From Kiloniella majae (GTDB taxonomy: Bacteria; Pseudomonadota; Alphaproteobacteria; Kiloniellales; Kiloniellaceae): 64,000 nt of DNA. Positions 1 through 64,000 of the stretch are shown piece after piece. Position 1 is the first letter of the stretch. The number at the start of each line of letters is the position of its first letter. The notes beneath the pieces were generated by a model. The model did no database searches and was not told the DNA's origin. It saw only the letters and a program-made list of their open reading frames with translations. The position numbers were made by a program, and so were the translations under genes. Location: NCBI RefSeq assembly GCF_002118315.1, contig NZ_MTSZ01000001.1, positions 124,001 to 188,000 on the forward strand, written 5' to 3'.

Positions 1-1
1 C

Positions 2-1309
2 TTTCTTGCCCATTCAAAGAAAACACCCGATGCTCTTGGCCTGACACTGGCCGCTGATCCGCAAATGGTTCTGGCGTTGATTGCCAAAGGTTTTTTCTAC
101 AAGATGCTGGCCAAGGTCGAAACCGACCCCGTAGCACTGGAAGCCCTGTTCAAAGCAAAGCTGTCGGTTAGAGAACGCGGCGCAAACCACCGTGAAAGCG
201 AACTACTAACAGCTCTGGAAGAATGGTGTTACGGCAATCTGGATAAAGCAATCCTCAGATTGGATGCCTTACTTGATGACTATCCTCTTGATGCCCTGAG
301 CGTCAAGATTACCCACGCCTGTCAGTTTATTCGCGGGCAAAACCACGGAATGCGGGCCTCGACCACCAAAATCATGAGTTCATGGAACGAAGGTGTTCGC
401 GACTACGGCTTTATTCTGGGCTGTCACAGTTTTGGTCTGGAAGAAACCGGATCTTACGCAGAAGCAGAAAAAACTGGCAAACGCGGTGTCGAGATTGCCC
501 CGAACGATGCATGGGGCACCCACGCAGTTGGCCACGTTCTGGAAATGTCCAACCGTCCGTCCGAAGGTATTAACTGGCTGAAACAGTACCAGAATGAATG
601 GGAGAACTGTAACAACTTCTCGTACCATATGCATTGGCACATGGCGTTGTTCCATCTGGAACTGGGGCAAAAGGACGAAGTTCTTCGCCTGTATGATTCC
701 TATATCCGTAAGGATCACACCGATGATTTCCGCGATATCAGCAACGGCGTGTCCCTGCTCTATCGTCTGGAGCTAGAGGGCGTCAACGTCGGCAATCGCT
801 GGGAAGAAATGGCTAAGCTATCCGCCAATCACGTCAACGATCACAGCCTGGCCTTTGCCGATGCACACTATCTTCTCGCCATCCTGAGCAGTGGCAATAC
901 CAAAGCTGCGGACGCCTTTATTGAGACCATGCGCGAGAAAGCCCAGGGCGAAGGCACGACACAGGAAATCTTCCGCAACTTCGGCATGCCCTTGGCAAAA
1001 GCTATCCATGCCTGCAAAACTGGAAATGATGCACAATGCGTTGATCATCTGCTGCCCGTCTTTGATGATCTGCAACAGATCGGCGGCAGCCACGCCCAGC
1101 GCGACGTGTTCCACAGGCTCCTGATTGATGCATCTATCAGGGCAGAGCGATACTCAACGGCCAAAGACCTTCTCAACACCCGCCTGAAACAACGCCCGGA
1201 AAACCCTTGGGCTATGAAAAGGCTGGCAAAAATTCAAACCGCTGCAAAAGTTGAGAAAACATCAGTAAAAAGTGAACATAAAGAACTGGCTTCAACACCA
1301 GCGCAGTAA
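2..1309 (+). CDS. TTC38-like tetratricopeptide repeat protein, 5' end outside window
   Basis: The reading frame is open to the left edge of the window. The ATG at 65 lies inside the conserved region and is not the true start, so only the C-terminal ~435 residues are present. The protein is helical and TPR-like. The blocks HSFGLEETGSYAEAE, THAVGHVLEM, HWHMALFHLELGQ and LLYRLELEGVNVG.RW match the TTC38 (tetratricopeptide repeat protein 38) family, which is better known from eukaryotes and has no settled bacterial function. A second member lies at 26553-27938 on the other strand with the same blocks in the same order. No signal peptide can be judged because the N terminus is missing. A strong hairpin terminator follows 42 bp after the stop. 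Function unknown; protein-protein interaction is a guess from the TPR fold. Confidence 0.85.
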   Translation, partial: FLAHSKKTPDALGLTLAADPQMVLALIAKGFFYKMLAKVETDPVALEALFKAKLSVRERGANHRESELLTALEEWCYGNLDKAILRLDALLDDYPLDALSVKITHACQFIRGQNHGMRASTTKIMSSWNEGVRDYGFILGCHSFGLEETGSYAEAEKTGKRGVEIAPNDAWGTHAVGHVLEMSNRPSEGINWLKQYQNEWENCNNFSYHMHWHMALFHLELGQKDEVLRLYDSYIRKDHTDDFRDISNGVSLLYRLELEGVNVGNRWEEMAKLSANHVNDHSLAFADAHYLLAILSSGNTKAADAFIETMREKAQGEGTTQEIFRNFGMPLAKAIHACKTGNDAQCVDHLLPVFDDLQQIGGSHAQRDVFHRLLIDASIRAERYSTAKDLLNTRLKQRPENPWAMKRLAKIQTAAKVEKTSVKSEHKELASTPAQ

Positions 1310-1351
1310 TCAATCAATTCCAGATATACACGAAAAGACATTATTCACCTG

Positions 1352-1382
1352 AAAAAGGCCCGGCTTGAAGCAGGGTCTTTTT
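1352..1382 (+). terminator. Rho-independent terminator after TTC38-like gene
   Basis: The arms AAAAAGGCCC (1352-1361) and GGGTCTTTTT (1373-1382) pair over 10 bp with one G-U wobble around an 11-nt loop. The U-rich 3' arm completes the terminator. Confidence 0.8.
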
Positions 1383-1482
1383 AATTCTTCCTGCACTGTA
1401 TGTCATCCGCATATCTCCATCCGCAGGCATCTATCAATTTCTTTCTCTTGTCTGTAAAATGGTAAAAGAGGGAGACAAAAAA

Positions 1483-1866
1483 ATGCATGAATTTGAAAAC
1501 ATCAACTGGATAGCCGTTCTGGTCGGAACAGTGGTTTCTTTTTTACTAGGATGGGTGTGGTACAGCCCGCTTTTGTTCGTGGAGAAATGGGCAGAAGGGT
1601 CCGGTGTAGAACTTGGCAGCGTAGATAAAATGCCTGTCTTTGCCATGGTCACGCAGATACTGGCGCTTTTGGTGCTATCTGTCGTCATCGCGATCACAGC
1701 AAGTAACAATGCGCTCTTTACCGCGCTGCTCGCCATATTGGCAGTTGCACTGTTTATTGCCTCTACAGGTAGCTTTGTCCTCAAATCAACCTATGCCATA
1801 ATGGTTGATTTCTTTTATATCCTGCTGGCTGGTACCGTGATGATTGCCGCACAGAGTTTCCTTTAG
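1483..1866 (+). CDS. DUF1761 family membrane protein
   Basis: A small integral membrane protein of 127 residues. It has the DUF1761 N-terminal signature INWIAVLVGTVVSFLLGWVWYSPLLF, split here as INWIAVLVG then a GWVWYSPLLF turn, followed by three further hydrophobic segments. The ATG at 1483 is preferred over that at 1459 because AGAGGGAGA (1467-1475) is a strong ribosome-binding site 7-8 nt upstream of it and would lie inside the longer reading frame. The family's function is unknown. The gene stands alone between a terminator upstream and a convergent esterase gene downstream. Confidence 0.8.
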   Translation: MHEFENINWIAVLVGTVVSFLLGWVWYSPLLFVEKWAEGSGVELGSVDKMPVFAMVTQILALLVLSVVIAITASNNALFTALLAILAVALFIASTGSFVLKSTYAIMVDFFYILLAGTVMIAAQSFL

Positions 1867-1977
1867 GCCCGCTCGTTTTAATCAAGGCTTATCTGGTGAA
1901 AATTGGCTAGTGATCCGAGCATAAACAGCTGAACGAAAATAAGTTCACTTCTGTCTTTTAATCAAATACGTCAGCTC

Positions 1978-3003
1978 CTAAGAACACAAAATAGAGTTTC
2001 GGAATATTGTCGACGCGGGGATTATATGATCGTTTTCTATATTCAACTCCAGAGTATCATCCCGGTTTCCCTCTAAAATATCCGGGGTATTTTTCGACTT
2101 CTCTGCTTTAAACTTACTATCGATAAAAACCAGCACCCGTTCAATCTCGTCCCGCCACAGCTTCCATGTGTGATTGCCATTGGTAATCCGGAGTTCTGAC
2201 GGAAGCTTCTTGTTCTTAAGTTCCTTATAGAGCGCAAAGGTGCCTTCGTAGAGCCCAAACCAGTCATCATCCCCAACCGTCAGGTATGTATGGGGAAAAC
2301 CCTCTGGCTTTGCATTTTTCAGCGCCGTAAAAACATTTTCACGGTTAAAGGTCTCAACGGAAAAGGGATCACCATAAGCACCAGCAAAAAGCTTTATCTG
2401 AACAGGTTTAAAACTGTCTGCACTTTCAACGTTGGGAAAAATTGCTGGACTTAGGCCTGCTGTGACGATGAAATTTTCCGGTGCCTCAAATGCAAACTTC
2501 AACGCTCCAAATCCACCCATAGACAATCCGGCAATCGCGCGCGTTTCTTTGACCACTTTGTTTGCCAAAAGATCTTCCATCACGACAGGAAGCTCCTGTC
2601 CAAGGCCAGATTGAAAAGCGCCATGCTTTTCCGAATTAAGATACCAGGACTTGCCAGCAGAGGGCATCACGACAACAAGGGGATCAATCACATGATTAGC
2701 AATCAACCGATCCAAAGTCTCAGCGACCCGCCCCGCTTTTAGCCAGTCTTTGTGCGATCCGCCATACCCATGTAAAAGGTAAAGAACGGGGTATAACCTG
2801 TTATCAACACAATATTTTTCTGGCAAATAAACCGAATACTCCAAAGGAGCATTAAAGCTCGGCAAGGTAACTTTCTGATCTGTAAGCACGAGGCCTTGGG
2901 CAACGGTTGTTGAGGACCATACCAGTCCCAAAGAAAGACAGAGAGCTGTCAGGACAATACGGCCAAAACAAACATCAAAGAAAAGATTAAGTACTCTACG
3001 CAA
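1978..3003 (-). CDS. secreted alpha/beta-hydrolase esterase (Esterase PF00756-like)
   Basis: 341 residues. A hydrophobic N-terminal segment (about 16-36, ending TTVAQ) looks like a signal peptide, so the enzyme is probably periplasmic. The alpha/beta-hydrolase fold is shown by YPVLYLLHGYGG (oxyanion region, 71-82), the nucleophile elbow GLSMGG with Ser161, an acidic GDDDWF loop (245-249) and His278 in NGNHTWKLW. These match the S-formylglutathione-hydrolase/feruloyl-esterase-like family; the substrate cannot be read from sequence. It lies 24 bp downstream of opgC in the same direction, probably in one operon. Acting on acyl substituents of periplasmic glucans is a reasonable inference, not a demonstrated role. 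The last ~45 residues are a polar tail beyond the catalytic domain. Confidence 0.85.
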   Translation of the reverse strand: MRRVLNLFFDVCFGRIVLTALCLSLGLVWSSTTVAQGLVLTDQKVTLPSFNAPLEYSVYLPEKYCVDNRLYPVLYLLHGYGGSHKDWLKAGRVAETLDRLIANHVIDPLVVVMPSAGKSWYLNSEKHGAFQSGLGQELPVVMEDLLANKVVKETRAIAGLSMGGFGALKFAFEAPENFIVTAGLSPAIFPNVESADSFKPVQIKLFAGAYGDPFSVETFNRENVFTALKNAKPEGFPHTYLTVGDDDWFGLYEGTFALYKELKNKKLPSELRITNGNHTWKLWRDEIERVLVFIDSKFKAEKSKNTPDILEGNRDDTLELNIENDHIIPASTIFRNSILCS

Positions 3004-3027
3004 GTGTCCCCCTGATCAAAAACTCTC

Positions 3028-4293
3028 TTACTCTGCTGGCTGTGCCGCCGAACGGCCTCCTCGGTCGGCGTCAACTTGTGGCTTTAAATCCTGTTGAGCC
3101 TTGGGATCAGCATCAGGCTTTGGCACCTGACGCCACGGGGATGATTTAACCCACGCCATCAAATAGGCATACCCCAGAAGCAAGATAATACCAGCTACAT
3201 TGACCAATGTCAGTCCAAAGGCATCGCGGCCAATCTGATCCAGAACAATTCCCCCTGTCCAGGATAGGGTCATGCCCAATAGGAAAACTGGTAGAGCCTG
3301 CTGCCCACATTTGATCAACGGTTTGAAAAAACGGTGCCTCAGGATTTGTTCCCGGCCTTTCAGCAAGGTCACGCAAATATAGGCAAGGGCCAGAAAGTGT
3401 ATCCAGCGTAAAAGACCAAAGTTGGTTTTCTTAAAGCCCAGAATAAGTTCGGCACGGACATCCTTCAATTCAGGTATGGCACGCATAATCGGCCAGTTAC
3501 TGATTGGAACCAGGACAAGCACAAAAATGATACAGGCAATAAGCAGCCATTTGTTAGGCGGTGGGGCCTTGATCCACCCTGCGGATATGGCAAAGCCTGT
3601 GAAGAACAGCAACTGCCAGGTCAGTGGGTTAAAAAACCACGGACGATCAGAAAAAGGTTCAGCCGGGAACTCTAGCTGCCACTGCCAGGTGGCTGCATAT
3701 AAAGCGATTGAAAATACCGGAACCAGATAAGGATGCACCCGGGCAAGAAGGATAACCACAGGGACGAGAGCCAAAACGCCGATATACATGGGCATGATAT
3801 CGAAAAAGTTAGGTACATAGGTCAGGGTGAACAAGGCCCCAAGAGCCTCGGCTGTATTATTGAAAAAATACGGTAGATTAAGCTTGGTAATATAGTTGAA
3901 ATCAACGAAGTAAGCCGTTGCAATGGCACAGATTGTCGCCAGAACAAAAAATAATCCCAGATGCGCGACGTAGAGCTGAACACAGCGAATCACGATACGC
4001 ATCGTTCCCATAAAAAAACCGGAACGACGAAAGGTACCGCCAAAGGCAATTGCAGCCGCAAAGCCCGAACAGAAAACAAACATTTCAGCCGCATCACTGG
4101 GTCCAAAACGTGCCGGAATAAACTTTGCCCAATAGTTGCCGGGGACATGTGCGACAAAGATAATCAACATGGCAACGCCACGGAAAAAATCCAACCGAGG
4201 ATCACGCTCTTTTTTTACTGTCCCCATAGCTCCGGCAGTTTGGGCTGCTTGTGATAATTTATTGTCTGTAGGTCGCTCGTTCGCTTTATACAT
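3028..4293 (-). CDS. opgC: OpgC-family membrane acyltransferase for periplasmic glucans
   Basis: 421 residues, about ten transmembrane segments. RDPRLDFFRG close to the N terminus, followed by GPSDAAEMFVFCSGFAAAIAFG, is the hallmark of the OpgC_C/acyltransferase-3-like family. Members such as E. coli OpgC/MdoC add succinyl groups to osmoregulated periplasmic glucans at the inner membrane. The gene is divergent from opgG-opgH, the backbone synthesis genes, which strongly supports the assignment. The start at 4293 has a weak ribosome-binding site; Met23 (4227) is an alternative and neither is decisive. The C terminus is a charged Pro/Gln/Asp-rich cytoplasmic tail. The acyl group transferred (succinyl, acetyl or other) cannot be determined. 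Confidence 0.88.
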   Translation of the reverse strand: MYKANERPTDNKLSQAAQTAGAMGTVKKERDPRLDFFRGVAMLIIFVAHVPGNYWAKFIPARFGPSDAAEMFVFCSGFAAAIAFGGTFRRSGFFMGTMRIVIRCVQLYVAHLGLFFVLATICAIATAYFVDFNYITKLNLPYFFNNTAEALGALFTLTYVPNFFDIMPMYIGVLALVPVVILLARVHPYLVPVFSIALYAATWQWQLEFPAEPFSDRPWFFNPLTWQLLFFTGFAISAGWIKAPPPNKWLLIACIIFVLVLVPISNWPIMRAIPELKDVRAELILGFKKTNFGLLRWIHFLALAYICVTLLKGREQILRHRFFKPLIKCGQQALPVFLLGMTLSWTGGIVLDQIGRDAFGLTLVNVAGIILLLGYAYLMAWVKSSPWRQVPKPDADPKAQQDLKPQVDADRGGRSAAQPAE

Positions 4294-4410
4294 GCACTAT
4301 TTGTCCAGCACTCTTTATCAGGCACTCTTTAATCTGGCCGATTCACAATTCGTAAAAGAGGTCTCTATAATGAAAATGATACCTGATCAACTCCCCGTAC
4401 AGTAAACCTT

Positions 4411-4420
4411 GTTCGCGAAC
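4411..4420. promoter_or_regulatory. perfect 10-bp palindrome in opgC-opgG divergent promoter region
   Basis: GTTCGCGAAC is a perfect palindrome inside the 290-bp AT-rich intergenic region separating opgC from opgG. A regulator site is possible but no protein can be assigned. The rest of the region holds no gene I can support. Confidence 0.3.
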
Positions 4421-4583
4421 TTGTGATGAGGATTGTATACCCCTTCACTTTGGGAAAGTTTACAAAAAACCAATCTATTATGGAGAGACACGAATCATAA
4501 TAAGGTAAAAAAAATGCAATGACACAGAAATACCCCTTGAAAAAGCATTACATTTCAGCGACTTCCTCTGTATTAATTTAAAC

Positions 4584-6164
4584 TTGAACCATTGCACTAT
4601 GAACCGTAGAAAATTCCTTCTCTCCTCTGCAGCTCTCGCGACCTCCGGGTTAATTACCGGCGTGATTTCGAGCCCCTTTGCCAATAATAACGCTGGCAAG
4701 GATGTTACCCGTTACGACGATGTCATACAAAAAGCACAGCTTCTTTCGCAAACTGCCTATAACAAACCAGAAAGTACCATAAGTGATTTTTGGAAAAGTA
4801 TGACAGTCGAAGAGTTTTCCAAAATTTACTACAACCCCAATAAACCACTCTGGAATGATGGTGGCCCCTATCAACTACAGTTCTTTCACCCCGGCGGCCC
4901 TTGGTTCCACGATACAGTTGACATCAACCTACAGGAAAATGGCGAAGAAAAAGGTCAAACCATTCAACCCGGCATGTTCTGGTATGAGGGTAAACAACCT
5001 GCTCCGTCAGATATGGAAGATTTGCATTTTGCCGGTTTCAGGGTTCATCATCAGCTCAACAGTGAATACTATGATGAATTGATCTCTTTCCTGGGATCCA
5101 ACTACTTTCGTGTATTGGGTCAAGGCCAACAATACGGCCTGTCAATCAGAGGGCTTGCAATTGATACTGCCGAGCCAACAGGCGAAGAATTCCCGCTTTT
5201 CAAAGAGTTTTGGCTGGAAAAACCTGAAAAAGACTCTGACGAAAAGAACCTAGTTATCATGGCCCTGTTGGACAGCCCAAGCATCTCCGGGGCCTATCGC
5301 TTCTCGATTCAACCGGGCAAAGACACCGTTGTTGATGTCGAGGTTTCTCTTTTCGCCCGAGAGAATATCAATAAGCTTGGCCTTGCGCCCTTAACCAGCA
5401 TGTTCCTGTTTGGCGAGAATACAAAGGGACTGGATGATTACAGGCCAGAAGTGCACGATTCAGACGGTTTGATGGTTTGTACATCCTCTGACGAATGGAT
5501 CTGGCGTCCCTTGACCAGACGCAAGAACCTCACAATTTCTGCTTTTGTAGGTGAAAATACGAATGGTTTCGGCCTTTCCCAGCGTGATAAAAATTTCAAT
5601 CACTATGGAGATCTGGAATCGCGATACCAAAAGCGTCCAAGTATCTGGATTGAACCTCAACAAAACTGGGGAAGTGGTCATGTAGAACTTGTCGAAATTC
5701 CTTCGGATTTGGAAACGACAGATAACATTGTGGCCTATTGGGTATCCGACAAACAAATGAAAGCAGGTAGCTCACTGCAATATAGTTACCGACTGACAAG
5801 CTATCTGGAATCAGAGCAATGGCCGCCAGCAGGAAAGTCGATGAGTACGCGCGAAGGCCCCGCCAACAGAGCAGGTTTTTCCTATGGTCATAGTGCACAA
5901 GCTCGCTTTTTTGTCGTAGAGTTTGAAAGCACTGAACTTAGCGAACTTCCCGCAGATAGCCCTATTGAGGCCATATTCAATTGTCAGGCTGGAAAAATAT
6001 ACGACGTTAAAACGTTTAAAAATACAGAAAACAAGCTGTGGCGTGTCGAGTTCAACATGAAACCGGAAAACGACCAACCTTGTGATTTACGCGGTTATTT
6101 GAGAATGGGCGATCGCGCCCTCACAGAAACCTGGACTTACCTCTACACAACAAGATATGCCTAA
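4584..6164 (+). CDS. opgG: periplasmic glucan biosynthesis protein OpgG/OpgD family
   Basis: 526 residues of the MdoG/OpgG family, required for periplasmic steps of osmoregulated glucan synthesis. Landmarks include GPYQLQFFHPGG near residue 90, DLHFAGFRVHHQLN, FLGSNYFRVLGQGQQYGLSIRGLAIDTA and the C-terminal TWTYLYTTRYA, each split here into short conserved stretches. The N terminus MNRRKFLLSSAALATSG (from Met6, 4599) is a twin-arginine-type signal, as in OpgD rather than Sec-dependent OpgG, so the protein is probably exported folded. Start choice between 4584 and 4599 is open; the second puts the RR motif at the usual distance. It lies 15 bp upstream of opgH in an operon. Confidence 0.92.
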   Translation: MNHCTMNRRKFLLSSAALATSGLITGVISSPFANNNAGKDVTRYDDVIQKAQLLSQTAYNKPESTISDFWKSMTVEEFSKIYYNPNKPLWNDGGPYQLQFFHPGGPWFHDTVDINLQENGEEKGQTIQPGMFWYEGKQPAPSDMEDLHFAGFRVHHQLNSEYYDELISFLGSNYFRVLGQGQQYGLSIRGLAIDTAEPTGEEFPLFKEFWLEKPEKDSDEKNLVIMALLDSPSISGAYRFSIQPGKDTVVDVEVSLFARENINKLGLAPLTSMFLFGENTKGLDDYRPEVHDSDGLMVCTSSDEWIWRPLTRRKNLTISAFVGENTNGFGLSQRDKNFNHYGDLESRYQKRPSIWIEPQQNWGSGHVELVEIPSDLETTDNIVAYWVSDKQMKAGSSLQYSYRLTSYLESEQWPPAGKSMSTREGPANRAGFSYGHSAQARFFVVEFESTELSELPADSPIEAIFNCQAGKIYDVKTFKNTENKLWRVEFNMKPENDQPCDLRGYLRMGDRALTETWTYLYTTRYA

Positions 6165-6179
6165 GGCTGGATAAACTGA

Positions 6180-8024
6180 ATGAGCCATACAACCAACAAA
6201 CCTTGCAAGATTGACGTCGCGAAAACAAAGCGTAGACGCAGATCTTTGCTTCTCTTGTTGCTCAGCCTAACCGTCGGTGCACTTAGCACAAATCTAACGC
6301 TCAACCTTTTTGAAAACGGCTTGAGTCTGCTCGAAGGCATCTATGTACTTCTCTCGACAATTGCCTTTCTCTGGATCAGCCAATCATTCTGGACGTCTAT
6401 TATCGGCTTTGTCATTCGTGCTTTCCATCACACAAATGCAGCAAAAACTGTTGCGCCCATCGCACGCGATCTGGATCCCAAAGCCGCGCCGGAAGGCAAA
6501 ATCGCTGTCGTCATGCCCGCCTATAACGAAGATCCTGAGCTGGTTTTTCTGGGGATGGAACAAACGCTTAGGTCCGTACTGGCAACAGGACACGGTAATT
6601 CGTTTGAATTCTTCCTTTTAAGCGATACAACAGATCTATCCATTGCTGCCCAAGAAGAAACATTAGCGCAGGAATTACTACATCGCTATGCCCTGCAGGG
6701 AAAATTCCACTATCGCAGAAGAGAAAAGAATACGCATCGTAAAGTCGGCAATATCAAAGATTTTTGTGATCGTTGGGGAGATTCTTTCGACTATATGGTT
6801 GTGTTGGATGCGGACAGCATCATGTCAGGCGAAACAATCCTAAATATGACCAGAATGATGGATAACAATCCCAAAGCTGGTTTGATACAAGCACTGCCAC
6901 GCGCTATGGGACAAAAAACCCTCTTTGGCCGTCTGACACAGTTCAATATCAGATTGACAGGGGAGTTGTTCACAACAGGCCTGAGCTACTGGACAATGAA
7001 TGACGGCAACTATTGGGGCCATAATGCCATTCTTCGACTGTCGCCTTTCATGGAACACTGTGACCTTCCCATATTGTCAGGCCAAGGACCTCTATCCGGT
7101 GAAATTCTGAGCCATGATTTTGTCGAAGCAGCCTTTTTGCGTCGCGCAGGACAAGACGTCTGGATCTATCCGGAAGGCAAAGGAAGCTACGAGCAAGTAC
7201 CAACCAATATCTTGGATCATATCATAAGAGATCAGCGTTGGTGTCAGGGCAATTTCCAGCATATGCGTCTGATAACCGAGAAGGGGCTCAAGAAGGTTAG
7301 CCGCATCCACATGCTTATGGGTGCGATGAGTTACGGGTCCTCTTACCTCTGGATGATGTTGTTATTGATGAGCGCCTTTTTGGTGACTGAACGCACCATG
7401 CCAATCAGTCCGGTTATTCCCCTGCCCTACGAATGGTCAATGCTGACACCCTACACAGCCTCACCGCTAACTTTGTTTATCATTGTTATGAGTATGCTGT
7501 TTATGCCAAAAGTTTTGGCACTCCTCCTCGCTTACAGAGAAGCATCTGCCTATGGCGGTGCCATTAAACTCACCCTCAGCAGCATTCTTGAAATGGTTTT
7601 TTCTGCCATTTCGGCACCAGTTATCATGATATTCCATGTTCGTATCATATCGGCACTACTTATTGGCAAAACAGTGCAATGGAATGCCCAGAGCCGAAGT
7701 GGGCGCAGTATTCCATGGAAAGAAGCCTTTAAACAGCACAGAGCACACTTTCTAGCTGCTGTTGTGCTTGGGTTTGTTTACCTAAATCAAGCGCCCGAAC
7801 TTTTGTTATGGCTAGCACCGATTTTAACTGGCCTGATTTTTGGTGCTCCCTTGGCTGTTGCTTTTGGACAGGAAAAGATTGGCTTGTTTTTACAACGCCA
7901 TGGCATTCTTCTCATCCCAGAAGAAACTAGACCACCTGAAGAATTACCGCTGATATTTACTCGGAATATACAGGAAAGCTTTCCGCTTGGTTCAACAGAA
8001 CTTACCGCGAAAGCTGCTGAATAA
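6180..8024 (+). CDS. opgH: glucans biosynthesis glucosyltransferase H
   Basis: 614 residues, inner-membrane family-2 glycosyltransferase that polymerises glucose from UDP-glucose into the beta-1,2-linked glucan backbone. Two N-terminal hydrophobic segments precede the cytoplasmic catalytic domain. The domain begins at AVVMPAYNEDPE and carries the DxD-type motif VVLDADSIMSG, the acceptor-site region SGQGPLSGEILSHDFVEA and the processive QRWCQGN motif. At least four transmembrane helices follow. E. coli OpgH is ~850 residues; this one has a shorter N-terminal extension, so a FtsZ-interacting extension of the E. coli type is probably lacking. It is the last gene of opgGH and ends just before a bidirectional terminator. 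Confidence 0.94.
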   Translation: MSHTTNKPCKIDVAKTKRRRRSLLLLLLSLTVGALSTNLTLNLFENGLSLLEGIYVLLSTIAFLWISQSFWTSIIGFVIRAFHHTNAAKTVAPIARDLDPKAAPEGKIAVVMPAYNEDPELVFLGMEQTLRSVLATGHGNSFEFFLLSDTTDLSIAAQEETLAQELLHRYALQGKFHYRRREKNTHRKVGNIKDFCDRWGDSFDYMVVLDADSIMSGETILNMTRMMDNNPKAGLIQALPRAMGQKTLFGRLTQFNIRLTGELFTTGLSYWTMNDGNYWGHNAILRLSPFMEHCDLPILSGQGPLSGEILSHDFVEAAFLRRAGQDVWIYPEGKGSYEQVPTNILDHIIRDQRWCQGNFQHMRLITEKGLKKVSRIHMLMGAMSYGSSYLWMMLLLMSAFLVTERTMPISPVIPLPYEWSMLTPYTASPLTLFIIVMSMLFMPKVLALLLAYREASAYGGAIKLTLSSILEMVFSAISAPVIMIFHVRIISALLIGKTVQWNAQSRSGRSIPWKEAFKQHRAHFLAAVVLGFVYLNQAPELLLWLAPILTGLIFGAPLAVAFGQEKIGLFLQRHGILLIPEETRPPEELPLIFTRNIQESFPLGSTELTAKAAE

Positions 8025-8042
8025 AGTCCCCTTTACCTCACA

Positions 8043-8085
8043 AAAAAAACAGCCCCAATTGGTAATTAATTGGGGCTGTTTTTTT
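8043..8085. terminator. bidirectional terminator between opgH and EamA gene
   Basis: AACAGCCCCAATT (8048-8060) pairs perfectly with AATTGGGGCTGTT (8068-8080) around a 7-nt loop, flanked by an A run on the left and a T run on the right. It can therefore stop transcription from both converging genes. Confidence 0.92.
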
Positions 8086-8107
8086 ATAAGCTGAATATAT
8101 CTCTGGA

Positions 8108-8995
8108 TCAGGTGGCTTTTAGGTCCTTCTTTTTATCCTTGAATGCAACAAAAGCAGTTGCAAATAGAATAAAACAACCAGCGATATAGAAATTATAGCC
8201 CGGTATAATACTGAAGAAAAAGAAATCAGAAAAGACAGCAAAAATCAGAGATAGATATTCAAACGTCGCCAACTTCGATGCTTCACTGAACTGATAACTC
8301 AAAGTCATCATAATATGTGCCACACCACCAGCGAGCCCGGAACCAATAAGCAGCATTAATTGTGTTGTGTCAGGCGTCGGCCACCCAAATGGTAATGTTG
8401 CCAAGCCAGCAAGAGTACAGGTCAAAGCAAAATACAATGCAATTGCCCCTGCATTTTCGGTAAGGGCCAAACTGCGAATTTGGATCTTAGCTATCGCCGT
8501 AAATCCTGCCATGACAAAGCCCAGACCAACACCTATCAAATACCCCTGATCAACATCAAAATCATTTAACTGCGGCAAGATAAGCACCAGCATCCCCGCA
8601 AAACCAAAAACAACGCCAACCCAGCGTACTTTGGAAACGGCCTCGCCCAAAACCAGTCGTGCAAGAAGAACCGTCAAGATTGGTGCCAGATACCCTATGA
8701 TCGTTGCATCCGCAATTGGCAGGTATTTTAGAGAAGCAAATGAAGCAAACATAGCAACACAGCCAAAAAGGCATCGCGCAACATGGCCCCCAGGGCGTTT
8801 GGTTTTTAAGCCTGACGGGAAATCACCCGTTAGAAAAAGAAAAATGACCAAGGGAATCAATGCAAAGGCACTTCGATAAAAAACCGTTTGTCCAACAGGG
8901 AAATCTGTTGCCAGCATTTTGATAAAAAGAACCATAATCGTAAAAAATAATGTGGCACCTATTCGCAATGATATGCCTTTAAAATCAGAACTCAT
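8108..8995 (-). CDS. EamA-family (DMT superfamily) transporter
   Basis: 295 residues with about ten transmembrane helices in two EamA repeats. TVFYRSAFALIPL and GYLAPILTVLLARLVLGE are typical of the first repeat's end, and ATFEYLSLIFAVFSDFFFF marks the second. Members export amino acids, purines or metallophores. A GGAAAAA ribosome-binding site lies about 7-8 nt upstream of the start. It lies 38 bp after the last gene of the Nik/Opp-type importer on the same strand, so it is probably the distal gene of that operon. If so, importer and exporter may handle related molecules. Substrate unknown. Confidence 0.85.
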   Translation of the reverse strand: MSSDFKGISLRIGATLFFTIMVLFIKMLATDFPVGQTVFYRSAFALIPLVIFLFLTGDFPSGLKTKRPGGHVARCLFGCVAMFASFASLKYLPIADATIIGYLAPILTVLLARLVLGEAVSKVRWVGVVFGFAGMLVLILPQLNDFDVDQGYLIGVGLGFVMAGFTAIAKIQIRSLALTENAGAIALYFALTCTLAGLATLPFGWPTPDTTQLMLLIGSGLAGGVAHIMMTLSYQFSEASKLATFEYLSLIFAVFSDFFFFSIIPGYNFYIAGCFILFATAFVAFKDKKKDLKAT

Positions 8996-9033
8996 TTTAT
9001 TTTTCCAAAAACTGGTTATTTTTTTAAAACTAT

Positions 9034-9924
9034 TTATTTTTCAGAGGATTGAAGGTGATCACGGAAGTGATCTCCCATAAGGTTAAGTATGAGAACAGTT
9101 ACTAAAACGGCTATCCCAGGAAAGATCATGACATGTGGTGCCGTTAACATGTACGGCTTTCCATCCAGAAGCATTGCCCCCCATTCAGCTTGGGGAGGTT
9201 GAACACCAAAGCCCAGAAAGCTCAATCCTGATATTGATAGAATTGTTCTAGACCATGAACTGGTCCAGATCACAACAACACTCAATATTATATTTGGCAG
9301 ATAATGCCTTGATAAAATTAAATAATACGGAAGTTTATTTAACTTGGCCTGAACAACATAATCCCGTTGTTTTATATCGCCGGTCAGTGCACGGACCAAA
9401 CGTGCAAAACGCATCCAGCTAACAAGAATTAATGCGATCACCATATTGACAGTATTTGGTCCCAAGACGCCTGTAATTACGATTGCAGCAATTAATTCCG
9501 GAAATGCAAAAAAGCTATCCGTCATCCGCATACAAAAGCCATCAACAAACCGCCCAAGGGAACCGGCAAGCAAGCCTATTATCATACCAATGACAGCCCC
9601 CGCAGTTGAAACAATCAAAGCAAGTCCCACCGACCATCCCGCGCCATATAAAATACGGGTAGCAATATCACGCCCCATCTGATCAGTGCCGAACCAATTC
9701 TTCCAACTCGGAGAACTAAGACGATTTAAAAAATTAGTTTCGACAGGATCATATGGTGTCATTGCAAAACCAAGCAGAACGAGCCCAATCAAAAGACCAA
9801 AGAATAAAAGAAAGAAACTGTGCTTTTTAAAAACAGTCTGTGTTTGAATGTACAATGCCAGAGCATATTTTTGCGCCAGAGTACATTTTTGAAAAGACAA
9901 ATAGTTAAAAGAAAAGAGGTTCAT
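9034..9924 (-). CDS. Opp/Dpp/Nik-type ABC transporter permease (C subunit)
   Basis: A 296-residue inner-membrane permease. It has a short N-terminal cytoplasmic segment, TM1 (SFFLLFFGLLIGLVLLGF), the DppC-type FGTDQMGRDIATRILYGA block, and the EAA-like loop KLNKLPYYLILSRHYLPN followed by GLSFLGFGVQPPQAEWG. The frame extends to 9993, which would overlap the upstream permease by 47 bp. The ATG at 9924 (Met24 of the long form) sits 22 nt after that gene's stop and leaves a family-like N terminus, so it is preferred. It pairs with the B-type permease and two ATPases of the same operon. Confidence 0.88.
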   Translation of the reverse strand: MNLFSFNYLSFQKCTLAQKYALALYIQTQTVFKKHSFFLLFFGLLIGLVLLGFAMTPYDPVETNFLNRLSSPSWKNWFGTDQMGRDIATRILYGAGWSVGLALIVSTAGAVIGMIIGLLAGSLGRFVDGFCMRMTDSFFAFPELIAAIVITGVLGPNTVNMVIALILVSWMRFARLVRALTGDIKQRDYVVQAKLNKLPYYLILSRHYLPNIILSVVVIWTSSWSRTILSISGLSFLGFGVQPPQAEWGAMLLDGKPYMLTAPHVMIFPGIAVLVTVLILNLMGDHFRDHLQSSEK

Positions 9925-9946
9925 GAAATAACTCAACTCATTATCT

Positions 9947-10894
9947 TCATCGGGATACAGGGTTGATAAACCATTGAAAAATCTCAACAGCACTATTTAT
10001 CGTTACATAAGTCACCGCCGAAAAAATGACGATACACTGGATGATGGGAAAGTCTCTACTCATCACAGAATGCACCAATAAAGATCCAATGCCGCCGCGG
10101 GCAAAAACAACCTCGACAATAACGGCCCCTTCCAAAAGATAAGCCAAATCAAGACCGAGCATTGTTATAAAAGGAACAAAAGCGTGCCGAACAATATGTC
10201 GGCAGAAAAGCTCCTTTGGCCCAACACCTCTTATTTTCAAGGCTTCAAGAAACGGAGCAGCACTTGCTTCAAGTAAAAAGGATCGGATCAAACGGGTTTG
10301 AGAAGTCAACACCCATAAGCCCAATGTTGATGCTGGCAAAATAAGGTGCGCAAGACTTCCTGTTCCATAGGCTGGTACCCATTGAAGTTTCGCAGCAAAA
10401 ACAAAGATAAAGATAAGGCCTAACCAGTAAGAAGGGATTGCGGCTCCTATTGATGACAGCGCAATCGCAAAACGGTCGATAAAGCTTTTTGGTTTCCACA
10501 CAGAGATTAAACTGAGCGGAAGAGCAAGAGACATTCCAATAAGCAGGGATAAAACTGCTAACTCCATTGTTTCTTGTAACTGACTAATAAAGATCTCACT
10601 GACAGGTTCCTGAGAAATCAAGGAAACACCGAAATCCAGTTGAATAAGATCCAGAGCCCAATAGTAAAACTGTACAAAAAATGGTCGATCGATACCTGTC
10701 TCTAGCCTGATCTGTTCAACCAATTCGACAGAGGCACTGCCTTCGCCGATATAACGAGCATTTGCGATAGCCAGGGCTTTGTCCCCGGGCGCATAATAGT
10801 ACAGCAAGAAGGTTAGAAACGAGACACCCAAAAGTACAAGAATTAGGCTGATTGCCTTGATTAGAGCAACACGCATAAAATTATTCAACGTCAT
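9947..10894 (-). CDS. Opp/Dpp/Nik-type ABC transporter permease (B subunit)
   Basis: 315 residues, six predicted transmembrane helices. The N-terminal LVLLGVSFLTFLLYYYAPGD, the GIDRPFFVQFYYWA region and the coupling loop ALKIRGVGPKELFCRHIVRHA are typical of DppB/NikB. Its ATG overlaps the stop of the upstream ATPase gene by 4 bp (ATGA), implying translational coupling. Dipeptide, oligopeptide, nickel and metallophore permeases share this architecture and the sequence alone does not separate them. Confidence 0.9.
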   Translation of the reverse strand: MTLNNFMRVALIKAISLILVLLGVSFLTFLLYYYAPGDKALAIANARYIGEGSASVELVEQIRLETGIDRPFFVQFYYWALDLIQLDFGVSLISQEPVSEIFISQLQETMELAVLSLLIGMSLALPLSLISVWKPKSFIDRFAIALSSIGAAIPSYWLGLIFIFVFAAKLQWVPAYGTGSLAHLILPASTLGLWVLTSQTRLIRSFLLEASAAPFLEALKIRGVGPKELFCRHIVRHAFVPFITMLGLDLAYLLEGAVIVEVVFARGGIGSLLVHSVMSRDFPIIQCIVIFSAVTYVTINSAVEIFQWFINPVSR

Positions 10895-11667
10895 GCCACC
10901 CGAAACTCTTCTGTCTTCTTTTGAGGTAATGAACCCAAGATATAAGCAGCTTCCAACAATTCTTGACCATATATACTTTCCGGCCCTTGGAAGAATAGGT
11001 TTACATCCTGATATTCTTCTACTTTCCCACTATTTAGTAATAAAATTCTGTCCGCATAATGTCGTGCAAATCCCAAATCGTGGGTGACAAATATATAGCT
11101 TAGATCGTTTTGTTTTTTTAACCTGTCCAGAAGTTGGGCTATCTGTTTTTGAATAATGGCATCCAAGGCACTTAATGGTTCATCGAAAAATAGAATATCC
11201 GGTTTGGCAACAATCGCCCGCGCTATGCATATGCGTTGAGCTTGTCCCAAAGAAATTTGAGCCGGATATCTATTTTCCAAACTTTCAGGTAACTCTACGT
11301 CTCTCAACGCTTGCAAAACAGCATGGTCGATCTCAACAGCCTGCAGTGATGACTTGTATAAGCTTTCAGCAATTGACCGTTTTATTTTTTGACGTGGGTT
11401 CAGCGCAGCAATTGGGTCCTGCATAACAATCTGCGTTGATGGTAACCCGATTTGGGATTGTTCCGGACTCTGATAGACGTGTCTATCCAACATTACACTT
11501 CCCAAGGATAAGGGAACTAACCCCAGCAGAGCACGCAGCAACGTTGTTTTCCCCGATCCACTTTCACCGATGATACAGAGAGTTTCTCCGCGGCTTAGTT
11601 TAAAATTGATATTCTCAAGAAGAGTTTGATCTTGCAGCCGTACAGATAAATTATTCACTTCAAGCAT
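10891..11667 (-). CDS. ABC transporter ATP-binding protein (DppF/NikE-like)
   Basis: 258 residues, single nucleotide-binding domain: Walker A GESGSGKTT, Q-loop IVMQDPIAALNPRQ, Walker B DILFFDEPLSALD and H-loop VTHD. The ABC signature is ISLGQAQR rather than the usual LSGGQ, but the conserved Gly-Gln pair is kept. There is no C-terminal oligopeptide/dipeptide extension. The start overlaps the preceding ATPase by 8 bp. It should form a heterodimer with that ATPase and power the B/C permease pair. Confidence 0.9.
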   Translation of the reverse strand: MLEVNNLSVRLQDQTLLENINFKLSRGETLCIIGESGSGKTTLLRALLGLVPLSLGSVMLDRHVYQSPEQSQIGLPSTQIVMQDPIAALNPRQKIKRSIAESLYKSSLQAVEIDHAVLQALRDVELPESLENRYPAQISLGQAQRICIARAIVAKPDILFFDEPLSALDAIIQKQIAQLLDRLKKQNDLSYIFVTHDLGFARHYADRILLLNSGKVEEYQDVNLFFQGPESIYGQELLEAAYILGSLPQKKTEEFRVA

Positions 11668-12472
11668 AGTCGAGCCCCCAATGCCGATGCTTAACCAGAT
11701 TTGAGGTATAGGGATGCGCGGGAGAGTTCAAAATTTCGCCTGTTGTTCCCACTTCCAATAACTTTCCAGTTGAAAGAACAGCAACGCGATCAGCGAACTG
11801 AGTTGCCAACGCCAAGTCATGGGTAACCATTATCACAGAGATATTATTTTCCTTCGCTACTTTGGTAACTTCAACCAAAGCTTTTGCCGCGACAATCGGA
11901 TCTAATGCAGATGTAGGTTCATCAAGAATAATAATTTTTGGCTTCGCAACGAGAGCAAACGCGAGAAGAAGTCGTTGTTGCATTCCCCTGCTCCACTGAT
12001 GTGGAAATTTTTTATCAAAGGCCTTAAGATTCAACTGCGAAAGAATATGTTGAGAAAACCGACGGTCTTCAATGTCCTGCTCTTTGTCTGATTGAGTTCC
12101 TTTTAAAGTCCTCATCGCCCTTAATGCCTGTCGCCATTGCCATTGCAAACGTTTCAAGGGATCCAGCCCTATACTGGGATTTTGAGGAACATAAGCCAAT
12201 GAATTTGCAGTTAGAGATCCATACGATTGGTCAAGGGCAAGGTCTTGCTGTTGTCCATCGAATGTTAAAGACCCCGAAACACTGAATCCACGAGCAGTGA
12301 CTCCCAACAAGCTTCTCAGTAAAGTGGTCTTTCCAGCACCAGACTCTCCGACGACCGCAAGAGTTTCACCAGACATAACATCCAGATCAATGCTATCAAG
12401 CAAAGTCTGACCGCCGTAAGTGACGGTCAGACTAGATAGCTCTAAAAGAGGGGGAAATTCCTTACCCTTCAA
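11660..12472 (-). CDS. ABC transporter ATP-binding protein (DppD/NikD-like), TTG start
   Basis: 270 residues: Walker A GESGAGKTT, signature WSRGMQQR (a degenerate LSGGQ), Walker B KIIILDEPTSALD, H-loop VTHDLALA and the family C-terminal HPYTSNLVK segment. The frame could begin at an ATG at 12538, but that would overlap the upstream substrate-binding gene by 77 bp. A TTG at 12472-12470 has GGAG seven nucleotides upstream, overlaps the upstream gene by only 11 bp and starts just before the conserved LLELSSLTV strand, so it is the likely start. It is translationally coupled within a five-subunit importer operon. Confidence 0.87.
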   Translation of the reverse strand: MKGKEFPPLLELSSLTVTYGGQTLLDSIDLDVMSGETLAVVGESGAGKTTLLRSLLGVTARGFSVSGSLTFDGQQQDLALDQSYGSLTANSLAYVPQNPSIGLDPLKRLQWQWRQALRAMRTLKGTQSDKEQDIEDRRFSQHILSQLNLKAFDKKFPHQWSRGMQQRLLLAFALVAKPKIIILDEPTSALDPIVAAKALVEVTKVAKENNISVIMVTHDLALATQFADRVAVLSTGKLLEVGTTGEILNSPAHPYTSNLVKHRHWGLDYA

Positions 12473-14042
12473 TATCCAACTCCGTAGAAGCCAGATAGGT
12501 CTCTGCTGGGTGGATTTTATATCCCTTAACTTTACCATTCCCGACGGATACCTGTGATTTATGAAACACAGGTATCAGAGGGAGATCATCGGCGATAATT
12601 TCTTGGATTTTATCGTAGATAACTTTGCGTTTGGCATAATCAAATTCACCACGGCCTTCTTCCAGCAAAGCATCAAGTTCAGGGTTTTTGTAGCCCGAGA
12701 AATTATACCCGGCCTCTGAATCAAGCAATGTAGAAGGAAAATAATCCGGGTCGCCCTGAGGTGCCGTTCCCCATGCTTGCAGGTGCATTTGAATTTCACC
12801 AAGCTTCAAAGCATCGTTATTTGCCTGAAACTCACCCATGGAAATTTCGACTTCAAGTCCCAGTTTACTGAGCAAAGCCTGCGTAACCTCAAGCGTTGGC
12901 TTCAGAGCTAGGCGACCTTCGTATGATCTCAGTTTAAGAACAATGTTATCACCATCAATTTCCCGAATACCATCATTATTCGTATCTGTTATTCCGGCTT
13001 TATCCAAAATTTCCAAGGCCTGCTTTGTATCGTAGGGAGACTTTAGACCTTCATTAATCCATGACTTCATTGACCCCGGAAAAATAGAGTGTGCAGGGTC
13101 ACCGCCAACGCCAGCCAAAGCAGCCTCAACAATCAAATCCCGATCCAACCCCAGAGAAATCGCTTGCCTCAGATCTTTGCTAGCCAGTGGGCCATCAGCT
13201 GTTCGAACCTGATAGAAAAATAAGCGTGTTGTCGCACCAGAAAAGCGCTGTCCCTGATTATCGTTTTCAAGTGCAGCGAAATCAGGCTCTGAATAATTGG
13301 TCACAAGATCAACATTGCCCGCCTTCAAAGCAAGTGCTGCAACTGACGCATCTGGAATGGCATCAAAAACAATACCATCAAGTTTTGGTTTTCCGCCCCA
13401 GTACTCATCAAATGCTTTGGTGTGATAGTTTTTTTCCGTTTCTGCAGAAACAAAAACAAAAGGCCCGGTTCCAACGATAGGAAGCTTATCGCTGCCTTCT
13501 TTAATGACTGATGCTGTTGGTTCTGTCAGGGACCAGATAAAGGCTGAATTTGGCTTATTTGTTTCAAAAACAAGCGTTCGATCATCCTTAAGAGTAATCG
13601 TTTTGATATCCAGCAATTTGGTAAGGCGTGGATTAAACGCAGTATGATCTTTGTCATTTAATTTGGAAAATGAATCTTTAACAATACTTGCTGTTAAAGG
13701 GCTTCCATCATGAAACTTAACATTTTCACGTAATGTAAACTCCCATTGGGTTGGACTAATATTACGATAGTTTTCGGCCAGACGCGGAAACATTTCCATT
13801 TTATAGTCCAAACCAACCAATGTCTCGGACACACCCGCTTTGTTGCTCAACCAGCCATTTTGACGCGCTCTTGGATCTGGCACTGAACTTTTTGGACCAA
13901 AAGGTACAGCAATTGTTATTACTTTTTCAGCTTTTATCTCTTCCAGGGAATACGCAAAATTAATAGAGACTGGGCCAACCGTACTTGCCGTAAACGTAAT
14001 AAATCCGGACGCAAGAACAGCCCTTAATGATCTTTTTTTCAT
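12462..14042 (-). CDS. Nik/Opp-type ABC transporter substrate-binding protein
   Basis: 526 residues of the SBP_bac_5 family from MKKRSLRAVLASG, with a Sec-type signal peptide ending near NFAYS, so periplasmic. Diagnostic stretches are QWEFTLRENVKFHDGSPL, VGTGPFVF, a NADVT-like KAGNVDLVTNYSEPDFA segment and C-terminal LPLIPVFHKSQVSV. The ATG at 14042 is used; 14063 would add seven residues without improving the signal. This subunit sets the specificity of the operon. NikA-like and peptide-binding members cannot be distinguished reliably here, and nickel or an opine-type metallophore is possible. First gene of the operon; the 164-bp upstream region is very AT-rich and should carry the promoter. 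Confidence 0.88.
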   Translation of the reverse strand: MKKRSLRAVLASGFITFTASTVGPVSINFAYSLEEIKAEKVITIAVPFGPKSSVPDPRARQNGWLSNKAGVSETLVGLDYKMEMFPRLAENYRNISPTQWEFTLRENVKFHDGSPLTASIVKDSFSKLNDKDHTAFNPRLTKLLDIKTITLKDDRTLVFETNKPNSAFIWSLTEPTASVIKEGSDKLPIVGTGPFVFVSAETEKNYHTKAFDEYWGGKPKLDGIVFDAIPDASVAALALKAGNVDLVTNYSEPDFAALENDNQGQRFSGATTRLFFYQVRTADGPLASKDLRQAISLGLDRDLIVEAALAGVGGDPAHSIFPGSMKSWINEGLKSPYDTKQALEILDKAGITDTNNDGIREIDGDNIVLKLRSYEGRLALKPTLEVTQALLSKLGLEVEISMGEFQANNDALKLGEIQMHLQAWGTAPQGDPDYFPSTLLDSEAGYNFSGYKNPELDALLEEGRGEFDYAKRKVIYDKIQEIIADDLPLIPVFHKSQVSVGNGKVKGYKIHPAETYLASTELDIEG

Positions 14043-14227
14043 AACTAGAAAGCCTGTGAACAATTAGGAGAAATCCGAGAAAACATCAATTCGAGTCTTC
14101 AGACGCACAAGATATACACAATGTTATAACATAACAATCAAAAAATAAACGCTTAAATATTTAGCAAAACAAAAACAAAAATAATACAATTAAATATTAC
14201 AATTCAATAAGTTAGATACAATTGAAG

Positions 14228-15703
14228 TCATCCCATTTCAATTGATCGAGGAATATCAACGGTCGCATTCAGACCCTGAACCGGAAGATTGATCAAATCA
14301 AAATGCCCGTTATGGGCTTGAATAACGCTGTTGACGATACTCAACCCAAGACCACTGCCCCCGGTTTCTCGATTTCTGGATTTCTCTAGTCGATAAAAGG
14401 GTTTGAGAACATTTTCCATCTCATCCTCGGGAATGCCCGGACCTTTATCCATGACTTCGATCAAAACACGGCCTGGTTCTATAGTTAAGCTCACCTTTGC
14501 CTGAAATCCGTATTTAACCGCATTCGCAACAAGGTTTGTAATCGCGCGTTGTAAAGCTTTGGGCCGCCCCTTCATATTCCCCTTGAGCATACCATCCAAA
14601 GGTACTGACTTTTCGTGGGAACTAAAGACTGTGCCAGTTGTTCTCAGGGTTGGGTATTGAATAGGCATAAATGTAACGGGCATACCAACATCGGAAAAAT
14701 CATCACAAATACTTTGAACGAGCGACACGATTTCAAAATACTCTTCATCCTCTCTTTCCAAGCCACCCTTAAGAAAATCAATCGCGTCTCTTGTCATGCC
14801 AAGCATTAGATCGAGATCAGAAAGGATCTTGTTACGTAAACTTTCGTCTTCGATATATTCAGCCCGCAATCTTAAACGTGTGGCAGGCGTTCGCAAGTCG
14901 TGAGAAATTGCCGTTAGCATACGTGTTCTTTCGTCCAGAACTTCTGCTTTCTCTTTCTGTTCGGCAGAAAGGCTGTGGGCGATACCTTTCGCCTCTTCTG
15001 ACCAAAGGGCTGTAACACGCACGTCATCCAGATCATCGCTGCTTTCACTTAATATTTTGAAAGGTCGAAGTAAGGCCCGGGTTCCAATTGCGTAAAACAC
15101 ACCGGAAAAAGCCATACCAGCCAAGCAAATCAATAACCACTGGATTTCTGTAATACGAGCTTTCCAATATTTAGGACTTGAAACAACTAACCTCTCTCCA
15201 TTTGAAAAAATAATGAAAAGCTTCGCCCGGCTATCGTGTCGTGCAATTGCAGATACGAGGAAAGTCAGCTTTGCGGTTAGGTCTTCAGGGGGATAATCAG
15301 ACTTGAGGATCCTTTGGCGTGGATTACGATCAAGAAGCTCAAGGTAAATGCGCGGATTAGGTCCATACTGTGAGTTGGTATTAAGAAGGGAATAGTCCTC
15401 TAAAGACTGTGCCTCATTCAATTCATCTTGCTTGATCAGAGCAAACTGAACAGCATCAGATCGATTAAAGTTCTCAACGGAGAGAAGCCTGCGCTCTAGC
15501 GGCATACGAGAGATATCTTCATAAACCCGTGCGATAACAGGCCCAATCCAGGTCGTTTCAGCTATTTCCGCTCTACGGTTGATAATAGCTCCGACCCCGA
15601 CAGATGCAAAACTCGCGGCAAGAAAACCACATAGAAAGCCAAAAAGAAGAATTCTGGGACGTATTTTGGTCGGAAGATATTTTTCAAAAAGGCGTACGAA
15701 CAT
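14228..15703 (-). CDS. EnvZ-type sensor histidine kinase
   Basis: 491 residues. TM1 is about residues 17-42, followed by a ~145-residue periplasmic domain and TM2 (about 187-207). A HAMP-like linker leads to the dimerisation helix with phospho-acceptor His268 in AISHDLRTPATRLRLR. The catalytic domain has the N-box NLVANAVKYGF, the G1 box DKGPGIP and GGSGLGLSIV. It is co-transcribed 8 bp after its response regulator and divergent from a GtsABCD-like sugar importer. In Pseudomonas the GtrS/GltR pair has a comparable relation to glucose transport genes, so sugar or sugar-acid sensing is the leading inference. The ligand is not visible from sequence. Confidence 0.92.
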   Translation of the reverse strand: MFVRLFEKYLPTKIRPRILLFGFLCGFLAASFASVGVGAIINRRAEIAETTWIGPVIARVYEDISRMPLERRLLSVENFNRSDAVQFALIKQDELNEAQSLEDYSLLNTNSQYGPNPRIYLELLDRNPRQRILKSDYPPEDLTAKLTFLVSAIARHDSRAKLFIIFSNGERLVVSSPKYWKARITEIQWLLICLAGMAFSGVFYAIGTRALLRPFKILSESSDDLDDVRVTALWSEEAKGIAHSLSAEQKEKAEVLDERTRMLTAISHDLRTPATRLRLRAEYIEDESLRNKILSDLDLMLGMTRDAIDFLKGGLEREDEEYFEIVSLVQSICDDFSDVGMPVTFMPIQYPTLRTTGTVFSSHEKSVPLDGMLKGNMKGRPKALQRAITNLVANAVKYGFQAKVSLTIEPGRVLIEVMDKGPGIPEDEMENVLKPFYRLEKSRNRETGGSGLGLSIVNSVIQAHNGHFDLINLPVQGLNATVDIPRSIEMG

Positions 15704-15711
15704 ACCAGTAA

Positions 15712-16473
15712 TTACAATCTGCTTTGAACAGGTGACACAGTATTCACGGAAACCTTTTCAGCAAAAATATACCCCTGTCCTCGCACAGTTTTGATCAGCT
15801 TGGGTTTATCTGCATCATTTTCAAGCTTCTTCCGTAATCGACTGACCTGAATATCAATACTGCGATCAAAGGCTATTGCTTCAACTCCTCTGGTCGCATT
15901 AATCAAATCATCACGAGTTAACACTTTTTGTGGCTGTTCCAAAAAGGCGATCAACAGCGCAAACTCACCAGAAGAAAGGTGAACAACAAATTTGTCAGGT
16001 GAACGTATTTCACGCTTTCCCTCATGTAGCTGCCAACCGGAAAATTTGAAAACTCTATTGGCAATGCCTTGATCTATATAAATATTATCGTCTGTACCTA
16101 CTCCACTAACACGACGAAAAATCGCTTTCATTCGGGCCAAAAGCTCTCTGGGATTAAAGGGCTTTTCCAGATAATCATCTGCCCCGACTTCCAACCCAAC
16201 GATACGATCAGCATCCCCCGTTACAGCCGTAAGCATAATAATAGGCACGTCAGATTTCTCACGAACAGAACGGCACAGGCTTAGACCATCTTCACCGGGA
16301 AGCATGATATCGAGAATAATCAGATCAATAGACCATTTATTCATCTCCCGACGCATTTCTTCGCCAGATCCGGCTTCAGAGACTCTAAAACCACGTTGTG
16401 TGAGAAACCCCGTCAAAAGATCTCTTATTTCTTCATCATCATCCACAATCAGCAGATGTTTGGCCTTTTCCAT
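15712..16473 (-). CDS. OmpR-family response regulator
   Basis: 253 residues. The receiver domain has the acidic pocket DDDEE (11-15), phospho-acceptor Asp55 in LIILDIMLPG, Thr82 in MLTAV and Lys104 in YLEKPF. The winged-helix DNA-binding domain (about 150-240) includes LSSGEFALLIAFLEQPQKVLTRDDL and DVQVSRLRKKLE-type residues (here DIQVSRLRKKLEND). First gene of the kinase-regulator pair. The shared 190-bp promoter region with the sugar operon carries an 8-bp direct repeat at 10-bp period, the geometry OmpR-family dimers use. Confidence 0.93.
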   Translation of the reverse strand: MEKAKHLLIVDDDEEIRDLLTGFLTQRGFRVSEAGSGEEMRREMNKWSIDLIILDIMLPGEDGLSLCRSVREKSDVPIIMLTAVTGDADRIVGLEVGADDYLEKPFNPRELLARMKAIFRRVSGVGTDDNIYIDQGIANRVFKFSGWQLHEGKREIRSPDKFVVHLSSGEFALLIAFLEQPQKVLTRDDLINATRGVEAIAFDRSIDIQVSRLRKKLENDADKPKLIKTVRGQGYIFAEKVSVNTVSPVQSRL

Positions 16474-16537
16474 TCACTTACCTGTCATATTTCGCTACTG
16501 CGGCAAACCATTAAAAAGAAAATACTTTACCGCTGAA

Positions 16538-16555
16538 TTGTAACGGTTTGTAACG
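16538..16555. promoter_or_regulatory. direct repeat TTGTAACG x2, candidate response-regulator site
   Basis: TTGTAACG occurs at 16538-16545 and 16548-16555, exactly 10 bp apart. The related reverse-oriented GTTAC sequences appear at 16579-16583 and 16600-16604. Tandem half-sites at one helical turn are characteristic of OmpR/PhoB-type regulators. The position between the divergent regulator gene and gtsA fits control of both. Confidence 0.5.
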
Positions 16556-16750
16556 AAGCACGTGATCTGCAATCTTCTGTTACCTTAAAGTAGTCGCAAG
16601 TTACACGCGTTAGGGTTTTACTGAGGCTATCGGAACCCGAGTATTCTGAACAGCTAACTATAATCTATGGAATGCTCGTTGGCTCTTTGTCAACACTACA
16701 TTGGACCATACTTACAATTGGATCCACTTCACACGGGGAGGAAAATGGGA

Positions 16751-18013
16751 ATGAAATCTTTTACTCAAAAACTCGCGCTTACAACGGCTTTGGTAAGCTC
16801 TATTGCACTAGGAGCAATCTCTGCTCAGGCAGAACCAACAGCAGAAGTGCTTCACTACTGGACATCAGGCAGTGAAGCGAAAGCTGTGAAAGCACTAAAA
16901 GAAGACTTTGAAGCCAATGGTGGTAAATGGCTCGATGCGCCCGTCGCTGGTGGTGGCGGAGATGCACAGGCCGCTGTTCTTCGTTCACGCGTTCTATCTG
17001 GCAACCCGCCTGCTGCGGTACAGATCAAAGGCTTGAGCATTCAGGAATGGGCCGAAGCTGATGCACTGGGTGACCTGACCAAGCTTGGTGAAGAAGAAGG
17101 TTGGGATGACGTTCTGCCACCGCTGTTACAGAAAATTGTTAAACATGACGGTAAATATGTTGCTGTTCCTGTGAACATTCACCGTGTTGACTGGATTTGG
17201 GCAAACCCGGAATCTTTGGCAAAAGTCGATGGTGAACCACCCCGTACATGGGATGAATTCAATGCCCTCGCGGACAAACTTCAAGCCGCAGGCATTACCC
17301 CTCTCGCTCATGGTGGGCAACCATGGCAAGACGGTACTGTATTTGAAACAGTCGTACTCGGAATGGGCGGCGCTGAATTTTTCAACAAAGCTTTTGTCGA
17401 AAAAGATGCCACGACAATCAAATCCGACACCATGAAAAAAGTTTTTGACCAGATGCGTAAAATGCGCGGCTATGTTGATGCAGATTTTTCCGGACGTGAT
17501 TGGAACCTGGCAACAAGCATGGTGATGCGCGGCGAAGCAGCAATGCAGATCATGGGTGACTGGGCAAAAGGTGAATTTCTTGCAGCAGGGAAAGTCCCTG
17601 GTAAAGATTTCCTTTGTGTTCCCACACCATCCAACGGCGGATACATTCTTAACTCTGACAGCTTTGCAATGTTCAATGTCAGTAGTGAAGATGACAAGGC
17701 CGGTCAAGCCTTGCTCGCACGTTTGATCCTGGGCGAAAAGTTTCAGGAAACCTTTAATCTCTACAAAGGTTCTATTCCGGCAAGAATGGGCGTATCAACG
17801 GAAAAGTTTGATGAATGCGCAGTGAAGTCCATGGTCGATCTGCAATCCGCATCCGAAAGCGGTGCATTGGTTGGATCAATGGCTCACGAGATCGCTGCTT
17901 CTGGCGCAATTCGCGGTGCAATTCTGGATGTCGTTACGGAACACTTCAATTCAGACATGACATCAGATGTTGCCGTTGAGCGTCTAGCCGAAGCAATCGA
18001 ACTGGCTGAGTAA
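16751..18013 (+). CDS. gtsA: glucose/mannose-type ABC transporter substrate-binding protein (GtsA-like)
   Basis: 420 residues, SBP_bac_1 family, with a clear signal peptide ending SAQA. EVLHYWTSG, APVAGGGGDAQAAVLRSRVLSGNPP, YVAVPVNIHRVDWIW, LAHGGQPWQD.TVFE and MQIMGDWAKGEF closely resemble Pseudomonas GtsA, the periplasmic glucose-binding protein. Three in-frame starts exist. GGGGAGG at 16735-16741 is 9 nt from the ATG at 16751 but only 3 nt from that at 16745, and the ATG at 16667 adds a non-signal leader, so 16751 is chosen. It is the first gene of a transporter and hexose-catabolism operon and is separated from the permeases by a hairpin. Confidence 0.92.
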   Translation: MKSFTQKLALTTALVSSIALGAISAQAEPTAEVLHYWTSGSEAKAVKALKEDFEANGGKWLDAPVAGGGGDAQAAVLRSRVLSGNPPAAVQIKGLSIQEWAEADALGDLTKLGEEEGWDDVLPPLLQKIVKHDGKYVAVPVNIHRVDWIWANPESLAKVDGEPPRTWDEFNALADKLQAAGITPLAHGGQPWQDGTVFETVVLGMGGAEFFNKAFVEKDATTIKSDTMKKVFDQMRKMRGYVDADFSGRDWNLATSMVMRGEAAMQIMGDWAKGEFLAAGKVPGKDFLCVPTPSNGGYILNSDSFAMFNVSSEDDKAGQALLARLILGEKFQETFNLYKGSIPARMGVSTEKFDECAVKSMVDLQSASESGALVGSMAHEIAASGAIRGAILDVVTEHFNSDMTSDVAVERLAEAIELAE

Positions 18014-18026
18014 CCTCCCTAAAGAC

Positions 18027-18090
18027 TGACGGTGCTTCCCCTGTAATATCCATTAGTAGGAATATTCATTGGAAACACCGTCATCTTTTT
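18027..18090 (+). terminator. intercistronic terminator/attenuator between gtsA and permease genes
   Basis: TGACGGTG (18027-18034) pairs with CACCGTCA (18076-18083), with an inner imperfect AATATCC/GGAATATT helix, followed by TCTTTTTT. The remaining 168 bp up to the next gene show no coding sequence. Confidence 0.75.
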
Positions 18091-18258
18091 TAAACTAAGC
18101 ATGTTAAATGCATGCGCGTTTCAAAGCTTTCCTCTTTGTATGTATCAATGACTGGATACATCAATAGTGGAAAAACTTTATCTGTTTGACTTAGAGCATT
18201 TGCGAGTTTCAAGCGATTTCATCGATGTGATTTTTCTTGCCGGAATGCTCCCGAACAA

Positions 18259-19179
18259 ATGATGAGCCTCATGACTCAAAAATCCATACCAGCCAAGCAA
18301 CCAATTTCAGATTGGTTTCGCCGGAATGTCGCTAAACTGGTTGTAGCACCGACTTTTGGTCTGATCATATTCTTTGTTTATGGCTTTATAGCCTGGACAG
18401 GATATATCTCTTTCACAAAGTCCAAGATGCTGCCAACCTATTCACTAGAGGGCTTTTATCAGTACATACGCCTCTGGAAAATGACGCCCTGGAATGTTGC
18501 GATGGAAAACCTGCTTGTTTTTGGCAGCCTGTTTATCCTTATCGCAATTGTCCTTGGCTGTTTATTAGCGATTGCACTGGACCAAAAAGTCCGTGCCGAA
18601 GGCGTACTGCGTACTGTTTATCTCTACCCAATGGCGATTTCCTTTATCATCACAGGTACAGCCTGGAAATGGATACTCAACCCAGGCCTAGGTATTCAAA
18701 ACCTGGTACAATCATGGGGATGGGAAAGCTTTTCCTTTGACTGGCTTATCAATAGTGAAATGGCTGTTTACACCCTTGTCATTGCAGCGGTCTGGCAGTC
18801 ATCAGGCTTCGTTATGGCGCTATTCCTCGCTGCGTTACGCGGTGTTGATAGTGAAATAATCAAAGCTGCTTATCTGGATGGTGCTTCCCTATCACGTATT
18901 TATCTCGTCATTATATTACCGACGTTACGCCCGGTATTCCTGAGCTGCTTTTTTATTCTCACGCACATGGCTGTGAAAAGCTTTGATCTTGTTGTCGCCC
19001 TTACAGGTGGTGGCCCGGGTTACAGCACGATCATGCCAGCGAACTTCATGTATGAAATGACATTTCGCCGCAACCAGATCGGCTTGGGCGCAGCGTCAGC
19101 AATGATGATGCTTGCGACAGTGATGGCTATCGTCATCCCTTACCTCTATTCCGAATTAAGGGAGAAGAAAAATGGCTGA
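18259..19179 (+). CDS. sugar ABC transporter permease (GtsB-like)
   Basis: 306 residues, MalF-type permease with six transmembrane helices. The EAA coupling loop is AAYLDGASLSRIYLVIILPTLRPV and the pre-helix segment GGGPGYSTIMP is typical of CUT1 sugar permeases. The exact start among three clustered ATGs (18259, 18262, 18271) is uncertain because no strong ribosome-binding site is visible. Its 3' end overlaps the next permease by 8 bp. Confidence 0.92.
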   Translation: MMSLMTQKSIPAKQPISDWFRRNVAKLVVAPTFGLIIFFVYGFIAWTGYISFTKSKMLPTYSLEGFYQYIRLWKMTPWNVAMENLLVFGSLFILIAIVLGCLLAIALDQKVRAEGVLRTVYLYPMAISFIITGTAWKWILNPGLGIQNLVQSWGWESFSFDWLINSEMAVYTLVIAAVWQSSGFVMALFLAALRGVDSEIIKAAYLDGASLSRIYLVIILPTLRPVFLSCFFILTHMAVKSFDLVVALTGGGPGYSTIMPANFMYEMTFRRNQIGLGAASAMMMLATVMAIVIPYLYSELREKKNG

Positions 19180-20059
19180 TCTTTCAGCACTCCCCGGTGG
19201 GAAAAGCCCTTGGCAATCCGCCGCAAGATTTGGTCTCTATACACTTTTGCTGATTTTTGCAGCTTATTACATTCTTCCGTTGATCGTTGTTCTTTCGACT
19301 TCTTTGAAAGACCTCGATGAAATCCGTAACGGCACACTGTTATCCTTACCAACAGAGATAAATTTCGATGCATGGGGCTATGCCTGGAATGAAGCCTGTA
19401 TCGGTGTTAGCTGTACTGGGCTTAAACCCTACTTCTGGAATTCAGTGGCGATGACCATTCCGGCTGTCCTGATCTCTACTCTTCTGGGGGCTTTGACAGG
19501 TTATTCGCTGACCAAATTCAAGTTCAAAGGCGCAAACCTCATCTTTGCAATGATCCTGTTCGGTTGCTTCATCCCCTTTCAGGTTGTCTTGCTTCCGATG
19601 GCTCAGTCATTAGGTTATTTAAGAATAGCTAATACTGTACCGGGTTTGGTTCTGGTTCATATTGTCTATGGCCTGCCCTTTACAGTGCTTTTTTTCAGAA
19701 ACTACTACGTCAATATTCCTGACGACCTGATCAAAGCGGCAACAATCGACGGAGCAGGTTTCTTTATGATTTTCTGGCGGATTATGTTGCCTTTATCACC
19801 CCCAATCATCGTCGTCACCATTATCTGGCAGTTCACCCAAATCTGGAATGATTTCCTCTTTGGGGCGTCTTTCACCACTGGTGGCGGGCAACCGGTTACT
19901 GTCGCACTCAACAACCTTGTAAACACAACAACTGGCGTCAAGCGTTACAATGTGGATATGGCCGCTGCCCTGATTACAGCAGCTCCAACACTCGTTGTAT
20001 ATGTATTGGCAGGTCGTTACTTCGTACGCGGTCTAACCGCTGGCTCAGTTAAAGGGTAA
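19172..20059 (+). CDS. sugar ABC transporter permease (GtsC-like)
   Basis: 295 residues, MalG-type permease. Residues about 22-40 form TM1 (LYTLLLIFAAYYILPLIVV). The coupling loop is KAATIDGAGFFMIFWRIMLPLSPP, and FTQIWNDFLFG is the conserved final-helix signature. It overlaps the upstream permease by 8 bp and is followed after 14 bp by the ATPase gene. It forms the membrane heterodimer with the GtsB-like subunit. Confidence 0.92.
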   Translation: MADLSALPGGKSPWQSAARFGLYTLLLIFAAYYILPLIVVLSTSLKDLDEIRNGTLLSLPTEINFDAWGYAWNEACIGVSCTGLKPYFWNSVAMTIPAVLISTLLGALTGYSLTKFKFKGANLIFAMILFGCFIPFQVVLLPMAQSLGYLRIANTVPGLVLVHIVYGLPFTVLFFRNYYVNIPDDLIKAATIDGAGFFMIFWRIMLPLSPPIIVVTIIWQFTQIWNDFLFGASFTTGGGQPVTVALNNLVNTTTGVKRYNVDMAAALITAAPTLVVYVLAGRYFVRGLTAGSVKG

Positions 20060-20073
20060 GGAGAAAAATACTC

Positions 20074-21198
20074 ATGGCATCCCTATCCATTCAAAATGTC
20101 AAAAAATCATATGGCGCTATCGAAGTTCTCAAGGGCATTGACCTTGATCTCGAAGATGGTGAGTTTCTGGTCCTTCTGGGCCCATCCGGTTGTGGAAAAT
20201 CAACACTGCTGAATATGATCGCAGGTTTGGATACCATTACAGATGGCGAAATCCTGATTGATCAAAATGTCGTAAACGATGTACATCCAAAAGACCGTGA
20301 TATCGCAATGGTTTTCCAGAGCTACGCGCTTTATCCCAACATGTCCGTTGCCCGTAACATCGGCTTTGGTCTGGAAATGCGCAAAGTCACCAAAGAAGAC
20401 CGCGAAAAGCGTGTCGATGAAGCAGCACGCATGTTGCAGATTGATCACTTGAGTGATCGCAAACCAGCACAACTTTCCGGTGGGCAACGACAACGGGTTG
20501 CCATGGGGCGTGCGCTGGTACGCGATCCTGAAATATTCTTGTTCGATGAACCTTTATCCAATCTCGACGCAAAACTTCGGGTTGAGATGCGTACAGAAAT
20601 CAAAAAACTGCACCAGCGCCTTGGCACGACCATGGTCTATGTGACCCATGATCAGATTGAAGCCATGACCCTTGCCAGCCGTATCGCCATTCTGCGTGAA
20701 GGCGAAGTCCAACAGTTTGCTAGCCCGCAGGAAGTTTACGAGAAACCAGCTAACATGTACGTTGCTGGCTTCGTTGGCTCTCCGCCAATGAACTTTGTTC
20801 CCGCCGCCGTAGTCAGTGAAGATGGCAAGCTCGGCGTTTCTATCGAACGTACGGCCAATGGCAACAGAAGTTCAGTTTTCCTTGCCTTGCCGGATGATCG
20901 GCAAGATATCGGCGACTGGGTGGGACGTGATGTCATACTTGGTATCAGGCCGGAGACCCTGACACACCGCTCGGATGCAGAAATATCCTTGAACAAAGGC
21001 CTACAGGCATTTGACTGTCAGGTGGAAGTATTGGAACCTACGGGAGCAGATACGCTAACCTATATCGAACTCGGCGGACGCGAAGTCATCGCGCGTGTTA
21101 ACCCCTATAATACCACAGCACCGGGAGAAACAATGGCGTTTATGGTTGATATGGGTAAAGCCAGTCTTTTTGATCCCAAAACCGAACTTCGCATCTAA
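20074..21198 (+). CDS. sugar ABC transporter ATPase (MalK/UgpC/GtsD-like)
   Basis: 374 residues. The N-terminal nucleotide-binding domain has Walker A GPSGCGKST (36-44), Q-loop VFQSYALYPNMSV, signature LSGGQRQRVAMGRAL, Walker B IFLFDEPLSNLD and H-loop VTHDQ. A C-terminal TOBE/OB region of about 130 residues is typical of CUT1 ATPases and contains the GIRPE motif. The length and order are standard. It lies 14 bp from genes on both sides, in the middle of the hexose operon. Confidence 0.94.
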   Translation: MASLSIQNVKKSYGAIEVLKGIDLDLEDGEFLVLLGPSGCGKSTLLNMIAGLDTITDGEILIDQNVVNDVHPKDRDIAMVFQSYALYPNMSVARNIGFGLEMRKVTKEDREKRVDEAARMLQIDHLSDRKPAQLSGGQRQRVAMGRALVRDPEIFLFDEPLSNLDAKLRVEMRTEIKKLHQRLGTTMVYVTHDQIEAMTLASRIAILREGEVQQFASPQEVYEKPANMYVAGFVGSPPMNFVPAAVVSEDGKLGVSIERTANGNRSSVFLALPDDRQDIGDWVGRDVILGIRPETLTHRSDAEISLNKGLQAFDCQVEVLEPTGADTLTYIELGGREVIARVNPYNTTAPGETMAFMVDMGKASLFDPKTELRI

Positions 21199-21212
21199 AG
21201 CAAAGATAAAAC

Positions 21213-22103
21213 ATGATAGCAAACATGACCGCCCAAAAGGCTTTGGCTAAAAAAATATGGGAAGGACCTGCCCTGTTGGGTGAGTCCCCCCTTTGGGATC
21301 ATCGCACTGGCTTCCTTTATTGGGTTGATATCGAAAATAACAAACTCTATCGGCAAAAAGAAGATGGAACCGACTATTCGTCACTGGATCTGCCTACCCC
21401 TGCCGGATCAATTGCCTTATGGCATGACGGCGGACTGATTGCTGCTATGGGTCAGGGACTTTCGCTTATTGATCCCGATCGCGGTGTTGTTACTGCTATA
21501 GCATCCGAGTTGAGTGACGATAACTGTCTGATGAATGACGGGAAGGCTGACAGATCCGGGAACTTTGTATTCGGAGCCAAACACCTCAAAGAATGCGATC
21601 CCGTTGCTGGGTGCTGGCGATATCAATCCGGCCAGATTAACCCCTTGGAACAAAAGTTTATCGTATTTAACGGGCCAGCATTCAGCCCCGCAGGTGACAG
21701 GATTTATTTTGCGAACTCACCAACACAACAGATCATGACCGCAAGTTATAGCCCCACGGAAGGGATAACCTCTCTACCAGAAGTTTTTGTTCAACTATCC
21801 GGCGACGACGGTTATCCTGATGGAATGACCGTTGATAGCGAAGGTTGCCTCTGGAATGCACAATGGGATGGATGGGCAATTACACGATACCGTCTGGACG
21901 GATCTGTTGATCAAAAAATTGATATGCCCGTTCAACGCCCTACGTCACTTTGTTTTGGTGGCGAGAACCTTAAAACACTTTTTGTGACCTCTGCATCAAC
22001 CAGATTATCGCCAAAAGTATTGGCGGAAAATCCAGGTGCTGGTGCCCTATTCCAACTGGATTTGGATGTTGTAGGCTTACCTGAAGAAACCATCACAAAA
22101 TAA
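21213..22103 (+). CDS. SMP-30/gluconolactonase-family sugar lactonase
   Basis: 296 residues, six-bladed beta-propeller of the SMP-30/regucalcin/gluconolaconase family. GESPLWDHRTGFLYWVDIENNKLYR (Glu metal ligand), an Asn-Asp pair in LMNDGKADRSGNFVFG and the acidic DDGYPDGMTVDSEGCLWNAQWDG segment provide the metal-binding residues. Expected reaction: aldono-lactone to aldonate. The context places it between the SDR dehydrogenase that makes the lactone and the dehydratase that consumes the acid. No signal peptide, so cytoplasmic. Confidence 0.9.
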   Translation: MIANMTAQKALAKKIWEGPALLGESPLWDHRTGFLYWVDIENNKLYRQKEDGTDYSSLDLPTPAGSIALWHDGGLIAAMGQGLSLIDPDRGVVTAIASELSDDNCLMNDGKADRSGNFVFGAKHLKECDPVAGCWRYQSGQINPLEQKFIVFNGPAFSPAGDRIYFANSPTQQIMTASYSPTEGITSLPEVFVQLSGDDGYPDGMTVDSEGCLWNAQWDGWAITRYRLDGSVDQKIDMPVQRPTSLCFGGENLKTLFVTSASTRLSPKVLAENPGAGALFQLDLDVVGLPEETITK

Positions 22104-22119
22104 ATTAAAGTTATTAATT

Positions 22120-22914
22120 ATGCTGTTGAAGAATAAAAACATTCTTATAACCGGATCCAGTAGCGGCATTGGTCGCGTCATCGCAGAAGAAGCCCTAAAG
22201 GAAGGGGCTAGTGTTTTCTTGCATGGACGACGAGATCATCTTGTCGAACAGGCTTTATCCGAGCTACACAAAGATTTTGGGGCTGACCGCGTTGCCGGGC
22301 TTGCCGGTGATATCGCAGATCCATCATTTCCCGAGAAACTGGTTACAACTGCTGTCAATAAATTCGGTAATCTGCATGGCTTGGTCAACAACGCCGGAGT
22401 ATCACCGCGCCATAACATTGATACTGCTTCTGCTGAAGACTTTGACCAAATTATGTCGATCAACTTGCGCGCGCCCATGCTAACTATTCAAGCCGCGATG
22501 CAAAGCTTTCGGGATAACGGATCAGCAAGTGTCGTTAATATCGGTTCGATAAATGCCCACTGCGGGCAGCCGGACCTTTTGATCTATTCAACGTCCAAAG
22601 GCGGCCTTCAGACGCTAACAAGAAATCTAGGCGATGCTCTTGGTTTAGAAAAAATTCGCGTCAACCAGATCAATGTCGGCTGGACTTTTACGGAAAATGA
22701 GCATCAGCTACAACTCGCAGAAGGTAACCCAGAGAACTGGCTTGATAGTGTGTCGCCTCTCTCGGCACCCTCTGGCACGATCCTTCGCCCTGAACAGGTT
22801 GCCAATCATGTAGTATTCTGGCTATCCGATAAATCAGCGCCTGTCAGCGGAACCGTTTTTGAAGTTGAGCAATATCCCCTTATCGGCCGTAACCGCGTTA
22901 CAAGCGGACAATAG
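22120..22914 (+). CDS. SDR-family sugar dehydrogenase
   Basis: 264 residues, classical short-chain dehydrogenase. The cofactor motif TGSSSGIG is at 11-18, NNAG at 90-93 and the catalytic triad Ser143, Tyr156 and Lys160 (YSTSK). Arg38 after the second strand (HGRR) favours NADP(H), as inference. In this operon the likely reaction is oxidation of an aldose (glucose, galactose or similar) to its lactone. The start has only a weak ribosome-binding site, suggesting translation coupled to the lactonase gene 16 bp upstream. Confidence 0.9.
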   Translation: MLLKNKNILITGSSSGIGRVIAEEALKEGASVFLHGRRDHLVEQALSELHKDFGADRVAGLAGDIADPSFPEKLVTTAVNKFGNLHGLVNNAGVSPRHNIDTASAEDFDQIMSINLRAPMLTIQAAMQSFRDNGSASVVNIGSINAHCGQPDLLIYSTSKGGLQTLTRNLGDALGLEKIRVNQINVGWTFTENEHQLQLAEGNPENWLDSVSPLSAPSGTILRPEQVANHVVFWLSDKSAPVSGTVFEVEQYPLIGRNRVTSGQ

Positions 22915-22972
22915 AAGTAACTTTTCGCCTAGCTAATGCTCCCATAAAGCATTCCGGTTTAATAAAGAGAAA

Positions 22973-24766
22973 ATGATGACACAACAACGGATCACCCCCG
23001 CAGAATTGAGAAGTAAAAAGTGGTTTGATGATGTTGATGATCCCGGCATGTCTGCGCTCTATCTAGAGCGATATCTTAATTTTGGCCTTACCCGCGAAGA
23101 GCTCCAATCCGGGAAGCCTATTATCGGCATTGCACAAACGGGATCAGATCTTACACCTTGTAACAGGCATCACACTGACCTTGCTGTGCGTGTAAAAGAA
23201 GGTATTCGCGATGCAGGCGGTATTCCGCTAGAATTTCCGGTGCATCCCATTCAGGAAACCGGGAAACGTCCCACAGCCGCGCTTGATCGAAACCTTGCCT
23301 ATCTTGGTCTGGTCGAAGTTCTCTACGGCTATCCACTTGACGGCGTTGTCCTGACAACGGGCTGTGATAAAACAACGCCGGCCTGTTTGATGGCCGCTGC
23401 AACAGTAAACATTCCCGCGATTGCCCTTTCTGGCGGCCCCATGCTGGACGGCTATCACAAAGGCCGGACAGTCGGTTCGGGCAGTATCATCTGGGAAGCC
23501 CGGGAACAGCTGGCAGCGGGTGAAATTGATTACGATGGTTTCATGGATCTCGCAGCGGCATCAGCTCCGTCTGTAGGGCATTGTAACACCATGGGCACAG
23601 CCCTTTCCATGAATTGTCTGGCCGAAGCATTGGGCATGTCATTGCCAGGTTGCGCCTCTATTCCAGCCCCCTATCGGGAACGTGGGCAGATTTCCTACCA
23701 TACGGGCAAACGTATCGTAGATATGGTCTGGGAAGACCTTAAGCCATCAAAGATTATGACCCGAGAAGCTTTTGAAAATGCCATTGTCTTGGCATCGTCA
23801 TTAGGAGCTTCGACCAACTGCCCGCCTCACCTTATTGCCATTGCCCGCCATATGGGCGTTGAATTGACAATGGATGACTGGCAGCGTCTTGGCTACAGCG
23901 TTCCCATGATTGTTGATTGTCAGCCAACCGGACGACATCTGGGCGAGCGTTTCCACAAAGCAGGAGGTGTTCCCGCCGTTATTGCCGAACTAATCAAGGC
24001 AGAGTTGATCCACGAAGATTGCCTTACGGTGAATAATCAAACCCTCGGCGATAATAGCAGAGAAGCCTTTACCCACGACCGTGACGTTATCAAACCAACA
24101 GATGATCCCTTGTTGCAATCTGCAGGCCTGATGGTGTTATCCGGGAACCTGTTTGATAACGCCGTTCTCAAAACATCCGCAATCGACGAAACCTTTCGAA
24201 AAAGATATCTGGAAGACCCGGATCATCCCAATGTCTTCACAGGCAAGGCAATCGTCTTTGAAGGATCCGAAGATTATCACCAAAGGCGTAATGACCCCGA
24301 CTTAGGTGTTACTGAAAATTCTATCCTTTTCATCAGAAACTGTGGCCCGGTCGGCTATCCCGGCTCTGCCGAGGTCGTAAACATGTTGCCGCCAGACAGT
24401 CTGGTCAAGCAAGGCATCACTTCCTTGCCCTGCGTTGGTGATGGTCGCCAAAGTGGAACATCGGGCAGCCCTTCAATTCTCAATGCCTCACCAGAAGCAG
24501 CCGTCGGTGGTGGATTGGCGCTTTTAAAAAGCGGTGATAAAGTCCGTGTTGATTTGAATACACGACAGGTGGACATGGTCATCAGTGATCACGAACTGGA
24601 TGAAAGAAAAGCGAACCTCGTGTTACCAGAACTGGATAATCAAACACCCTGGCAGGAGATATATCGTTCCATGGTCGGTCAATTATCAACAGGCGCCTGT
24701 CTGGAGCCAGCAACACTCCACTTAAGAGTTGTTGATGAAAAAGGATTACCGAGGCACTCACATTAA
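22973..24766 (+). CDS. IlvD/Edd-family sugar-acid dehydratase (xylonate-dehydratase type)
   Basis: 597 residues. The three conserved cysteines of the [2Fe-2S] pentonate/hexonate dehydratases are present: Cys63 (TPCNRH), Cys131 (TGCDKTTPA, with Lys133 as the likely carboxylated metal ligand) and Cys204 (HCNTMGTA). The SGTSGSPS serine motif lies near the C terminus. The closest family by motif is Caulobacter XylD and Rhizobium ArDHT, not the phosphogluconate dehydratase Edd. The KDG kinase and KDPG aldolase downstream need a six-carbon product, so the in vivo substrate is inferred to be a hexonate such as gluconate or galactonate. AAGAGAAA lies just before the start. A second in-frame ATG follows directly at 22976. 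Confidence 0.93.
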   Translation: MMTQQRITPAELRSKKWFDDVDDPGMSALYLERYLNFGLTREELQSGKPIIGIAQTGSDLTPCNRHHTDLAVRVKEGIRDAGGIPLEFPVHPIQETGKRPTAALDRNLAYLGLVEVLYGYPLDGVVLTTGCDKTTPACLMAAATVNIPAIALSGGPMLDGYHKGRTVGSGSIIWEAREQLAAGEIDYDGFMDLAAASAPSVGHCNTMGTALSMNCLAEALGMSLPGCASIPAPYRERGQISYHTGKRIVDMVWEDLKPSKIMTREAFENAIVLASSLGASTNCPPHLIAIARHMGVELTMDDWQRLGYSVPMIVDCQPTGRHLGERFHKAGGVPAVIAELIKAELIHEDCLTVNNQTLGDNSREAFTHDRDVIKPTDDPLLQSAGLMVLSGNLFDNAVLKTSAIDETFRKRYLEDPDHPNVFTGKAIVFEGSEDYHQRRNDPDLGVTENSILFIRNCGPVGYPGSAEVVNMLPPDSLVKQGITSLPCVGDGRQSGTSGSPSILNASPEAAVGGGLALLKSGDKVRVDLNTRQVDMVISDHELDERKANLVLPELDNQTPWQEIYRSMVGQLSTGACLEPATLHLRVVDEKGLPRHSH

Positions 24767-24902
24767 TCCAATATAACAGACATATGGATATTTTTTTGGA
24801 CATATCGCTAGCCATTGAACAGGATCTGTCTTATAAAATGATCAAAATCTGCCAACCAGATATCCTATCTTTATCAAGTCCGGTTTAATCAGGAATAGTA
24901 AC

Positions 24903-25865
24903 GTGACCTCAATTGGTATTATCGGCGAGTGTATGATCGAACTGTCCCGAGCGGATGTTTCTGGGACTGGTGTCTCTGGGGCTGGTGTTTCTGGACATCA
25001 GGGCGAGCTTTATCAAAAGCGATATGGCGGTGATACTTACAACACCGCCTATTACCTTGCCCAATGCGCTAAATCGAAAATCGACGTCAGCTATATTACC
25101 GCGCTGGGTGATGATGCCATCAGCGATGATATGATCGCGACCTTTTCTGCGGCAGGTGTCAAAACTGATTTGATAGAACAAATACCCGGCGCAGTGCCTG
25201 GGCTCTACGCGATACAGACGGATGAACATGGGGAGCGCAGCTTTCTTTACTGGCGTTCGGAAGCACCAGCCCGGCAACTTTTTCAAACCCAGCAAAGTGA
25301 AGCTTTGAAATCTGCGCTCCAGAAAAAAGACTGGCTCTATTTTTCCGGTATTACACTCGCCATCCTTTATCCCAAGGGCAGAGAAGCATTGTTCGACTTT
25401 TGCCAAACCTTTCGAGCACAAGGCGGTAAAATTGCTTTTGATATTAACTACCGCCCGCGCCTGTGGGCAAATGAAGACGAAGCAAGATCTGTTATTGACC
25501 GAGCTTACACAGTTTGTGATTTGGCCCTCCCTTCCTATGATGACGAAGCTTTGCTCTTTAAAGTTAGCTCACCTCAAAGCGCGATAGATCGCATTACAAA
25601 ACTCGGTGCCAAAGAAGTTGTGTTGAAAAACGGCGCTGAAGAAATCTATGTCCACAGTCACAGTCAAACTGAAAAGCACGATATTGTTCCGGCAAGTGAT
25701 GTGAAAGACACAACTTCTGCCGGGGATAGCTTTAATGCCGGTTATCTCTACGCACGGCTATCAGATCAGAATATTTCCACAGCGGTGAAAACAGGTTCAG
25801 ATCTCGCAAAACAGGTAATTGCCCAGACCGGGGCCATTGTTCCCGTAACACCCCCAACATTTTAG
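24903..25865 (+). CDS. kdgK: 2-keto-3-deoxygluconate kinase (PfkB family), GTG start
   Basis: 320 residues, ribokinase/PfkB fold. YGGDTYNTAYYLAQ is the sugar-binding region, FDINYRPRLW is typical of KdgK and DTTSAGDSFNAGYL carries the catalytic base Asp275 and the anion hole. The GTG start has AGGAA eight nucleotides upstream. Reaction: KDG plus ATP to KDPG. Residues 19-31 are a VSGTG-VSGAG-VSG repeat encoded by a 15-bp tandem repeat, an insertion in the first beta-hairpin loop that family members usually lack. It lies 15 bp upstream of eda; the 136 bp upstream are AT-rich with no gene. Confidence 0.93.
   Translation: MTSIGIIGECMIELSRADVSGTGVSGAGVSGHQGELYQKRYGGDTYNTAYYLAQCAKSKIDVSYITALGDDAISDDMIATFSAAGVKTDLIEQIPGAVPGLYAIQTDEHGERSFLYWRSEAPARQLFQTQQSEALKSALQKKDWLYFSGITLAILYPKGREALFDFCQTFRAQGGKIAFDINYRPRLWANEDEARSVIDRAYTVCDLALPSYDDEALLFKVSSPQSAIDRITKLGAKEVVLKNGAEEIYVHSHSQTEKHDIVPASDVKDTTSAGDSFNAGYLYARLSDQNISTAVKTGSDLAKQVIAQTGAIVPVTPPTF
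24957..24995 (+). repeat. 15-bp tandem repeat (2.6 copies) inside kdgK
   Basis: The units at 24957-24971 and 24972-24986 differ at two bases and a third partial unit follows at 24987-24995. They encode Val-Ser-Gly-Thr/Ala-Gly and keep the frame, consistent with slippage expansion in a surface loop. Confidence 0.9.
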
Positions 25866-25880
25866 ATTCAGATTATAGCT

Positions 25881-26525
25881 ATGACAGACACGCAACATCA
25901 AAGCTTCCTAAGCACAACACTTGAACAAGCTGTTATCTTACCCGTTCTGGTTATTGAACGTGTTGAGGATGCCATTCCATTGGCCGAGGCTTTACTGGCA
26001 GGTGGTTGTAATTCGGTTGAAGTCACCCTGCGTAGTGAAGCTGCGCTTGCCTCTATGGAGAAGATCGCTGCGCACATACCAGAACTTACGCTGGGTGCCG
26101 GAACGCTTTTGGAATGTGAGCAGTTCCAGCAAGTTAAAGATGCGGGCGCCAGTTACGCCCTGAGCCCTGGCACGACAAAAAAACTTGCCCAAGCTGCAAT
26201 TGATGCTGATTTTGCCTATGTACCTGCCGCCGCAACGCCGTCTGAAGTTCTGGAATTACGTGAACTTGGCTTTAAGATTCAAAAACTCTTTCCCGCCGGA
26301 GCTTCAGGAGGCATTGAAATGCTTAAATCCCTGAGTTCTCCAATTGCCGATGTCCGCTTTTGCCCGACAGGCGGCGTTTCCACAACGAATGTTCAAGATT
26401 ATCTGAAACAACCCAATGTTATCTGTGTCGGCGGCAGTTGGCTCGCCCCAAAAGATCTAGTCGCACAAAAGAACTGGTCAGCGATTACACAGATCGTTCA
26501 GAAAAGCATGGCCGCCGTTCGCTAG
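25881..26525 (+). CDS. eda: 2-keto-3-deoxy-6-phosphogluconate aldolase
   Basis: 214 residues, class I aldolase. Glu47 in SVEVTLR is the catalytic acid/base and Lys135 in KIQKLFPAG the Schiff-base lysine. VRFCPTGGVS and CVGGSWLAPKD form the phosphate-binding end, all as in E. coli Eda. Product: pyruvate plus glyceraldehyde-3-phosphate. The KDPG/KDPGal stereochemical preference cannot be read. The usual IPGI.TPSE segment is AYVPAAATPSE here. It is the last gene of the hexose operon and converges on a TTC38-like gene 27 bp away, with no obvious terminator between them. Confidence 0.95.
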   Translation: MTDTQHQSFLSTTLEQAVILPVLVIERVEDAIPLAEALLAGGCNSVEVTLRSEAALASMEKIAAHIPELTLGAGTLLECEQFQQVKDAGASYALSPGTTKKLAQAAIDADFAYVPAAATPSEVLELRELGFKIQKLFPAGASGGIEMLKSLSSPIADVRFCPTGGVSTTNVQDYLKQPNVICVGGSWLAPKDLVAQKNWSAITQIVQKSMAAVR

Positions 26526-26552
26526 AATACAAAGCGTTTTATAATTTAGCCT

Positions 26553-27938
26553 TTAGCCTGCCATTAACGACTGGGCCCTTGCCGCAGCTTTATCAGCTTT
26601 TGCAATATCGCCCAGTCCTTTGTGAGCGCGGGCAACATAGTTCCAGTTTTGAACGGATGTATTCTTCAATGCGCAGCGTTCGTTTGCCAAAGCCAAAGCA
26701 AGATCATAGCGTTTCGATCTCAAGGCAGCTTCCAGAAGCGTCCAGGCAATAATATCTCGCTGCGCATGGCTACCGCCCAGACGGTGGGTTCGATAGCGCA
26801 CAGCTAACAGGCGATCAACACAGCTATTATAGTTTTCGTTCTCGAAATCCTGTAGCGCCTGACAGAAAGGAAGTCCCACCTCACGGCTCATGGCAGTATT
26901 GGCATCGGTTGCATGATCAATGTAGCGTTCATTGGCTGTCAGCAGCTTTTTCGCGGCTTCAGTGCGCCCGTCAGAGACAAAGGTCATCATGGCATGGACA
27001 TCATTAAAAGCATAAAGGGTGTCCGAAGCACTGGGCTCCCACTTGTCTGCCAGTGACGCCCAACGATCTCCTACATCAACGCCGAGTAATTTCAGTCGCC
27101 ATAACAGTGCAGCAGCGTCAAGTTCTTCGTATTTATCAATCGTTTGATGCGGTGTTCTTAGATTATTGTCATAGACATCAAACACACGATCCATTTGGCC
27201 GATATCCAGGTGGAACAATGACAGATGCCACCATAGATGATTGGCAAAATGACTTTTTGACCAACTCGGGGCACGATCCCGCATAAAGCTGATACCGCCA
27301 GCCTGTCGTCCCTGCATTTCCATCACATGAGATACGGCATGAACAGCATAGGGATTATCCGGGCGGATCGCGAGCGACATCCGTCCCAGTTCTTCGGCCT
27401 GCAGATAATCAGAGTTCTCTTCAAGACCAAAAGAATAGAAGCCAAGGACAAATTCATAACCCGGCATATCTTCGTCCCAAAGGGCAAAGACCCGCGCGAC
27501 ACAATCCCGTTGTCCCGCAACATCACCAAGCAAAACATCTGTAAGATGGATCAATTGAAGAGCGAGAAGATCGTAAGGATAGCTGGTTAAAACAGCCTCC
27601 CACTGCTGAACAGCCCCGTAGAAATCCCCTTCAATCCAAGCTTTAACAGCTTTAATATGTCCCTTTTCCCGATCATTGGCTTTGTCCCAAAGTGCTTCGG
27701 CCGCATTCAACGCAGCAACCATTCTTTTATAGATACGGGTTTCAAGTGTTTGGGTCAGCCAGGCCGCCTTAAAACAATGCCCCATAATAAAGTCGGGATG
27801 CTCTTTGAGAACCTTGTCTATTCGTCCGATAGGATCACCATAAAAAGACATCGCACAAATATGTGCATCCTCCATGGCATCAATTGCTTTCTGATCTGAA
27901 TAGGAAACAGGAACACCACGAATATCTTTTAAGGTCAC
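26553..27938 (-). CDS. TTC38-like tetratricopeptide repeat protein, GTG start
   Basis: 461 residues of the same family as the protein at 2-1309. Shared blocks are GFYSFGLEENSDYLQAEELG, YAVHAVSHVMEMQGR, NHLWWHLSLFHLDIGQ and ALLWRLKLLGVDVGDRW. The frame opens at 27986, but GGAGAG ends 7 nt upstream of a GTG at 27938, giving the start VTLKDIRGVPVSYSDQ, which is preferred. No signal peptide or membrane segment, so cytoplasmic. Neighbours do not explain its role. Two paralogues within 26 kb suggest a lineage-specific expansion; function unknown. Confidence 0.85.
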   Translation of the reverse strand: MTLKDIRGVPVSYSDQKAIDAMEDAHICAMSFYGDPIGRIDKVLKEHPDFIMGHCFKAAWLTQTLETRIYKRMVAALNAAEALWDKANDREKGHIKAVKAWIEGDFYGAVQQWEAVLTSYPYDLLALQLIHLTDVLLGDVAGQRDCVARVFALWDEDMPGYEFVLGFYSFGLEENSDYLQAEELGRMSLAIRPDNPYAVHAVSHVMEMQGRQAGGISFMRDRAPSWSKSHFANHLWWHLSLFHLDIGQMDRVFDVYDNNLRTPHQTIDKYEELDAAALLWRLKLLGVDVGDRWASLADKWEPSASDTLYAFNDVHAMMTFVSDGRTEAAKKLLTANERYIDHATDANTAMSREVGLPFCQALQDFENENYNSCVDRLLAVRYRTHRLGGSHAQRDIIAWTLLEAALRSKRYDLALALANERCALKNTSVQNWNYVARAHKGLGDIAKADKAAARAQSLMAG

Positions 27939-28036
27939 GAACGATCTCTCCGTCTTTATAATTTGTCCGTCCCGAAGACTTACCATTAATAGGTTTATTA
28001 TGGTCTTAGAACAGAATTACCGGCTTTCTATTATTG

Positions 28037-28068
28037 GGGCTTCTCTTCCGATATAAGAAAAGAAGCCC
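28037..28068. terminator. hairpin downstream of methionine gamma-lyase gene
   Basis: GGGCTTCTCTT (28037-28047) pairs with AAAAGAAGCCC (28058-28068) with one mismatch. It lies between the lyase stop and the next gene in the same direction. A clear T run is lacking, so termination efficiency is uncertain. Confidence 0.45.
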
Positions 28069-28082
28069 TAGTTTACTCTTTT

Positions 28083-29315
28083 TTATGCGCTTTTGGGCAT
28101 AACACTTACGTTACGACCTCCGCCAGCAATTTCCAGTGCCTGATCCAAATCAGCGAGGATATCTTCTTCCTCTTCCAAACCAACGGACAGACGAACAAGG
28201 CTATCTGTAATATCATATTTCAGACGCTCTTCTTCCGTATAGGTAGAGTGGGTCATAGTCGCCGGATGCTGAATAAGTGTCTCTGCATCGCCAAGGCTAA
28301 CGGCACGTACGATCATCTGGCAAGCATCGATCATCTTTTGCCCCATATCCAGACCGCCCTTGAGCTCCAGAGCAATCATACCGCCAAAGTCAGACATCTG
28401 TTTCTTTGCAACAGCGTGCTGTTCAAAACTTTCAAGGCCGGGATAATAAACCTTGCTGACAAGTTTATGATTTTCAAGATACTGCGCAACCGTATGTGCC
28501 GTTTTGCAATGACGATCCATACGCAAGCTCAGGGTCTTCAAGCCGCGAAGGATAAGCTGTGCATCCTGTGGAGAGAGAACCGCGCCCGTCATATCTTTGA
28601 GACCAATCAGACGGATATCATGCATAAGTTCAGCAGAACCAACGATAGCACCCGCTGTCAGGTCGCCATGCCCGCCCAGATATTTGGTTGCGGAATGCAC
28701 AACCAGATCAGCGCCGAGTTCCAGCGGACGCTGAAGGTAAGGACTGCAATAGGTGTTATCGACAACAACGATAGCATTTTTGCTGTGTGCGACCTTTGAA
28801 ATTGCTTCAATATCAACCACACGCATATTCGGATTTGCCGGTGTTTCAAAATACACAACACGGGTCTTGTCGCTGATTTCATCTTCCAGCTTCGCAGGAT
28901 CTGTCAAATCAACGTGACGAACTTTAACGCCAAAACGTTCCAGACCATGATTAAAGAATGTGAAGGTACAGCCATATAGAGTACGGTCGACAATGATTTC
29001 ATCACCGGGCTTCACAAGCGTCCAGAAAGCAGATGTTATCGCCCCCATACCAGAAGAGGTCACGAGAGCAGCCTCACCTCCTTCGAGGATAGCCATGCGC
29101 TCTTCCAGCAAGGCCAGGGTCGGGTTGGAAATACGGCTGTAGATATAACCACCTTCTTCTTCTGCAAAACGGCGACCACCTTGCGCGGCGGAATCAAAAG
29201 CAAAGGTTGATGTCATGTAAACTGGCGGGTTCAACGCCCCTTGATGATCCAAAGGGTTATAGGCGTGGTGGATTGCACGAGTGGCAAAACCTTTTTTACC
29301 AGCAACATCAGACAT
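28083..29315 (-). CDS. mdeA: L-methionine gamma-lyase
   Basis: 410 residues, fold-type I PLP enzyme of the Cys/Met metabolism family. Lys211 in HSATKYLGGHGD forms the internal aldimine and Tyr114 stacks on PLP. Cys116 in LYGCTF is the residue that distinguishes methionine gamma-lyase from cystathionine gamma-lyases; numbering coincides with the Pseudomonas putida enzyme. Other matches are GFATRAIHHAYNP, YSRISNPT and SLGDAETLIQHPA.MTHS. Reaction: methionine to methanethiol, ammonia and 2-oxobutyrate. GGGAG lies nine nucleotides upstream of the ATG. It is divergent from a TyrR-like activator, and its promoter region has a sigma-54 element and a TyrR-type palindrome. Confidence 0.94.
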   Translation of the reverse strand: MSDVAGKKGFATRAIHHAYNPLDHQGALNPPVYMTSTFAFDSAAQGGRRFAEEEGGYIYSRISNPTLALLEERMAILEGGEAALVTSSGMGAITSAFWTLVKPGDEIIVDRTLYGCTFTFFNHGLERFGVKVRHVDLTDPAKLEDEISDKTRVVYFETPANPNMRVVDIEAISKVAHSKNAIVVVDNTYCSPYLQRPLELGADLVVHSATKYLGGHGDLTAGAIVGSAELMHDIRLIGLKDMTGAVLSPQDAQLILRGLKTLSLRMDRHCKTAHTVAQYLENHKLVSKVYYPGLESFEQHAVAKKQMSDFGGMIALELKGGLDMGQKMIDACQMIVRAVSLGDAETLIQHPATMTHSTYTEEERLKYDITDSLVRLSVGLEEEEDILADLDQALEIAGGGRNVSVMPKSA

Positions 29316-29359
29316 GTGTTTCTTCTCCCAGTATGAAGCATTTATTCTGCCACTGTTAC

Positions 29360-29376
29360 AGCAACTGTCATGCCAA
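29360..29376 (-). promoter_or_regulatory. sigma-54 (-24/-12) promoter of mdeA
   Basis: On the minus strand the sequence reads TTGGCATGACAGTTGCT. This is TGGCAyG-N4-TTGCW with one deviation from consensus and the correct GG-to-GC spacing. The predicted transcription start is about 29349, giving a 5' leader of roughly 35 nt before the mdeA ATG at 29315. Confidence 0.8.
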
Positions 29377-29422
29377 CAAATATAATTGTTTTATTTCAAA
29401 TAGTTATGCCATTGAACCTCAC

Positions 29423-29450
29423 ATTACTGTAAGAAATTTCTTACAGTAAT
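29423..29450. promoter_or_regulatory. 28-bp perfect palindrome with TyrR-type box, upstream activating site
   Basis: The 28 bp read identically on both strands. The core TGTAAG-N6-CTTACA (29428-29445) matches the TyrR box TGTAAA-N6-TTTACA at 10 of 12 positions. Its centre is about 87 bp upstream of the predicted mdeA start, a usual distance for a sigma-54 activator. AT-rich DNA lies between the two sites. Confidence 0.75.
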
Positions 29451-29505
29451 TATATGACTAACAGTCTGCTTCCTTATTATCTTTGATTTTTAAGCAAATA
29501 TATGC

Positions 29506-29539
29506 TGTAAATATTACCTTACGTAAGGAATATTTTACA
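29506..29539. promoter_or_regulatory. two overlapping TyrR-type boxes over the start of the regulator gene
   Basis: Box 1 is TGTAAA-N6-CTTACG (29506-29523) and box 2 is CGTAAG-N6-TTTACA (29522-29539). Together they form a near-perfect 34-bp inverted repeat that reaches the ATG at 29539. This position fits autorepression. Confidence 0.65.
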
Positions 29540-31098
29540 TGCGCGTACAATTAAAGGGCGACAACCGTTTAGGTATTACCTATGAAGTTTTGAACGTTCT
29601 GGTTAAATCCGGGCTTGATATCCGCAACATGGAGGTGACAACACACTTCATCTATATGGATATTCCCGCCTTGCGAAAATCAGAGCTGGAAGCTCTTACC
29701 GCTGCAGTGAAGTCCGTTCCGGGTATCCACGAAGTCAGCGCCATTGACCTTTTGCCGACAGAACGAAGACGTTTACAGTTACATGCCGTGCTATCCAGCT
29801 TGCCAGAGCCTGTCATCGCTATTGATACGAATGGGTACATCACACAGGCAAACGAGGCAGCCCAGGCGATAACCAAACAGACTGAATCTAAATTGCGCAA
29901 TGCCTCATTGGACACCCTACTGCACACATCCCTGATAACAACGCTTCAAAAATCTGCGTTTCATATAACCGAAACTGAAGCTATTTTGGGCGGAGAAACC
30001 TATCTACTTCGGGCAGAGCCGATTACATCAAAAGAAAAATCAGACAGTAAAATATCGGGCAGCGTTCTCATTTTCCAAAGACCGGCACAGCTTGGTCGCG
30101 CCTTTAGTGCCCTAGACACACGACAGGCTACACGGGGTTTTGACGCCATTCTTGGCGAAACAGAAATCATGCAAAATATAAAGGGGAAAGCCTTACGTCT
30201 CTCAAAAGTCGATGCTCCCCTTCTTATTCTAGGGGAAACAGGAACCGGTAAAGAGCTTTTTGCCCGCGCATGTCACGAAACCAGTAGTCGCAATAGAAAA
30301 CCTTTCCTTGCATTGAACTGCGCTGCCTTGCCAGAAAACCTGGCTGAAAGCGAGCTATTTGGCTATGCCCCCGGCGCTTTTACCTCTGCAGTGAAAGGCG
30401 GCAAACCCGGTTTACTTGAACTGGCAGACACAGGCACACTCTTTCTCGATGAAATTGGCGAACTATCCCCTTATTTGCAGGCAAAGCTTTTAAGGTTTTT
30501 GCAAGATGGAATTTTTAGACGTGTTGGCGGTACAAAGGAAATCAAAGTAAACGTCCGGGTAATCAGTGCAACCAACCGACATCTGGAAGATATGGTTACA
30601 ACAGGTTCATTCAGAGAGGATCTTTATTATCGCCTGAACGTACTTTCCATAACACTCCCCCCGCTTCGGCAGCGAAAAGGAGACATCCCTCTCTTGACCA
30701 AGCACTTTATTAACCGCGCATCGAAACAGGTGAACTGCCCGCCCCCCAAGACATCTCCAGAGCTTCTCTCTCTGCTCAACAATCACCCATGGCCCGGCAA
30801 TATTCGCCAAATGGAAAATGCCCTTTTCCGAGCAGTATCCCTTTGTGATGGAGCAGAACTCACAACAAAAGATATAGAATTTTCCAATACGCAATCGCTG
30901 AAAGCAGAACCGGCATCAAATGTGGCCTTTGATAGCGCCACCAACTACAAAGAAGCTCTGGAAGCATTCGAGAAAAACCTTTTCTCAAACTTGTATCCGC
31001 AACATCCGAGTAGCAGAAAACTTGCAAAGGTACTTGCCGTTTCTCACACAACCGTTGCTGAAAAACTTAAAAAATATGGTATCGTAGATACAAAGTAG
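29539..31098 (+). CDS. TyrR/PhhR-like transcriptional activator (ACT-PAS-AAA+-HTH)
   Basis: 519 residues. The N-terminal ACT domain (about 1-70, starting MRVQLKGDNRLGITYEVL) binds an amino-acid effector in TyrR. A PAS domain follows (about 78-180) and then an AAA+ sigma-54-interaction domain (about 203-430), with Walker A GETGTGKE and Walker B LFLDEIGE. A C-terminal TyrR-type helix-turn-helix ends the protein (SSRKLAKVLAVSHTTVAEKLKKYGI). The loop that contacts sigma-54, GAFTGA in the family, is GAFTSA (279-284). E. coli TyrR has lost this motif, so near-conservation here favours genuine sigma-54 activation. It is divergent from mdeA with TyrR-type sites in between, so mdeA is the obvious target. 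The effector may be aromatic amino acids or methionine. Confidence 0.92.
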   Translation: MRVQLKGDNRLGITYEVLNVLVKSGLDIRNMEVTTHFIYMDIPALRKSELEALTAAVKSVPGIHEVSAIDLLPTERRRLQLHAVLSSLPEPVIAIDTNGYITQANEAAQAITKQTESKLRNASLDTLLHTSLITTLQKSAFHITETEAILGGETYLLRAEPITSKEKSDSKISGSVLIFQRPAQLGRAFSALDTRQATRGFDAILGETEIMQNIKGKALRLSKVDAPLLILGETGTGKELFARACHETSSRNRKPFLALNCAALPENLAESELFGYAPGAFTSAVKGGKPGLLELADTGTLFLDEIGELSPYLQAKLLRFLQDGIFRRVGGTKEIKVNVRVISATNRHLEDMVTTGSFREDLYYRLNVLSITLPPLRQRKGDIPLLTKHFINRASKQVNCPPPKTSPELLSLLNNHPWPGNIRQMENALFRAVSLCDGAELTTKDIEFSNTQSLKAEPASNVAFDSATNYKEALEAFEKNLFSNLYPQHPSSRKLAKVLAVSHTTVAEKLKKYGIVDTK

Positions 31099-31241
31099 AA
31101 GGCACAACATACAACTACCGATTAATCTATTAAACTTCACCTGCGGCAGAAAAGCGCAAGTAAATTACTCAAGAACTACTCAAAACCAATTTAAACTATT
31201 GCTTTCATAACATTTAACCCAAAAAACACGGCTACAAAGAT

Positions 31242-31264
31242 ACAACCTTATGGTTGTCATTTTT
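31242..31264 (+). terminator. weak hairpin terminator after TyrR-like gene
   Basis: ACAACC (31242-31247) pairs with GGTTGT (31252-31257) around TTAT, followed by CATTTTT. The stem is short. The rest of the 336-bp interval from 31099 to 31434 contains no gene or recognisable site beyond a duplicated ACTCAA. Confidence 0.45.
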
Positions 31265-31434
31265 AATTTCTCTTAACTCTTAGCCCTGATAATACAAAGG
31301 GAAACACCTGTGAGTTACCTTGCCACGTCTTTGATAAAATAAAGTCGGGGCTTTTGTTTTTTAGGCAATGCCGTCATGTAGCTTGCAAACACATTCGATT
31401 TTCGAGTGTTAATGTTATATTGAAAGAGTTCGCA

Positions 31435-33129
31435 ATGTTTATCACTAATTTCCAAATCAAACATTTGGGTATGATTTTTTCAGCCGTACTGTTGGCTGTT
31501 GTCTGCGTTGTCGGAGCGACAACCTACTACAGCCACAAAGGCAACGAAGACATTAATCATCATTGGGATAGGTTCAGTAAAGTTGATTACGGCAAACAGC
31601 TTGCCGTTACAGACTTACAGCGAGCACTCGGATTTGGCGGATTAATACATCAATTCAAGAACTATGTCCTGCGCCAGGATGAACCGCGTGTTGCTAAAAT
31701 TAATACTGCAATCTCTAGCGCAAAAAAGGCATTGGATAGCTATCGGAATCTGGGGATTACCAAACAGGAAACTGACGCCCTGAACAGTATTACCGCTGTT
31801 GTTGATAACTATAAATCAAAGCTGGCTGAAGCACAGACAATGATCAAGGCAAGAAAATCACCACAAGAGATTGATGCTGCAGTTAAAATTGATGACACCC
31901 CTGCCATCGACGGCATTGCGATATTAAATGCAACGGTTCAAAAACAGATCAAACTGGACACACAATCCGTTCATCAATCACTTAATTTTGTCGACAGCTT
32001 GAATACCTTTGCCCTGACATCTGTCTTTATTTTTCTCATCTTTATGTCCGGCATGAACCTTTGGTGGAGCAGCAATCACCTCAACAAACCAATCACGTCG
32101 CTTACATCAGTAATGACCCGTTTGGCCGAAGGTGATCTATCTATCAAAGTACCTGCGGTAGAATGGAAAAATGAAATTGGGCAAATGGCCCGTGCCGTTC
32201 TGGTTTTTAAAGAGAACGCCGAAAAAATTCGCACAATGGAGACAGAACAAAAAGCAAGAGAAGAACAAGCTACTAATGAACGTAAAACCTTGATTAATCA
32301 GCTCGCTAACGATTTTGAAAATCAGGTTGGATCTACCATTCGCGAAGTCAGCAATGCAGCAACTGGTATGGAAACATCCGCTCAGCTTCTGGCAAAAACG
32401 GCCGCAAGCACATCTGAACAGGCAACTTCCGTAGCCGCCGCATCTGATGAAGCCGCATCAAATGTACAGACAGTCGCCGCTGCTGCCGAAGAGCTATCGG
32501 CCTCGGAACGCGAAATCAATCGACAGGTTGGGCGCTCTTCTGAAGTTGTTGCCGTCGCCGTTGAAAAAGCAGGTGGGGCACATGAGACAGTTGGAACGTT
32601 GGTCAGCTCTGTTGATGAAATCGGTAAGGTTGTTGAATTGATTACCGGCATTGCAGAGCAAACTAACCTTCTCGCCCTTAACGCCACGATTGAAGCAGCA
32701 CGTGCAGGTGAAGCCGGTAAAGGTTTTGCCGTTGTTGCCAGCGAAGTGAAAAACCTCGCCAATCAAACGGCCAAAGCGACTGAAGAAATTTCCGGTCAAA
32801 TTTCCAACGTACAGTCCGTCACAGAGGATGCTGCAAAAGCATTGGAAGCCATAGGAAACTCAATTCGTGAAGTAAATGAGATCGGCGAAGCCATTTCCAC
32901 CGCTGTTGAAGAACAGGGTGCAGCAACCCAGGAAATTGCCCGTAATGTGGAACAGGCATCCGCAGGCACCCGTGAAGTATCCAGCAATATTCAGCATGTA
33001 AGACAAGCCGCCGCAGACACAGGGGAAACAGCGAAAGAAATACTGAACGCCTCTAGCAGTTTGTCACAACAATCCGTGCATCTTCAGCAAGGTCTGGATG
33101 CCTTCCTATCCCAAGTTCGCAGTGGATAA
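31435..33129 (+). CDS. methyl-accepting chemotaxis protein
   Basis: 564 residues. TM1 is about 11-31. The ~160-residue periplasmic helical ligand domain is probably four-helix-bundle-like, judging by regular helices and no Cache motif. TM2 is about 192-210, then HAMP, then a C-terminal signalling coiled coil. Its hairpin tip [31 protein letters not shown] is split by the family-typical Glu/Gln methylation positions. The ATG at 31435 has AAAGAG 6-8 nt upstream; the frame extends to 31354 but that leader is not signal-like. There is no C-terminal pentapeptide tether. Ligand unknown; orphan gene without che genes nearby. Confidence 0.92.
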
Positions 33130-33173
33130 GATCATAGTATTATCTCGTCACAACTAAGAACGTGAATGAGGCA

Positions 33174-33199
33174 AAGGGCTGGAAAACATTCCAGCCCTT
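33174..33199. terminator. hairpin between chemoreceptor and haemoglobin genes
   Basis: AAGGGCTGGAA (33174-33184) pairs perfectly with TTCCAGCCCTT (33189-33199) around AACA. A weak GTTACTT tail follows on the plus side. It lies between convergent genes. Confidence 0.65.
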
Positions 33200-33234
33200 G
33201 TTACTTCCAGTAGACGCTGACTCAATTCAATAAA

Positions 33235-33636
33235 TTAAGACCCTATTTTCACGTCTTCAGGTTTGTAAAAAATCCCCAACATCAAGCTTTGGGCAATTCT
33301 TTCGGCTTTTTCCTGAATATGGTCAGCGATTTCTGGCGTAAACAACTGCTGATTTGTTTCCTGGAAAAGTTCTAGCCACCGAGCAAACAGGTCGCGTTTG
33401 ATACCATCAACCTTCATATGGACCATCATGGGGTTCCCCTTGTACTGACCAGAAGTCAGCAAAACAGAAGACCAAAAACGACACATCGTCGCCAGATGAG
33501 GATCCCATTGATCCCCTATGCTATTATTAAAAACATCTTTTAGCAGCGGGTCTTGACGAACACGATCATAAAAACTGTGCACCATCCTGTGAATGGTTTC
33601 ATCTGTAATTTCTGTAAAGGGCTGGTGCATTTCCAT
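33235..33636 (-). CDS. group III truncated haemoglobin
   Basis: 133 residues. FYDRVRQDPLLKDVF at the B/E region, MCRFWSSVLL, YKGNPM and His73, the likely proximal haem ligand (F8), match group III (trHbP/Ctb-like) globins. Phe22 and Tyr23 fall in the B-helix distal pocket. Such proteins bind O2 or NO; a detoxification or microaerobic role is family knowledge, not shown here. The gene stands alone. Its upstream 326-bp region is shared with the divergent methyltransferase gene and carries a direct repeat. Confidence 0.92.
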   Translation of the reverse strand: MEMHQPFTEITDETIHRMVHSFYDRVRQDPLLKDVFNNSIGDQWDPHLATMCRFWSSVLLTSGQYKGNPMMVHMKVDGIKRDLFARWLELFQETNQQLFTPEIADHIQEKAERIAQSLMLGIFYKPEDVKIGS

Positions 33637-33743
33637 GTACTCAATAAAACAAACAATAAGATGGTTATAATATATATCTTTTAATTTGCGAATGGTAAAA
33701 TTGTCGCAAGATAAAACACGCTAATACATTGCCCCAAATATTT

Positions 33744-33785
33744 GGTTAAATCTCGAATTAATATCGCGGTTAAATCGGGATTAAT
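33744..33785. promoter_or_regulatory. direct repeat upstream of haemoglobin and methyltransferase genes
   Basis: GGTTAAATC-N4-ATTAAT at 33744-33762 is repeated as GGTTAAATC-N3-ATTAAT at 33768-33785, a 24-bp period. The position, about 110-150 bp from the haemoglobin start and 180-220 bp from the methyltransferase start, suits an operator. No regulator can be named. The remainder of 33637-33962 contains only the hairpin listed next. Confidence 0.45.
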
Positions 33786-33889
33786 TCAGACAAAATAAAA
33801 CCGCCTCTTTTGCACTGAGAGCGTTTTTGGGCTACATAGTGTCGCGCGGGCGTCTGTACGCTTGCAAGACAATGTATATTTAATAAGAA

Positions 33890-33910
33890 AACCCCGAAAG
33901 AATTGGGGTT
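33890..33910 (+). terminator. hairpin in methyltransferase leader
   Basis: AACCCC (33890-33895) and GGGGTT (33905-33910) form a stem with a 9-nt loop, followed by ATTGTTTAT, 52 bp before the methyltransferase ATG. It may be an attenuator or a weak terminator. Confidence 0.4.
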
Positions 33911-33962
33911 ATTGTTTATAAATTACTGGGTAGATACCCTACTTTACCGGAGACGCACCGAT

Positions 33963-34865
33963 ATGACCCGTACGATCGTTAGTTCAGCGACCAAAGAGAT
34001 CGCAATTGGTTTTGATGATCCCTTCTGTATTATTGGTGAGCGGATCAACCCGACAGGCCGTAAGAAGCTTGCGGAAGAAATGGCCAATGGCGATTACAGC
34101 CGTGTTGAAGCCGATTGTCTGGCACAGGTTGCAGCAGGCGCACACATGCTGGACGTCAACGCAGGCATTCCCCTGGCGGATGAGCCGAAAATCCTTGCAG
34201 AAACCATTCAACTGGTTCAGGGCCTGACAGATCTTCCCCTTTGCATTGACTCTTCCATCATTGATGCGCTGGAAGCTGGTCTGAAAGTATATAAAGGTCG
34301 TGCGCTTGTTAATTCGGTAACTGGTGAAGATGAATCTCTTGAGCGCGTTCTACCGCTTGTTAAAAAGTATGACGCTGCTGTAGTTGCTATTTCCAACGAT
34401 GAGACCGGTATCTCTGAAGATCCGAACGTACGGTACGAAGTAGCCAAGAAAATTGTTGAGCGTGCTGCTGATCACGGTATTTCTCACGATCGCGTTGTTG
34501 TTGATCCCCTCGTGATGCCAATTGGTGCCATGGGCACAGCCGGGAAACAGGTCTTTGCCCTGCTCCACCGTCTAAAAACAGAACTTGGTGTCAACACCAC
34601 CTGTGGCGCATCCAACATTTCATTCGGTCTTCCGAACCGTCACGCCATGAACGCGCACTTCCTCGCCATGGCAGCTGCTGCTGGTATGACATCTGCGATC
34701 ATGAACCCTCTGCACGAAGAAGAGCTTGCAGGTATCCGTGCCTCTGACGTTCTGCTTGCAAAAGATCAGGATTGCCTGAAGTGGATTGCAAAATACCGTG
34801 AGCCTGTACCTGAAGGTCAAGTTAGCGCACGTGGCGAACGTCGTAACAGACGCAAACGCGCCTAA
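33963..34865 (+). CDS. stand-alone methyltetrahydrofolate:corrinoid methyltransferase-type (pterin-binding) protein
   Basis: 300 residues, TIM-barrel pterin-binding family shared by AcsE/MeTr and the folate domain of MetH. Motifs are IIGERINPTGRKKL, DVNAGIPLADEP, CIDSSI, NSVTGED and CGASNISFGLPNRHAMN, which line the pterin and corrinoid face. The ATG at 33963 (GGAG ten nucleotides upstream) is preferred over the frame opening at 33903. There is no cobalamin- or homocysteine-binding domain, so it needs a partner. In several Alphaproteobacteria methionine synthase is split into separate subunits, and this protein could be the folate subunit. A role in methyl-group transfer from methylated amines is the alternative. 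The C terminus is an Arg/Lys-rich tail. A strong terminator follows. Confidence 0.85.
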   Translation: MTRTIVSSATKEIAIGFDDPFCIIGERINPTGRKKLAEEMANGDYSRVEADCLAQVAAGAHMLDVNAGIPLADEPKILAETIQLVQGLTDLPLCIDSSIIDALEAGLKVYKGRALVNSVTGEDESLERVLPLVKKYDAAVVAISNDETGISEDPNVRYEVAKKIVERAADHGISHDRVVVDPLVMPIGAMGTAGKQVFALLHRLKTELGVNTTCGASNISFGLPNRHAMNAHFLAMAAAAGMTSAIMNPLHEEELAGIRASDVLLAKDQDCLKWIAKYREPVPEGQVSARGERRNRRKRA

Positions 34866-34892
34866 GTAAAAATCTCACTATTGAGAACACGC

Positions 34893-34923
34893 AAAACCCC
34901 GCCATCCGGCGGGGTTTTCTTTT
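34893..34923 (+). terminator. Rho-independent terminator after pterin-binding gene
   Basis: AAAACCCCGCC (34893-34903) pairs perfectly with GGCGGGGTTTT (34908-34918) around ATCC and is followed by CTTTTG. The interval from here to 35082 has no intact gene. Confidence 0.92.
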
Positions 34924-35082
34924 GATATCACATCAAGGCTAGAGAACTCAAAACCATTGAGGTTACCCCAAATCGTCTGAACGATCTCAATCTTCTATGG
35001 TTATGGTGATCTGGCGTATATGGGATCTGGGGTGATCGCCTTTGTCAAACGTCACCAAGAACAAGGCTATCACCAAAGACAT

Positions 35083-35114
35083 AATAAAGGCCCTGCAAAA
35101 TGCAGAGCCTTTAT
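35083..35114 (-). terminator. terminator hairpin after 5'-nucleotidase gene
   Basis: ATAAAGGC (35084-35091) pairs with GCCTTTAT (35107-35114), and CTGCA/TGCAG forms the upper stem. On the minus strand the hairpin ends in a U-rich CTTTATTATG. Confidence 0.6.
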
Positions 35115-35151
35115 GAATTGCACACATCTAAAATATGAAGTCGTAGAGACC

Positions 35152-36777
35152 CTATTCCTGAGCAGTAATCCGTCCTGAAACAGTTCCCTCTACAGGGCTA
35201 TTCACTGTAATATAACCAGCAAGGGCATCTTCCAGACTTGGTCCAAAGTCATAAGCATCAATAGCGTGATCTGCCAAAACGCTGTATCCGTCACCACCAT
35301 TACGAACATAGTTATTTGTTACCATGCTGTAGATTTTGGTTTCGTCCAGAGCAACAAAACCATCCTTCTCGTTGCCAACCTCAACAGAGACAACACGTGA
35401 ACCCGGTTCGGCTTTTGGATCCCAAGTATAGCGAGCTCCTGAAAGCTGTGGGAAGCGACCTGCGCCTTCTTCTACTTTTGACAGGCCATTTTCAAGTGCT
35501 TCAATGAAATGCACACCTTTCAGCTTGAAAGTCGCAATTGTATTCTGGAACGGCAGAACAGTCAGTACTTCGCCCATTGTCACAGGGCCTGCATCAATAG
35601 AAGCACGCACACCACCACCATTCTGAAGTGCGATTACAGCATCACCACCAGTGGAATTCACACGAGCAAGCATTGCATCTGCAACCATGTTTGCCATTGC
35701 ACATTCGCCTGCACGACAGGCTGATCTGGATCCATCAATCACGCTTGACGCAGATCCCACTTCCCGCTTCTGGATCTCATCCAATGGCTTGTTAAGTTCA
35801 GCAATACGAGCCTGCATCTTGGCATCTTCCGGATAAGACTGGTCCAGAAGCACCGTATCCCCGCTCCAGCCTTTTAGATTACCTTCATCGTCAAACGTCA
35901 GATTAAGCTCACCCATAAACTTGGAATAGGCATAGGCCTGTACAATTGGAACCTTCTTGCCGTCAGGGGCAGTTTCAACAACCGGATAAGGCCCTTCGGC
36001 ACGATCATTGGAGTTGGAAAGCAGGGTATGACTATGGCCCCCAACGATAACATCAACACCTGTCAATTGTTTAGCCACCTGTTTATCACGTGGAACACCC
36101 AAGTGACTCAGCAAGATAATCTTGTTAACACCCTGTGCCTGCATTTGATCAACAATTGGCTGCACTGCATTTGCAGTATCAAAGAAAGTGATATCGTCAC
36201 CCGGGCTAGAAGTCTCGTCAGTATCTTCCGCCAGCGCACCAATAATACCAATCTTTTCGCCACCACGCTCCAGAACAATAGAAGTTCCGTATTTACCACG
36301 CAGGACTGAACCTGGTGCAGCAATTGTATTCGCCCCAACAATCGGGAAGTTGGCTTTTTCAATAAAGTTCAGGAAAACATCCGGGCCGTCATCAAATTCG
36401 TGATTACCAATGGTCATGACATCAAAACCAGTCATGTTCATCAACTCAACAGCGGCCTGGCCCTTGTAATTTGTATAGAACAGTGACCCTTGAAATTGGT
36501 CACCAGCATCAAGAACCAGCACATTGCCACCTTTGGCTTCCAAGGCAGCACGACGATCATTCAATGCCTTTGAAACACGGGCAAACCCACCAAAACATTT
36601 GCCTTCAGCAAGATCTTCTTCCCCACAAGTGGAATCATACTTGTTCACAGGCAAAATACGCGAATGTAAATCATTAATATGTAAAATGTTTAAGGAATAA
36701 TCAGCCTGCGCAGGTGCTGTCATCAGACATAGCCCGGTCGCAATAGCCGCCGCTCCGGAGAGGTGCTTTAACATCAT
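35152..36777 (-). CDS. secreted 5'-nucleotidase / UDP-sugar hydrolase family protein
   Basis: 541 residues (540 if Met2 at 36774, which has the better spacing from GGGAG, is used). A signal peptide ends at APAQA, giving a periplasmic protein. The metallophosphatase domain has INDLHSR, DAGDQFQGS, GNHEFDDG, LLSHLG and GGHSHT, which supply the dinuclear-metal ligands. The C-terminal 5'-nucleotidase domain has NGGGVRASI and NNYVRNGGDGY, which form the nucleoside-stacking site. It hydrolyses extracellular nucleotides to nucleosides and phosphate. It is a plausible supplier of pyrimidine and purine nucleosides for the neighbouring catabolic genes, though not in their operon. Confidence 0.93.
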   Translation of the reverse strand: MMLKHLSGAAAIATGLCLMTAPAQADYSLNILHINDLHSRILPVNKYDSTCGEEDLAEGKCFGGFARVSKALNDRRAALEAKGGNVLVLDAGDQFQGSLFYTNYKGQAAVELMNMTGFDVMTIGNHEFDDGPDVFLNFIEKANFPIVGANTIAAPGSVLRGKYGTSIVLERGGEKIGIIGALAEDTDETSSPGDDITFFDTANAVQPIVDQMQAQGVNKIILLSHLGVPRDKQVAKQLTGVDVIVGGHSHTLLSNSNDRAEGPYPVVETAPDGKKVPIVQAYAYSKFMGELNLTFDDEGNLKGWSGDTVLLDQSYPEDAKMQARIAELNKPLDEIQKREVGSASSVIDGSRSACRAGECAMANMVADAMLARVNSTGGDAVIALQNGGGVRASIDAGPVTMGEVLTVLPFQNTIATFKLKGVHFIEALENGLSKVEEGAGRFPQLSGARYTWDPKAEPGSRVVSVEVGNEKDGFVALDETKIYSMVTNNYVRNGGDGYSVLADHAIDAYDFGPSLEDALAGYITVNSPVEGTVSGRITAQE

Positions 36778-37084
36778 GAAACTCCCAAAAAGTTATTCTT
36801 GTTACCCAAAAAACGTTATTTTTATAAGGGAGAAAGAGTAAAAGCCTTTTACCGTTCAGTCCACTGATAATTGTGAAAAATCAGTGCAAACTGACACCAA
36901 AATAACCAAGTATCAAACACTTCATTATTCGATTAAACTTTGAAACAGTTCCAACTTTCCGTTTGACGATCTTTTTAGTTCTTTATGAGGCACCACGGTC
37001 ACGACACCGGAAAAGGGCAAAGACTTTTGCGCCCATAGAGAGAGCTCCTGTGATTATATTGTTTTAAGCTTAGTACATAAGCAA
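36778..37084. other. non-coding interval between nucleotidase and ABC importer genes
   Basis: This AT-rich stretch must carry the nucleotidase promoter on the minus strand. I see no gene, and no palindrome matching the operators found elsewhere in the window. Confidence 0.5.
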
Positions 37085-37114
37085 AACAGGTCACCTAAAT
37101 TCAGGTGACCTGTT
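37085..37114 (-). terminator. terminator of the hydantoinase/NMT1-type ABC operon
   Basis: AACAGGTCACCT (37085-37096) pairs perfectly with AGGTGACCTGTT (37103-37114) around a 6-nt loop. On the minus strand it runs into TTTTGCTT. Confidence 0.85.
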
Positions 37115-37155
37115 CTCATAACATCAGCAATCTTGCTCAGATTATCAAATCAGCT

Positions 37156-38145
37156 TTATTTAATGGCATCGACCACTGCATGGGTCCAAGCGCCTTCGGG
37201 TTTTTTCGTGATCACAGGATCAGAACCACCACCTAGAAGAGTGTTTACTGTACGCTCGTAATCCGCAGGATCTAGCTTACCATCAGAACCTGATGTCAAC
37301 TTGTTGATTTCACCCATCATACGAACCTGATGTTTTTCTGTCTGCGCACCTGTTGCATCATTTTCCAGCACAATTTCCGCAGCTTCTTCCGGGTGGTTAC
37401 GTGCATAGTCCCACCCCTTCATGCTAGCGGAAACAAAACGTGCCATCTTATCAACAAAAGCAGCATCCTTTAGATTGTCTTCGAGAACATAAAGACCATC
37501 TTCCAATGTTGCGACGCCCTGTTCTTCATATTTGAAAACAACAAGCTCGTCAGCGGGAATACCCGCATCAATAATCTGCCAATACTCATTGTAGGTCATT
37601 GTGGAAACACAATCAGCCTGCTTTTGAAGAATTGGATCAACGTTGAAACCCTGCTTTAAAACGGAAACACCTTCAGCCCCACCACTGGTCGGTATTTGCA
37701 GTTTCGACATCCAGCTCAGGAAAGGATACTCGTTTCCAAAGAACCAGACGCCCAGAGTTTTTCCTTTGAAATCGTCCGGGGATGTTATGCCTGTTTCTTT
37801 ACGACAGGTCAGCATCATCCCCGATGTTTTAAAGGGCTGTGCAATGTTTACCAGCGCAACACCTTTTTCACGGGAAGCCAAAGCAGATGGCATCCAGTCA
37901 ACAATAACGTCTGCTCCACCGCCAGCAATAACCTGTGGTGGGGCAATGTCCGGACCACCGGGTTTAATGTTCACATCAAGATCGGCATCGTCATAGAAGC
38001 CTTTTTCTTTCGCAACGTAATAGCCCGCGAACTGTGCCTGCGTTACCCACTTTAGCTGCAGATTTACGGTATCAGCAGCCTGTGCAGCACCGCCAGCAAC
38101 TCCAAAAGCTACAGCAGCAACAGCACCCAATAACAGTTTCTTCAT
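37156..38145 (-). CDS. THI5/NMT1-type ABC transporter substrate-binding protein, candidate pyrimidine binder
   Basis: 329 residues from MKKLLLGAVAAVAFG, with a signal peptide ending GAAQAA. The ATG at 38145 has GGGAGAAAATA immediately upstream; the longer frame to 38283 overlaps the permease gene and is rejected. The NMT1/THI5-like fold is shown by LQLKWVTQAQFAGYYVAKEKGFYDDADL, GADVIVDWMPSAL and TLGVWFFGNEYPF. Relatives bind thiamine-precursor pyrimidines or riboflavin. Here the operon encodes dihydropyrimidinase and carbamoyl-beta-alanine hydrolase, so uracil, thymine or dihydropyrimidines are the inferred ligands. Last gene of the operon. Confidence 0.88.
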   Translation of the reverse strand: MKKLLLGAVAAVAFGVAGGAAQAADTVNLQLKWVTQAQFAGYYVAKEKGFYDDADLDVNIKPGGPDIAPPQVIAGGGADVIVDWMPSALASREKGVALVNIAQPFKTSGMMLTCRKETGITSPDDFKGKTLGVWFFGNEYPFLSWMSKLQIPTSGGAEGVSVLKQGFNVDPILQKQADCVSTMTYNEYWQIIDAGIPADELVVFKYEEQGVATLEDGLYVLEDNLKDAAFVDKMARFVSASMKGWDYARNHPEEAAEIVLENDATGAQTEKHQVRMMGEINKLTSGSDGKLDPADYERTVNTLLGGGSDPVITKKPEGAWTHAVVDAIK

Positions 38146-38197
38146 TATTTTCTCCCTGTTGTGGTTCCATCTCAGCAAAACAGAATAATCCAACGGA

Positions 38198-39331
38198 TTA
38201 GCGACTGCTTCGAAAGGACGGATGCCAAAAAGTACATGCCCGTTCAATAACGACCATGATTCCATAAAAAGCAGTACCGGCAAGCGCAGCTACTGCAATC
38301 TCAGCCCAGACCATATCGACGTTCATACGGCCTACTTCGGTTGAAATACGAAACCCCATACCAACAATTGGTGTCCCGAAGAACTCGGCAACAATGGCCC
38401 CAATCATGGCAAGGGTAGAATTGATTTTCAAAGCATTGAAAACAAATGGTAATGCCGACGGCAAACGAAGCTTAATCAAACTTTGCCAATAACTCGCTGC
38501 ATAGGTTTTCATCATATCTTTTTCGATAGAGGACGTAATAGACAAGCCAGCTACAGTGTTAACCAGCATCGGGAAGAAAGTCATGATAATGACCACTGCC
38601 GCCTTTGAGTGCCAGTCAAAACCAAACCACATCACCATAATCGGCGCGACCCCGATAATAGGTAAAGCACTGACGAGATTACCGATCGGCAGCAACCCGC
38701 GCTGCAAGAAAGGACTTCGATCAATCAGGATCGCAATAATAAAAGCGCTACCACAGCCGAGAATATAACCGATCAAAACTGCTTTCAAAAAGGTTTGTTG
38801 GAAATCTGCCCACAAAATATCCGTAGAAGCCATAAAGCGCGCGCCGATCATACTCGGCGGAGGCAACAGGACCGTTGGTATTTGTAACCCGCGAACCACA
38901 AGCTCCCAAAGCAACAGCAACCAAACGCCAAACAGCACAGGTACCACAATACTGTAGAAGCGTTTTGCGGTCGGTGTTTTCGTCTTTTTCGCAGACAACT
39001 GATCAACCAACAGCCAAGCCATGAGCCATGAAGATACCACAAGACACCAGAAACCGGACGCTAAGTGCTGATCAGCCACATCTAGGCGGGAAAGAAGCAT
39101 CCATGCCCCGACATGAGGTAATATCACCAAGACCAGATCAGCCTTTAAGCCCTTTAACCGATTAAGAAGCACCGCCACGGAAGCCAGCATGGAAACAATT
39201 GCAAAAGCTGTTAGCCCACTGTCACTCCACAAAGAGACAGCTTCACCATTTAGTTCGCCCAATGGAAAAAACAAAGCCAGAATAGAAAGCACACCACTTA
39301 GGATAGCGAGTGATTGTCGAAAACTAATCAT
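38198..39331 (-). CDS. ABC transporter permease with N-terminal membrane extension
   Basis: 377 residues. The C-terminal ~240 residues are a SsuC/TauC/ThiX-type permease (LPPPSMIGARFMASTDILWADFQQT, coupling loop KTYAASYWQSLIKLRLPSALP). The first ~125 residues add about four hydrophobic segments not usual in this family, where proteins are near 250-280 residues. The extension is followed by a KKTKT linker. It overlaps the preceding permease by 4 bp and so probably forms a heterodimer with it. Confidence 0.88.
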   Translation of the reverse strand: MISFRQSLAILSGVLSILALFFPLGELNGEAVSLWSDSGLTAFAIVSMLASVAVLLNRLKGLKADLVLVILPHVGAWMLLSRLDVADQHLASGFWCLVVSSWLMAWLLVDQLSAKKTKTPTAKRFYSIVVPVLFGVWLLLLWELVVRGLQIPTVLLPPPSMIGARFMASTDILWADFQQTFLKAVLIGYILGCGSAFIIAILIDRSPFLQRGLLPIGNLVSALPIIGVAPIMVMWFGFDWHSKAAVVIIMTFFPMLVNTVAGLSITSSIEKDMMKTYAASYWQSLIKLRLPSALPFVFNALKINSTLAMIGAIVAEFFGTPIVGMGFRISTEVGRMNVDMVWAEIAVAALAGTAFYGIMVVIERACTFWHPSFRSSR

Positions 39332-40257
39332 TGTGCCATCCCCATTTTTTTGAGGACAACTTTATTGGAAATACCAACCAGAGAAACCAATCCAGCCGCA
39401 AGTAAGGCAGCAGCAATTAAAGCCGACCAGATCTGAATGGTTTGTCCGTAATAAGAACCAGCCAACAGTCTGGCCCCTAAACCTTCGACAGCACCAGTAG
39501 GGAGTTCACCAACGATTGCCCCGACAAGGCTGGTCGCTATGGCAACCTTCATTCCGGTAAAGAGGTAAGGTACGGAAGATGGCCAGCGTAATTTCCAGAA
39601 AAGGTCCCAGTTGGACGCATTGTAGGTCCGCATAAGATCAAGGTGAATAACTTCTGGAGAACGCAGCCCCTTTACAATCCCCACAGTAATGGGAAAGAAG
39701 CTGAGATACGTGGCAATAAAGGCTTTGGGTAAAATACCCTGAATACCGATTGCATTCAGAACAACAATAATCATTGGCGCAATTGCCAGAATAGGAATTG
39801 TTTGGGACGAAATAATCCACGGCATCAAGCTTTTATCCAGGCTCCGATTATGAACAATGCCTACCGCGAGCAAAATCCCCAGAACCGTCCCGATGATAAA
39901 ACCAAGTAACGTTGTAGAGAGTGTAATCCAGCTGTGATAAACAAGCGATCTTTTTGACGTTACTTTCTTCAGGATTGTTGTCTTGTATAGTTCAACCACA
40001 ACCTGATCCGGTGCTGGCAAGACAGGGCGCTCTTGTGACAGCGTATCGCTAATCAACTGGCTTGTTGTCCATTCAACACTATTGCGTTTGTAAATTTCTT
40101 TCTGAAAAGGGCTGTTCAGCATAACAGCAGAGAAATACCAAATGGCAATAATTGCCATCACAATCACCAAGACAGGGCCCGTTTTCCCAGACATCAACCG
40201 AGACCACAGCCCCTGCCCCCCGGTAACACCGGGAGAAATCAGAGCATCAGTCGTCAT
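39328..40257 (-). CDS. ABC transporter permease (SsuC/TauC/ThiX type)
   Basis: 309 residues. TM1 is about 28-48, followed by a ~60-residue periplasmic segment. The permease core has the coupling loop RTYNASNWDLFWKLRWPSSVPYLFTG and VGAIVGELPTGAVEGLGARLL. It overlaps the ATPase gene by 11 bp and the next permease by 4 bp, implying translational coupling. The two permeases differ in sequence, as expected of a heterodimeric channel. Confidence 0.9.
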   Translation of the reverse strand: MTTDALISPGVTGGQGLWSRLMSGKTGPVLVIVMAIIAIWYFSAVMLNSPFQKEIYKRNSVEWTTSQLISDTLSQERPVLPAPDQVVVELYKTTILKKVTSKRSLVYHSWITLSTTLLGFIIGTVLGILLAVGIVHNRSLDKSLMPWIISSQTIPILAIAPMIIVVLNAIGIQGILPKAFIATYLSFFPITVGIVKGLRSPEVIHLDLMRTYNASNWDLFWKLRWPSSVPYLFTGMKVAIATSLVGAIVGELPTGAVEGLGARLLAGSYYGQTIQIWSALIAAALLAAGLVSLVGISNKVVLKKMGMAQ

Positions 40258-41170
40258 AGCTATGCCCTTCCTTTAAGCCTTCGCGTACCCGATGGGCAAT
40301 TTCCAGAAATTCCGGTGCCTCCCGAATATCCAATCCGCGATCACGTGGAAGATTGCAATCTATCACATCGTAAATACGCCCCGGCCTTGGGGACATGACC
40401 ACAATTTTAGAAGACAGAAAAACAGCTTCCGGGATCGAGTGGGTCACAAACAGAACTGTTTTGTCGGTTTTATCCCACAAACGCAAAAGCTGTTCGTTCA
40501 AATGATCACGGACAATTTCATCCAAAGCTCCAAAAGGCTCATCCATTAGCAGTAGCTCTGGATCAAAAGAAAGTGCACGCGCAATAGAAGCCCGCTGTTG
40601 CATACCACCAGAAAGCTGCCAGGGATATTTTTTATCAAAGCCCGAAAGATTTACCAGTTCCATATTACGCGCAATTCGATCCTGTCGTTCGGACTTGGGA
40701 ATTCCCATAACTTCCAGTGGTAAGGATATATTACCTGCAATCGTCCGCCACGGATAAAGCGCGGGAGCCTGAAAAACATATCCGTAGTCCCGATTAAGCC
40801 GAGCCTGTTGTGCGCTAACGCCATTGACCCAGAGTTCGCCGCCAGTAGGTTGTTCCAGATCAGCAACCGCCCGGAGCAAAGTCGTTTTACCGCATCCCGA
40901 AGGTCCGATAAAAGAAACAAAATCCCCCTGATTAATAGTGAGATCAATATCAGACAACGCATGAACTGGCCCGTCATTCGTCTCAAAAGTAAGCGACAGT
41001 CCTTTGATATTAATAACAGAATTCGCACTCTGTTCCTGACTGCTAGTCCCTGTCTCTGGACTCATCCCGTTTGTATCCATTTTTTCTGCCTGTCCGGTCG
41101 TTCCCTGTTTGGTACCCTCGGCGACGCCAGTTGCATTCCCATTTGTATTTATGGCTGTAGATTGCAGCAT
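40247..41170 (-). CDS. ABC transporter ATPase (SsuB/TauB/ThiZ type)
   Basis: 307 residues: Walker A GPSGCGKTT, signature LSGGMQQRASIARAL, Walker B LLLMDEPFGALD and H-loop FVTHS. About 50 polar, Thr/Gly/Asn/Gln-rich residues precede the domain. This extension is probably translated, because GGGAG lies seven nucleotides before the ATG at 41170, but it has no recognisable function. It lies 147 bp after dihydropyrimidinase on the same strand; a 10-bp hairpin (41229-41257) sits in that gap. Confidence 0.9.
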   Translation of the reverse strand: MLQSTAINTNGNATGVAEGTKQGTTGQAEKMDTNGMSPETGTSSQEQSANSVINIKGLSLTFETNDGPVHALSDIDLTINQGDFVSFIGPSGCGKTTLLRAVADLEQPTGGELWVNGVSAQQARLNRDYGYVFQAPALYPWRTIAGNISLPLEVMGIPKSERQDRIARNMELVNLSGFDKKYPWQLSGGMQQRASIARALSFDPELLLMDEPFGALDEIVRDHLNEQLLRLWDKTDKTVLFVTHSIPEAVFLSSKIVVMSPRPGRIYDVIDCNLPRDRGLDIREAPEFLEIAHRVREGLKEGHSYDD

Positions 41171-41317
41171 GGCATTACTCCCTGTGTATAGAACTCTGTC
41201 TTTAGTGACAGTTATCGTTCTTGTTTTGGAGTGGCGTAAAGTTAGGCTACGCCACTCTTTATTTTATCACTGAAATCAATTCAGCTTGTTCCTACCGCTA
41301 GAAACTAACGGGCATAT

Positions 41318-42772
41318 CTATACACCAGCCGGCATATTTTCAGCTTTGCGTTCCACTTTACGCGGTGCAGTGATTTCTTTCCACTTGGAAAGTGCTTTAT
41401 TTACGGCCGGGTATGAATCTCTCGCAACAAATTCACCATGACCGGGTTCAGCCTTAACAGTGCTTTCTTCAACAGACACCTTACCCCGCGTCAGTGTAAA
41501 ACGTGGTAATCCGGTGACTTCCTTGCCTTCAAAGACATTGTATTCGATAACAGATTGCTGGTTCTTTGCCGTAATAGTTTTAGAGCGATTTGGATCCCAA
41601 ACCACCAAATCCGCATCGGCACCAACCATGACAGCGCCCTTCTTAGGGTACATGTTCAGGATTTTAGCTATGTTTGTTGACGTCACAGCCACAAACTCAT
41701 TCATAGTCAGACGCCCCGTTTGCACACCGTGGGTCCATAGCATCGGCATACGATCTTCCAAACCACCCGTACCATTTGGAATTTTGGTAAAATCGCCAAT
41801 TCCAAAACGCTTTTGTTCCGCTGTAAAGGCACAGTGATCTGTTGCCACAACCTGAAGTGATCCGGATTGCAGACCAGCCCAGAGGCTATCCTGGTGCTGT
41901 TTATTGCGGAAAGGCGGAGACATTACTCGTTGTGCAGAATGGTCCCAATCCGGGTGCGCATATTCGCTATCGTCCAGTGTCAGGTGCTGAATAAGCGGCT
42001 CACCAAAAACACGCATTCCTTTTTGACGTGCACGGCGAATGGCTTCATGGGCCTGCTCACAGGATGTATGCACAATGTAAAGCGGTACACCAGCCATATC
42101 GGCAATCATAATCGCACGGTTAGCGGCTTCGCCTTCGACCTCTGGCGGTCTGGAATAGGAATGCGCTTCAGGACCGTTATTTCCTTCGGCTAGTAATTTT
42201 TGTTGCAAGGTCGCAACCACATCGCCGTTTTCGGCATGAACCAGAGGCATCGCCCCTAGGGCAGAGCAACGCTGGAAAGATGCAAACATCTCATCATCAT
42301 CAACCATCAACGCGCCTTTATAGGCCATGAAATGCTTGAAGGTATTAATCCCGCGACCAACGACTTCTTCCATTTCATTAAAGACTTTTTCGTCCCACCA
42401 GGTTACCGCCATGTGATAGGAATAGTCGGCACAGGCAGAGCCAGATTTTTGCTGCCAGATAGCCAGTGCTTCCATGAGGGACTGCCCTGGTGCAGGAAGG
42501 CAGAAATCAACCACCATGGTTGTCCCCCCTGCGAGACCAGCCCGCGTACCACTTTCGAAATTATCGGCAGAGTGCGTTCCCATGAACGGCATTTCAAGAT
42601 GCACATGGGGATCAATACCACCCGGCATAATATAACAGCCAGTAGCATCCAAAGTTTCATTGCCGGAAAGATTTTGCCCAATTTCGGTGATTTTACCGCC
42701 TTCGACCAAAACATCTGCTTCGTAAGATAAATCTGCGGTAACAACAGTACCGCCTTTGATAACTGTACTCAT
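41318..42772 (-). CDS. hydA: dihydropyrimidinase
   Basis: 484 residues, cyclic amidohydrolase with a binuclear zinc site: His56 and His58 (DPHVH), carboxylated Lys152 (FMAYKG), His in LVHAENGD, His in YIVHTSCEQ and Asp in VATDHCAF. It opens 5,6-dihydrouracil or dihydrothymine to N-carbamoyl-beta-alanine or N-carbamoyl-beta-aminoisobutyrate, the second step of the reductive pathway. It follows the amidohydrolase gene by 15 bp. PreT-PreA, the first step, is encoded 6 kb upstream. Confidence 0.95.
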   Translation of the reverse strand: MSTVIKGGTVVTADLSYEADVLVEGGKITEIGQNLSGNETLDATGCYIMPGGIDPHVHLEMPFMGTHSADNFESGTRAGLAGGTTMVVDFCLPAPGQSLMEALAIWQQKSGSACADYSYHMAVTWWDEKVFNEMEEVVGRGINTFKHFMAYKGALMVDDDEMFASFQRCSALGAMPLVHAENGDVVATLQQKLLAEGNNGPEAHSYSRPPEVEGEAANRAIMIADMAGVPLYIVHTSCEQAHEAIRRARQKGMRVFGEPLIQHLTLDDSEYAHPDWDHSAQRVMSPPFRNKQHQDSLWAGLQSGSLQVVATDHCAFTAEQKRFGIGDFTKIPNGTGGLEDRMPMLWTHGVQTGRLTMNEFVAVTSTNIAKILNMYPKKGAVMVGADADLVVWDPNRSKTITAKNQQSVIEYNVFEGKEVTGLPRFTLTRGKVSVEESTVKAEPGHGEFVARDSYPAVNKALSKWKEITAPRKVERKAENMPAGV

Positions 42773-42787
42773 AATTTTACCCTTTCT

Positions 42788-44038
42788 TTATTCTACGATT
42801 TCAGCGGTTTCAACAACGGCATGAAACAGAACATCAGCCCCCGCGCCAGCCCATTCCGGTGAAATTTCTTCGTCTTCGTTATGACTTAGTCCATCAACGC
42901 AAGGACACATCACCATTGCAGTTGGCGCAACTCGATTAACCCAACAGGCATCGTGTCCCGCACCGGAGACAATATCACGATGGGAATAACCAAGGCGAAC
43001 AGCTGCATTACGCACAGCAGAAACACACCCTTCGTCAAAGGTAACGGGATCAAAGGCACCAGCCTGTTCAATTTCCATAGTCAGACCAATTTCTTCGACA
43101 ATCTCGCGCCCTTCAAAACGCAAAGCCTGTTCCATAGCCGTGATCACATCTTTGTTCGGATGACGGAAATCGATGGTAAAGACAGTCTTTCCCGGGATGA
43201 TATTACGAGAATTAGGATAGACATCCATATGACCAATCGCCCCCACCGCATGCGGGGCATAACGCAGCGCAATATCATTTACCAGTTCGGTGATACGTGC
43301 AGCCCCGAGACCAGCATTTACCCGTTTAGGCATCGGTGTTGAACCTGTATGGCTTTCCTTACCTGTTAGCGTCACCTGTAACCAGTTCAACCCCTGACCA
43401 TGGGTCACAACGCCAATATCAACATTCTCGTCTTCGAGGATGGGTCCTTGTTCGATATGGAGTTCAAACATCGCGTGAAGTTTTCGTTCTCCAACAGGTT
43501 CGTCGCCGACAAAACCGATCCGCTTGAGTTCATCGCCAAATTTAAGACCTTCGGCGTCTTCACGGTCATAGGCCCAGTCTTGCGTATGAACACCGGCAAA
43601 TACACCTGATGCCAACATCGCAGGGGCAAAACGAGTGCCCTCTTCATTGGTCCAGTTTACGACCTCAATCGCGCGTTTGGTCTTAATCCCCATATCATTC
43701 AAACTGCGAACGATTTCCAGCCCCGCCAAGACGCCGAGGACACCGTCATACTTTCCGCCTGTAGGCTGCGTATCAAGGTGCGAGCCGACCATAACAGGCA
43801 AAAGACTTGGGTCTGTTCCTTCGTGGCGGGCAAACATATTCCCCATACTATCAATACCAACAGTCATGCCGGCGTCTTCACACCACCGTTTAAAGAGATG
43901 ACGCCCTTCGGCATCTTCATCGGTCAAGGTTTGGCGATTATTTCCTCCGCGAACCCCCGGACCAATTTTTGCCATTTCCATTAATGAATCCCATAACCGA
44001 GGGGAATTAATATGCATATTATCGGCTGGTTTGCTCAT
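42788..44038 (-). CDS. N-carbamoyl-beta-alanine amidohydrolase (M20 hydantoinase/carbamoylase family)
   Basis: 416 residues, M20/M28-type zinc amidohydrolase: GSHLDTQPTGGKYDGVLG with His/Asp ligands, NWTNEEGTRF, ELHIEQGPILE, a dimerisation lid with GKESHTGSTPM and AGHDACWV, then SHNEDEE. Allantoate amidohydrolase and L-carbamoylases share the fold; adjacency to dihydropyrimidinase favours carbamoyl-beta-alanine. Products are beta-alanine (or beta-aminoisobutyrate), CO2 and ammonia. Only 92 bp separate it from the mmsA stop and most of that is a terminator, leaving little room for a promoter. Confidence 0.92.
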   Translation of the reverse strand: MSKPADNMHINSPRLWDSLMEMAKIGPGVRGGNNRQTLTDEDAEGRHLFKRWCEDAGMTVGIDSMGNMFARHEGTDPSLLPVMVGSHLDTQPTGGKYDGVLGVLAGLEIVRSLNDMGIKTKRAIEVVNWTNEEGTRFAPAMLASGVFAGVHTQDWAYDREDAEGLKFGDELKRIGFVGDEPVGERKLHAMFELHIEQGPILEDENVDIGVVTHGQGLNWLQVTLTGKESHTGSTPMPKRVNAGLGAARITELVNDIALRYAPHAVGAIGHMDVYPNSRNIIPGKTVFTIDFRHPNKDVITAMEQALRFEGREIVEEIGLTMEIEQAGAFDPVTFDEGCVSAVRNAAVRLGYSHRDIVSGAGHDACWVNRVAPTAMVMCPCVDGLSHNEDEEISPEWAGAGADVLFHAVVETAEIVE

Positions 44039-44082
44039 GATAAGCTCCCTGAAAATACTTTTTTGTTCTTTTACGTTCTATT

Positions 44083-44124
44083 AAAAAAGGCATCGGGATC
44101 AGCCAGCTGACCTATCCCGATGCC
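44083..44124 (-). terminator. strong terminator of mmsA
   Basis: On the minus strand GGCATCGGGAT (complement of 44114-44124) pairs with ATCCCGATGCC (complement of 44089-44099) and is followed by a six-T run (complement of 44083-44088). Confidence 0.92.
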
Positions 44125-44130
44125 CTTATT

Positions 44131-45627
44131 CTAATCCATGTTCGGGAAGGTAAAGACTGCCCCTTCCTTAATACCAGCAGGCCAACGTGTTGTGACCGTC
44201 TTTAGCCTTGTATAGAAACGCACACCTTCCGGACCATAGATGGAATGATCACCAAAGAGAGATCGTTTCCATCCGCCAAAGGAATGATAAGCTACTGGCA
44301 CGGGGATCGGCACATTCACACCAACCATCCCGACCTCAATATCATCTGCGAATGACCGCGCAGCATCACCATCACGTGTGAATATTGCGGTTCCGTTTCC
44401 GTACTCGTGCTTGTTGATCAGATCAACAGCATGATCGTAATCCTTGGCGCGCAAAACAGACAGAACAGGACCAAAGATTTCTTCTTTGTAGATCGTCATA
44501 TCATCGGTTACGCGGTCAAAAAGCGTTCCCCCGACAAAATAACCATCCTCATAGCCCTGCAATTTGAAGTTACGACCATCAACAACCAGATCAGCCCCCT
44601 GGGCAACGCCCTGATCAATATATCCCAGTACCTTTTCCTGGTGTGCCTTGGTAATAACCGGTCCCATATCCGCATCCACATCAGTGCTCGGCCCAATCCG
44701 CATGCTTTCGACACGTGGCTTGAGGATTTCAACCAGCTTATCCGCTGTCTCCTCACCAACAGGCACCGCAACAGAGATCGCCATACAACGTTCACCAGCA
44801 GAACCGTACCCTGCCCCCATCAAGGCATCAGCCGCTTTGTCCATATCAGCGTCCGGCATGATAATCATGTGGTTTTTCGCACCACCCAGCGCTTGGACAC
44901 GCTTGCCTTTTGCTGTTCCACGGGAATAGACATATTCCGCAATCGGCGTTGACCCTACAAAAGAAATAGCCTTCACATCGGGATGATCCAAAAGGGTATC
45001 GACAGCTTCTTTATCGCCGTGAACCACATTCAAGACACCATCCGGGAAGCCCGCTTTTTTAAAGAGATCCCAAATCAGCATCGGGGCTGATGGATCACGC
45101 TCGGATGGTTTGAGAACAAAGGTGTTACCCGCAGCAATAGCGATTGGGTACATCCAAAGCGGCACCATCGCGGGGAAGTTAAAAGGTGTAATGCCTGCAA
45201 CAACGCCAAGAGGTTGGCGATCTGAATAGCTATCGACTTGAGGCCCAACGTTTCTGCTGAACTCACCCTTTAAAAGCTGAGGAATACCACAAGCAAACTC
45301 TACCACTTCGATACCACGAGCTACTTCCCCCAAGGCATCGTCATGTGTCTTACCATGTTCGCGACTGATCTCACGCGCGATATCATCTGCATGAGCATCC
45401 AGTAATTCCTTGAAACGGAACATATAGCGTGCGCGTTTAAGCGGTGGCGTTGCCCCCCATTCTTTTGCAACAGCTTTGGCAGAAGCAACGGCTTCGTTTA
45501 CTTCATCAACTGTCGAAAGAGGTAACTCTGCAATCTGTTCACCCGTCGCAGGGTTAAAAATCTTAGAGCTTCGCGTACTTGAAGAAAGGCGCCGTTCGCC
45601 TGCGATTGCATTACTGATCCGTTCCAT
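44131..45627 (-). CDS. mmsA: CoA-acylating (methyl)malonate-semialdehyde dehydrogenase
   Basis: 498 residues from [15 protein letters not shown]; a GTG-rich GGTGGTGAA sequence precedes this ATG, and one at 45639 is also possible. Aldehyde-dehydrogenase fold with [27 protein letters not shown] and the catalytic Cys in [13 protein letters not shown]; MmsA-type residues replace the usual Glu general base. It converts malonate semialdehyde (from uracil) to acetyl-CoA and methylmalonate semialdehyde (from thymine or valine) to propionyl-CoA. This completes reductive pyrimidine breakdown after a transaminase that is not in the window. First gene of its transcript, opposite the RutR pair. Confidence 0.94.
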
Positions 45628-45779
45628 TTCACCACCCATAAAGTCACTTAAGCGTTTGTTACGCTTATAAATTTGAACCTGTTATTCTCTACGCGCATCC
45701 AATGCACACGTCAGAAAACAACCTATGACAAGAGGCCGCAGGACAACGGGGGTGAAGGAAAAGATAATGTTTTACGTCA

Positions 45780-45797
45780 ATAACAAGAACCTGTTAT
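45780..45797. promoter_or_regulatory. inverted repeat upstream of mmsA
   Basis: ATAACA-N6-TGTTAT is a perfect inverted repeat. A related GAACCTGTTAT copy occurs at 45675-45685 close to the mmsA start. It is unlike the RutR operators further on. The 541-bp interval 45640-46180 contains no gene I can support. Confidence 0.4.
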
Positions 45798-46081
45798 CGC
45801 GTCATAAAAAGGTCAGCAGCTTAAGCGACAGACATAAATCGTTTTAAAGATTATTGTTCCGATTTTCCTGTTACTTAAATTTGAAGATAGCTTTGTAAAA
45901 AGCGCCTTCAACATACAGTCTTTGATCTCAGTTGTTGCCACCTATTTTATGCATGTACCTATACTCCCTGTACTACCGGTGTCTTCTGTCCCCGGCCTTG
46001 TTTTTATTTTGGCAGTTGTTTAACCTGCCTTTATAATTATTTACTTTATGGTCAATATTTAAGTGTATTTTTCTTAAATTC

Positions 46082-46097
46082 CTGACCATTTGGTCAA
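46082..46097. promoter_or_regulatory. RutR-type operator 1
   Basis: CTGACCATTTGGTCAA matches the E. coli RutR consensus TTGACCA-NN-TGGTCAA at all but the first base. A further half-site TGGTCAA lies at 46049-46055. Confidence 0.8.
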
Positions 46098-46114
46098 ATT
46101 AACGCTACTAAATC

Positions 46115-46130
46115 CTGACCATTTGGTCAA
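46115..46130. promoter_or_regulatory. RutR-type operator 2
   Basis: A second, identical CTGACCATTTGGTCAA, 33 bp (about three helical turns) from operator 1 and 51 bp before the first regulator's ATG. The phasing suggests cooperative binding and autoregulation. Confidence 0.8.
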
Positions 46131-46180
46131 CACTAAAAACACATGTCGGATCCCGTTTGGGCAACACGGCAGGAAACAAA

Positions 46181-46822
46181 ATGACAAAAGTGGAAAGAGC
46201 AATAAAATCAAACTCTAAGGCGAGTATTCGGCAGGAAAAAGAAAAGATAATTCTCAAGGCTGCAGAAAGTGTTTTTGCCGAGTATGGTTTTCGGGGAGCA
46301 ACGACAAGCATGATTGCTGAGCGGGCAAAAATGCCCAAAGCCAATCTGCACTATTATTTCCCAACAAAACAGGCCCTCTATCGTCAAGTTGTTGATAACA
46401 TTTTCAACATCTGGCTTCAGGCAGCGGATTCATTTGACGACTGCGACGATCCTGTCGAAGCCCTGACCAGATACATAGAGAAGAAGATGGATATATCCCG
46501 GGAAAACCCCATGGGGTCAAAAGTCTGGGCCAATGAAATTATCCGCCGCGCGCCCGTTATTCAGGACTATCTTGAAACCACCTTGAAAGATTGGACGGAA
46601 TCAAGAGTATCAGTCATTCAACGCTGGATAGATCAGGGTCGTATCAACCCGGTCGATCCCCACTATCTGCTCTACATGATCTGGTCAACGACACAACACT
46701 ATGCCGATTTCAATCATCAGATCGAAACCCTGAACGGGGGCACTCCTTTGAGTGATACGCAATACCAAACGGCAAAAGACAATGCTATAGAGATCATCCT
46801 CAAGGGTATCGGAGCCCGATAG
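46181..46822 (+). CDS. TetR-family regulator, divergent RutR paralogue
   Basis: 213 residues from MTKVERAIKS; AGGAAA precedes this ATG by 4 nt, so the longer frame from 46157 is rejected. The N-terminal helix-turn-helix is GATTSMIAERAKMPKANLHYYFPTKQALY. The C-terminal domain has the RutR-type segment HYLLYMIWSTTQHYADF near the end. It shares this architecture with the next gene but differs across the ligand domain. It follows two RutR operators and is 43 bp upstream of the second regulator. It may sense a different pyrimidine-pathway intermediate such as beta-alanine or a dihydropyrimidine; this is inference. Confidence 0.9.
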   Translation: MTKVERAIKSNSKASIRQEKEKIILKAAESVFAEYGFRGATTSMIAERAKMPKANLHYYFPTKQALYRQVVDNIFNIWLQAADSFDDCDDPVEALTRYIEKKMDISRENPMGSKVWANEIIRRAPVIQDYLETTLKDWTESRVSVIQRWIDQGRINPVDPHYLLYMIWSTTQHYADFNHQIETLNGGTPLSDTQYQTAKDNAIEIILKGIGAR

Positions 46823-46871
46823 GTTAAAATTTGTCCGATAATTTGATATTTGAGAGAAGAAGTAAGTGGTT

Positions 46872-47507
46872 ATGAACCCAAGAGCCGGTCAGACAAAAAA
46901 GCGTACACGTATACAGGCTAAGAATGAAGCCAAGATCCTGGAAGCTGCGCTGGATATCTTTGCGACCTTTGGCTTCCGAGGGACAACCATCGACCAGATT
47001 GCCCAGAAAGCAGAGATGTCGAAACCAAACCTTCTCTACTATTTCCGCCGTAAAGAAGACATCTACATTTCTGTTTTAGAACGAACACTGGATGAATGGC
47101 TCACCCCGCTAACAGAACTTGATCCAGATGGCGATCCCATTAAGGAAATTGGCAAATACACAAGCCTGAAGCTACAGATGTCACAGAATGATCCAACGGC
47201 ATCACGGCTTTTTGCCAACGAAATCCTTCACGGCGCGCCAATGATTGAACACGTTCTCAAAGGATCACTAAAGGATCTGGTCGACGAAAAAGCTGCTGTC
47301 ATTCACCATTGGGTCAAATCCGGAAAACTTACCAAGGTTGATCCCTACCATCTTATTTTCATGATCTGGGCAACAACACAGCACTATGCTGATTTTAAAA
47401 TACAGATGCGGGCGATATTGGGCGACGAAGTTGATCAAGCAGATTATTTCGAGAAGGCTGGCAATACAATCAGCACCGTCTTCTTCGAGGGCATCAAACC
47501 AAGATAA
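46872..47507 (+). CDS. rutR: RutR-like pyrimidine-responsive TetR regulator
   Basis: 211 residues (ATG 46872; a GTG at 46866 is also possible). It follows E. coli RutR closely: FATFGFRGTTIDQIAQKAEMSKPNLLYYF, ASRLFANEILHGAPM, KAAVIHHWVKSGKL, HLIFMIWATTQHYADF and a C-terminal EGIKPR. RutR binds uracil or thymine and releases operators TTGACCA-NN-TGGTCAA, two of which precede this gene pair. It is co-transcribed with the divergent paralogue. Targets probably include mmsA, preTA and hydA; only the autoregulatory sites are visible as consensus matches. Confidence 0.93.
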   Translation: MNPRAGQTKKRTRIQAKNEAKILEAALDIFATFGFRGTTIDQIAQKAEMSKPNLLYYFRRKEDIYISVLERTLDEWLTPLTELDPDGDPIKEIGKYTSLKLQMSQNDPTASRLFANEILHGAPMIEHVLKGSLKDLVDEKAAVIHHWVKSGKLTKVDPYHLIFMIWATTQHYADFKIQMRAILGDEVDQADYFEKAGNTISTVFFEGIKPR

Positions 47508-47523
47508 ACCCTTTCAGGGCTTT
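47506..47523. terminator. small hairpin between rutR and EamA gene
   Basis: AAACCCT and AGGGCTTT form a short stem around TTC just after the rutR stop, between convergent genes. The stem is weak. Confidence 0.35.
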
Positions 47524-47556
47524 GCTATTACTTGGCCCAATTAACCCTCAACTTCA

Positions 47557-48555
47557 TTATCTCGGAGATTGATCAGCACTGCGCTGTAAAAATACCATCG
47601 CCGACGCCGTAATAATCGCGCCGATAATCAGCTTAATATCAGGTACCGAACCAGAAACGATACTTTGGATGGCAAGAACAATTGCCGGTGTTAAAAATGT
47701 GTAGGCCATGACCTTTGCGGCTGGCAGTCGAAAGCTTGCAAACTTGAGCAAATAAAAAGACAAAGCAGTGTTGCATAACGCCAGATAGACAATCGCCGCA
47801 TAGATGGACCAATCGAGCTGGAGCCAAGGACTTTTTTGTATATCCTCAAACCCATAGATACCCAGTAAAATCACCCCGGCAATAAGTGTCCAGAACGTCA
47901 GAACCAATAGATTTTCGCCGCCATGATATTTACGGACGAACGGCGAATAGGCACTGTAGCTAAAACACCCGATCAAGAAAATCAGCTCCCCTTTACCAAG
48001 AGAAAAGTTGAGCAAATTTTCAATATTGCCATCAAAAACAATCCAGATCGCGCCAAGAGCCGCGATGATCAATCCACCCCACAAGCGAATTGTTGTACGT
48101 TGCCCCAACAAAAAGAAAGCGATGACTGCCGTCATCATCGGAATAAGAGTAAAAACGGCCCCAAGGTTAACCGGACTACCCCAGCGAAGACCTTCGAACA
48201 TGGTAATAAAAAACACAACCAGTAGAAAACCAAGCCAAAAATATTTGAGGAGTAAAAGTGGTCCCGGCCCCGATTTCTGCCACGGCAATTGCTTTTTTAC
48301 CAACAGAAGTATGCCAAAGGCACAAGATGCAATAACAAACCGCAGGAATGTAAGAGCACTTGGATCAAGCGCATGGGTTATCGCTGAACCAACAGGAAAA
48401 GATGTGCTGACAAAAAAGATAAACAGCAACATGGCAACATGCGCTGTTCGAGTATTTGATGTCTGATTATCTGAGTTTTGGGATAGCGCTGAAGCTTCCG
48501 GGGTAGATCTGACTGACACGCTATCTTCCTTTAATGGCTCGATAATTCTTTTCAA
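47557..48555 (-). CDS. EamA-family (DMT superfamily) transporter
   Basis: 332 residues with about ten transmembrane helices in two EamA repeats, preceded by a ~38-residue polar N terminus. ALTFLRFVIASCAFGILLL marks the first repeat and LALCNTALSFYLLKFASFRLPAAKVMAYTFLTPAIV the second. It lies 53 bp downstream of preA on the same strand and so is likely part of preT-preA-eamA. Export of an amino acid such as beta-alanine, or of a pathway intermediate, is possible but unsupported. It is not closely similar to the EamA protein at 8108-8995. Confidence 0.85.
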   Translation of the reverse strand: MKRIIEPLKEDSVSVRSTPEASALSQNSDNQTSNTRTAHVAMLLFIFFVSTSFPVGSAITHALDPSALTFLRFVIASCAFGILLLVKKQLPWQKSGPGPLLLLKYFWLGFLLVVFFITMFEGLRWGSPVNLGAVFTLIPMMTAVIAFFLLGQRTTIRLWGGLIIAALGAIWIVFDGNIENLLNFSLGKGELIFLIGCFSYSAYSPFVRKYHGGENLLVLTFWTLIAGVILLGIYGFEDIQKSPWLQLDWSIYAAIVYLALCNTALSFYLLKFASFRLPAAKVMAYTFLTPAIVLAIQSIVSGSVPDIKLIIGAIITASAMVFLQRSADQSPR

Positions 48556-48608
48556 GCCCGAAAAAACCAGGCCACGAAAGATAACGCGTCAGATAAAAAT
48601 TACCAGAT

Positions 48609-49916
48609 CTATTCTGCTGCTTTCACCGCAGAGGGGTTGTTTGGATGTGTGGTCCAATTTGCGTAATCAGGATCAATCGGCTTATTTGTCCGCGGATCAC
48701 TGCCTTCTGTCATTTGCTCCATGGTAATACAATCTTCCACAGGACATACACTAACGCAGAGGTTACACCCAACGCATTCGTCATCGATCACTTCGAATTT
48801 GCGTACACCATCAACCATTGAAGTGATCGCCTGGTGGGACGTATCTTCACAGGCAATATGGCAACGACCACACTTGATACATGCATCCTGATCAATTTTA
48901 GCTTTGGCGATATAGTTCAGGTTCAAATACTGCCAGTCCGTCACATTCGGTACAGCACGACCAATAAAATCATCCAGCTTGTCGTATCCCTGCTCATCCA
49001 TCCAATTTGACAGGCCAGCATTTAGTTCTTCAATGATTTTAAAACCGTAGGTCATAGCAGCTGTACAAACCTGAACAGAACCAGATCCCAGTGCCATAAA
49101 CTCGGCTGCATCTTTCCACGTAGTAACACCACCTATACCAGAGATTGGCAGACCATGCGTTTCAGGATCACGTGCAATTTCGGAAACCATACTTAAAGCG
49201 ATAGGCTTCACAGCAGGCCCACAATAACCACCGTGCGTCCCTTTGCCATCAACAGTTGGATTTGGCGCCATTGCGTCAAGATCAATAGATACGATGGAGT
49301 TAATCGTATTGATAAGGGACACAGCATCAGCACCGCCGCGATGCGCTGCTCGTGCCGATTGTCTGATATCTGATATATTTGGTGTCAACTTAACGATAAC
49401 CGGAAGATCTGAATGAGTTTTACACCAACGTGTTACCATCTCGACATATTCAGGAACCTGACCGACTGCAGCCCCCATTCCACGCTCTGACATTCCATGC
49501 GGACAGCCAAAATTTAACTCAACGCCATCACATCCTGTTTCTTCAACACGCTTTAGGATGTCAATCCAGCTCTGCTCTTCACAGGGGACCATCAAAGAGA
49601 CAATCAATGCTCTGTCCGGCCAGTTCTTTTTTACCCGGGTAATCTCTTCCAGATTGGTTTCCAATGAACGATCTGTAATCAACTCAATATTATTTAAGCC
49701 AAGTAGACGACGATCCGGACCGTGGATAGCCCCATACCGAGGGCCATTCACATTCACAACGGGATCACCTTCTCCCAATGTCTTCCAAACCACGCCGCCC
49801 CAGCCAGCTTCGAAGGCTCGCACGACGTTGTATTCTTTATCTGTTGGCGGCGCAGATGCTAACCAGTAGGGGTTCGGAGATTTAATTCCGAGGAAATTGC
49901 AACTAATATCAGCCAT
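48609..49916 (-). CDS. preA: NAD-dependent dihydropyrimidine dehydrogenase, subunit PreA
   Basis: 435 residues. FMN-binding TIM barrel of the dihydroorotate-dehydrogenase type (about 1-310): NPYWLASAPPTDK, a substrate loop with NFGCPHGMSERGMGAAVGQ and ISGIGGVTTWKDAAEFM at the phosphate end. The C-terminal ferredoxin domain has two 4Fe-4S motifs, CIKCGRCHIAC and CVGCNLCVSVC. It reduces uracil and thymine to 5,6-dihydropyrimidines with electrons passed from PreT. It follows preT by 97 bp, a gap that contains a 9-bp hairpin (49952-49984). Confidence 0.95.
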   Translation of the reverse strand: MADISCNFLGIKSPNPYWLASAPPTDKEYNVVRAFEAGWGGVVWKTLGEGDPVVNVNGPRYGAIHGPDRRLLGLNNIELITDRSLETNLEEITRVKKNWPDRALIVSLMVPCEEQSWIDILKRVEETGCDGVELNFGCPHGMSERGMGAAVGQVPEYVEMVTRWCKTHSDLPVIVKLTPNISDIRQSARAAHRGGADAVSLINTINSIVSIDLDAMAPNPTVDGKGTHGGYCGPAVKPIALSMVSEIARDPETHGLPISGIGGVTTWKDAAEFMALGSGSVQVCTAAMTYGFKIIEELNAGLSNWMDEQGYDKLDDFIGRAVPNVTDWQYLNLNYIAKAKIDQDACIKCGRCHIACEDTSHQAITSMVDGVRKFEVIDDECVGCNLCVSVCPVEDCITMEQMTEGSDPRTNKPIDPDYANWTTHPNNPSAVKAAE

Positions 49917-49951
49917 AATCTTGTTCCTTAAATAAGGAGTGTCGTAAGAGC

Positions 49952-49984
49952 GGGAATATCCAAAAGCCCATTATTGATATTCCC
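49952..49984 (-). other. intercistronic hairpin between preT and preA
   Basis: GGGAATATC (49952-49960) pairs perfectly with GATATTCCC (49976-49984) around 15 nt. There is no U run after it in the direction of transcription, so an mRNA-stability or attenuation role is more likely than full termination. Confidence 0.45.
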
Positions 49985-50013
49985 AAAGGGATAAGCAGTA
50001 GCCAGCGACTGTG

Positions 50014-51369
50014 TTAAGCGCTCAGCACATCATTGATTGCTTCAGCAGCAACCTTTCCGTCTTCTACTGCTGCAACGGTGAGATCTTCACCACCTGCAAT
50101 ACAATCCCCTCCGGCCCAGACATCACCCAGGCTGGTACGGCGATTTTCATCAACCCTTATACGACCACTATCCAGTTCAATTGCTTCGGCAGATCCGTTC
50201 AACGGCGCGGCAACAAAGTTCTGACCAATTGCCTTGAACACCATATCGGCCTCCAACGTCAGTGTTTCGCCAGTACCGGACAAAGAACCATTTTTACTTT
50301 CCGTATACTCACATTCAATGGCAACAACCTTGCCATCCTCACCGATCAACTTGTTCGGTTTGATCCAGTGGCGGATCGTAACACCGTTGGTTTGTGCCAG
50401 TTCCTGTTCGTATTCACTGGCATTCATCTGTTCCTTGCCACGACGATAGAGAATGGTCACTTCCTCGGCGCCTAGCAGCTTGGTTTGAACAGCCGCATCA
50501 ACTGCGGTCATACCACCACCTATAACAACCACTTTTCGACCAACGGAAATTTTCGACAGATCCGTTGCCTGACGTAGATCGGCAATGTAGGAAACAGCAT
50601 CGACGACGCCATCAAGGTCTTCACCTTCGGCACGTAATGCATTGATACCCGCAAGACCCATTCCCAAAAAGACAGCATCAAAATTTTGTCTGAGATCAGC
50701 AAGAGAAATTGTCTCGCCCAGACGATTACCGTTTTCAATCGTTATCCCGCCAATAGAGAGCAGGAATTCAACTTCCTTTTGCGCGAAGTTATCAACAGAT
50801 TTATAGGCGGCAATACCGTATTCGTTCAGGCCTCCAGCCTTTTCACGGGCATCATAGACAACCACGTCATGTCCATGCATTGCCAGACGATGTGCACAAG
50901 AAAGTCCCGCCGGACCAGCACCAACGACAGCAACACGCTTGCCGGTAAGTGCCGCTCGCTTGAAGATCTTATCTCCGTCTTCTAGTAGGTGATCAGTCGC
51001 AAAACGTTGGAGCAGACCGATTTTAACAGGCTTGCCCTCTGCTTCTTCACGAACACACGCTTGTTCACATAACGTTTCTGTTGGACAAACGCGAGCACAC
51101 ATACCGCCAAGGATATTCTGTTCAAAAATCGTCTTCGCAGATCCTTTTGGATTGTCGGCTGCAATCTGACGAATGAACATAGGAATATCGATAGATGTCG
51201 GACATGCAACAGTACACGGTGCATCGTAACAAAAATAGCAACGATCTGCTTCGACAAAGGCTTCGTGCTTACTAAGTGGCGGATGGATATCACTAAAATT
51301 CTTGCTGTAGTCTTCATCTTCAAGACGGCTAGACTGGATATCGGGCCGACTACCGGCGTTGGTACTCAT
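50014..51369 (-). CDS. preT: dihydropyrimidine dehydrogenase, NAD(P)/FAD subunit PreT
   Basis: 451 residues, GltD-like. The N-terminal 4Fe-4S domain has the cysteine-rich CYFCYDAPCTVACPTSID and GGMCARVCPTETLCEQAC segments. An FAD-binding GAGPAGLSCAHRLA motif lies near 150 and an NAD(P)-binding GGGMTAVDAA motif near 285; AGGDCIAGGEDL closes the FAD site. It oxidises NADH and feeds PreA. First gene of preT-preA. The 321 bp upstream, shared with a divergent binding-protein gene, hold a 16-bp palindrome and no other feature I can support. Confidence 0.95.
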   Translation of the reverse strand: MSTNAGSRPDIQSSRLEDEDYSKNFSDIHPPLSKHEAFVEADRCYFCYDAPCTVACPTSIDIPMFIRQIAADNPKGSAKTIFEQNILGGMCARVCPTETLCEQACVREEAEGKPVKIGLLQRFATDHLLEDGDKIFKRAALTGKRVAVVGAGPAGLSCAHRLAMHGHDVVVYDAREKAGGLNEYGIAAYKSVDNFAQKEVEFLLSIGGITIENGNRLGETISLADLRQNFDAVFLGMGLAGINALRAEGEDLDGVVDAVSYIADLRQATDLSKISVGRKVVVIGGGMTAVDAAVQTKLLGAEEVTILYRRGKEQMNASEYEQELAQTNGVTIRHWIKPNKLIGEDGKVVAIECEYTESKNGSLSGTGETLTLEADMVFKAIGQNFVAAPLNGSAEAIELDSGRIRVDENRRTSLGDVWAGGDCIAGGEDLTVAAVEDGKVAAEAINDVLSA

Positions 51370-51493
51370 CCATAATCTCCCTGACGTATATGTAATTATT
51401 ATACTTTTGACGTAAGATCCGCCCTCTTGTGGGGTGGTATCTATCCCTGTTTGGTATAATTCTAAGGTGAAATAACCGCGCTAGTCAATTTTT

Positions 51494-51509
51494 TTTATCA
51501 TTTGATAAA
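51494..51509. promoter_or_regulatory. TTTATCA-NN-TGATAAA palindrome upstream of preT
   Basis: A perfect 7-2-7 inverted repeat, the same geometry as the RutR operator and matching it at five of seven positions per arm. It lies about 125-140 bp upstream of the preT start in AT-rich DNA. Confidence 0.45.
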
Positions 51510-51690
51510 TTTTTTATTATTTCACGATTACAAAATGAGCAATTTAGAACCGGGAAGCATATAGTTTATAGTATTTTATTGCGGCATTTTATTCCGTTAT
51601 TTTATGGTTAACATTTGTCCGCTACAATTTCATTGCTTGTTGGTCCATTGCCAGTTGACAATATAAGGGGGCAATAAAAGGCTATGATAA

Positions 51691-52485
51691 ATGTTAGCGA
51701 TAGGAAGTGCCCGTAGAGCCCGGAACATTTCAAGCTCTATAAACATTCCGGTTTTTATGTATATTCTGGGTATTTTATTAAGCCCCTTCTTACTCCTGAA
51801 ACCTGTCATCGCTGATGAGAAGATAAGATACGGCATCTCTCATTGGCCGCCCTATAGCATGACCGAGCAATCTCAAATTTCCGGCATTAACTACGATGTC
51901 GGACTGGAGATGGAAAAACGCCTCGGCGTTGAATTCGACATAAGAGTTTGCCCCTTTAAACGATGCCTTCTCGAGCTGGAAAGCGGCGCACTGGATCTGT
52001 TTTCCGGTGTCGCAAAAAACGCCGACCGCGAAAAATATATGGCCTATTCCTCCCCTCCCTATTCAGCGGTATCAGTTGTTTTCTATGTCCGGAATGGAGA
52101 GGCAGGCATTTTAAAAAACTATGATGATCTTTATAAACTTCGGGTTGGCTATGTTGCCAAATCCCATTACTTTGATCCCTTTAACAAGGATGAAACGATC
52201 CCTAAAGTCGATGTCGATAAAGAACAGCGATTACTTCCCATGCTCAATTCCAACCGCATTGATACCTATGTCGGAACAGACCCCAATGCATCCTATGAAG
52301 TTCTAACCATGGGCTTTAAAGGGAAGTTGGAAAAAGCACAGTACAATCCCAATGTCGAAGTGCCTCTCTATTTTGCCATGTCCCGCAAATCAAAGCATCT
52401 GGCTATTATCGACCATGTCGGTCAAGTCGTTCAAGACATGCACGATGACGGCACAATGAAGCGAATACACAATAAATATCAGTGA
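51691..52485 (+). CDS. orphan periplasmic amino-acid-type solute-binding protein (SBP_bac_3)
   Basis: 264 residues. A hydrophobic stretch (about 19-40, ending PVIADEKIRYG) is the export signal. The start could be 51691 or Met23 at 51757; the second gives a more standard signal peptide. The family is shown by ISHWPPYSMTE, GINYDVGLEMEKRLGVEFD, GALDLFSGVAKNADREKYMAYSSPPY and a C-terminal HDDGTMKRIHNKY. Two cysteines (VCPFKRCLLE) could form a disulfide. No permease or ATPase gene is adjacent, so it may serve a transporter elsewhere or a sensor. It converges on the Lrp-type gene and is close to the D-amino-acid genes. Confidence 0.85.
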   Translation: MLAIGSARRARNISSSINIPVFMYILGILLSPFLLLKPVIADEKIRYGISHWPPYSMTEQSQISGINYDVGLEMEKRLGVEFDIRVCPFKRCLLELESGALDLFSGVAKNADREKYMAYSSPPYSAVSVVFYVRNGEAGILKNYDDLYKLRVGYVAKSHYFDPFNKDETIPKVDVDKEQRLLPMLNSNRIDTYVGTDPNASYEVLTMGFKGKLEKAQYNPNVEVPLYFAMSRKSKHLAIIDHVGQVVQDMHDDGTMKRIHNKYQ

Positions 52486-52506
52486 CCATAGGCTAGGATG
52501 ACTTTT

Positions 52507-52971
52507 CTAGAGATTATCACCAACCGGATACCCACGCCATGGCCGTACCGTGCGCAAGGTAAAGTTCGATTGCATATGTGCCACGCCCGGTAAACGGGAC
52601 AAGGCCGATCTGTGAATACGTTCATAGTCGGCAACATTCTTGGCGACAATCCTCAAGAGATAATCCGCCTGCCCCGCCATAAAATAACATTCCGATATTT
52701 CAGGGGTTGCCTTAACAGCCGTTTCAAACTTATCAAAAGCCTCTTCACTTTGGGATGTCAGGGTTATCTCCATGAAAATCTCGATGGAATAACCCAAAGC
52801 CTTGGGATCAAGCCTTGCGACATAACCCGCAATCTGACCGCCAGTTTCCAAAATTTTCACACGACGATGACAGGCAGAGGGGGAAAGACCGACTTCGTCC
52901 GCCAAGGTAGCGATTGGTATTCTGCAATCCTTTTGAATAGCTGTAAGAATTTTCGCATCAATCTTATCCAT
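52507..52971 (-). CDS. Lrp/AsnC-family transcriptional regulator
   Basis: 154 residues from MDKIDAKILTAIQKD; AGGAAAA lies upstream of this ATG, so the longer frame to 52998 is not used. The helix-turn-helix is IATLADEVGLSPSACHRRVKILE. The C-terminal RAM domain (about 65-150) has the conserved YFMAGQADYLLRIVAKNVADYERIH effector region. It is divergent from dgcN-dgcA with a 428-bp intergenic region rich in GAATTTTATTC-like sites. An amino-acid effector, possibly a D-amino acid, is an inference from position. Confidence 0.92.
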   Translation of the reverse strand: MDKIDAKILTAIQKDCRIPIATLADEVGLSPSACHRRVKILETGGQIAGYVARLDPKALGYSIEIFMEITLTSQSEEAFDKFETAVKATPEISECYFMAGQADYLLRIVAKNVADYERIHRSALSRLPGVAHMQSNFTLRTVRPWRGYPVGDNL

Positions 52972-53003
52972 AGAATATTTTCCTGACTTAATCTTCAATA
53001 TTC

Positions 53004-53045
53004 GAATTTTATTCCAAAATTAAAATCACATATACTAAAATTTAG
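53004..53045. promoter_or_regulatory. AT-rich inverted repeats, candidate Lrp-family sites
   Basis: GAAT-TTT-ATTC (53004-53014) and CTAAA-A-TTTAG (53035-53045) are perfect odd-centred inverted repeats 31 bp apart, about three helical turns, just upstream of the Lrp-type gene. This fits multimeric Lrp/AsnC binding. Confidence 0.45.
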
Positions 53046-53319
53046 GAAACATTACGAGTTCAATTTTGTCATAATATTCGCGAAATTGGCCGATACCAGT
53101 AATACTAAAACTGTCCCGACAAGTGATTACCCAATATCACGCCCGAATTTCAGGGGTGCAGTAAGACATTGGTTGAAGGTTCAAAAAAGAAGTCTATTCT
53201 GTCTTTGAATGAATTCTCGTCTGAGGTTAGGATTACCGATCAAAATAAAGGATCGTTGATCCAAATCTTTCGGGATATTCAGGGAAATCGCAAAAGAGTA
53301 GCTTCCGGCAACCGTCCAG

Positions 53320-53343
53320 GACAGTCACATCAAGACAGTCACA
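53320..53343. repeat. direct repeat GACAGTCACA x2 in dgcN leader
   Basis: GACAGTCACA at 53320-53329 and 53334-53343 (14-bp period), 57-80 bp before the dgcN ATG. A palindrome GGATC-GTT-GATCC lies at 53250-53262. No coding sequence is supported in 52999-53399 although a frame is open from 53169. Confidence 0.45.
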
Positions 53344-53399
53344 AAGGGCACAAGAACAAAACCTTGCATCAAAAATGGTGCATTGAGGGAGTAACAAGT

Positions 53400-54398
53400 A
53401 TGAGCATTAAAACACCTTATCTTCTTTTCCTCGGCAATGCCGCTGATCCCCTTGCCGCCAAGGTCGCCCAGGGCATTAAAGACTGGCGTCCGGAAAACTG
53501 TGTCGGACAGCTTCGTCTTGATGGCTGTAACGCTGATCTGGGGCTAACCGACATGACACCTGCCGAAGCAATTGCCAATGGCGCCAAAAGCATGGTTGTC
53601 GGGGTTGCCAACCGGGGCGGTGTTATTGATGCAACGTGGGTAAAGGCCCTGATCGAAGCCATGGAAGCCGGCCTTGATCTGGCCGCAGGTCTTCACAACA
53701 AACTTGCAGACGTTCCTGAACTAGCAGAAGCCGCAAAACGCCTTGGCCGTGAAATTCACGATGTGCGCCATCCATCCCGCAGCTATCCTGTTGCCGCAGG
53801 GACAAAACGTCCGGGCAAACGCCTGCTCGCCGTGGGAACCGATTGTTCTTGTGGTAAAATGTATTCCACCCTCGCCATTGAAAAAGAACTGCGCGCCCGT
53901 GGTGTTAAGGCTGATTTCCGTGCCACAGGTCAAACCGGGATCCTGATCACGGGTGATGGTGTTTCCGTTGATGCCGTGGCTGCTGATTTTATTTCCGGCT
54001 CTGTAGAAACCCACTCACCCGCCAATGATGACGATCACTGGGATATTATCGAAGGTCAGGGATCTTTGTTCCATGCCTCCTTTGCTGGCGTGACACTCGG
54101 TCTGATCCATGGGTCACAGCCCGATGCATTGGTCCTTTGCCACGAACCCACACGGACACACATGCGCGGACTTCCTGACTTTGGACTACCATCCATAAAA
54201 GAATGCATGGATGCAAATCTGGCCGCAGCAAAACTGACAAACAAAAATGCAAAGTTTGTCGGTATCGCCATCAACACATCAAAGTTGAGCGATGAAGAAG
54301 CCAAAGCCTATCTGGCAAAAACAGAAGAAGAGTTTGGCCTGCCGACTGTTGATCCTGTTCGTACAGGAGTAGCCGCAATCGTGGATAACCTGTCATGA
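53400..54398 (+). CDS. dgcN: DUF1611-family D-glutamate N-acetyltransferase-type protein DgcN
   Basis: 332 residues from MSIKTPYLLFLGN; GGAG lies eight nucleotides upstream. The family has an N-terminal Rossmann-like domain and a C-terminal P-loop-like domain, with VGTDCSCGKMYSTLAI as the nucleotide or CoA-binding loop and ATGQTGILITGDGV following. DUF1611 members paired with an enolase-superfamily epimerase have been described as DgcN, which N-acetylates D-glutamate in marine Proteobacteria. The 4-bp overlap with dgcA and the D-amino-acid enzymes downstream support that role. The frame is open back to 53169 but that extension lacks a ribosome-binding site and family similarity. Confidence 0.85.
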   Translation: MSIKTPYLLFLGNAADPLAAKVAQGIKDWRPENCVGQLRLDGCNADLGLTDMTPAEAIANGAKSMVVGVANRGGVIDATWVKALIEAMEAGLDLAAGLHNKLADVPELAEAAKRLGREIHDVRHPSRSYPVAAGTKRPGKRLLAVGTDCSCGKMYSTLAIEKELRARGVKADFRATGQTGILITGDGVSVDAVAADFISGSVETHSPANDDDHWDIIEGQGSLFHASFAGVTLGLIHGSQPDALVLCHEPTRTHMRGLPDFGLPSIKECMDANLAAAKLTNKNAKFVGIAINTSKLSDEEAKAYLAKTEEEFGLPTVDPVRTGVAAIVDNLS

Positions 54399-55375
54399 GC
54401 CGCAAGATAACTATTTCTTCTACACCTTGGCCAATCCGCGGGTCTTTTACCATTTCCCGCGGGTCCAAGACCGAAGCTGTCGTTCTCAACGTTTACATTG
54501 AAGAAGACGGCATAAAGGCACAGGGCGAATGCGTTCCCTATCCCAGATATGGTGAGTCTGTGGAATCTGTGACGGCACAGATCAATGAAATCCTGCCAGC
54601 CCTTGAAGGCGGCATGACACGCACAGAGCTACAAGCCGCCATGCCCGCAGGTGCCGGACGTTTTGCCGTTGATGCAGCCCTTTGGGATCTGGAAGCCAAG
54701 AAGGCTGGCAAACGCGCGTGGGAAATCGCTGGTATTCCTATGGAACCAGCGACCACCGTTTATACTCTATCCCTGTCCGATCCGGAAACAATGGAACAGG
54801 ACGCCCGCGACAATCAGGACAAACCCCTTCTAAAGCTCAAACTGGGCGGCGAAGGTGATCTTGCCCGTGTTGCCGCTGTGCGCAAAGGCCATCCAACAGC
54901 CCGTATCGTCGTTGATGCCAACGAAGCCTGGACCAAAGAGGTGTACAACGCAATTGTACCTGAACTGGTCAAGCTGGGCGTTGAAATGATCGAACAGCCC
55001 TTTCCCGCTGGTGATGATGACCTGCTCAAAGAACTGGATCGTCCAATCACGATCTGTGCCGATGAGTCCTGTCACGATCGGGCTTCCCTGCCCAAGCTTG
55101 TTGGCAAGTATGACATGATAAACATCAAGCTGGATAAAACAGGTGGCCTGACCGAAGCCCTCGCCATGAAACAGGAAGCGGAAAAGCTCGGCTTTGAAAT
55201 CATGACGGGCTGTATGCTTGGGTCATCCCTTGCCATGGCCCCGGCGATGCTTATTGCCCAGGGTAGCAAGGTTGTTGATCTGGACGCGCCGTTGTTGCTG
55301 GCAGAAGATTGTGAACCCGGTCTGGTTTTCACTGGTGTTGAAATTGCCCCACCTGAAAAAGCGCTTTGGGGTTAA
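54395..55375 (+). CDS. dgcA: enolase-superfamily epimerase/racemase DgcA
   Basis: 326 residues, muconate-lactonising/dipeptide-epimerase subgroup. LKLKLGG carries the KxK catalytic lysine. Metal ligands are Asp in VVDANEAW, Glu in MIEQPFPAGD and Asp in CADESC, and the second catalytic lysine is in INIKLDKTGG. The start overlaps dgcN by 4 bp (ATGA). Known relatives are L-Ala-D/L-Glu epimerases and DgcA, which racemises N-acetyl-D-glutamate. Context favours DgcA; peptidoglycan dipeptide epimerisation is the alternative. Confidence 0.87.
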   Translation: MSRKITISSTPWPIRGSFTISRGSKTEAVVLNVYIEEDGIKAQGECVPYPRYGESVESVTAQINEILPALEGGMTRTELQAAMPAGAGRFAVDAALWDLEAKKAGKRAWEIAGIPMEPATTVYTLSLSDPETMEQDARDNQDKPLLKLKLGGEGDLARVAAVRKGHPTARIVVDANEAWTKEVYNAIVPELVKLGVEMIEQPFPAGDDDLLKELDRPITICADESCHDRASLPKLVGKYDMINIKLDKTGGLTEALAMKQEAEKLGFEIMTGCMLGSSLAMAPAMLIAQGSKVVDLDAPLLLAEDCEPGLVFTGVEIAPPEKALWG

Positions 55376-55407
55376 GCCCCTGTTGGGTCATAAGGAATTT
55401 TAAGAAT

Positions 55408-56256
55408 ATGAGCAGAACAGTTTATGTAAACGGGTCTTTCCTCCCCGAAGAAGATGCCAAGGTTTCCGTTTTTGATCGCGGATTTCTATTTGCAGATGGC
55501 GTTTATGAAGTTTCAACCGTCTTGGAAGGGCGTTTGATCGACAACGAAGCGCATCTTGTCCGCCTTCAGCGATCATTGGATGAGCTACAAATGACCAGCC
55601 CGGTTTCCATGGATGAAATCGTGACCATTCAAAACAAGCTGATCAAACAAAACGGCCTGAAAGAAGGCGGTTTGTATTTGCAAATCACCCGTGGCGCCGC
55701 AGACCGTGAATTTGGCTTCCCGAAAGACGCAACACCGTCACTGGTGATGTTCACACAGGAAAAGAACCTGTTGAACAGCCCCTCTGCTGAACGCGGCCTT
55801 GCCGTGATCTCTGTCGAAGACATTCGCTGGCAACGTCGGGACATCAAAACCGTTGGTCTCTTGGCCCCTGCCCTTGCCAAACAGGCCGCCGTGGTTGCAG
55901 GTGCGGACGATGCGTGGATGTACGAAGATGGTTTTGTAACCGAAGGCAGTTCAAACAACGCCTATATCATCAGCAAGGAAGGCAAGATCATTACCCGTCA
56001 TTTGGGCAATGAAATCCTGCACGGCATTACCCGTCGTGCCGTGCTCTCCCTTGCCAACGAAGCCGATATGGAAGTGGAAGAGCGCCCCTTCACACTGGAT
56101 GAAGTGCGCAATGCCGCCGAGGCCTTTGTAACTTCGGCTACCACCTTTGTGACAGCCGTTATTTCCCTTGACGGTGAGAAAATTGGGGATGGCAAGCCGG
56201 GTGAATTAACCAAGCGTTTGCGTCAACTCTATATTGAACAAGCTCTCGCAAGTTAA
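55408..56256 (+). CDS. dat: D-amino-acid (D-alanine) transaminase
   Basis: 282 residues, fold-type IV PLP aminotransferase. VSVFDRGFLFADGVYEV is the class signature. Lys in RDIKTVGLL is the PLP lysine, EGSSNNAYII binds the cofactor phosphate, and GITRRAVLSL and TSATTFVTAVI close the site. The stretches agree with Bacillus D-alanine transaminase more than with BCAT. It transfers amino groups between D-amino acids and 2-oxoacids. It lies 32 bp after dgcA, so is probably co-transcribed. The ATG at 55408 has AAGGA upstream; the longer frame from 55366 overlaps dgcA and is rejected. Confidence 0.92.
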   Translation: MSRTVYVNGSFLPEEDAKVSVFDRGFLFADGVYEVSTVLEGRLIDNEAHLVRLQRSLDELQMTSPVSMDEIVTIQNKLIKQNGLKEGGLYLQITRGAADREFGFPKDATPSLVMFTQEKNLLNSPSAERGLAVISVEDIRWQRRDIKTVGLLAPALAKQAAVVAGADDAWMYEDGFVTEGSSNNAYIISKEGKIITRHLGNEILHGITRRAVLSLANEADMEVEERPFTLDEVRNAAEAFVTSATTFVTAVISLDGEKIGDGKPGELTKRLRQLYIEQALAS

Positions 56257-56290
56257 GCCTCAGGTTTAAGGAAAAACTCAATAAATGTAA

Positions 56291-56327
56291 AATAGGCTGT
56301 CCATCCCTAATTGGCAGCCTATTCTTT
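56291..56327 (+). terminator. hairpin between dat and alr
   Basis: AATAGGCTG (56291-56299) pairs with CAGCCTATT (56315-56323) and is followed by CTTTC. It is a moderate terminator that would partly separate alr from dgcN-dgcA-dat. Confidence 0.55.
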
Positions 56328-56348
56328 CATCAAGCAGGACCGCCATAG

Positions 56349-57470
56349 ATGACACACCTACCTACCCGCAACGCTGTCCCTCAAAGCACCAGCCCTGAAC
56401 TTATTGTCGATCTCAATGCGGTGGTTGATAACTACAAAACACTACAGGGTATGGTGTCGGGCGAGTGTTCAGGTGTTATAAAAGCCAATGCTTATGGCAT
56501 GGGGAGTAATCAAATTGCTCAAGCCCTCAGTGAAGAAGGCTGTGAAACCTTTTTTGTAGCGCTGGCTAGCGAAGGTGTGGAAATCAGGGCTTTACTGCCC
56601 AACGCAACGATATTTGTACTCTCTCCTTTCCTCGCTCTGGATTGCGAGCTTCTCAAAGAACACAAACTTGTTCCCTGCCTCTATGATATCGAAGGTATTA
56701 ACCATTGGATTTCGGCCCACAGCGGCCTTGCGCCCGTGGCGCTGCACTTTGAGACCGGGATCAATCGTCTGGGACTTTCTGCACAAAATTTGGAAACACT
56801 GCTTTCCGATAAAACAAAACTTGGGCAACTCGACATCAAGCTGGTGATGAGCCACCTATCGAGTGGAGATGAGCAACAGTCCCGTCACAATCCGGAACAA
56901 CTCAAAGCCTTCAAAATGATACGAGCTGAGTTTCCGAATGTCCCAGCAAGCCTTGCCAATACCGGCGGCATTCTGCTTGGATCGGAATATCACTTTGACC
57001 TCGTGCGACCCGGAATTGGCCTTTACGGTCACGATCCGCATTATTATGAAAACAATTGTTCTCGCCTGAAAACAGTCGCAACCTTCAGAGCACCACTGGC
57101 GCAGATAAAACACCTAAAATCCAATGATTCCGTAGGTTACGGTGCAACAGAAATGAGCAAGGATAGTGAAATTGGCGTAATTCTCTGTGGCTATGCAGAC
57201 GGGGTTATGCGCGCTTTCTTCCGACATGAAACCAGAGAAGGCCACAAAGTAGCTCTTAATGGGTTCAGCACACCAATGCTCGGTCGTGTCTCTATGGATA
57301 TGATCACTATTGACCTCACAGACATTCCATCAGATGCTTACAAAAAAGGCGACATGGTTGAAATTTTCGGCCCCAACAGCCTGGTCGAAGACGCCGCCGT
57401 CATGGCTGGCACCTCAGCTTACGAGCTCTTCACCCGTGTCAGTGACCGGACAGTTCGGAAGTATGTTTGA
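56349..57470 (+). CDS. alr: alanine racemase
   Basis: 373 residues, fold-type III PLP enzyme. The Schiff-base lysine is in GVIKANAYGMG. HFETGINRLGL and VMSHLSSGDE line the barrel, and the PLP-binding RPGIGLYG is present. The catalytic Tyr of the opposite subunit lies in DSVGYGATEMSK and GRVSMDMI is near the C terminus. It interconverts L- and D-alanine, needed for peptidoglycan or for D-alanine use. Placed after dat, it can feed D-alanine into transamination. Broad-spectrum racemase activity cannot be excluded; no signal peptide is present. Confidence 0.94.
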   Translation: MTHLPTRNAVPQSTSPELIVDLNAVVDNYKTLQGMVSGECSGVIKANAYGMGSNQIAQALSEEGCETFFVALASEGVEIRALLPNATIFVLSPFLALDCELLKEHKLVPCLYDIEGINHWISAHSGLAPVALHFETGINRLGLSAQNLETLLSDKTKLGQLDIKLVMSHLSSGDEQQSRHNPEQLKAFKMIRAEFPNVPASLANTGGILLGSEYHFDLVRPGIGLYGHDPHYYENNCSRLKTVATFRAPLAQIKHLKSNDSVGYGATEMSKDSEIGVILCGYADGVMRAFFRHETREGHKVALNGFSTPMLGRVSMDMITIDLTDIPSDAYKKGDMVEIFGPNSLVEDAAVMAGTSAYELFTRVSDRTVRKYV

Positions 57471-57568
57471 GATTGTTAAATAATAAGTAAGATCAATAAA
57501 ATAGATTATTTAAAAGGTAAATTTATTTCTGAATATATTGATTGGTAATTATTTACAGGGATTAATAA

Positions 57569-58126
57569 ATGCCCGTTGGCTTTTACTTATTTATCTTATT
57601 TTCAAAACACGATGTCAGGATTTTATATGACAATTTAAAAAAGAACCAAGCAATCAACCACAAAGCATTAAATAGATTTTCGATATGTTTTCTATCTGCT
57701 TTATTAATATTAATCGCCATTGAAACGCCGCTAATTTACTTTCTCATAAGCAAATCATATGAGGAATTTCATTATTCATACCCTATTCTCATATTTCTAT
57801 TTATTATTATCGGTTTCTACGTTGTCTATAAAAACTATTTTAAGATATTAACGAATGAGTTCCTATCTTATAATCAAGGACAAGTTTCAAAAGGAGTGAT
57901 CGTTAATAAAATATATCATCATTATGGCATGTGTTCTGTCGCATACGAATTTACAGTGGAAAACAGAACATACAAAGGGCAATCCAATATAGGATCTTGG
58001 TTTTCTTCTTCTCAGTGGAAAGAAAAAGCTGTTGTTGATATTGTTTACTGGTCAAAAGATCCTAATTTCTCTACACTTTATCATTCAAAAGAACTTAAAC
58101 ATTATTCCTTATCTTATACGAGTTAG
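57569..58126 (+). CDS. DUF3592-like small membrane protein
   Basis: 185 residues, AT-rich gene. Two hydrophobic segments (about 40-60 and 70-88) are followed by a soluble domain with the pattern KGVIVNKIYHHYGMCSVAYEFTVENRTYKGQ and VVDIVYWSKDPNFSTLY. This resembles DUF3592 (G-x-V, a central Y-x-F, then a Y-x-kdP end). AGGG lies eight nucleotides before the ATG. Its neighbour at 58170-58764 is a paralogue. Codon and base use are more AT-rich than adjacent metabolic genes, suggesting recent acquisition. Function unknown. Confidence 0.65.
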   Translation: MPVGFYLFILFSKHDVRILYDNLKKNQAINHKALNRFSICFLSALLILIAIETPLIYFLISKSYEEFHYSYPILIFLFIIIGFYVVYKNYFKILTNEFLSYNQGQVSKGVIVNKIYHHYGMCSVAYEFTVENRTYKGQSNIGSWFSSSQWKEKAVVDIVYWSKDPNFSTLYHSKELKHYSLSYTS

Positions 58127-58169
58127 GTGATAAAGTTCTTTCACTTAAAGCATAACAATAGACACTAAA

Positions 58170-58764
58170 ATGAGTACTTCAAAACTTATATTGAGTTTAT
58201 TTAGTTCTAGAGATTTCAAAGAAATCTTAAAACAGCTTGAAAAAAAATGACCTGAACATAGCAAATCTTCAGATTTATAAATCAAAGCTTTTTAGACGTA
58301 TTTTGCTAATAATATTCTTAATTCTGCTGATTTCTGCTATATGTTTTTACAGTTACATACAAAGCGATAAATTATTCCCCCTCTATGCAGGGTTATCAAT
58401 TAATTTTCTTCTTATTTTTTCTATTTTTCTCGCCCCGATGAAACAGCATGAAAAAGTTATAATCGCCTGTACGAAACCATCCTTTATAACGGGACAAGTA
58501 ACACGTCGATGGCTGGATAAATACATGCGATTTAGTGTCGATTATGCGTTTTATGTAGAAGACAGAAAATACACTAGTACCTACCATGCAGGTATAGGAT
58601 TTTATTTTAGTAAGTGGTCAAAGAATAAGCCAACAAAAATTGTATACGCAACAACAAATCCCAAATGTTCTTGCCTATTTGAAAAAGCTAATTTTATACG
58701 TTGGTGTTTATCAAAAACAGAGTTAACTCAGTTTGAAAAAAGAAATAAGGAACTCAAATGGTGA
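58170..58764 (+). pseudogene. DUF3592-like paralogue interrupted by a frameshift at an A8 run
   Basis: From ATG 58170 the frame reads MSTSKLILSLFSSRDFKEIL and stops at TGA 58248-58250, directly after eight adenines (58240-58247). The second part continues in the -1 frame as NDLNIANLQIYKSKLFRRIL and ends at 58764. Joined, the two halves align along the neighbour at 57569: ILFSKHDVRILYDNLKK corresponds to SLFSSRDFKEILKQLEKK. Two transmembrane segments and the RKYTSTYHAG/TKIVYATTNP domain are kept. Explanations: a true indel, a sequencing error in the homopolymer, or -1 slippage on A-AAA-AAA. The TTG at 58237 as an independent start is less likely. Confidence 0.7.
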
Positions 58765-58817
58765 ACAAAAAAATTTCATTCACCATTTGAAGATAAGTTA
58801 AAGTATAAATTCACCCT

Positions 58818-61001
58818 TTACCCTTTCAACTCCAACCGCTTAGCATGTAATATCGGCTCGGTATATCCAGACGGTTGCACAGCACCTTTAAGAACCAGAT
58901 CACAAGCCGCTTGAAAGGCGATTGAGGTGTCAAAATCATCGGCCATAGGCTTGTAGACTGGATCGTCTGCATTTTGCCCGTCGACGACGGTTGCCATGCG
59001 TTTCATGGTTTCCATGACTTGGGCTTCGGTGCAAATGCCGTGATGGAGCCAGTTGGCGATGTGTTGGGAGGAAATGCGCAGGGTTGCGCGGTCTTCCATC
59101 AAGCCGACGTTGTTGATGTCGGGGACTTTGGAACAGCCCACACCGTGATCGACCCAGCGGACAACGTATCCCAGAATGCCTTGGGCGTTGTTATCCAGTT
59201 CGCGTTGTACCTCGTCCGGGGACCAGTTGGTGTCTTTGGCAACAGGGACTGAGATCAAATCGTTCAGAGATGCACGCTCTCTTTGCGCCAGTTCTTTCTG
59301 GCGATCAAAGACGTTGATCGCGTGATAGTGGGTTGCGTGTAGGGTTGCCGCTGTGGGGGATGGCACCCAAGCCGTATTCGCGCCCGCTTGCGGGTGGCCG
59401 GACTTTTGGTCCAGCATATTGGCCATCAGGTCCGGCATGGCCCACATGCCTTTGCCAATTTGCGCACGGCCACTAAGGCCACAGGCAAGGCCAATATCCA
59501 CATTCCAGTCTTCATAAGCCTTGATCCACGCGGCGTTTTTCATATCGCCTTTGCGGATCATGGGGCCAGCCTCCATGGCCGTGTGGATTTCATCACCCGT
59601 GCGATCCAGGAAGCCTGTATTGATAAAGAACACCCGATGTTTGGCGGCACGGATTGCTTCTTTTAAATTCAGCGTGGTCCGGCGCTCTTCATCCATAATC
59701 CCGATTTTAAGAGTGTGGCGTTTCAGCCCCAAGAGATCTTCGACCTTTGTGAAAATCTTGTCGGCAAAAGCCACTTCGTCAGGCCCGTGCATTTTAGGTT
59801 TCACGATATAGACAGAGCCTGTCCGGCTATTTCGTATAGACGCTTCTTTCGAACCGGAAGATTTGAGAAGATCGTGTTTGGCGATAACCGCCGTGATCAT
59901 CGCATCTATCAAACCTTCGGGAACTTCGCGGGCGTCATCCCCGACCAGAATAGCCGGGTTGGTCATAAGATGCCCGACATTGCGGACCAGCATCAGGCTC
60001 CGCCCTTGCAAGGTGAGACTTTCGCCCGTACCAGTCTGATAGGTTCGATCATCTTTTAATCGACGGGTAATGGTCTTGCCACCCTTTTGCAGATCCGTGG
60101 ACAGGTCGCCCCGCATCAGGCCGAGCCAGTTACGATAGACAGCAACCTTTTCCTCTGCGTCAACCGCAGCGACGGAATCTTCGCAGTCCATAATGGTTGA
60201 AAGCGCAGCCTCAACAATAACATCCGCAACACCCGCCGGATCTGTCTTGCCGATGGGATGGTTACGATCAACAGAGATTTCCAGATGCAGCCCATTATGA
60301 CGGATCAAAAGAGCAAAGGCATTATTGAGATCACCGCGATAGCCTCTGTATTCAGCGATATCAGAAAGGGTTGCTCGTTGACCATTTTCCAGTGTCGCAA
60401 CCAGTTTGCCGTCATCAACCTTATAACAAACAACATCTTTGTGAGAGCCACCGTTCAGCGGCGCAGCCTGATCAAGAAAATCCTTGGCCCAATCAATGAC
60501 CTTTTGCCCCCGAACCGGGTTAAACCCAGCCTGTTTTTCTGCCCCATCGGTTTCCGGGATCGCATCGGTGCCATAGAGCGCATCGTAAAGGCTTCCCCAA
60601 CGCGCATTGGCCGCATTCAGGGCATAACGCGCGTTCATCACAGGCACCACAAGTTGGGGTCCGGCGATAGAGGTTATTTCTTCGTCCACATTTGCTGTTT
60701 CAATGGCAAAATCAGCGCCTTCGGGAACCAGATAACCGATTTCTTCCAGAAATGATTTATACGCCCCATGATCTGTAATAGGACCGGGGTGAGCTCGATG
60801 CCAGTTATTCAGCTGGCCTTGCAACTCTGCCCGCCGCGCGAGCAGCTTTGCATTTTCCGGCATAAGATCTTGCAGCAGTTCATTCATGCCAGCCCAAAAA
60901 TCATCAGGGGTAACACCTGTCCCGGGCAGGGCTTCGTTATTCACAAAATTATGCAGCGTTTTATCAATTTGCAGCGCGCCGACCTTAATGCGATCAGTCA
61001 T
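58818..61001 (-). CDS. glcB: malate synthase G
   Basis: 727 residues, the single-chain G isoform. N-terminal [29 protein letters not shown], the central acidic [53 protein letters not shown] and C-terminal [11 protein letters not shown] are diagnostic; each is a conserved block in GlcB. It condenses glyoxylate with acetyl-CoA to malate. It is downstream of the ureide genes on the same strand, 141 bp from allA, so glyoxylate from ureidoglycolate has an immediate consumer. A spaced inverted repeat, ATAGCTGTTTA (61044-61054) and TAAACAGCTAT (61089-61099), lies in its promoter region. Confidence 0.96.
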
Positions 61002-61142
61002 TATTATCTATTCCAGTCTTCATATTTAAAATAAGGGCCCGTAATAGCTGTTTAACTTAACTCTTCACGCCTTAAGAAAAAATCAAGCTAAACAGCTATA
61101 ATTATATAGTGTTCATCATATGGTAATTTTACAAAGAGGCTA

Positions 61143-61676
61143 TTAAGGAATTTTCAGAAGAGCACCTCCCCCCTCAAACCAGCGTTCTTCCAAATTAGCC
61201 GCGCCTTCATCCGCAGGTCCTTTTCTGTCCAAAATCAGGAAATCCTGAGTTGGCTCTAACACCAGCAAGGGATGATGCCAGACATTTTTATGATACTGAA
61301 TGCCCTGTACGCCAGATGCAAGAAAAGCCCGACATCCTGCAGCTGTTGGGTTTTCATCCTTACACACCACAACCAACCAAGGGGCAGGCTGCATGGGGAT
61401 AAAAGCCTGTGATCCCAAGGGATGGCGTTCCATCATATAAATCGCAATTGGCAAAGGTCTTGGCGTCCCCCGAAAGATAGAGAAAATAGCCTCACCTTCT
61501 CTATCCCTGACGTCTGCCTGTGCCAAATCATGGAAACGACGGGTCGTTCCCTCGTTAATCAGGTAGCTTTTGTCATGATCCGCTTCGATAACCTGACCAA
61601 AGGGAGCAAAGGCCTCTTTGGTTAGGGGTTCAGGCCTCAAATCTATAAGAGTGGTTTCAGGTGATTTTGATGTCAT
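61143..61676 (-). CDS. allA: ureidoglycolate lyase
   Basis: 177 residues, cupin-like AllA family. LTKEAFAPFGQVIEAD, FSIFRGTPRPLPIAIYMMERHPLGSQAFIPM, GVQGIQYHKNVWHHPLLVLE and C-terminal ERWFE are typical; the His-rich YHKNVWHHPLL segment lies in the active site. It splits ureidoglycolate into glyoxylate and urea. It lies 17 bp downstream of the allantoicase gene. Confidence 0.94.
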   Translation of the reverse strand: MTSKSPETTLIDLRPEPLTKEAFAPFGQVIEADHDKSYLINEGTTRRFHDLAQADVRDREGEAIFSIFRGTPRPLPIAIYMMERHPLGSQAFIPMQPAPWLVVVCKDENPTAAGCRAFLASGVQGIQYHKNVWHHPLLVLEPTQDFLILDRKGPADEGAANLEERWFEGGGALLKIP

Positions 61677-61693
61677 CGGCTTATACTCATTCC

Positions 61694-62695
61694 CTACTTA
61701 GCCAATCTACCGAAAATACGTAATCGAGAAACTCCACCGTCCGGGAAGATATTCAGACGAACGTGAGTAATCGGTTTTGACGCGTTAAAGTGTTCACTAT
61801 CAAAGATATGAATGCTATCGGCCTGAAGTTTCTGTTGAGGTAACAATTCATCCCAGAACATGGACTGCGTGATGATGGACTCATCTGTCCCTTCACTGAC
61901 ATGTGCCGCACAGATCGAACAGCTATCGGGGTAGTTCCCCTTGAAGTGTGCAGTATCAACCTCGATTTTATCAACGGTTCCCGCGTGCCCCAACGCAATA
62001 ACAATCCAGTCATTACCGGGTTCACGACGACGACGCGTTTCCCAGCCATCTTCCATATCAACACCGCGTCCAGCGGTTAGCAATGACCAGACATTGCCAT
62101 AGTGCGCGTCGTTATAGCCGACAACACGGCCACCATTGGTCAGCGCAGAGAGTTCATGAATGCCCGTGGCATCGCGACCATCCCAATCGCAAAAGGGTTC
62201 ACCATAAACACGCAACCGCGCCACACCGCCATCGGGATAGATATGCAACCGCAGCCAGTTATAGGGTGTTTCGTCCTCGACCTTTACAAAGTGATGCGCA
62301 GAAGCACCCAGCGAAGTGGCAGGAACGATTTCGGCCCACTTGGAATTTTCGTCGGGCTCATCAACCGAAACACAGGCTTCAATTGAAGCGGCTGGCGGGT
62401 AGTTTCCCGTAAAATGAGACGTATCAATATCAACGCCGCGAATGGTGCCTTTGGCCCCTAAGCGGATCAGACAATGATCATGTCCTCCCCCCCTACGGCG
62501 GCGACTTTCCCAACCGTCCATCCACTTGCCGTGGTCATCAAATTTACCTTCGATAAAAACCGCATCACTATCAGCAATCATGCGTTCCTTGGCAGCAAAA
62601 AATTCATCCGTTGCCGAAACCACCTGTGTGCCAAATTTTGGCGAGGCAAGATTTACATATTTGGCGGCGTATTTTTCCAGTTCAGAATTACTCAT
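61694..62695 (-). CDS. alc: allantoicase
   Basis: 333 residues built from two homologous jelly-roll repeats. WESRRRRGGGHDHCLIRLGAKG with HFTGNYPP, and WETRRRREPGNDWIVIALGHAG with HFKGNYPD, show the internal duplication. PDGGVARLRVYGEP and PDGGVSRLRIFG end the repeats. It hydrolyses allantoate to ureidoglycolate and urea. It lies between allantoinase (52 bp upstream) and ureidoglycolate lyase (17 bp downstream). Confidence 0.96.
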   Translation of the reverse strand: MSNSELEKYAAKYVNLASPKFGTQVVSATDEFFAAKERMIADSDAVFIEGKFDDHGKWMDGWESRRRRGGGHDHCLIRLGAKGTIRGVDIDTSHFTGNYPPAASIEACVSVDEPDENSKWAEIVPATSLGASAHHFVKVEDETPYNWLRLHIYPDGGVARLRVYGEPFCDWDGRDATGIHELSALTNGGRVVGYNDAHYGNVWSLLTAGRGVDMEDGWETRRRREPGNDWIVIALGHAGTVDKIEVDTAHFKGNYPDSCSICAAHVSEGTDESIITQSMFWDELLPQQKLQADSIHIFDSEHFNASKPITHVRLNIFPDGGVSRLRIFGRLAK

Positions 62696-62747
62696 TTATT
62701 TATAACCTTTGAATCCCATCAAGGTTAATTCCTTGCTTGCTAACAAT

Positions 62748-63689
62748 TTAAGATCCTGTAACGGGATGATTTTTAATCCAGTGGTTGGCGATATCAATAC
62801 GGCGCGCGCACCAGACATGATCGTGTGATTGAATGTAATCGACAAATTTCTTCAGACCAGCAAAGCGACCCGGGCGGCCGATCAAGCGACAGTGCAATCC
62901 GATGGACATCATCTTGGGTTCTTCCGCCCCCTCTTCGTAAAGAGTGTCAAAGGCATCCTTCAGGTAAGTGAAGAAGTGATCCCCGGTGTTGAACCCCTGT
63001 GCCGAGGCAAAACGCATGTCGTTGGTATCCAGAGTATAGGGCACGACAAGATGCGGCTTATCCACAACTTTTGACCAGAAGGGTAGATCATCAGAATAAT
63101 CATCAGCATCGTAAATAAAGCCGCCCTCTTCTGCGACCAGCTCGCGGGTGTTTTCCGATGTCCGTCCTGTGTACCAGCCCAACGGACGCTCGCCCGTTAT
63201 GCACTTCTGGATTTCTATCGCCTTTTGCATATGTTCACGCTCTTCTTCGCGCGACATACCGTGATAGTTGATCCAGCGATAACCATGACTACAGATTTCA
63301 TGGCCATCTTTCATCGCCGCTTCAATTACTCCAGGATGGCGCTCCATCGCCATAGCAACGGCAAAGAGCGTGATTGGAATATTGCGTTCTCTAAACAATT
63401 TCAGAATGCGCCAGACACCTGCACGGGATCCATATTCATAGATTGATTCCATGGACATATGTCGTGCGCTCTCAAAGGCCGCCGCGCCGATAATTTCGGA
63501 TAAAAAGGTTTCTGATGCCGGATCGCCGTGCAACACACAGTTCTCGCCACCCTCTTCATAATTGAGCACAAACTGTACCGCCACACGGGCTTTTCCCGGC
63601 CAGACAACAGTTGGTCTGTCGTTACCATAGCCCACAAGGTCTCTGGGATAGTTCTTTAAATCGTTAGGGGAATAATCAGAACTACTCAT
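62748..63689 (-). CDS. puuE: allantoinase PuuE (polysaccharide-deacetylase-like)
   Basis: 313 residues, NodB-like fold. VAVQFVLNYEEGGENCVLHGDPASE near residue 40, EYGSRAGVWRILKLF, EICSHGYRWINYHGMSREEE and GWYTGRTSENTRELVAEEGGF are the PuuE signatures; these enzymes lack the usual deacetylase metal-binding set. It hydrolyses allantoin to allantoate. It overlaps uraD by 4 bp (ATGA). It is unrelated in fold to the dihydropyrimidinase at 41318-42772. Confidence 0.95.
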   Translation of the reverse strand: MSSSDYSPNDLKNYPRDLVGYGNDRPTVVWPGKARVAVQFVLNYEEGGENCVLHGDPASETFLSEIIGAAAFESARHMSMESIYEYGSRAGVWRILKLFRERNIPITLFAVAMAMERHPGVIEAAMKDGHEICSHGYRWINYHGMSREEEREHMQKAIEIQKCITGERPLGWYTGRTSENTRELVAEEGGFIYDADDYSDDLPFWSKVVDKPHLVVPYTLDTNDMRFASAQGFNTGDHFFTYLKDAFDTLYEEGAEEPKMMSIGLHCRLIGRPGRFAGLKKFVDYIQSHDHVWCARRIDIANHWIKNHPVTGS

Positions 63690-64000
63690 CCTACTCTGTC
63701 CTCTAGCCGAAAGCGTATAATACGCGCAATCTGTTGCAGAGCCGTTTCAAACTCTTTGGCCTGATCATTTTCGAGACGCTCAACAAAAGCATCCAGTATC
63801 ATAAACTTCGTTGCCCCCTTCACCGCAAAGATGAAGGGAAAGCCAAAACGATCCAGATAGCGTTTGTTCAAATCAGTAAAGCGTTCGAACTCATCCTGGC
63901 TCAACTGATCAAGCCCAACGCCGGCCTGTTCGTTTTTGGAATCTTCTGTAAGCTCCCCCGATAAAGCAGCTTTTCCAGCCAGATCGGGATGTGCTCGGAT
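63686..64000 (-). CDS. uraD: OHCU decarboxylase, 5' end outside window
   Basis: The frame is open to the right edge, so only the C-terminal 104 residues are present. RAHPDLAGKAAL, NEQAGVGLDQLSQDEF and FGFPFIFAVKGATK match 2-oxo-4-hydroxy-4-carboxy-5-ureidoimidazoline decarboxylase, which forms S-allantoin in urate degradation. A TTG at 63904 is an internal codon, not the start. It is translationally coupled to puuE. Hydroxyisourate hydrolase and a urate oxidase would be expected beyond the window. Confidence 0.93.
   Translation of the reverse strand: MRAHPDLAGKAALSGELTEDSKNEQAGVGLDQLSQDEFERFTDLNKRYLDRFGFPFIFAVKGATKFMILDAFVERLENDQAKEFETALQQIARIIRFRLEDRVG

Follow-up and report, generated by a model that had tools for sequence, protein, structure and literature searches.

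Tandem RutR-family regulators and a predicted double operator in a reductive pyrimidine cluster of Kiloniella majae

The gene pair and its surroundings

Our analysis concerned a 64 000-nucleotide stretch (the window) of the genome of the marine bacterium Kiloniella majae, in which two regulator genes, T1 (46181–46822, plus strand, 213 aa) and T2 (46872–47507, plus strand, 211 aa), are separated by a gap of 49 bp. Profile searches found TetR_N and TetR_C_3/YcdC-like domains in both proteins, with a PF00440 match in T1 and PF08362 scores of 177 bits for T1 and 174 bits for T2 against a gathering cut-off of 25, and these two genes were the only PF08362 matches in the whole genome. T1 and T2 are 36 % identical to one another, and the top match of each among solved structures was E. 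coli RutR (E-values of 4e-45 and 4e-60, respectively), which bears out the two adjacent RutR-family regulators described by the initial annotation. The closest named relative of T1 was from Kiloniella spongiae (L108, 99 % identity).

The pyrimidine setting that had been proposed for the pair was recovered in the neighbouring genes, and, judged by gene content, the surroundings are a reductive pyrimidine pathway (Pyd) cluster. The opposite gene run is led by a divergent CoA-acylating methylmalonate-semialdehyde dehydrogenase (MMSDH; 44131–45639, minus strand; TIGR01722, 722 bits, cut-off 448.5), and also holds an M20-family amidohydrolase (42788–44038, minus strand; NF006769, 692 bits; TIGR01879, 396 bits), which the cluster suggests to be an N-carbamoyl-beta-alanine amidohydrolase (ureidopropionase), and a dihydropyrimidinase (41318–42772, minus strand; TIGR02033, 595 bits, cut-off 393). 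An NMT1-type ABC transporter (37156–41170, minus strand) has an ATPase (PF00005) and a binding protein (PF09084), between which the open reading frame list places two permease-like frames; its substrate is probably a pyrimidine. On the other flank of T1-T2 lie PreA of dihydropyrimidine dehydrogenase (48609–49916, minus strand; NF006183, 739 bits, cut-off 335), a PreT-like subunit of the same enzyme (50014–51369, minus strand; PF14691 and PF07992), which was named by its neighbourhood and had no NCBIfam PreT model above cut-off, and an EamA transporter gene on the minus strand. No rutABCDEFG operon lies beside T1-T2, and Rfam detected no RNA elements in the region. Past the Pyd cluster, positions 53169–57470 of the window hold what we take to be a D-amino-acid/D-glutamate gene set (DgcN/DgcA-like, D-amino-acid transaminase-like and alanine racemase-like).

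Two identical palindromes, CTGACCATTTGGTCAA, lie upstream of T1 at 46082–46097 and 46115–46130, confirming the two sites phased by 33 bp, and are predicted to be a distal and a proximal operator. The distal operator overlaps a putative −35 element (CTGACC) and the proximal one lies near the probable transcription start of T1-T2, the placement of the −35 and −10 elements being our reading of the aligned sequences. Within the window, TTGACCANNTGGTCAA had nine matches at up to three mismatches, compared to a mean of 3.73 and a maximum of 8 in shuffled sequences (0 of 100 reaching nine). The shorter core at the same tolerance gave 28 window matches against 26.5 expected, which is not unusual, and only the two near-perfect sites therefore stand out. 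The half-site noted at 46049 is present as TGGTCAA (46049–46055); however, it reads as part of a degenerate third full site (TTACTTTATGGTCA, 46041–46055, three mismatches to the core) rather than as a bare half-site. Both operator cores, as well as this TGGTCAA, were kept in all eight aligned Kiloniella rows. In K. laminariae the third site is TTACCTGGTGGTCA, with two mismatches, and its distance varies, whereas the other two sites stay 32–33 bp apart.

Between the Pyd genes and T1 there is also an inverted repeat, GGCAG-N9-CTGCC (TTGGCAGTTGTTTAACCTGCCTT, 46009–46031), identical in 8/8 aligned Kiloniella rows. Among the loci compared its 20-mer core was confined to Kiloniella, and three other loci fitted a loose pattern with a different spacer; the repeat perhaps serves another regulator or belongs to a promoter. 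A consensus promoter scan placed TTGGCA-17-TATAAT upstream, at 46009, with a −10 element that is poorly kept in the genus, and the scan as a whole gave no excess (3 sites, compared to 3.8 in shuffles). For the divergent genes, a search for a sigma-54 promoter returned a weak GG-N10-GC match only.

Two old clades within the RutR family

Phylogenetic inference was based upon two unrooted trees, one of 98 regulators and one of 99 that included gamma- and betaproteobacterial members, and in both a single branch splits the family with near-complete support (100/99 and 100/100, respectively). On one side, clade A (41 rows) unites E. coli RutR and its rut-linked relatives with T2 and many Pyd-linked alphaproteobacterial genes. 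This agrees with the earlier description of T2 as close to E. coli RutR, with which it shares 98 of 198 aligned residues. T2 nevertheless scores below the NCBI cut-offs for a RutR equivalog (TIGR03613, 256 of 368 bits; PRK15008/NF011584, 226.4 of 230 bits), and we have therefore labelled it a RutR-clade regulator and not RutR by NCBI's rule. T1 falls on the opposite side of the branch from E. coli RutR, in clade B (25 rows, support 96/81), the very placement that the initial annotation had given as grounds for refutation, so that its naming as a RutR paralogue was not upheld; its TIGR03613 score is 196.7 bits against the cut-off of 368. As the trees are unrooted, the clade of T1 may still be the closest sister of RutR. 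A homologue tree had been proposed as a means of dating the duplication, and on our trees the split between T1 and T2 is old and wide, and not local. Recent local duplication was rejected as the origin of the pair, because a fully supported branch separates T1 from T2.

Genes from Paraburkholderia and Thalassospira also fall in clade B, as does a Pyd-linked gene (L267) from a Pseudomonas-like genome. This gene adjoins DHP, PreT and PreA, and a sister gene in the same genome shares 73 % identity with a gene of Pseudomonas aeruginosa. It is the likely counterpart of Pseudomonas putida PydR, which a title in the reference list of PMC7332683 (Hidese et al. 2012, J. Biochem. 152:341) presents as a RutR-like protein that represses the gene for dihydropyrimidine dehydrogenase in the reductive pathway. 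T1 has the context of PydR, a RutR-like regulator adjoining reductive pathway genes, and its clade and neighbourhood suggest that it is probably of PydR type; L267 has no TGACCA-type site upstream. The third clade, C (33 rows, 92/78), includes Pyd-linked single regulators. One clade-C regulator (L228, 5995–6645), from a plasmid record of Pseudomonas aeruginosa, has moaA, a nucleobase symporter and gcl/hyi genes as neighbours, a setting that may point to a purine/glyoxylate branch within the family.

In E. coli RutR, according to the portion of PMC10891134 consulted, uracil is contacted by W77, Y97 (by water), W167, Q171 and, from the other subunit, Q179. All five residues are present in both T1 and T2, and they were kept in 41/41 clade-A and 25/25 clade-B rows, except for W167 (24/25 in clade B). 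The initial annotation had described T1 as diverged in the ligand domain, and this holds for the domain overall (52 of 150 residues identical to E. coli RutR, compared to 73 of 150 for T2), but not for these contacts. Their presence makes a loss of pyrimidine binding in T1 unlikely, and we rejected such a loss as far as the known contacts are concerned. Letters typical of clade B, in E. coli numbering and out of 25 rows, included W137 (25), W115 (24), A81 (24), M102 (23), K113 (23), V114 (23), A80 (22), Y164 (21) and F74 (15), with other letters in clade A. These nine positions lie on helices 4 to 8 of an AF2 model of T1 (pLDDT 89; top Foldseek matches the RutR structures 3loc, 4xk4 and 4jyk), where they may line the pocket. 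The ligand-domain letters thus differ by clade, and T1 may have a shifted ligand preference. With the same ring-binding residues set among different neighbours, T1 and T2 probably recognize the same kind of ligand but with a different affinity or preference.

The tandem unit and its operators across relatives

A tandem pair was defined as a clade-B and a clade-A gene on one strand within 1200 bp. This recovered 37 loci, or 30 distinct alphaproteobacterial contigs from several families after the removal of seven duplicates, with hosts including Kiloniella (eight genomes), Stappia, Roseibium, a Cohaesibacteraceae MAG, Rhodobacterales and further MAGs. The T1-type gene precedes the T2-type gene in all 30 contigs, with gaps of −11 to 117 bp, and the genes overlap by 4 bp in K. 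laminariae, L115, Roseibium and Aliiroseovarius. Among non-redundant loci no shorter than 10 kb, every tandem row stands beside Pyd genes (11/11 clade B and 15/15 clade A), and rut genes were found only alongside clade-A genes, in 5 of the 26 without a close partner.

Sites upstream of family members were surveyed in 400 bases before each of 265 genes, reduced to 127 at 80 % identity, with gene starts taken from HMM envelopes; these counts and the per-genome counts below allow for kinship only at that level. Among clade-B genes lacking a close partner, 15 of 25 were preceded by a site with at most one mismatch (for a 26th the upstream DNA was too short), as were 9 of 12 clade-B genes in tandem pairs and, again among genes lacking a close partner, 9 of 32 in clade A and 18 of 40 in clade C. 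A recognizable site was accordingly absent from 10, 3, 23 and 22 genes of these respective classes, and no palindrome of the TGACCA type was detected upstream of the Burkholderia-type genes (L152, L156, L180 and L185) or of L149, L163 and L267. Across 100 permuted palindromes the means were 0.00–0.02 genes for lone B, tandem B and lone A, and 0.00 to 0.08 over all classes, with one permutation reaching eight genes in tandem A. None of the 17 tandem clade-A genes had a site of its own within the 400 bases, which suggests that a tandem T2 probably depends on the promoter of T1.

Among the 30 tandem contigs, 22 carry double sites 32–36 bp apart before T1, one carries a single site (L126) and six have none of the usual sites (L087, L088 and four Aliiroseovarius-type loci); as one contig (L121) is cut off, double sites occur in 22 of 29 readable cases. 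Per genome, a double site was taken as two sites 28–40 bp apart, and named tandem loci without a genome entry stand outside these counts but are part of the per-gene survey. Genomes with a linked pair had 13 double sites and three without any (n=16), and those with a second family member elsewhere, only part of which were typed as clade A, had 8 double, 11 single and 3 none (n=22). Where a T1-type gene was the sole strong member there were 8 single sites, 2 none and no double (n=10), and where a T2-type gene was, 10 single, 11 none and no double (n=21); G646 and G599 on the B side, and G619, G558 and G450 on the A side, contain further PF08362 genes and so are not single-member genomes. Taking linked and unlinked second members together, genomes with sites divided into 21 double and 11 single, compared to 0 and 8 (Fisher's exact test, p = 0.001), a value that ignores kinship; 7 of the 21 are Kiloniella. 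A rule that a double operator means a linked pair is weakened by the unlinked class, in which eight genomes are also double and 11 single.

The single-type genomes provide comparative evidence that each protein may read the palindrome alone. The site lies upstream in 8 of 10 genomes with only the T1 type, which argues against the possibility, raised at the outset, that the first regulator fails to bind these sites, and the ten sites in genomes with only the T2 type support the same argument for T2.

Four close tandem loci of one lineage, the Aliiroseovarius-type pairs (L168, L174, L176 and L186), depart from this motif. The usual sites are gone, and in their place is a long inverted repeat, TGCACGATCGGTCA, nine bases and TGACCGATCGTGCA (L168, 7878–7914), which is a probable altered operator, the motif having become TGACCG-AT-CGTGCA. 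Both recognition helices are changed in parallel: that of T1 is PKSNVVYY compared to the usual PKANLHYY (positions 53 and 56, and also 55, in E. coli numbering), and that of T2 is SKQNIVYY compared to SKPNLLYY, or to SKPNILYY in other Rhodobacterales (positions 53 and 56). In Actibacterium the T1 helix is changed likewise, whereas an unlinked RutR-type protein keeps SKPNLLYY; a diverged form of the altered operator was read by eye upstream, the exact altered pattern not being matched. This one lineage and its one unlinked comparison are most simply explained if T2, when linked, has to recognize whatever sequence T1 recognizes. A second lineage (L087 and L088) pairs a T1 helix of PKSNILYY with SKPNILYY, and upstream of these two loci the known motif was absent and no operator was found.

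A shared-operator model and its reach

To our knowledge, RutR is known as a single regulator. Our search of open-licence literature on RutR, PydR, TetR regulators of pyrimidine pathways and TetR heterodimers returned no such tandem pair in the titles and abstract openings of the matches listed. The sections of the RegPrecise account of Proteobacteria available to us (PMC5343134) list RutR for pyrimidine catabolism with '68 (13)' and note taxon-specific motif substitutions, and contain no mention of tandem RutR-family pairs or doubled operators. E. coli RutR is described, in the part of PMC10891134 seen, as the product of an autoregulated gene divergent from a pyrimidine-degradation operon, binding a palindromic box of about 16 bp and released by uracil. 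T1 and T2 resemble that protein (PDB 3loc, 4jyk, 4xk4 and 6z1b) in belonging to the TetR/YcdC family and in having its uracil contacts, and T2 also lies in its clade. However, both score below the NCBI cut-offs for RutR proper, and whereas rutR of E. coli K-12 adjoins the oxidative rut operon, Kiloniella has two regulators in a reductive Pyd cluster behind a doubled operator. The E. coli rutA-rutR region matches the core only with three mismatches, as shuffled sequences also do, and the motif is therefore not simply that of E. coli.

Taken together, we consider it fairly probable that T1 and T2 share both operators, acting as an autoregulated repressor pair of the reductive pyrimidine pathway that is released by pyrimidines. 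Homology, phylogeny, conserved gene order, site conservation, co-occurrence and the parallel helix change form the basis of this model, in which repression, the promoter position, control of the divergent Pyd genes and the ligands are inferred. The PydR-like T1 and the RutR-like T2 would form a single repressor operon, and both proteins would occupy the same TGACCA-NN-TGGTCA palindromes, which separate T1 from the divergent Pyd genes. With the distal operator over the −35 element of this operon and the proximal one about its start point, the 33-bp spacing would bracket the promoter. Binding of uracil, thymine or dihydrouracil by either protein would then weaken its hold on the DNA and free transcription; both repression and release by pyrimidines follow from what is known of RutR.

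How the pair divides its work can be read in several ways. The proteins may bind the same operators as homodimers, with T1 sensing another ligand of the pathway (dihydrouracil, or thymine as opposed to uracil) and the promoter integrating two signals. The clade-B-typical residues in the ligand-domain helices favour such a partition, as does structure 4xk4, titled as E. coli RutR with dihydrouracil, which indicates that the pocket can take an intermediate. However, both proteins have all five uracil contacts, and genomes with a single type carry the same kind of site, so that we regard the partition as conceivable but somewhat doubtful. It seems unlikely that T1 and T2 need, or prefer, to bind each palindrome as a heterodimer. 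The fixed gene order and the 4-bp overlaps would suit co-translational assembly, the two half-sites of the Aliiroseovarius-type operators differ (TGACCG and TGCACG), and the stretch bearing W167, Q171 and Q179 is the best-kept part between T1 and T2 (16 of 27 identical). Against these stand the symmetry of the Kiloniella operators, the poor conservation of the last 30 residues (5 of 30 identical) and the occurrence of each type alone with the same palindrome (eight T1-type and ten T2-type genomes), by which both can work singly.

It is also possible to view one regulator as redundant, a leftover paralogue heading for loss, and genomes in which one type is the sole strong member (10 T1-type and 21 T2-type) do exist. 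We think this improbable for a pair that is found in the same order on 30 distinct contigs spread over several families, has its key residues intact in both proteins and has changed its helices together in one lineage. Returning to the shared-operator repressor pair, a more general proposal, which we advance only tentatively, is that ancient PydR-like and RutR-like paralogues form a widespread alphaproteobacterial module, a fixed T1-T2 unit behind a shared double operator that acts as a two-input pyrimidine switch through unlike ligands or a mixed dimer; shared use of the operators would have forced the helices to co-evolve, leaving unlinked copies free. Two old RutR-family clades kept in tandem on shared operators would offer a compact natural case for asking how paralogous repressors divide ligands while sharing DNA, and whether operator sharing leads to a joint evolution of the recognition helices. 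The comparison also sets a probable reductive-pathway type of regulator apart from RutR proper, with which it shares one Pfam domain and is easily merged.

A genome-wide scan, as proposed in the initial annotation, returned the exact core, TGACCANNTGGTCA, at just two places in the 4 384 269-base genome, both upstream of T1. Allowing one mismatch gave 16 places, compared to eight for a reversed control pattern, and 13 of the 14 one-mismatch places fell within open frames of at least 155 codons. The remaining place (L316, 1270–1283, TCACCAAATGGTCA) adjoins a LysR-type gene, and on its other side lies what we take to be a methylamine methyltransferase gene. A large regulon of near-perfect sites was thus not found in this genome. 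The one-mismatch pattern exceeded its reversed control in seven of nine Kiloniella genomes (166 compared to 102 in sum), so weak sites may exist. In the four Kiloniella genomes for which exact sites were listed, at least three further exact sites occurred, in two genomes and all inside open frames; both of these genomes match named K. laminariae contigs.

Against the model, some 440 bp separate the distal operator from the start of MMSDH. Upstream of preT-preA-EamA (51370–51690), no RutR-type site was found within three mismatches, which counts against control of the full pathway. In other genomes (L120, L075 and L078), a site lies directly before preT.
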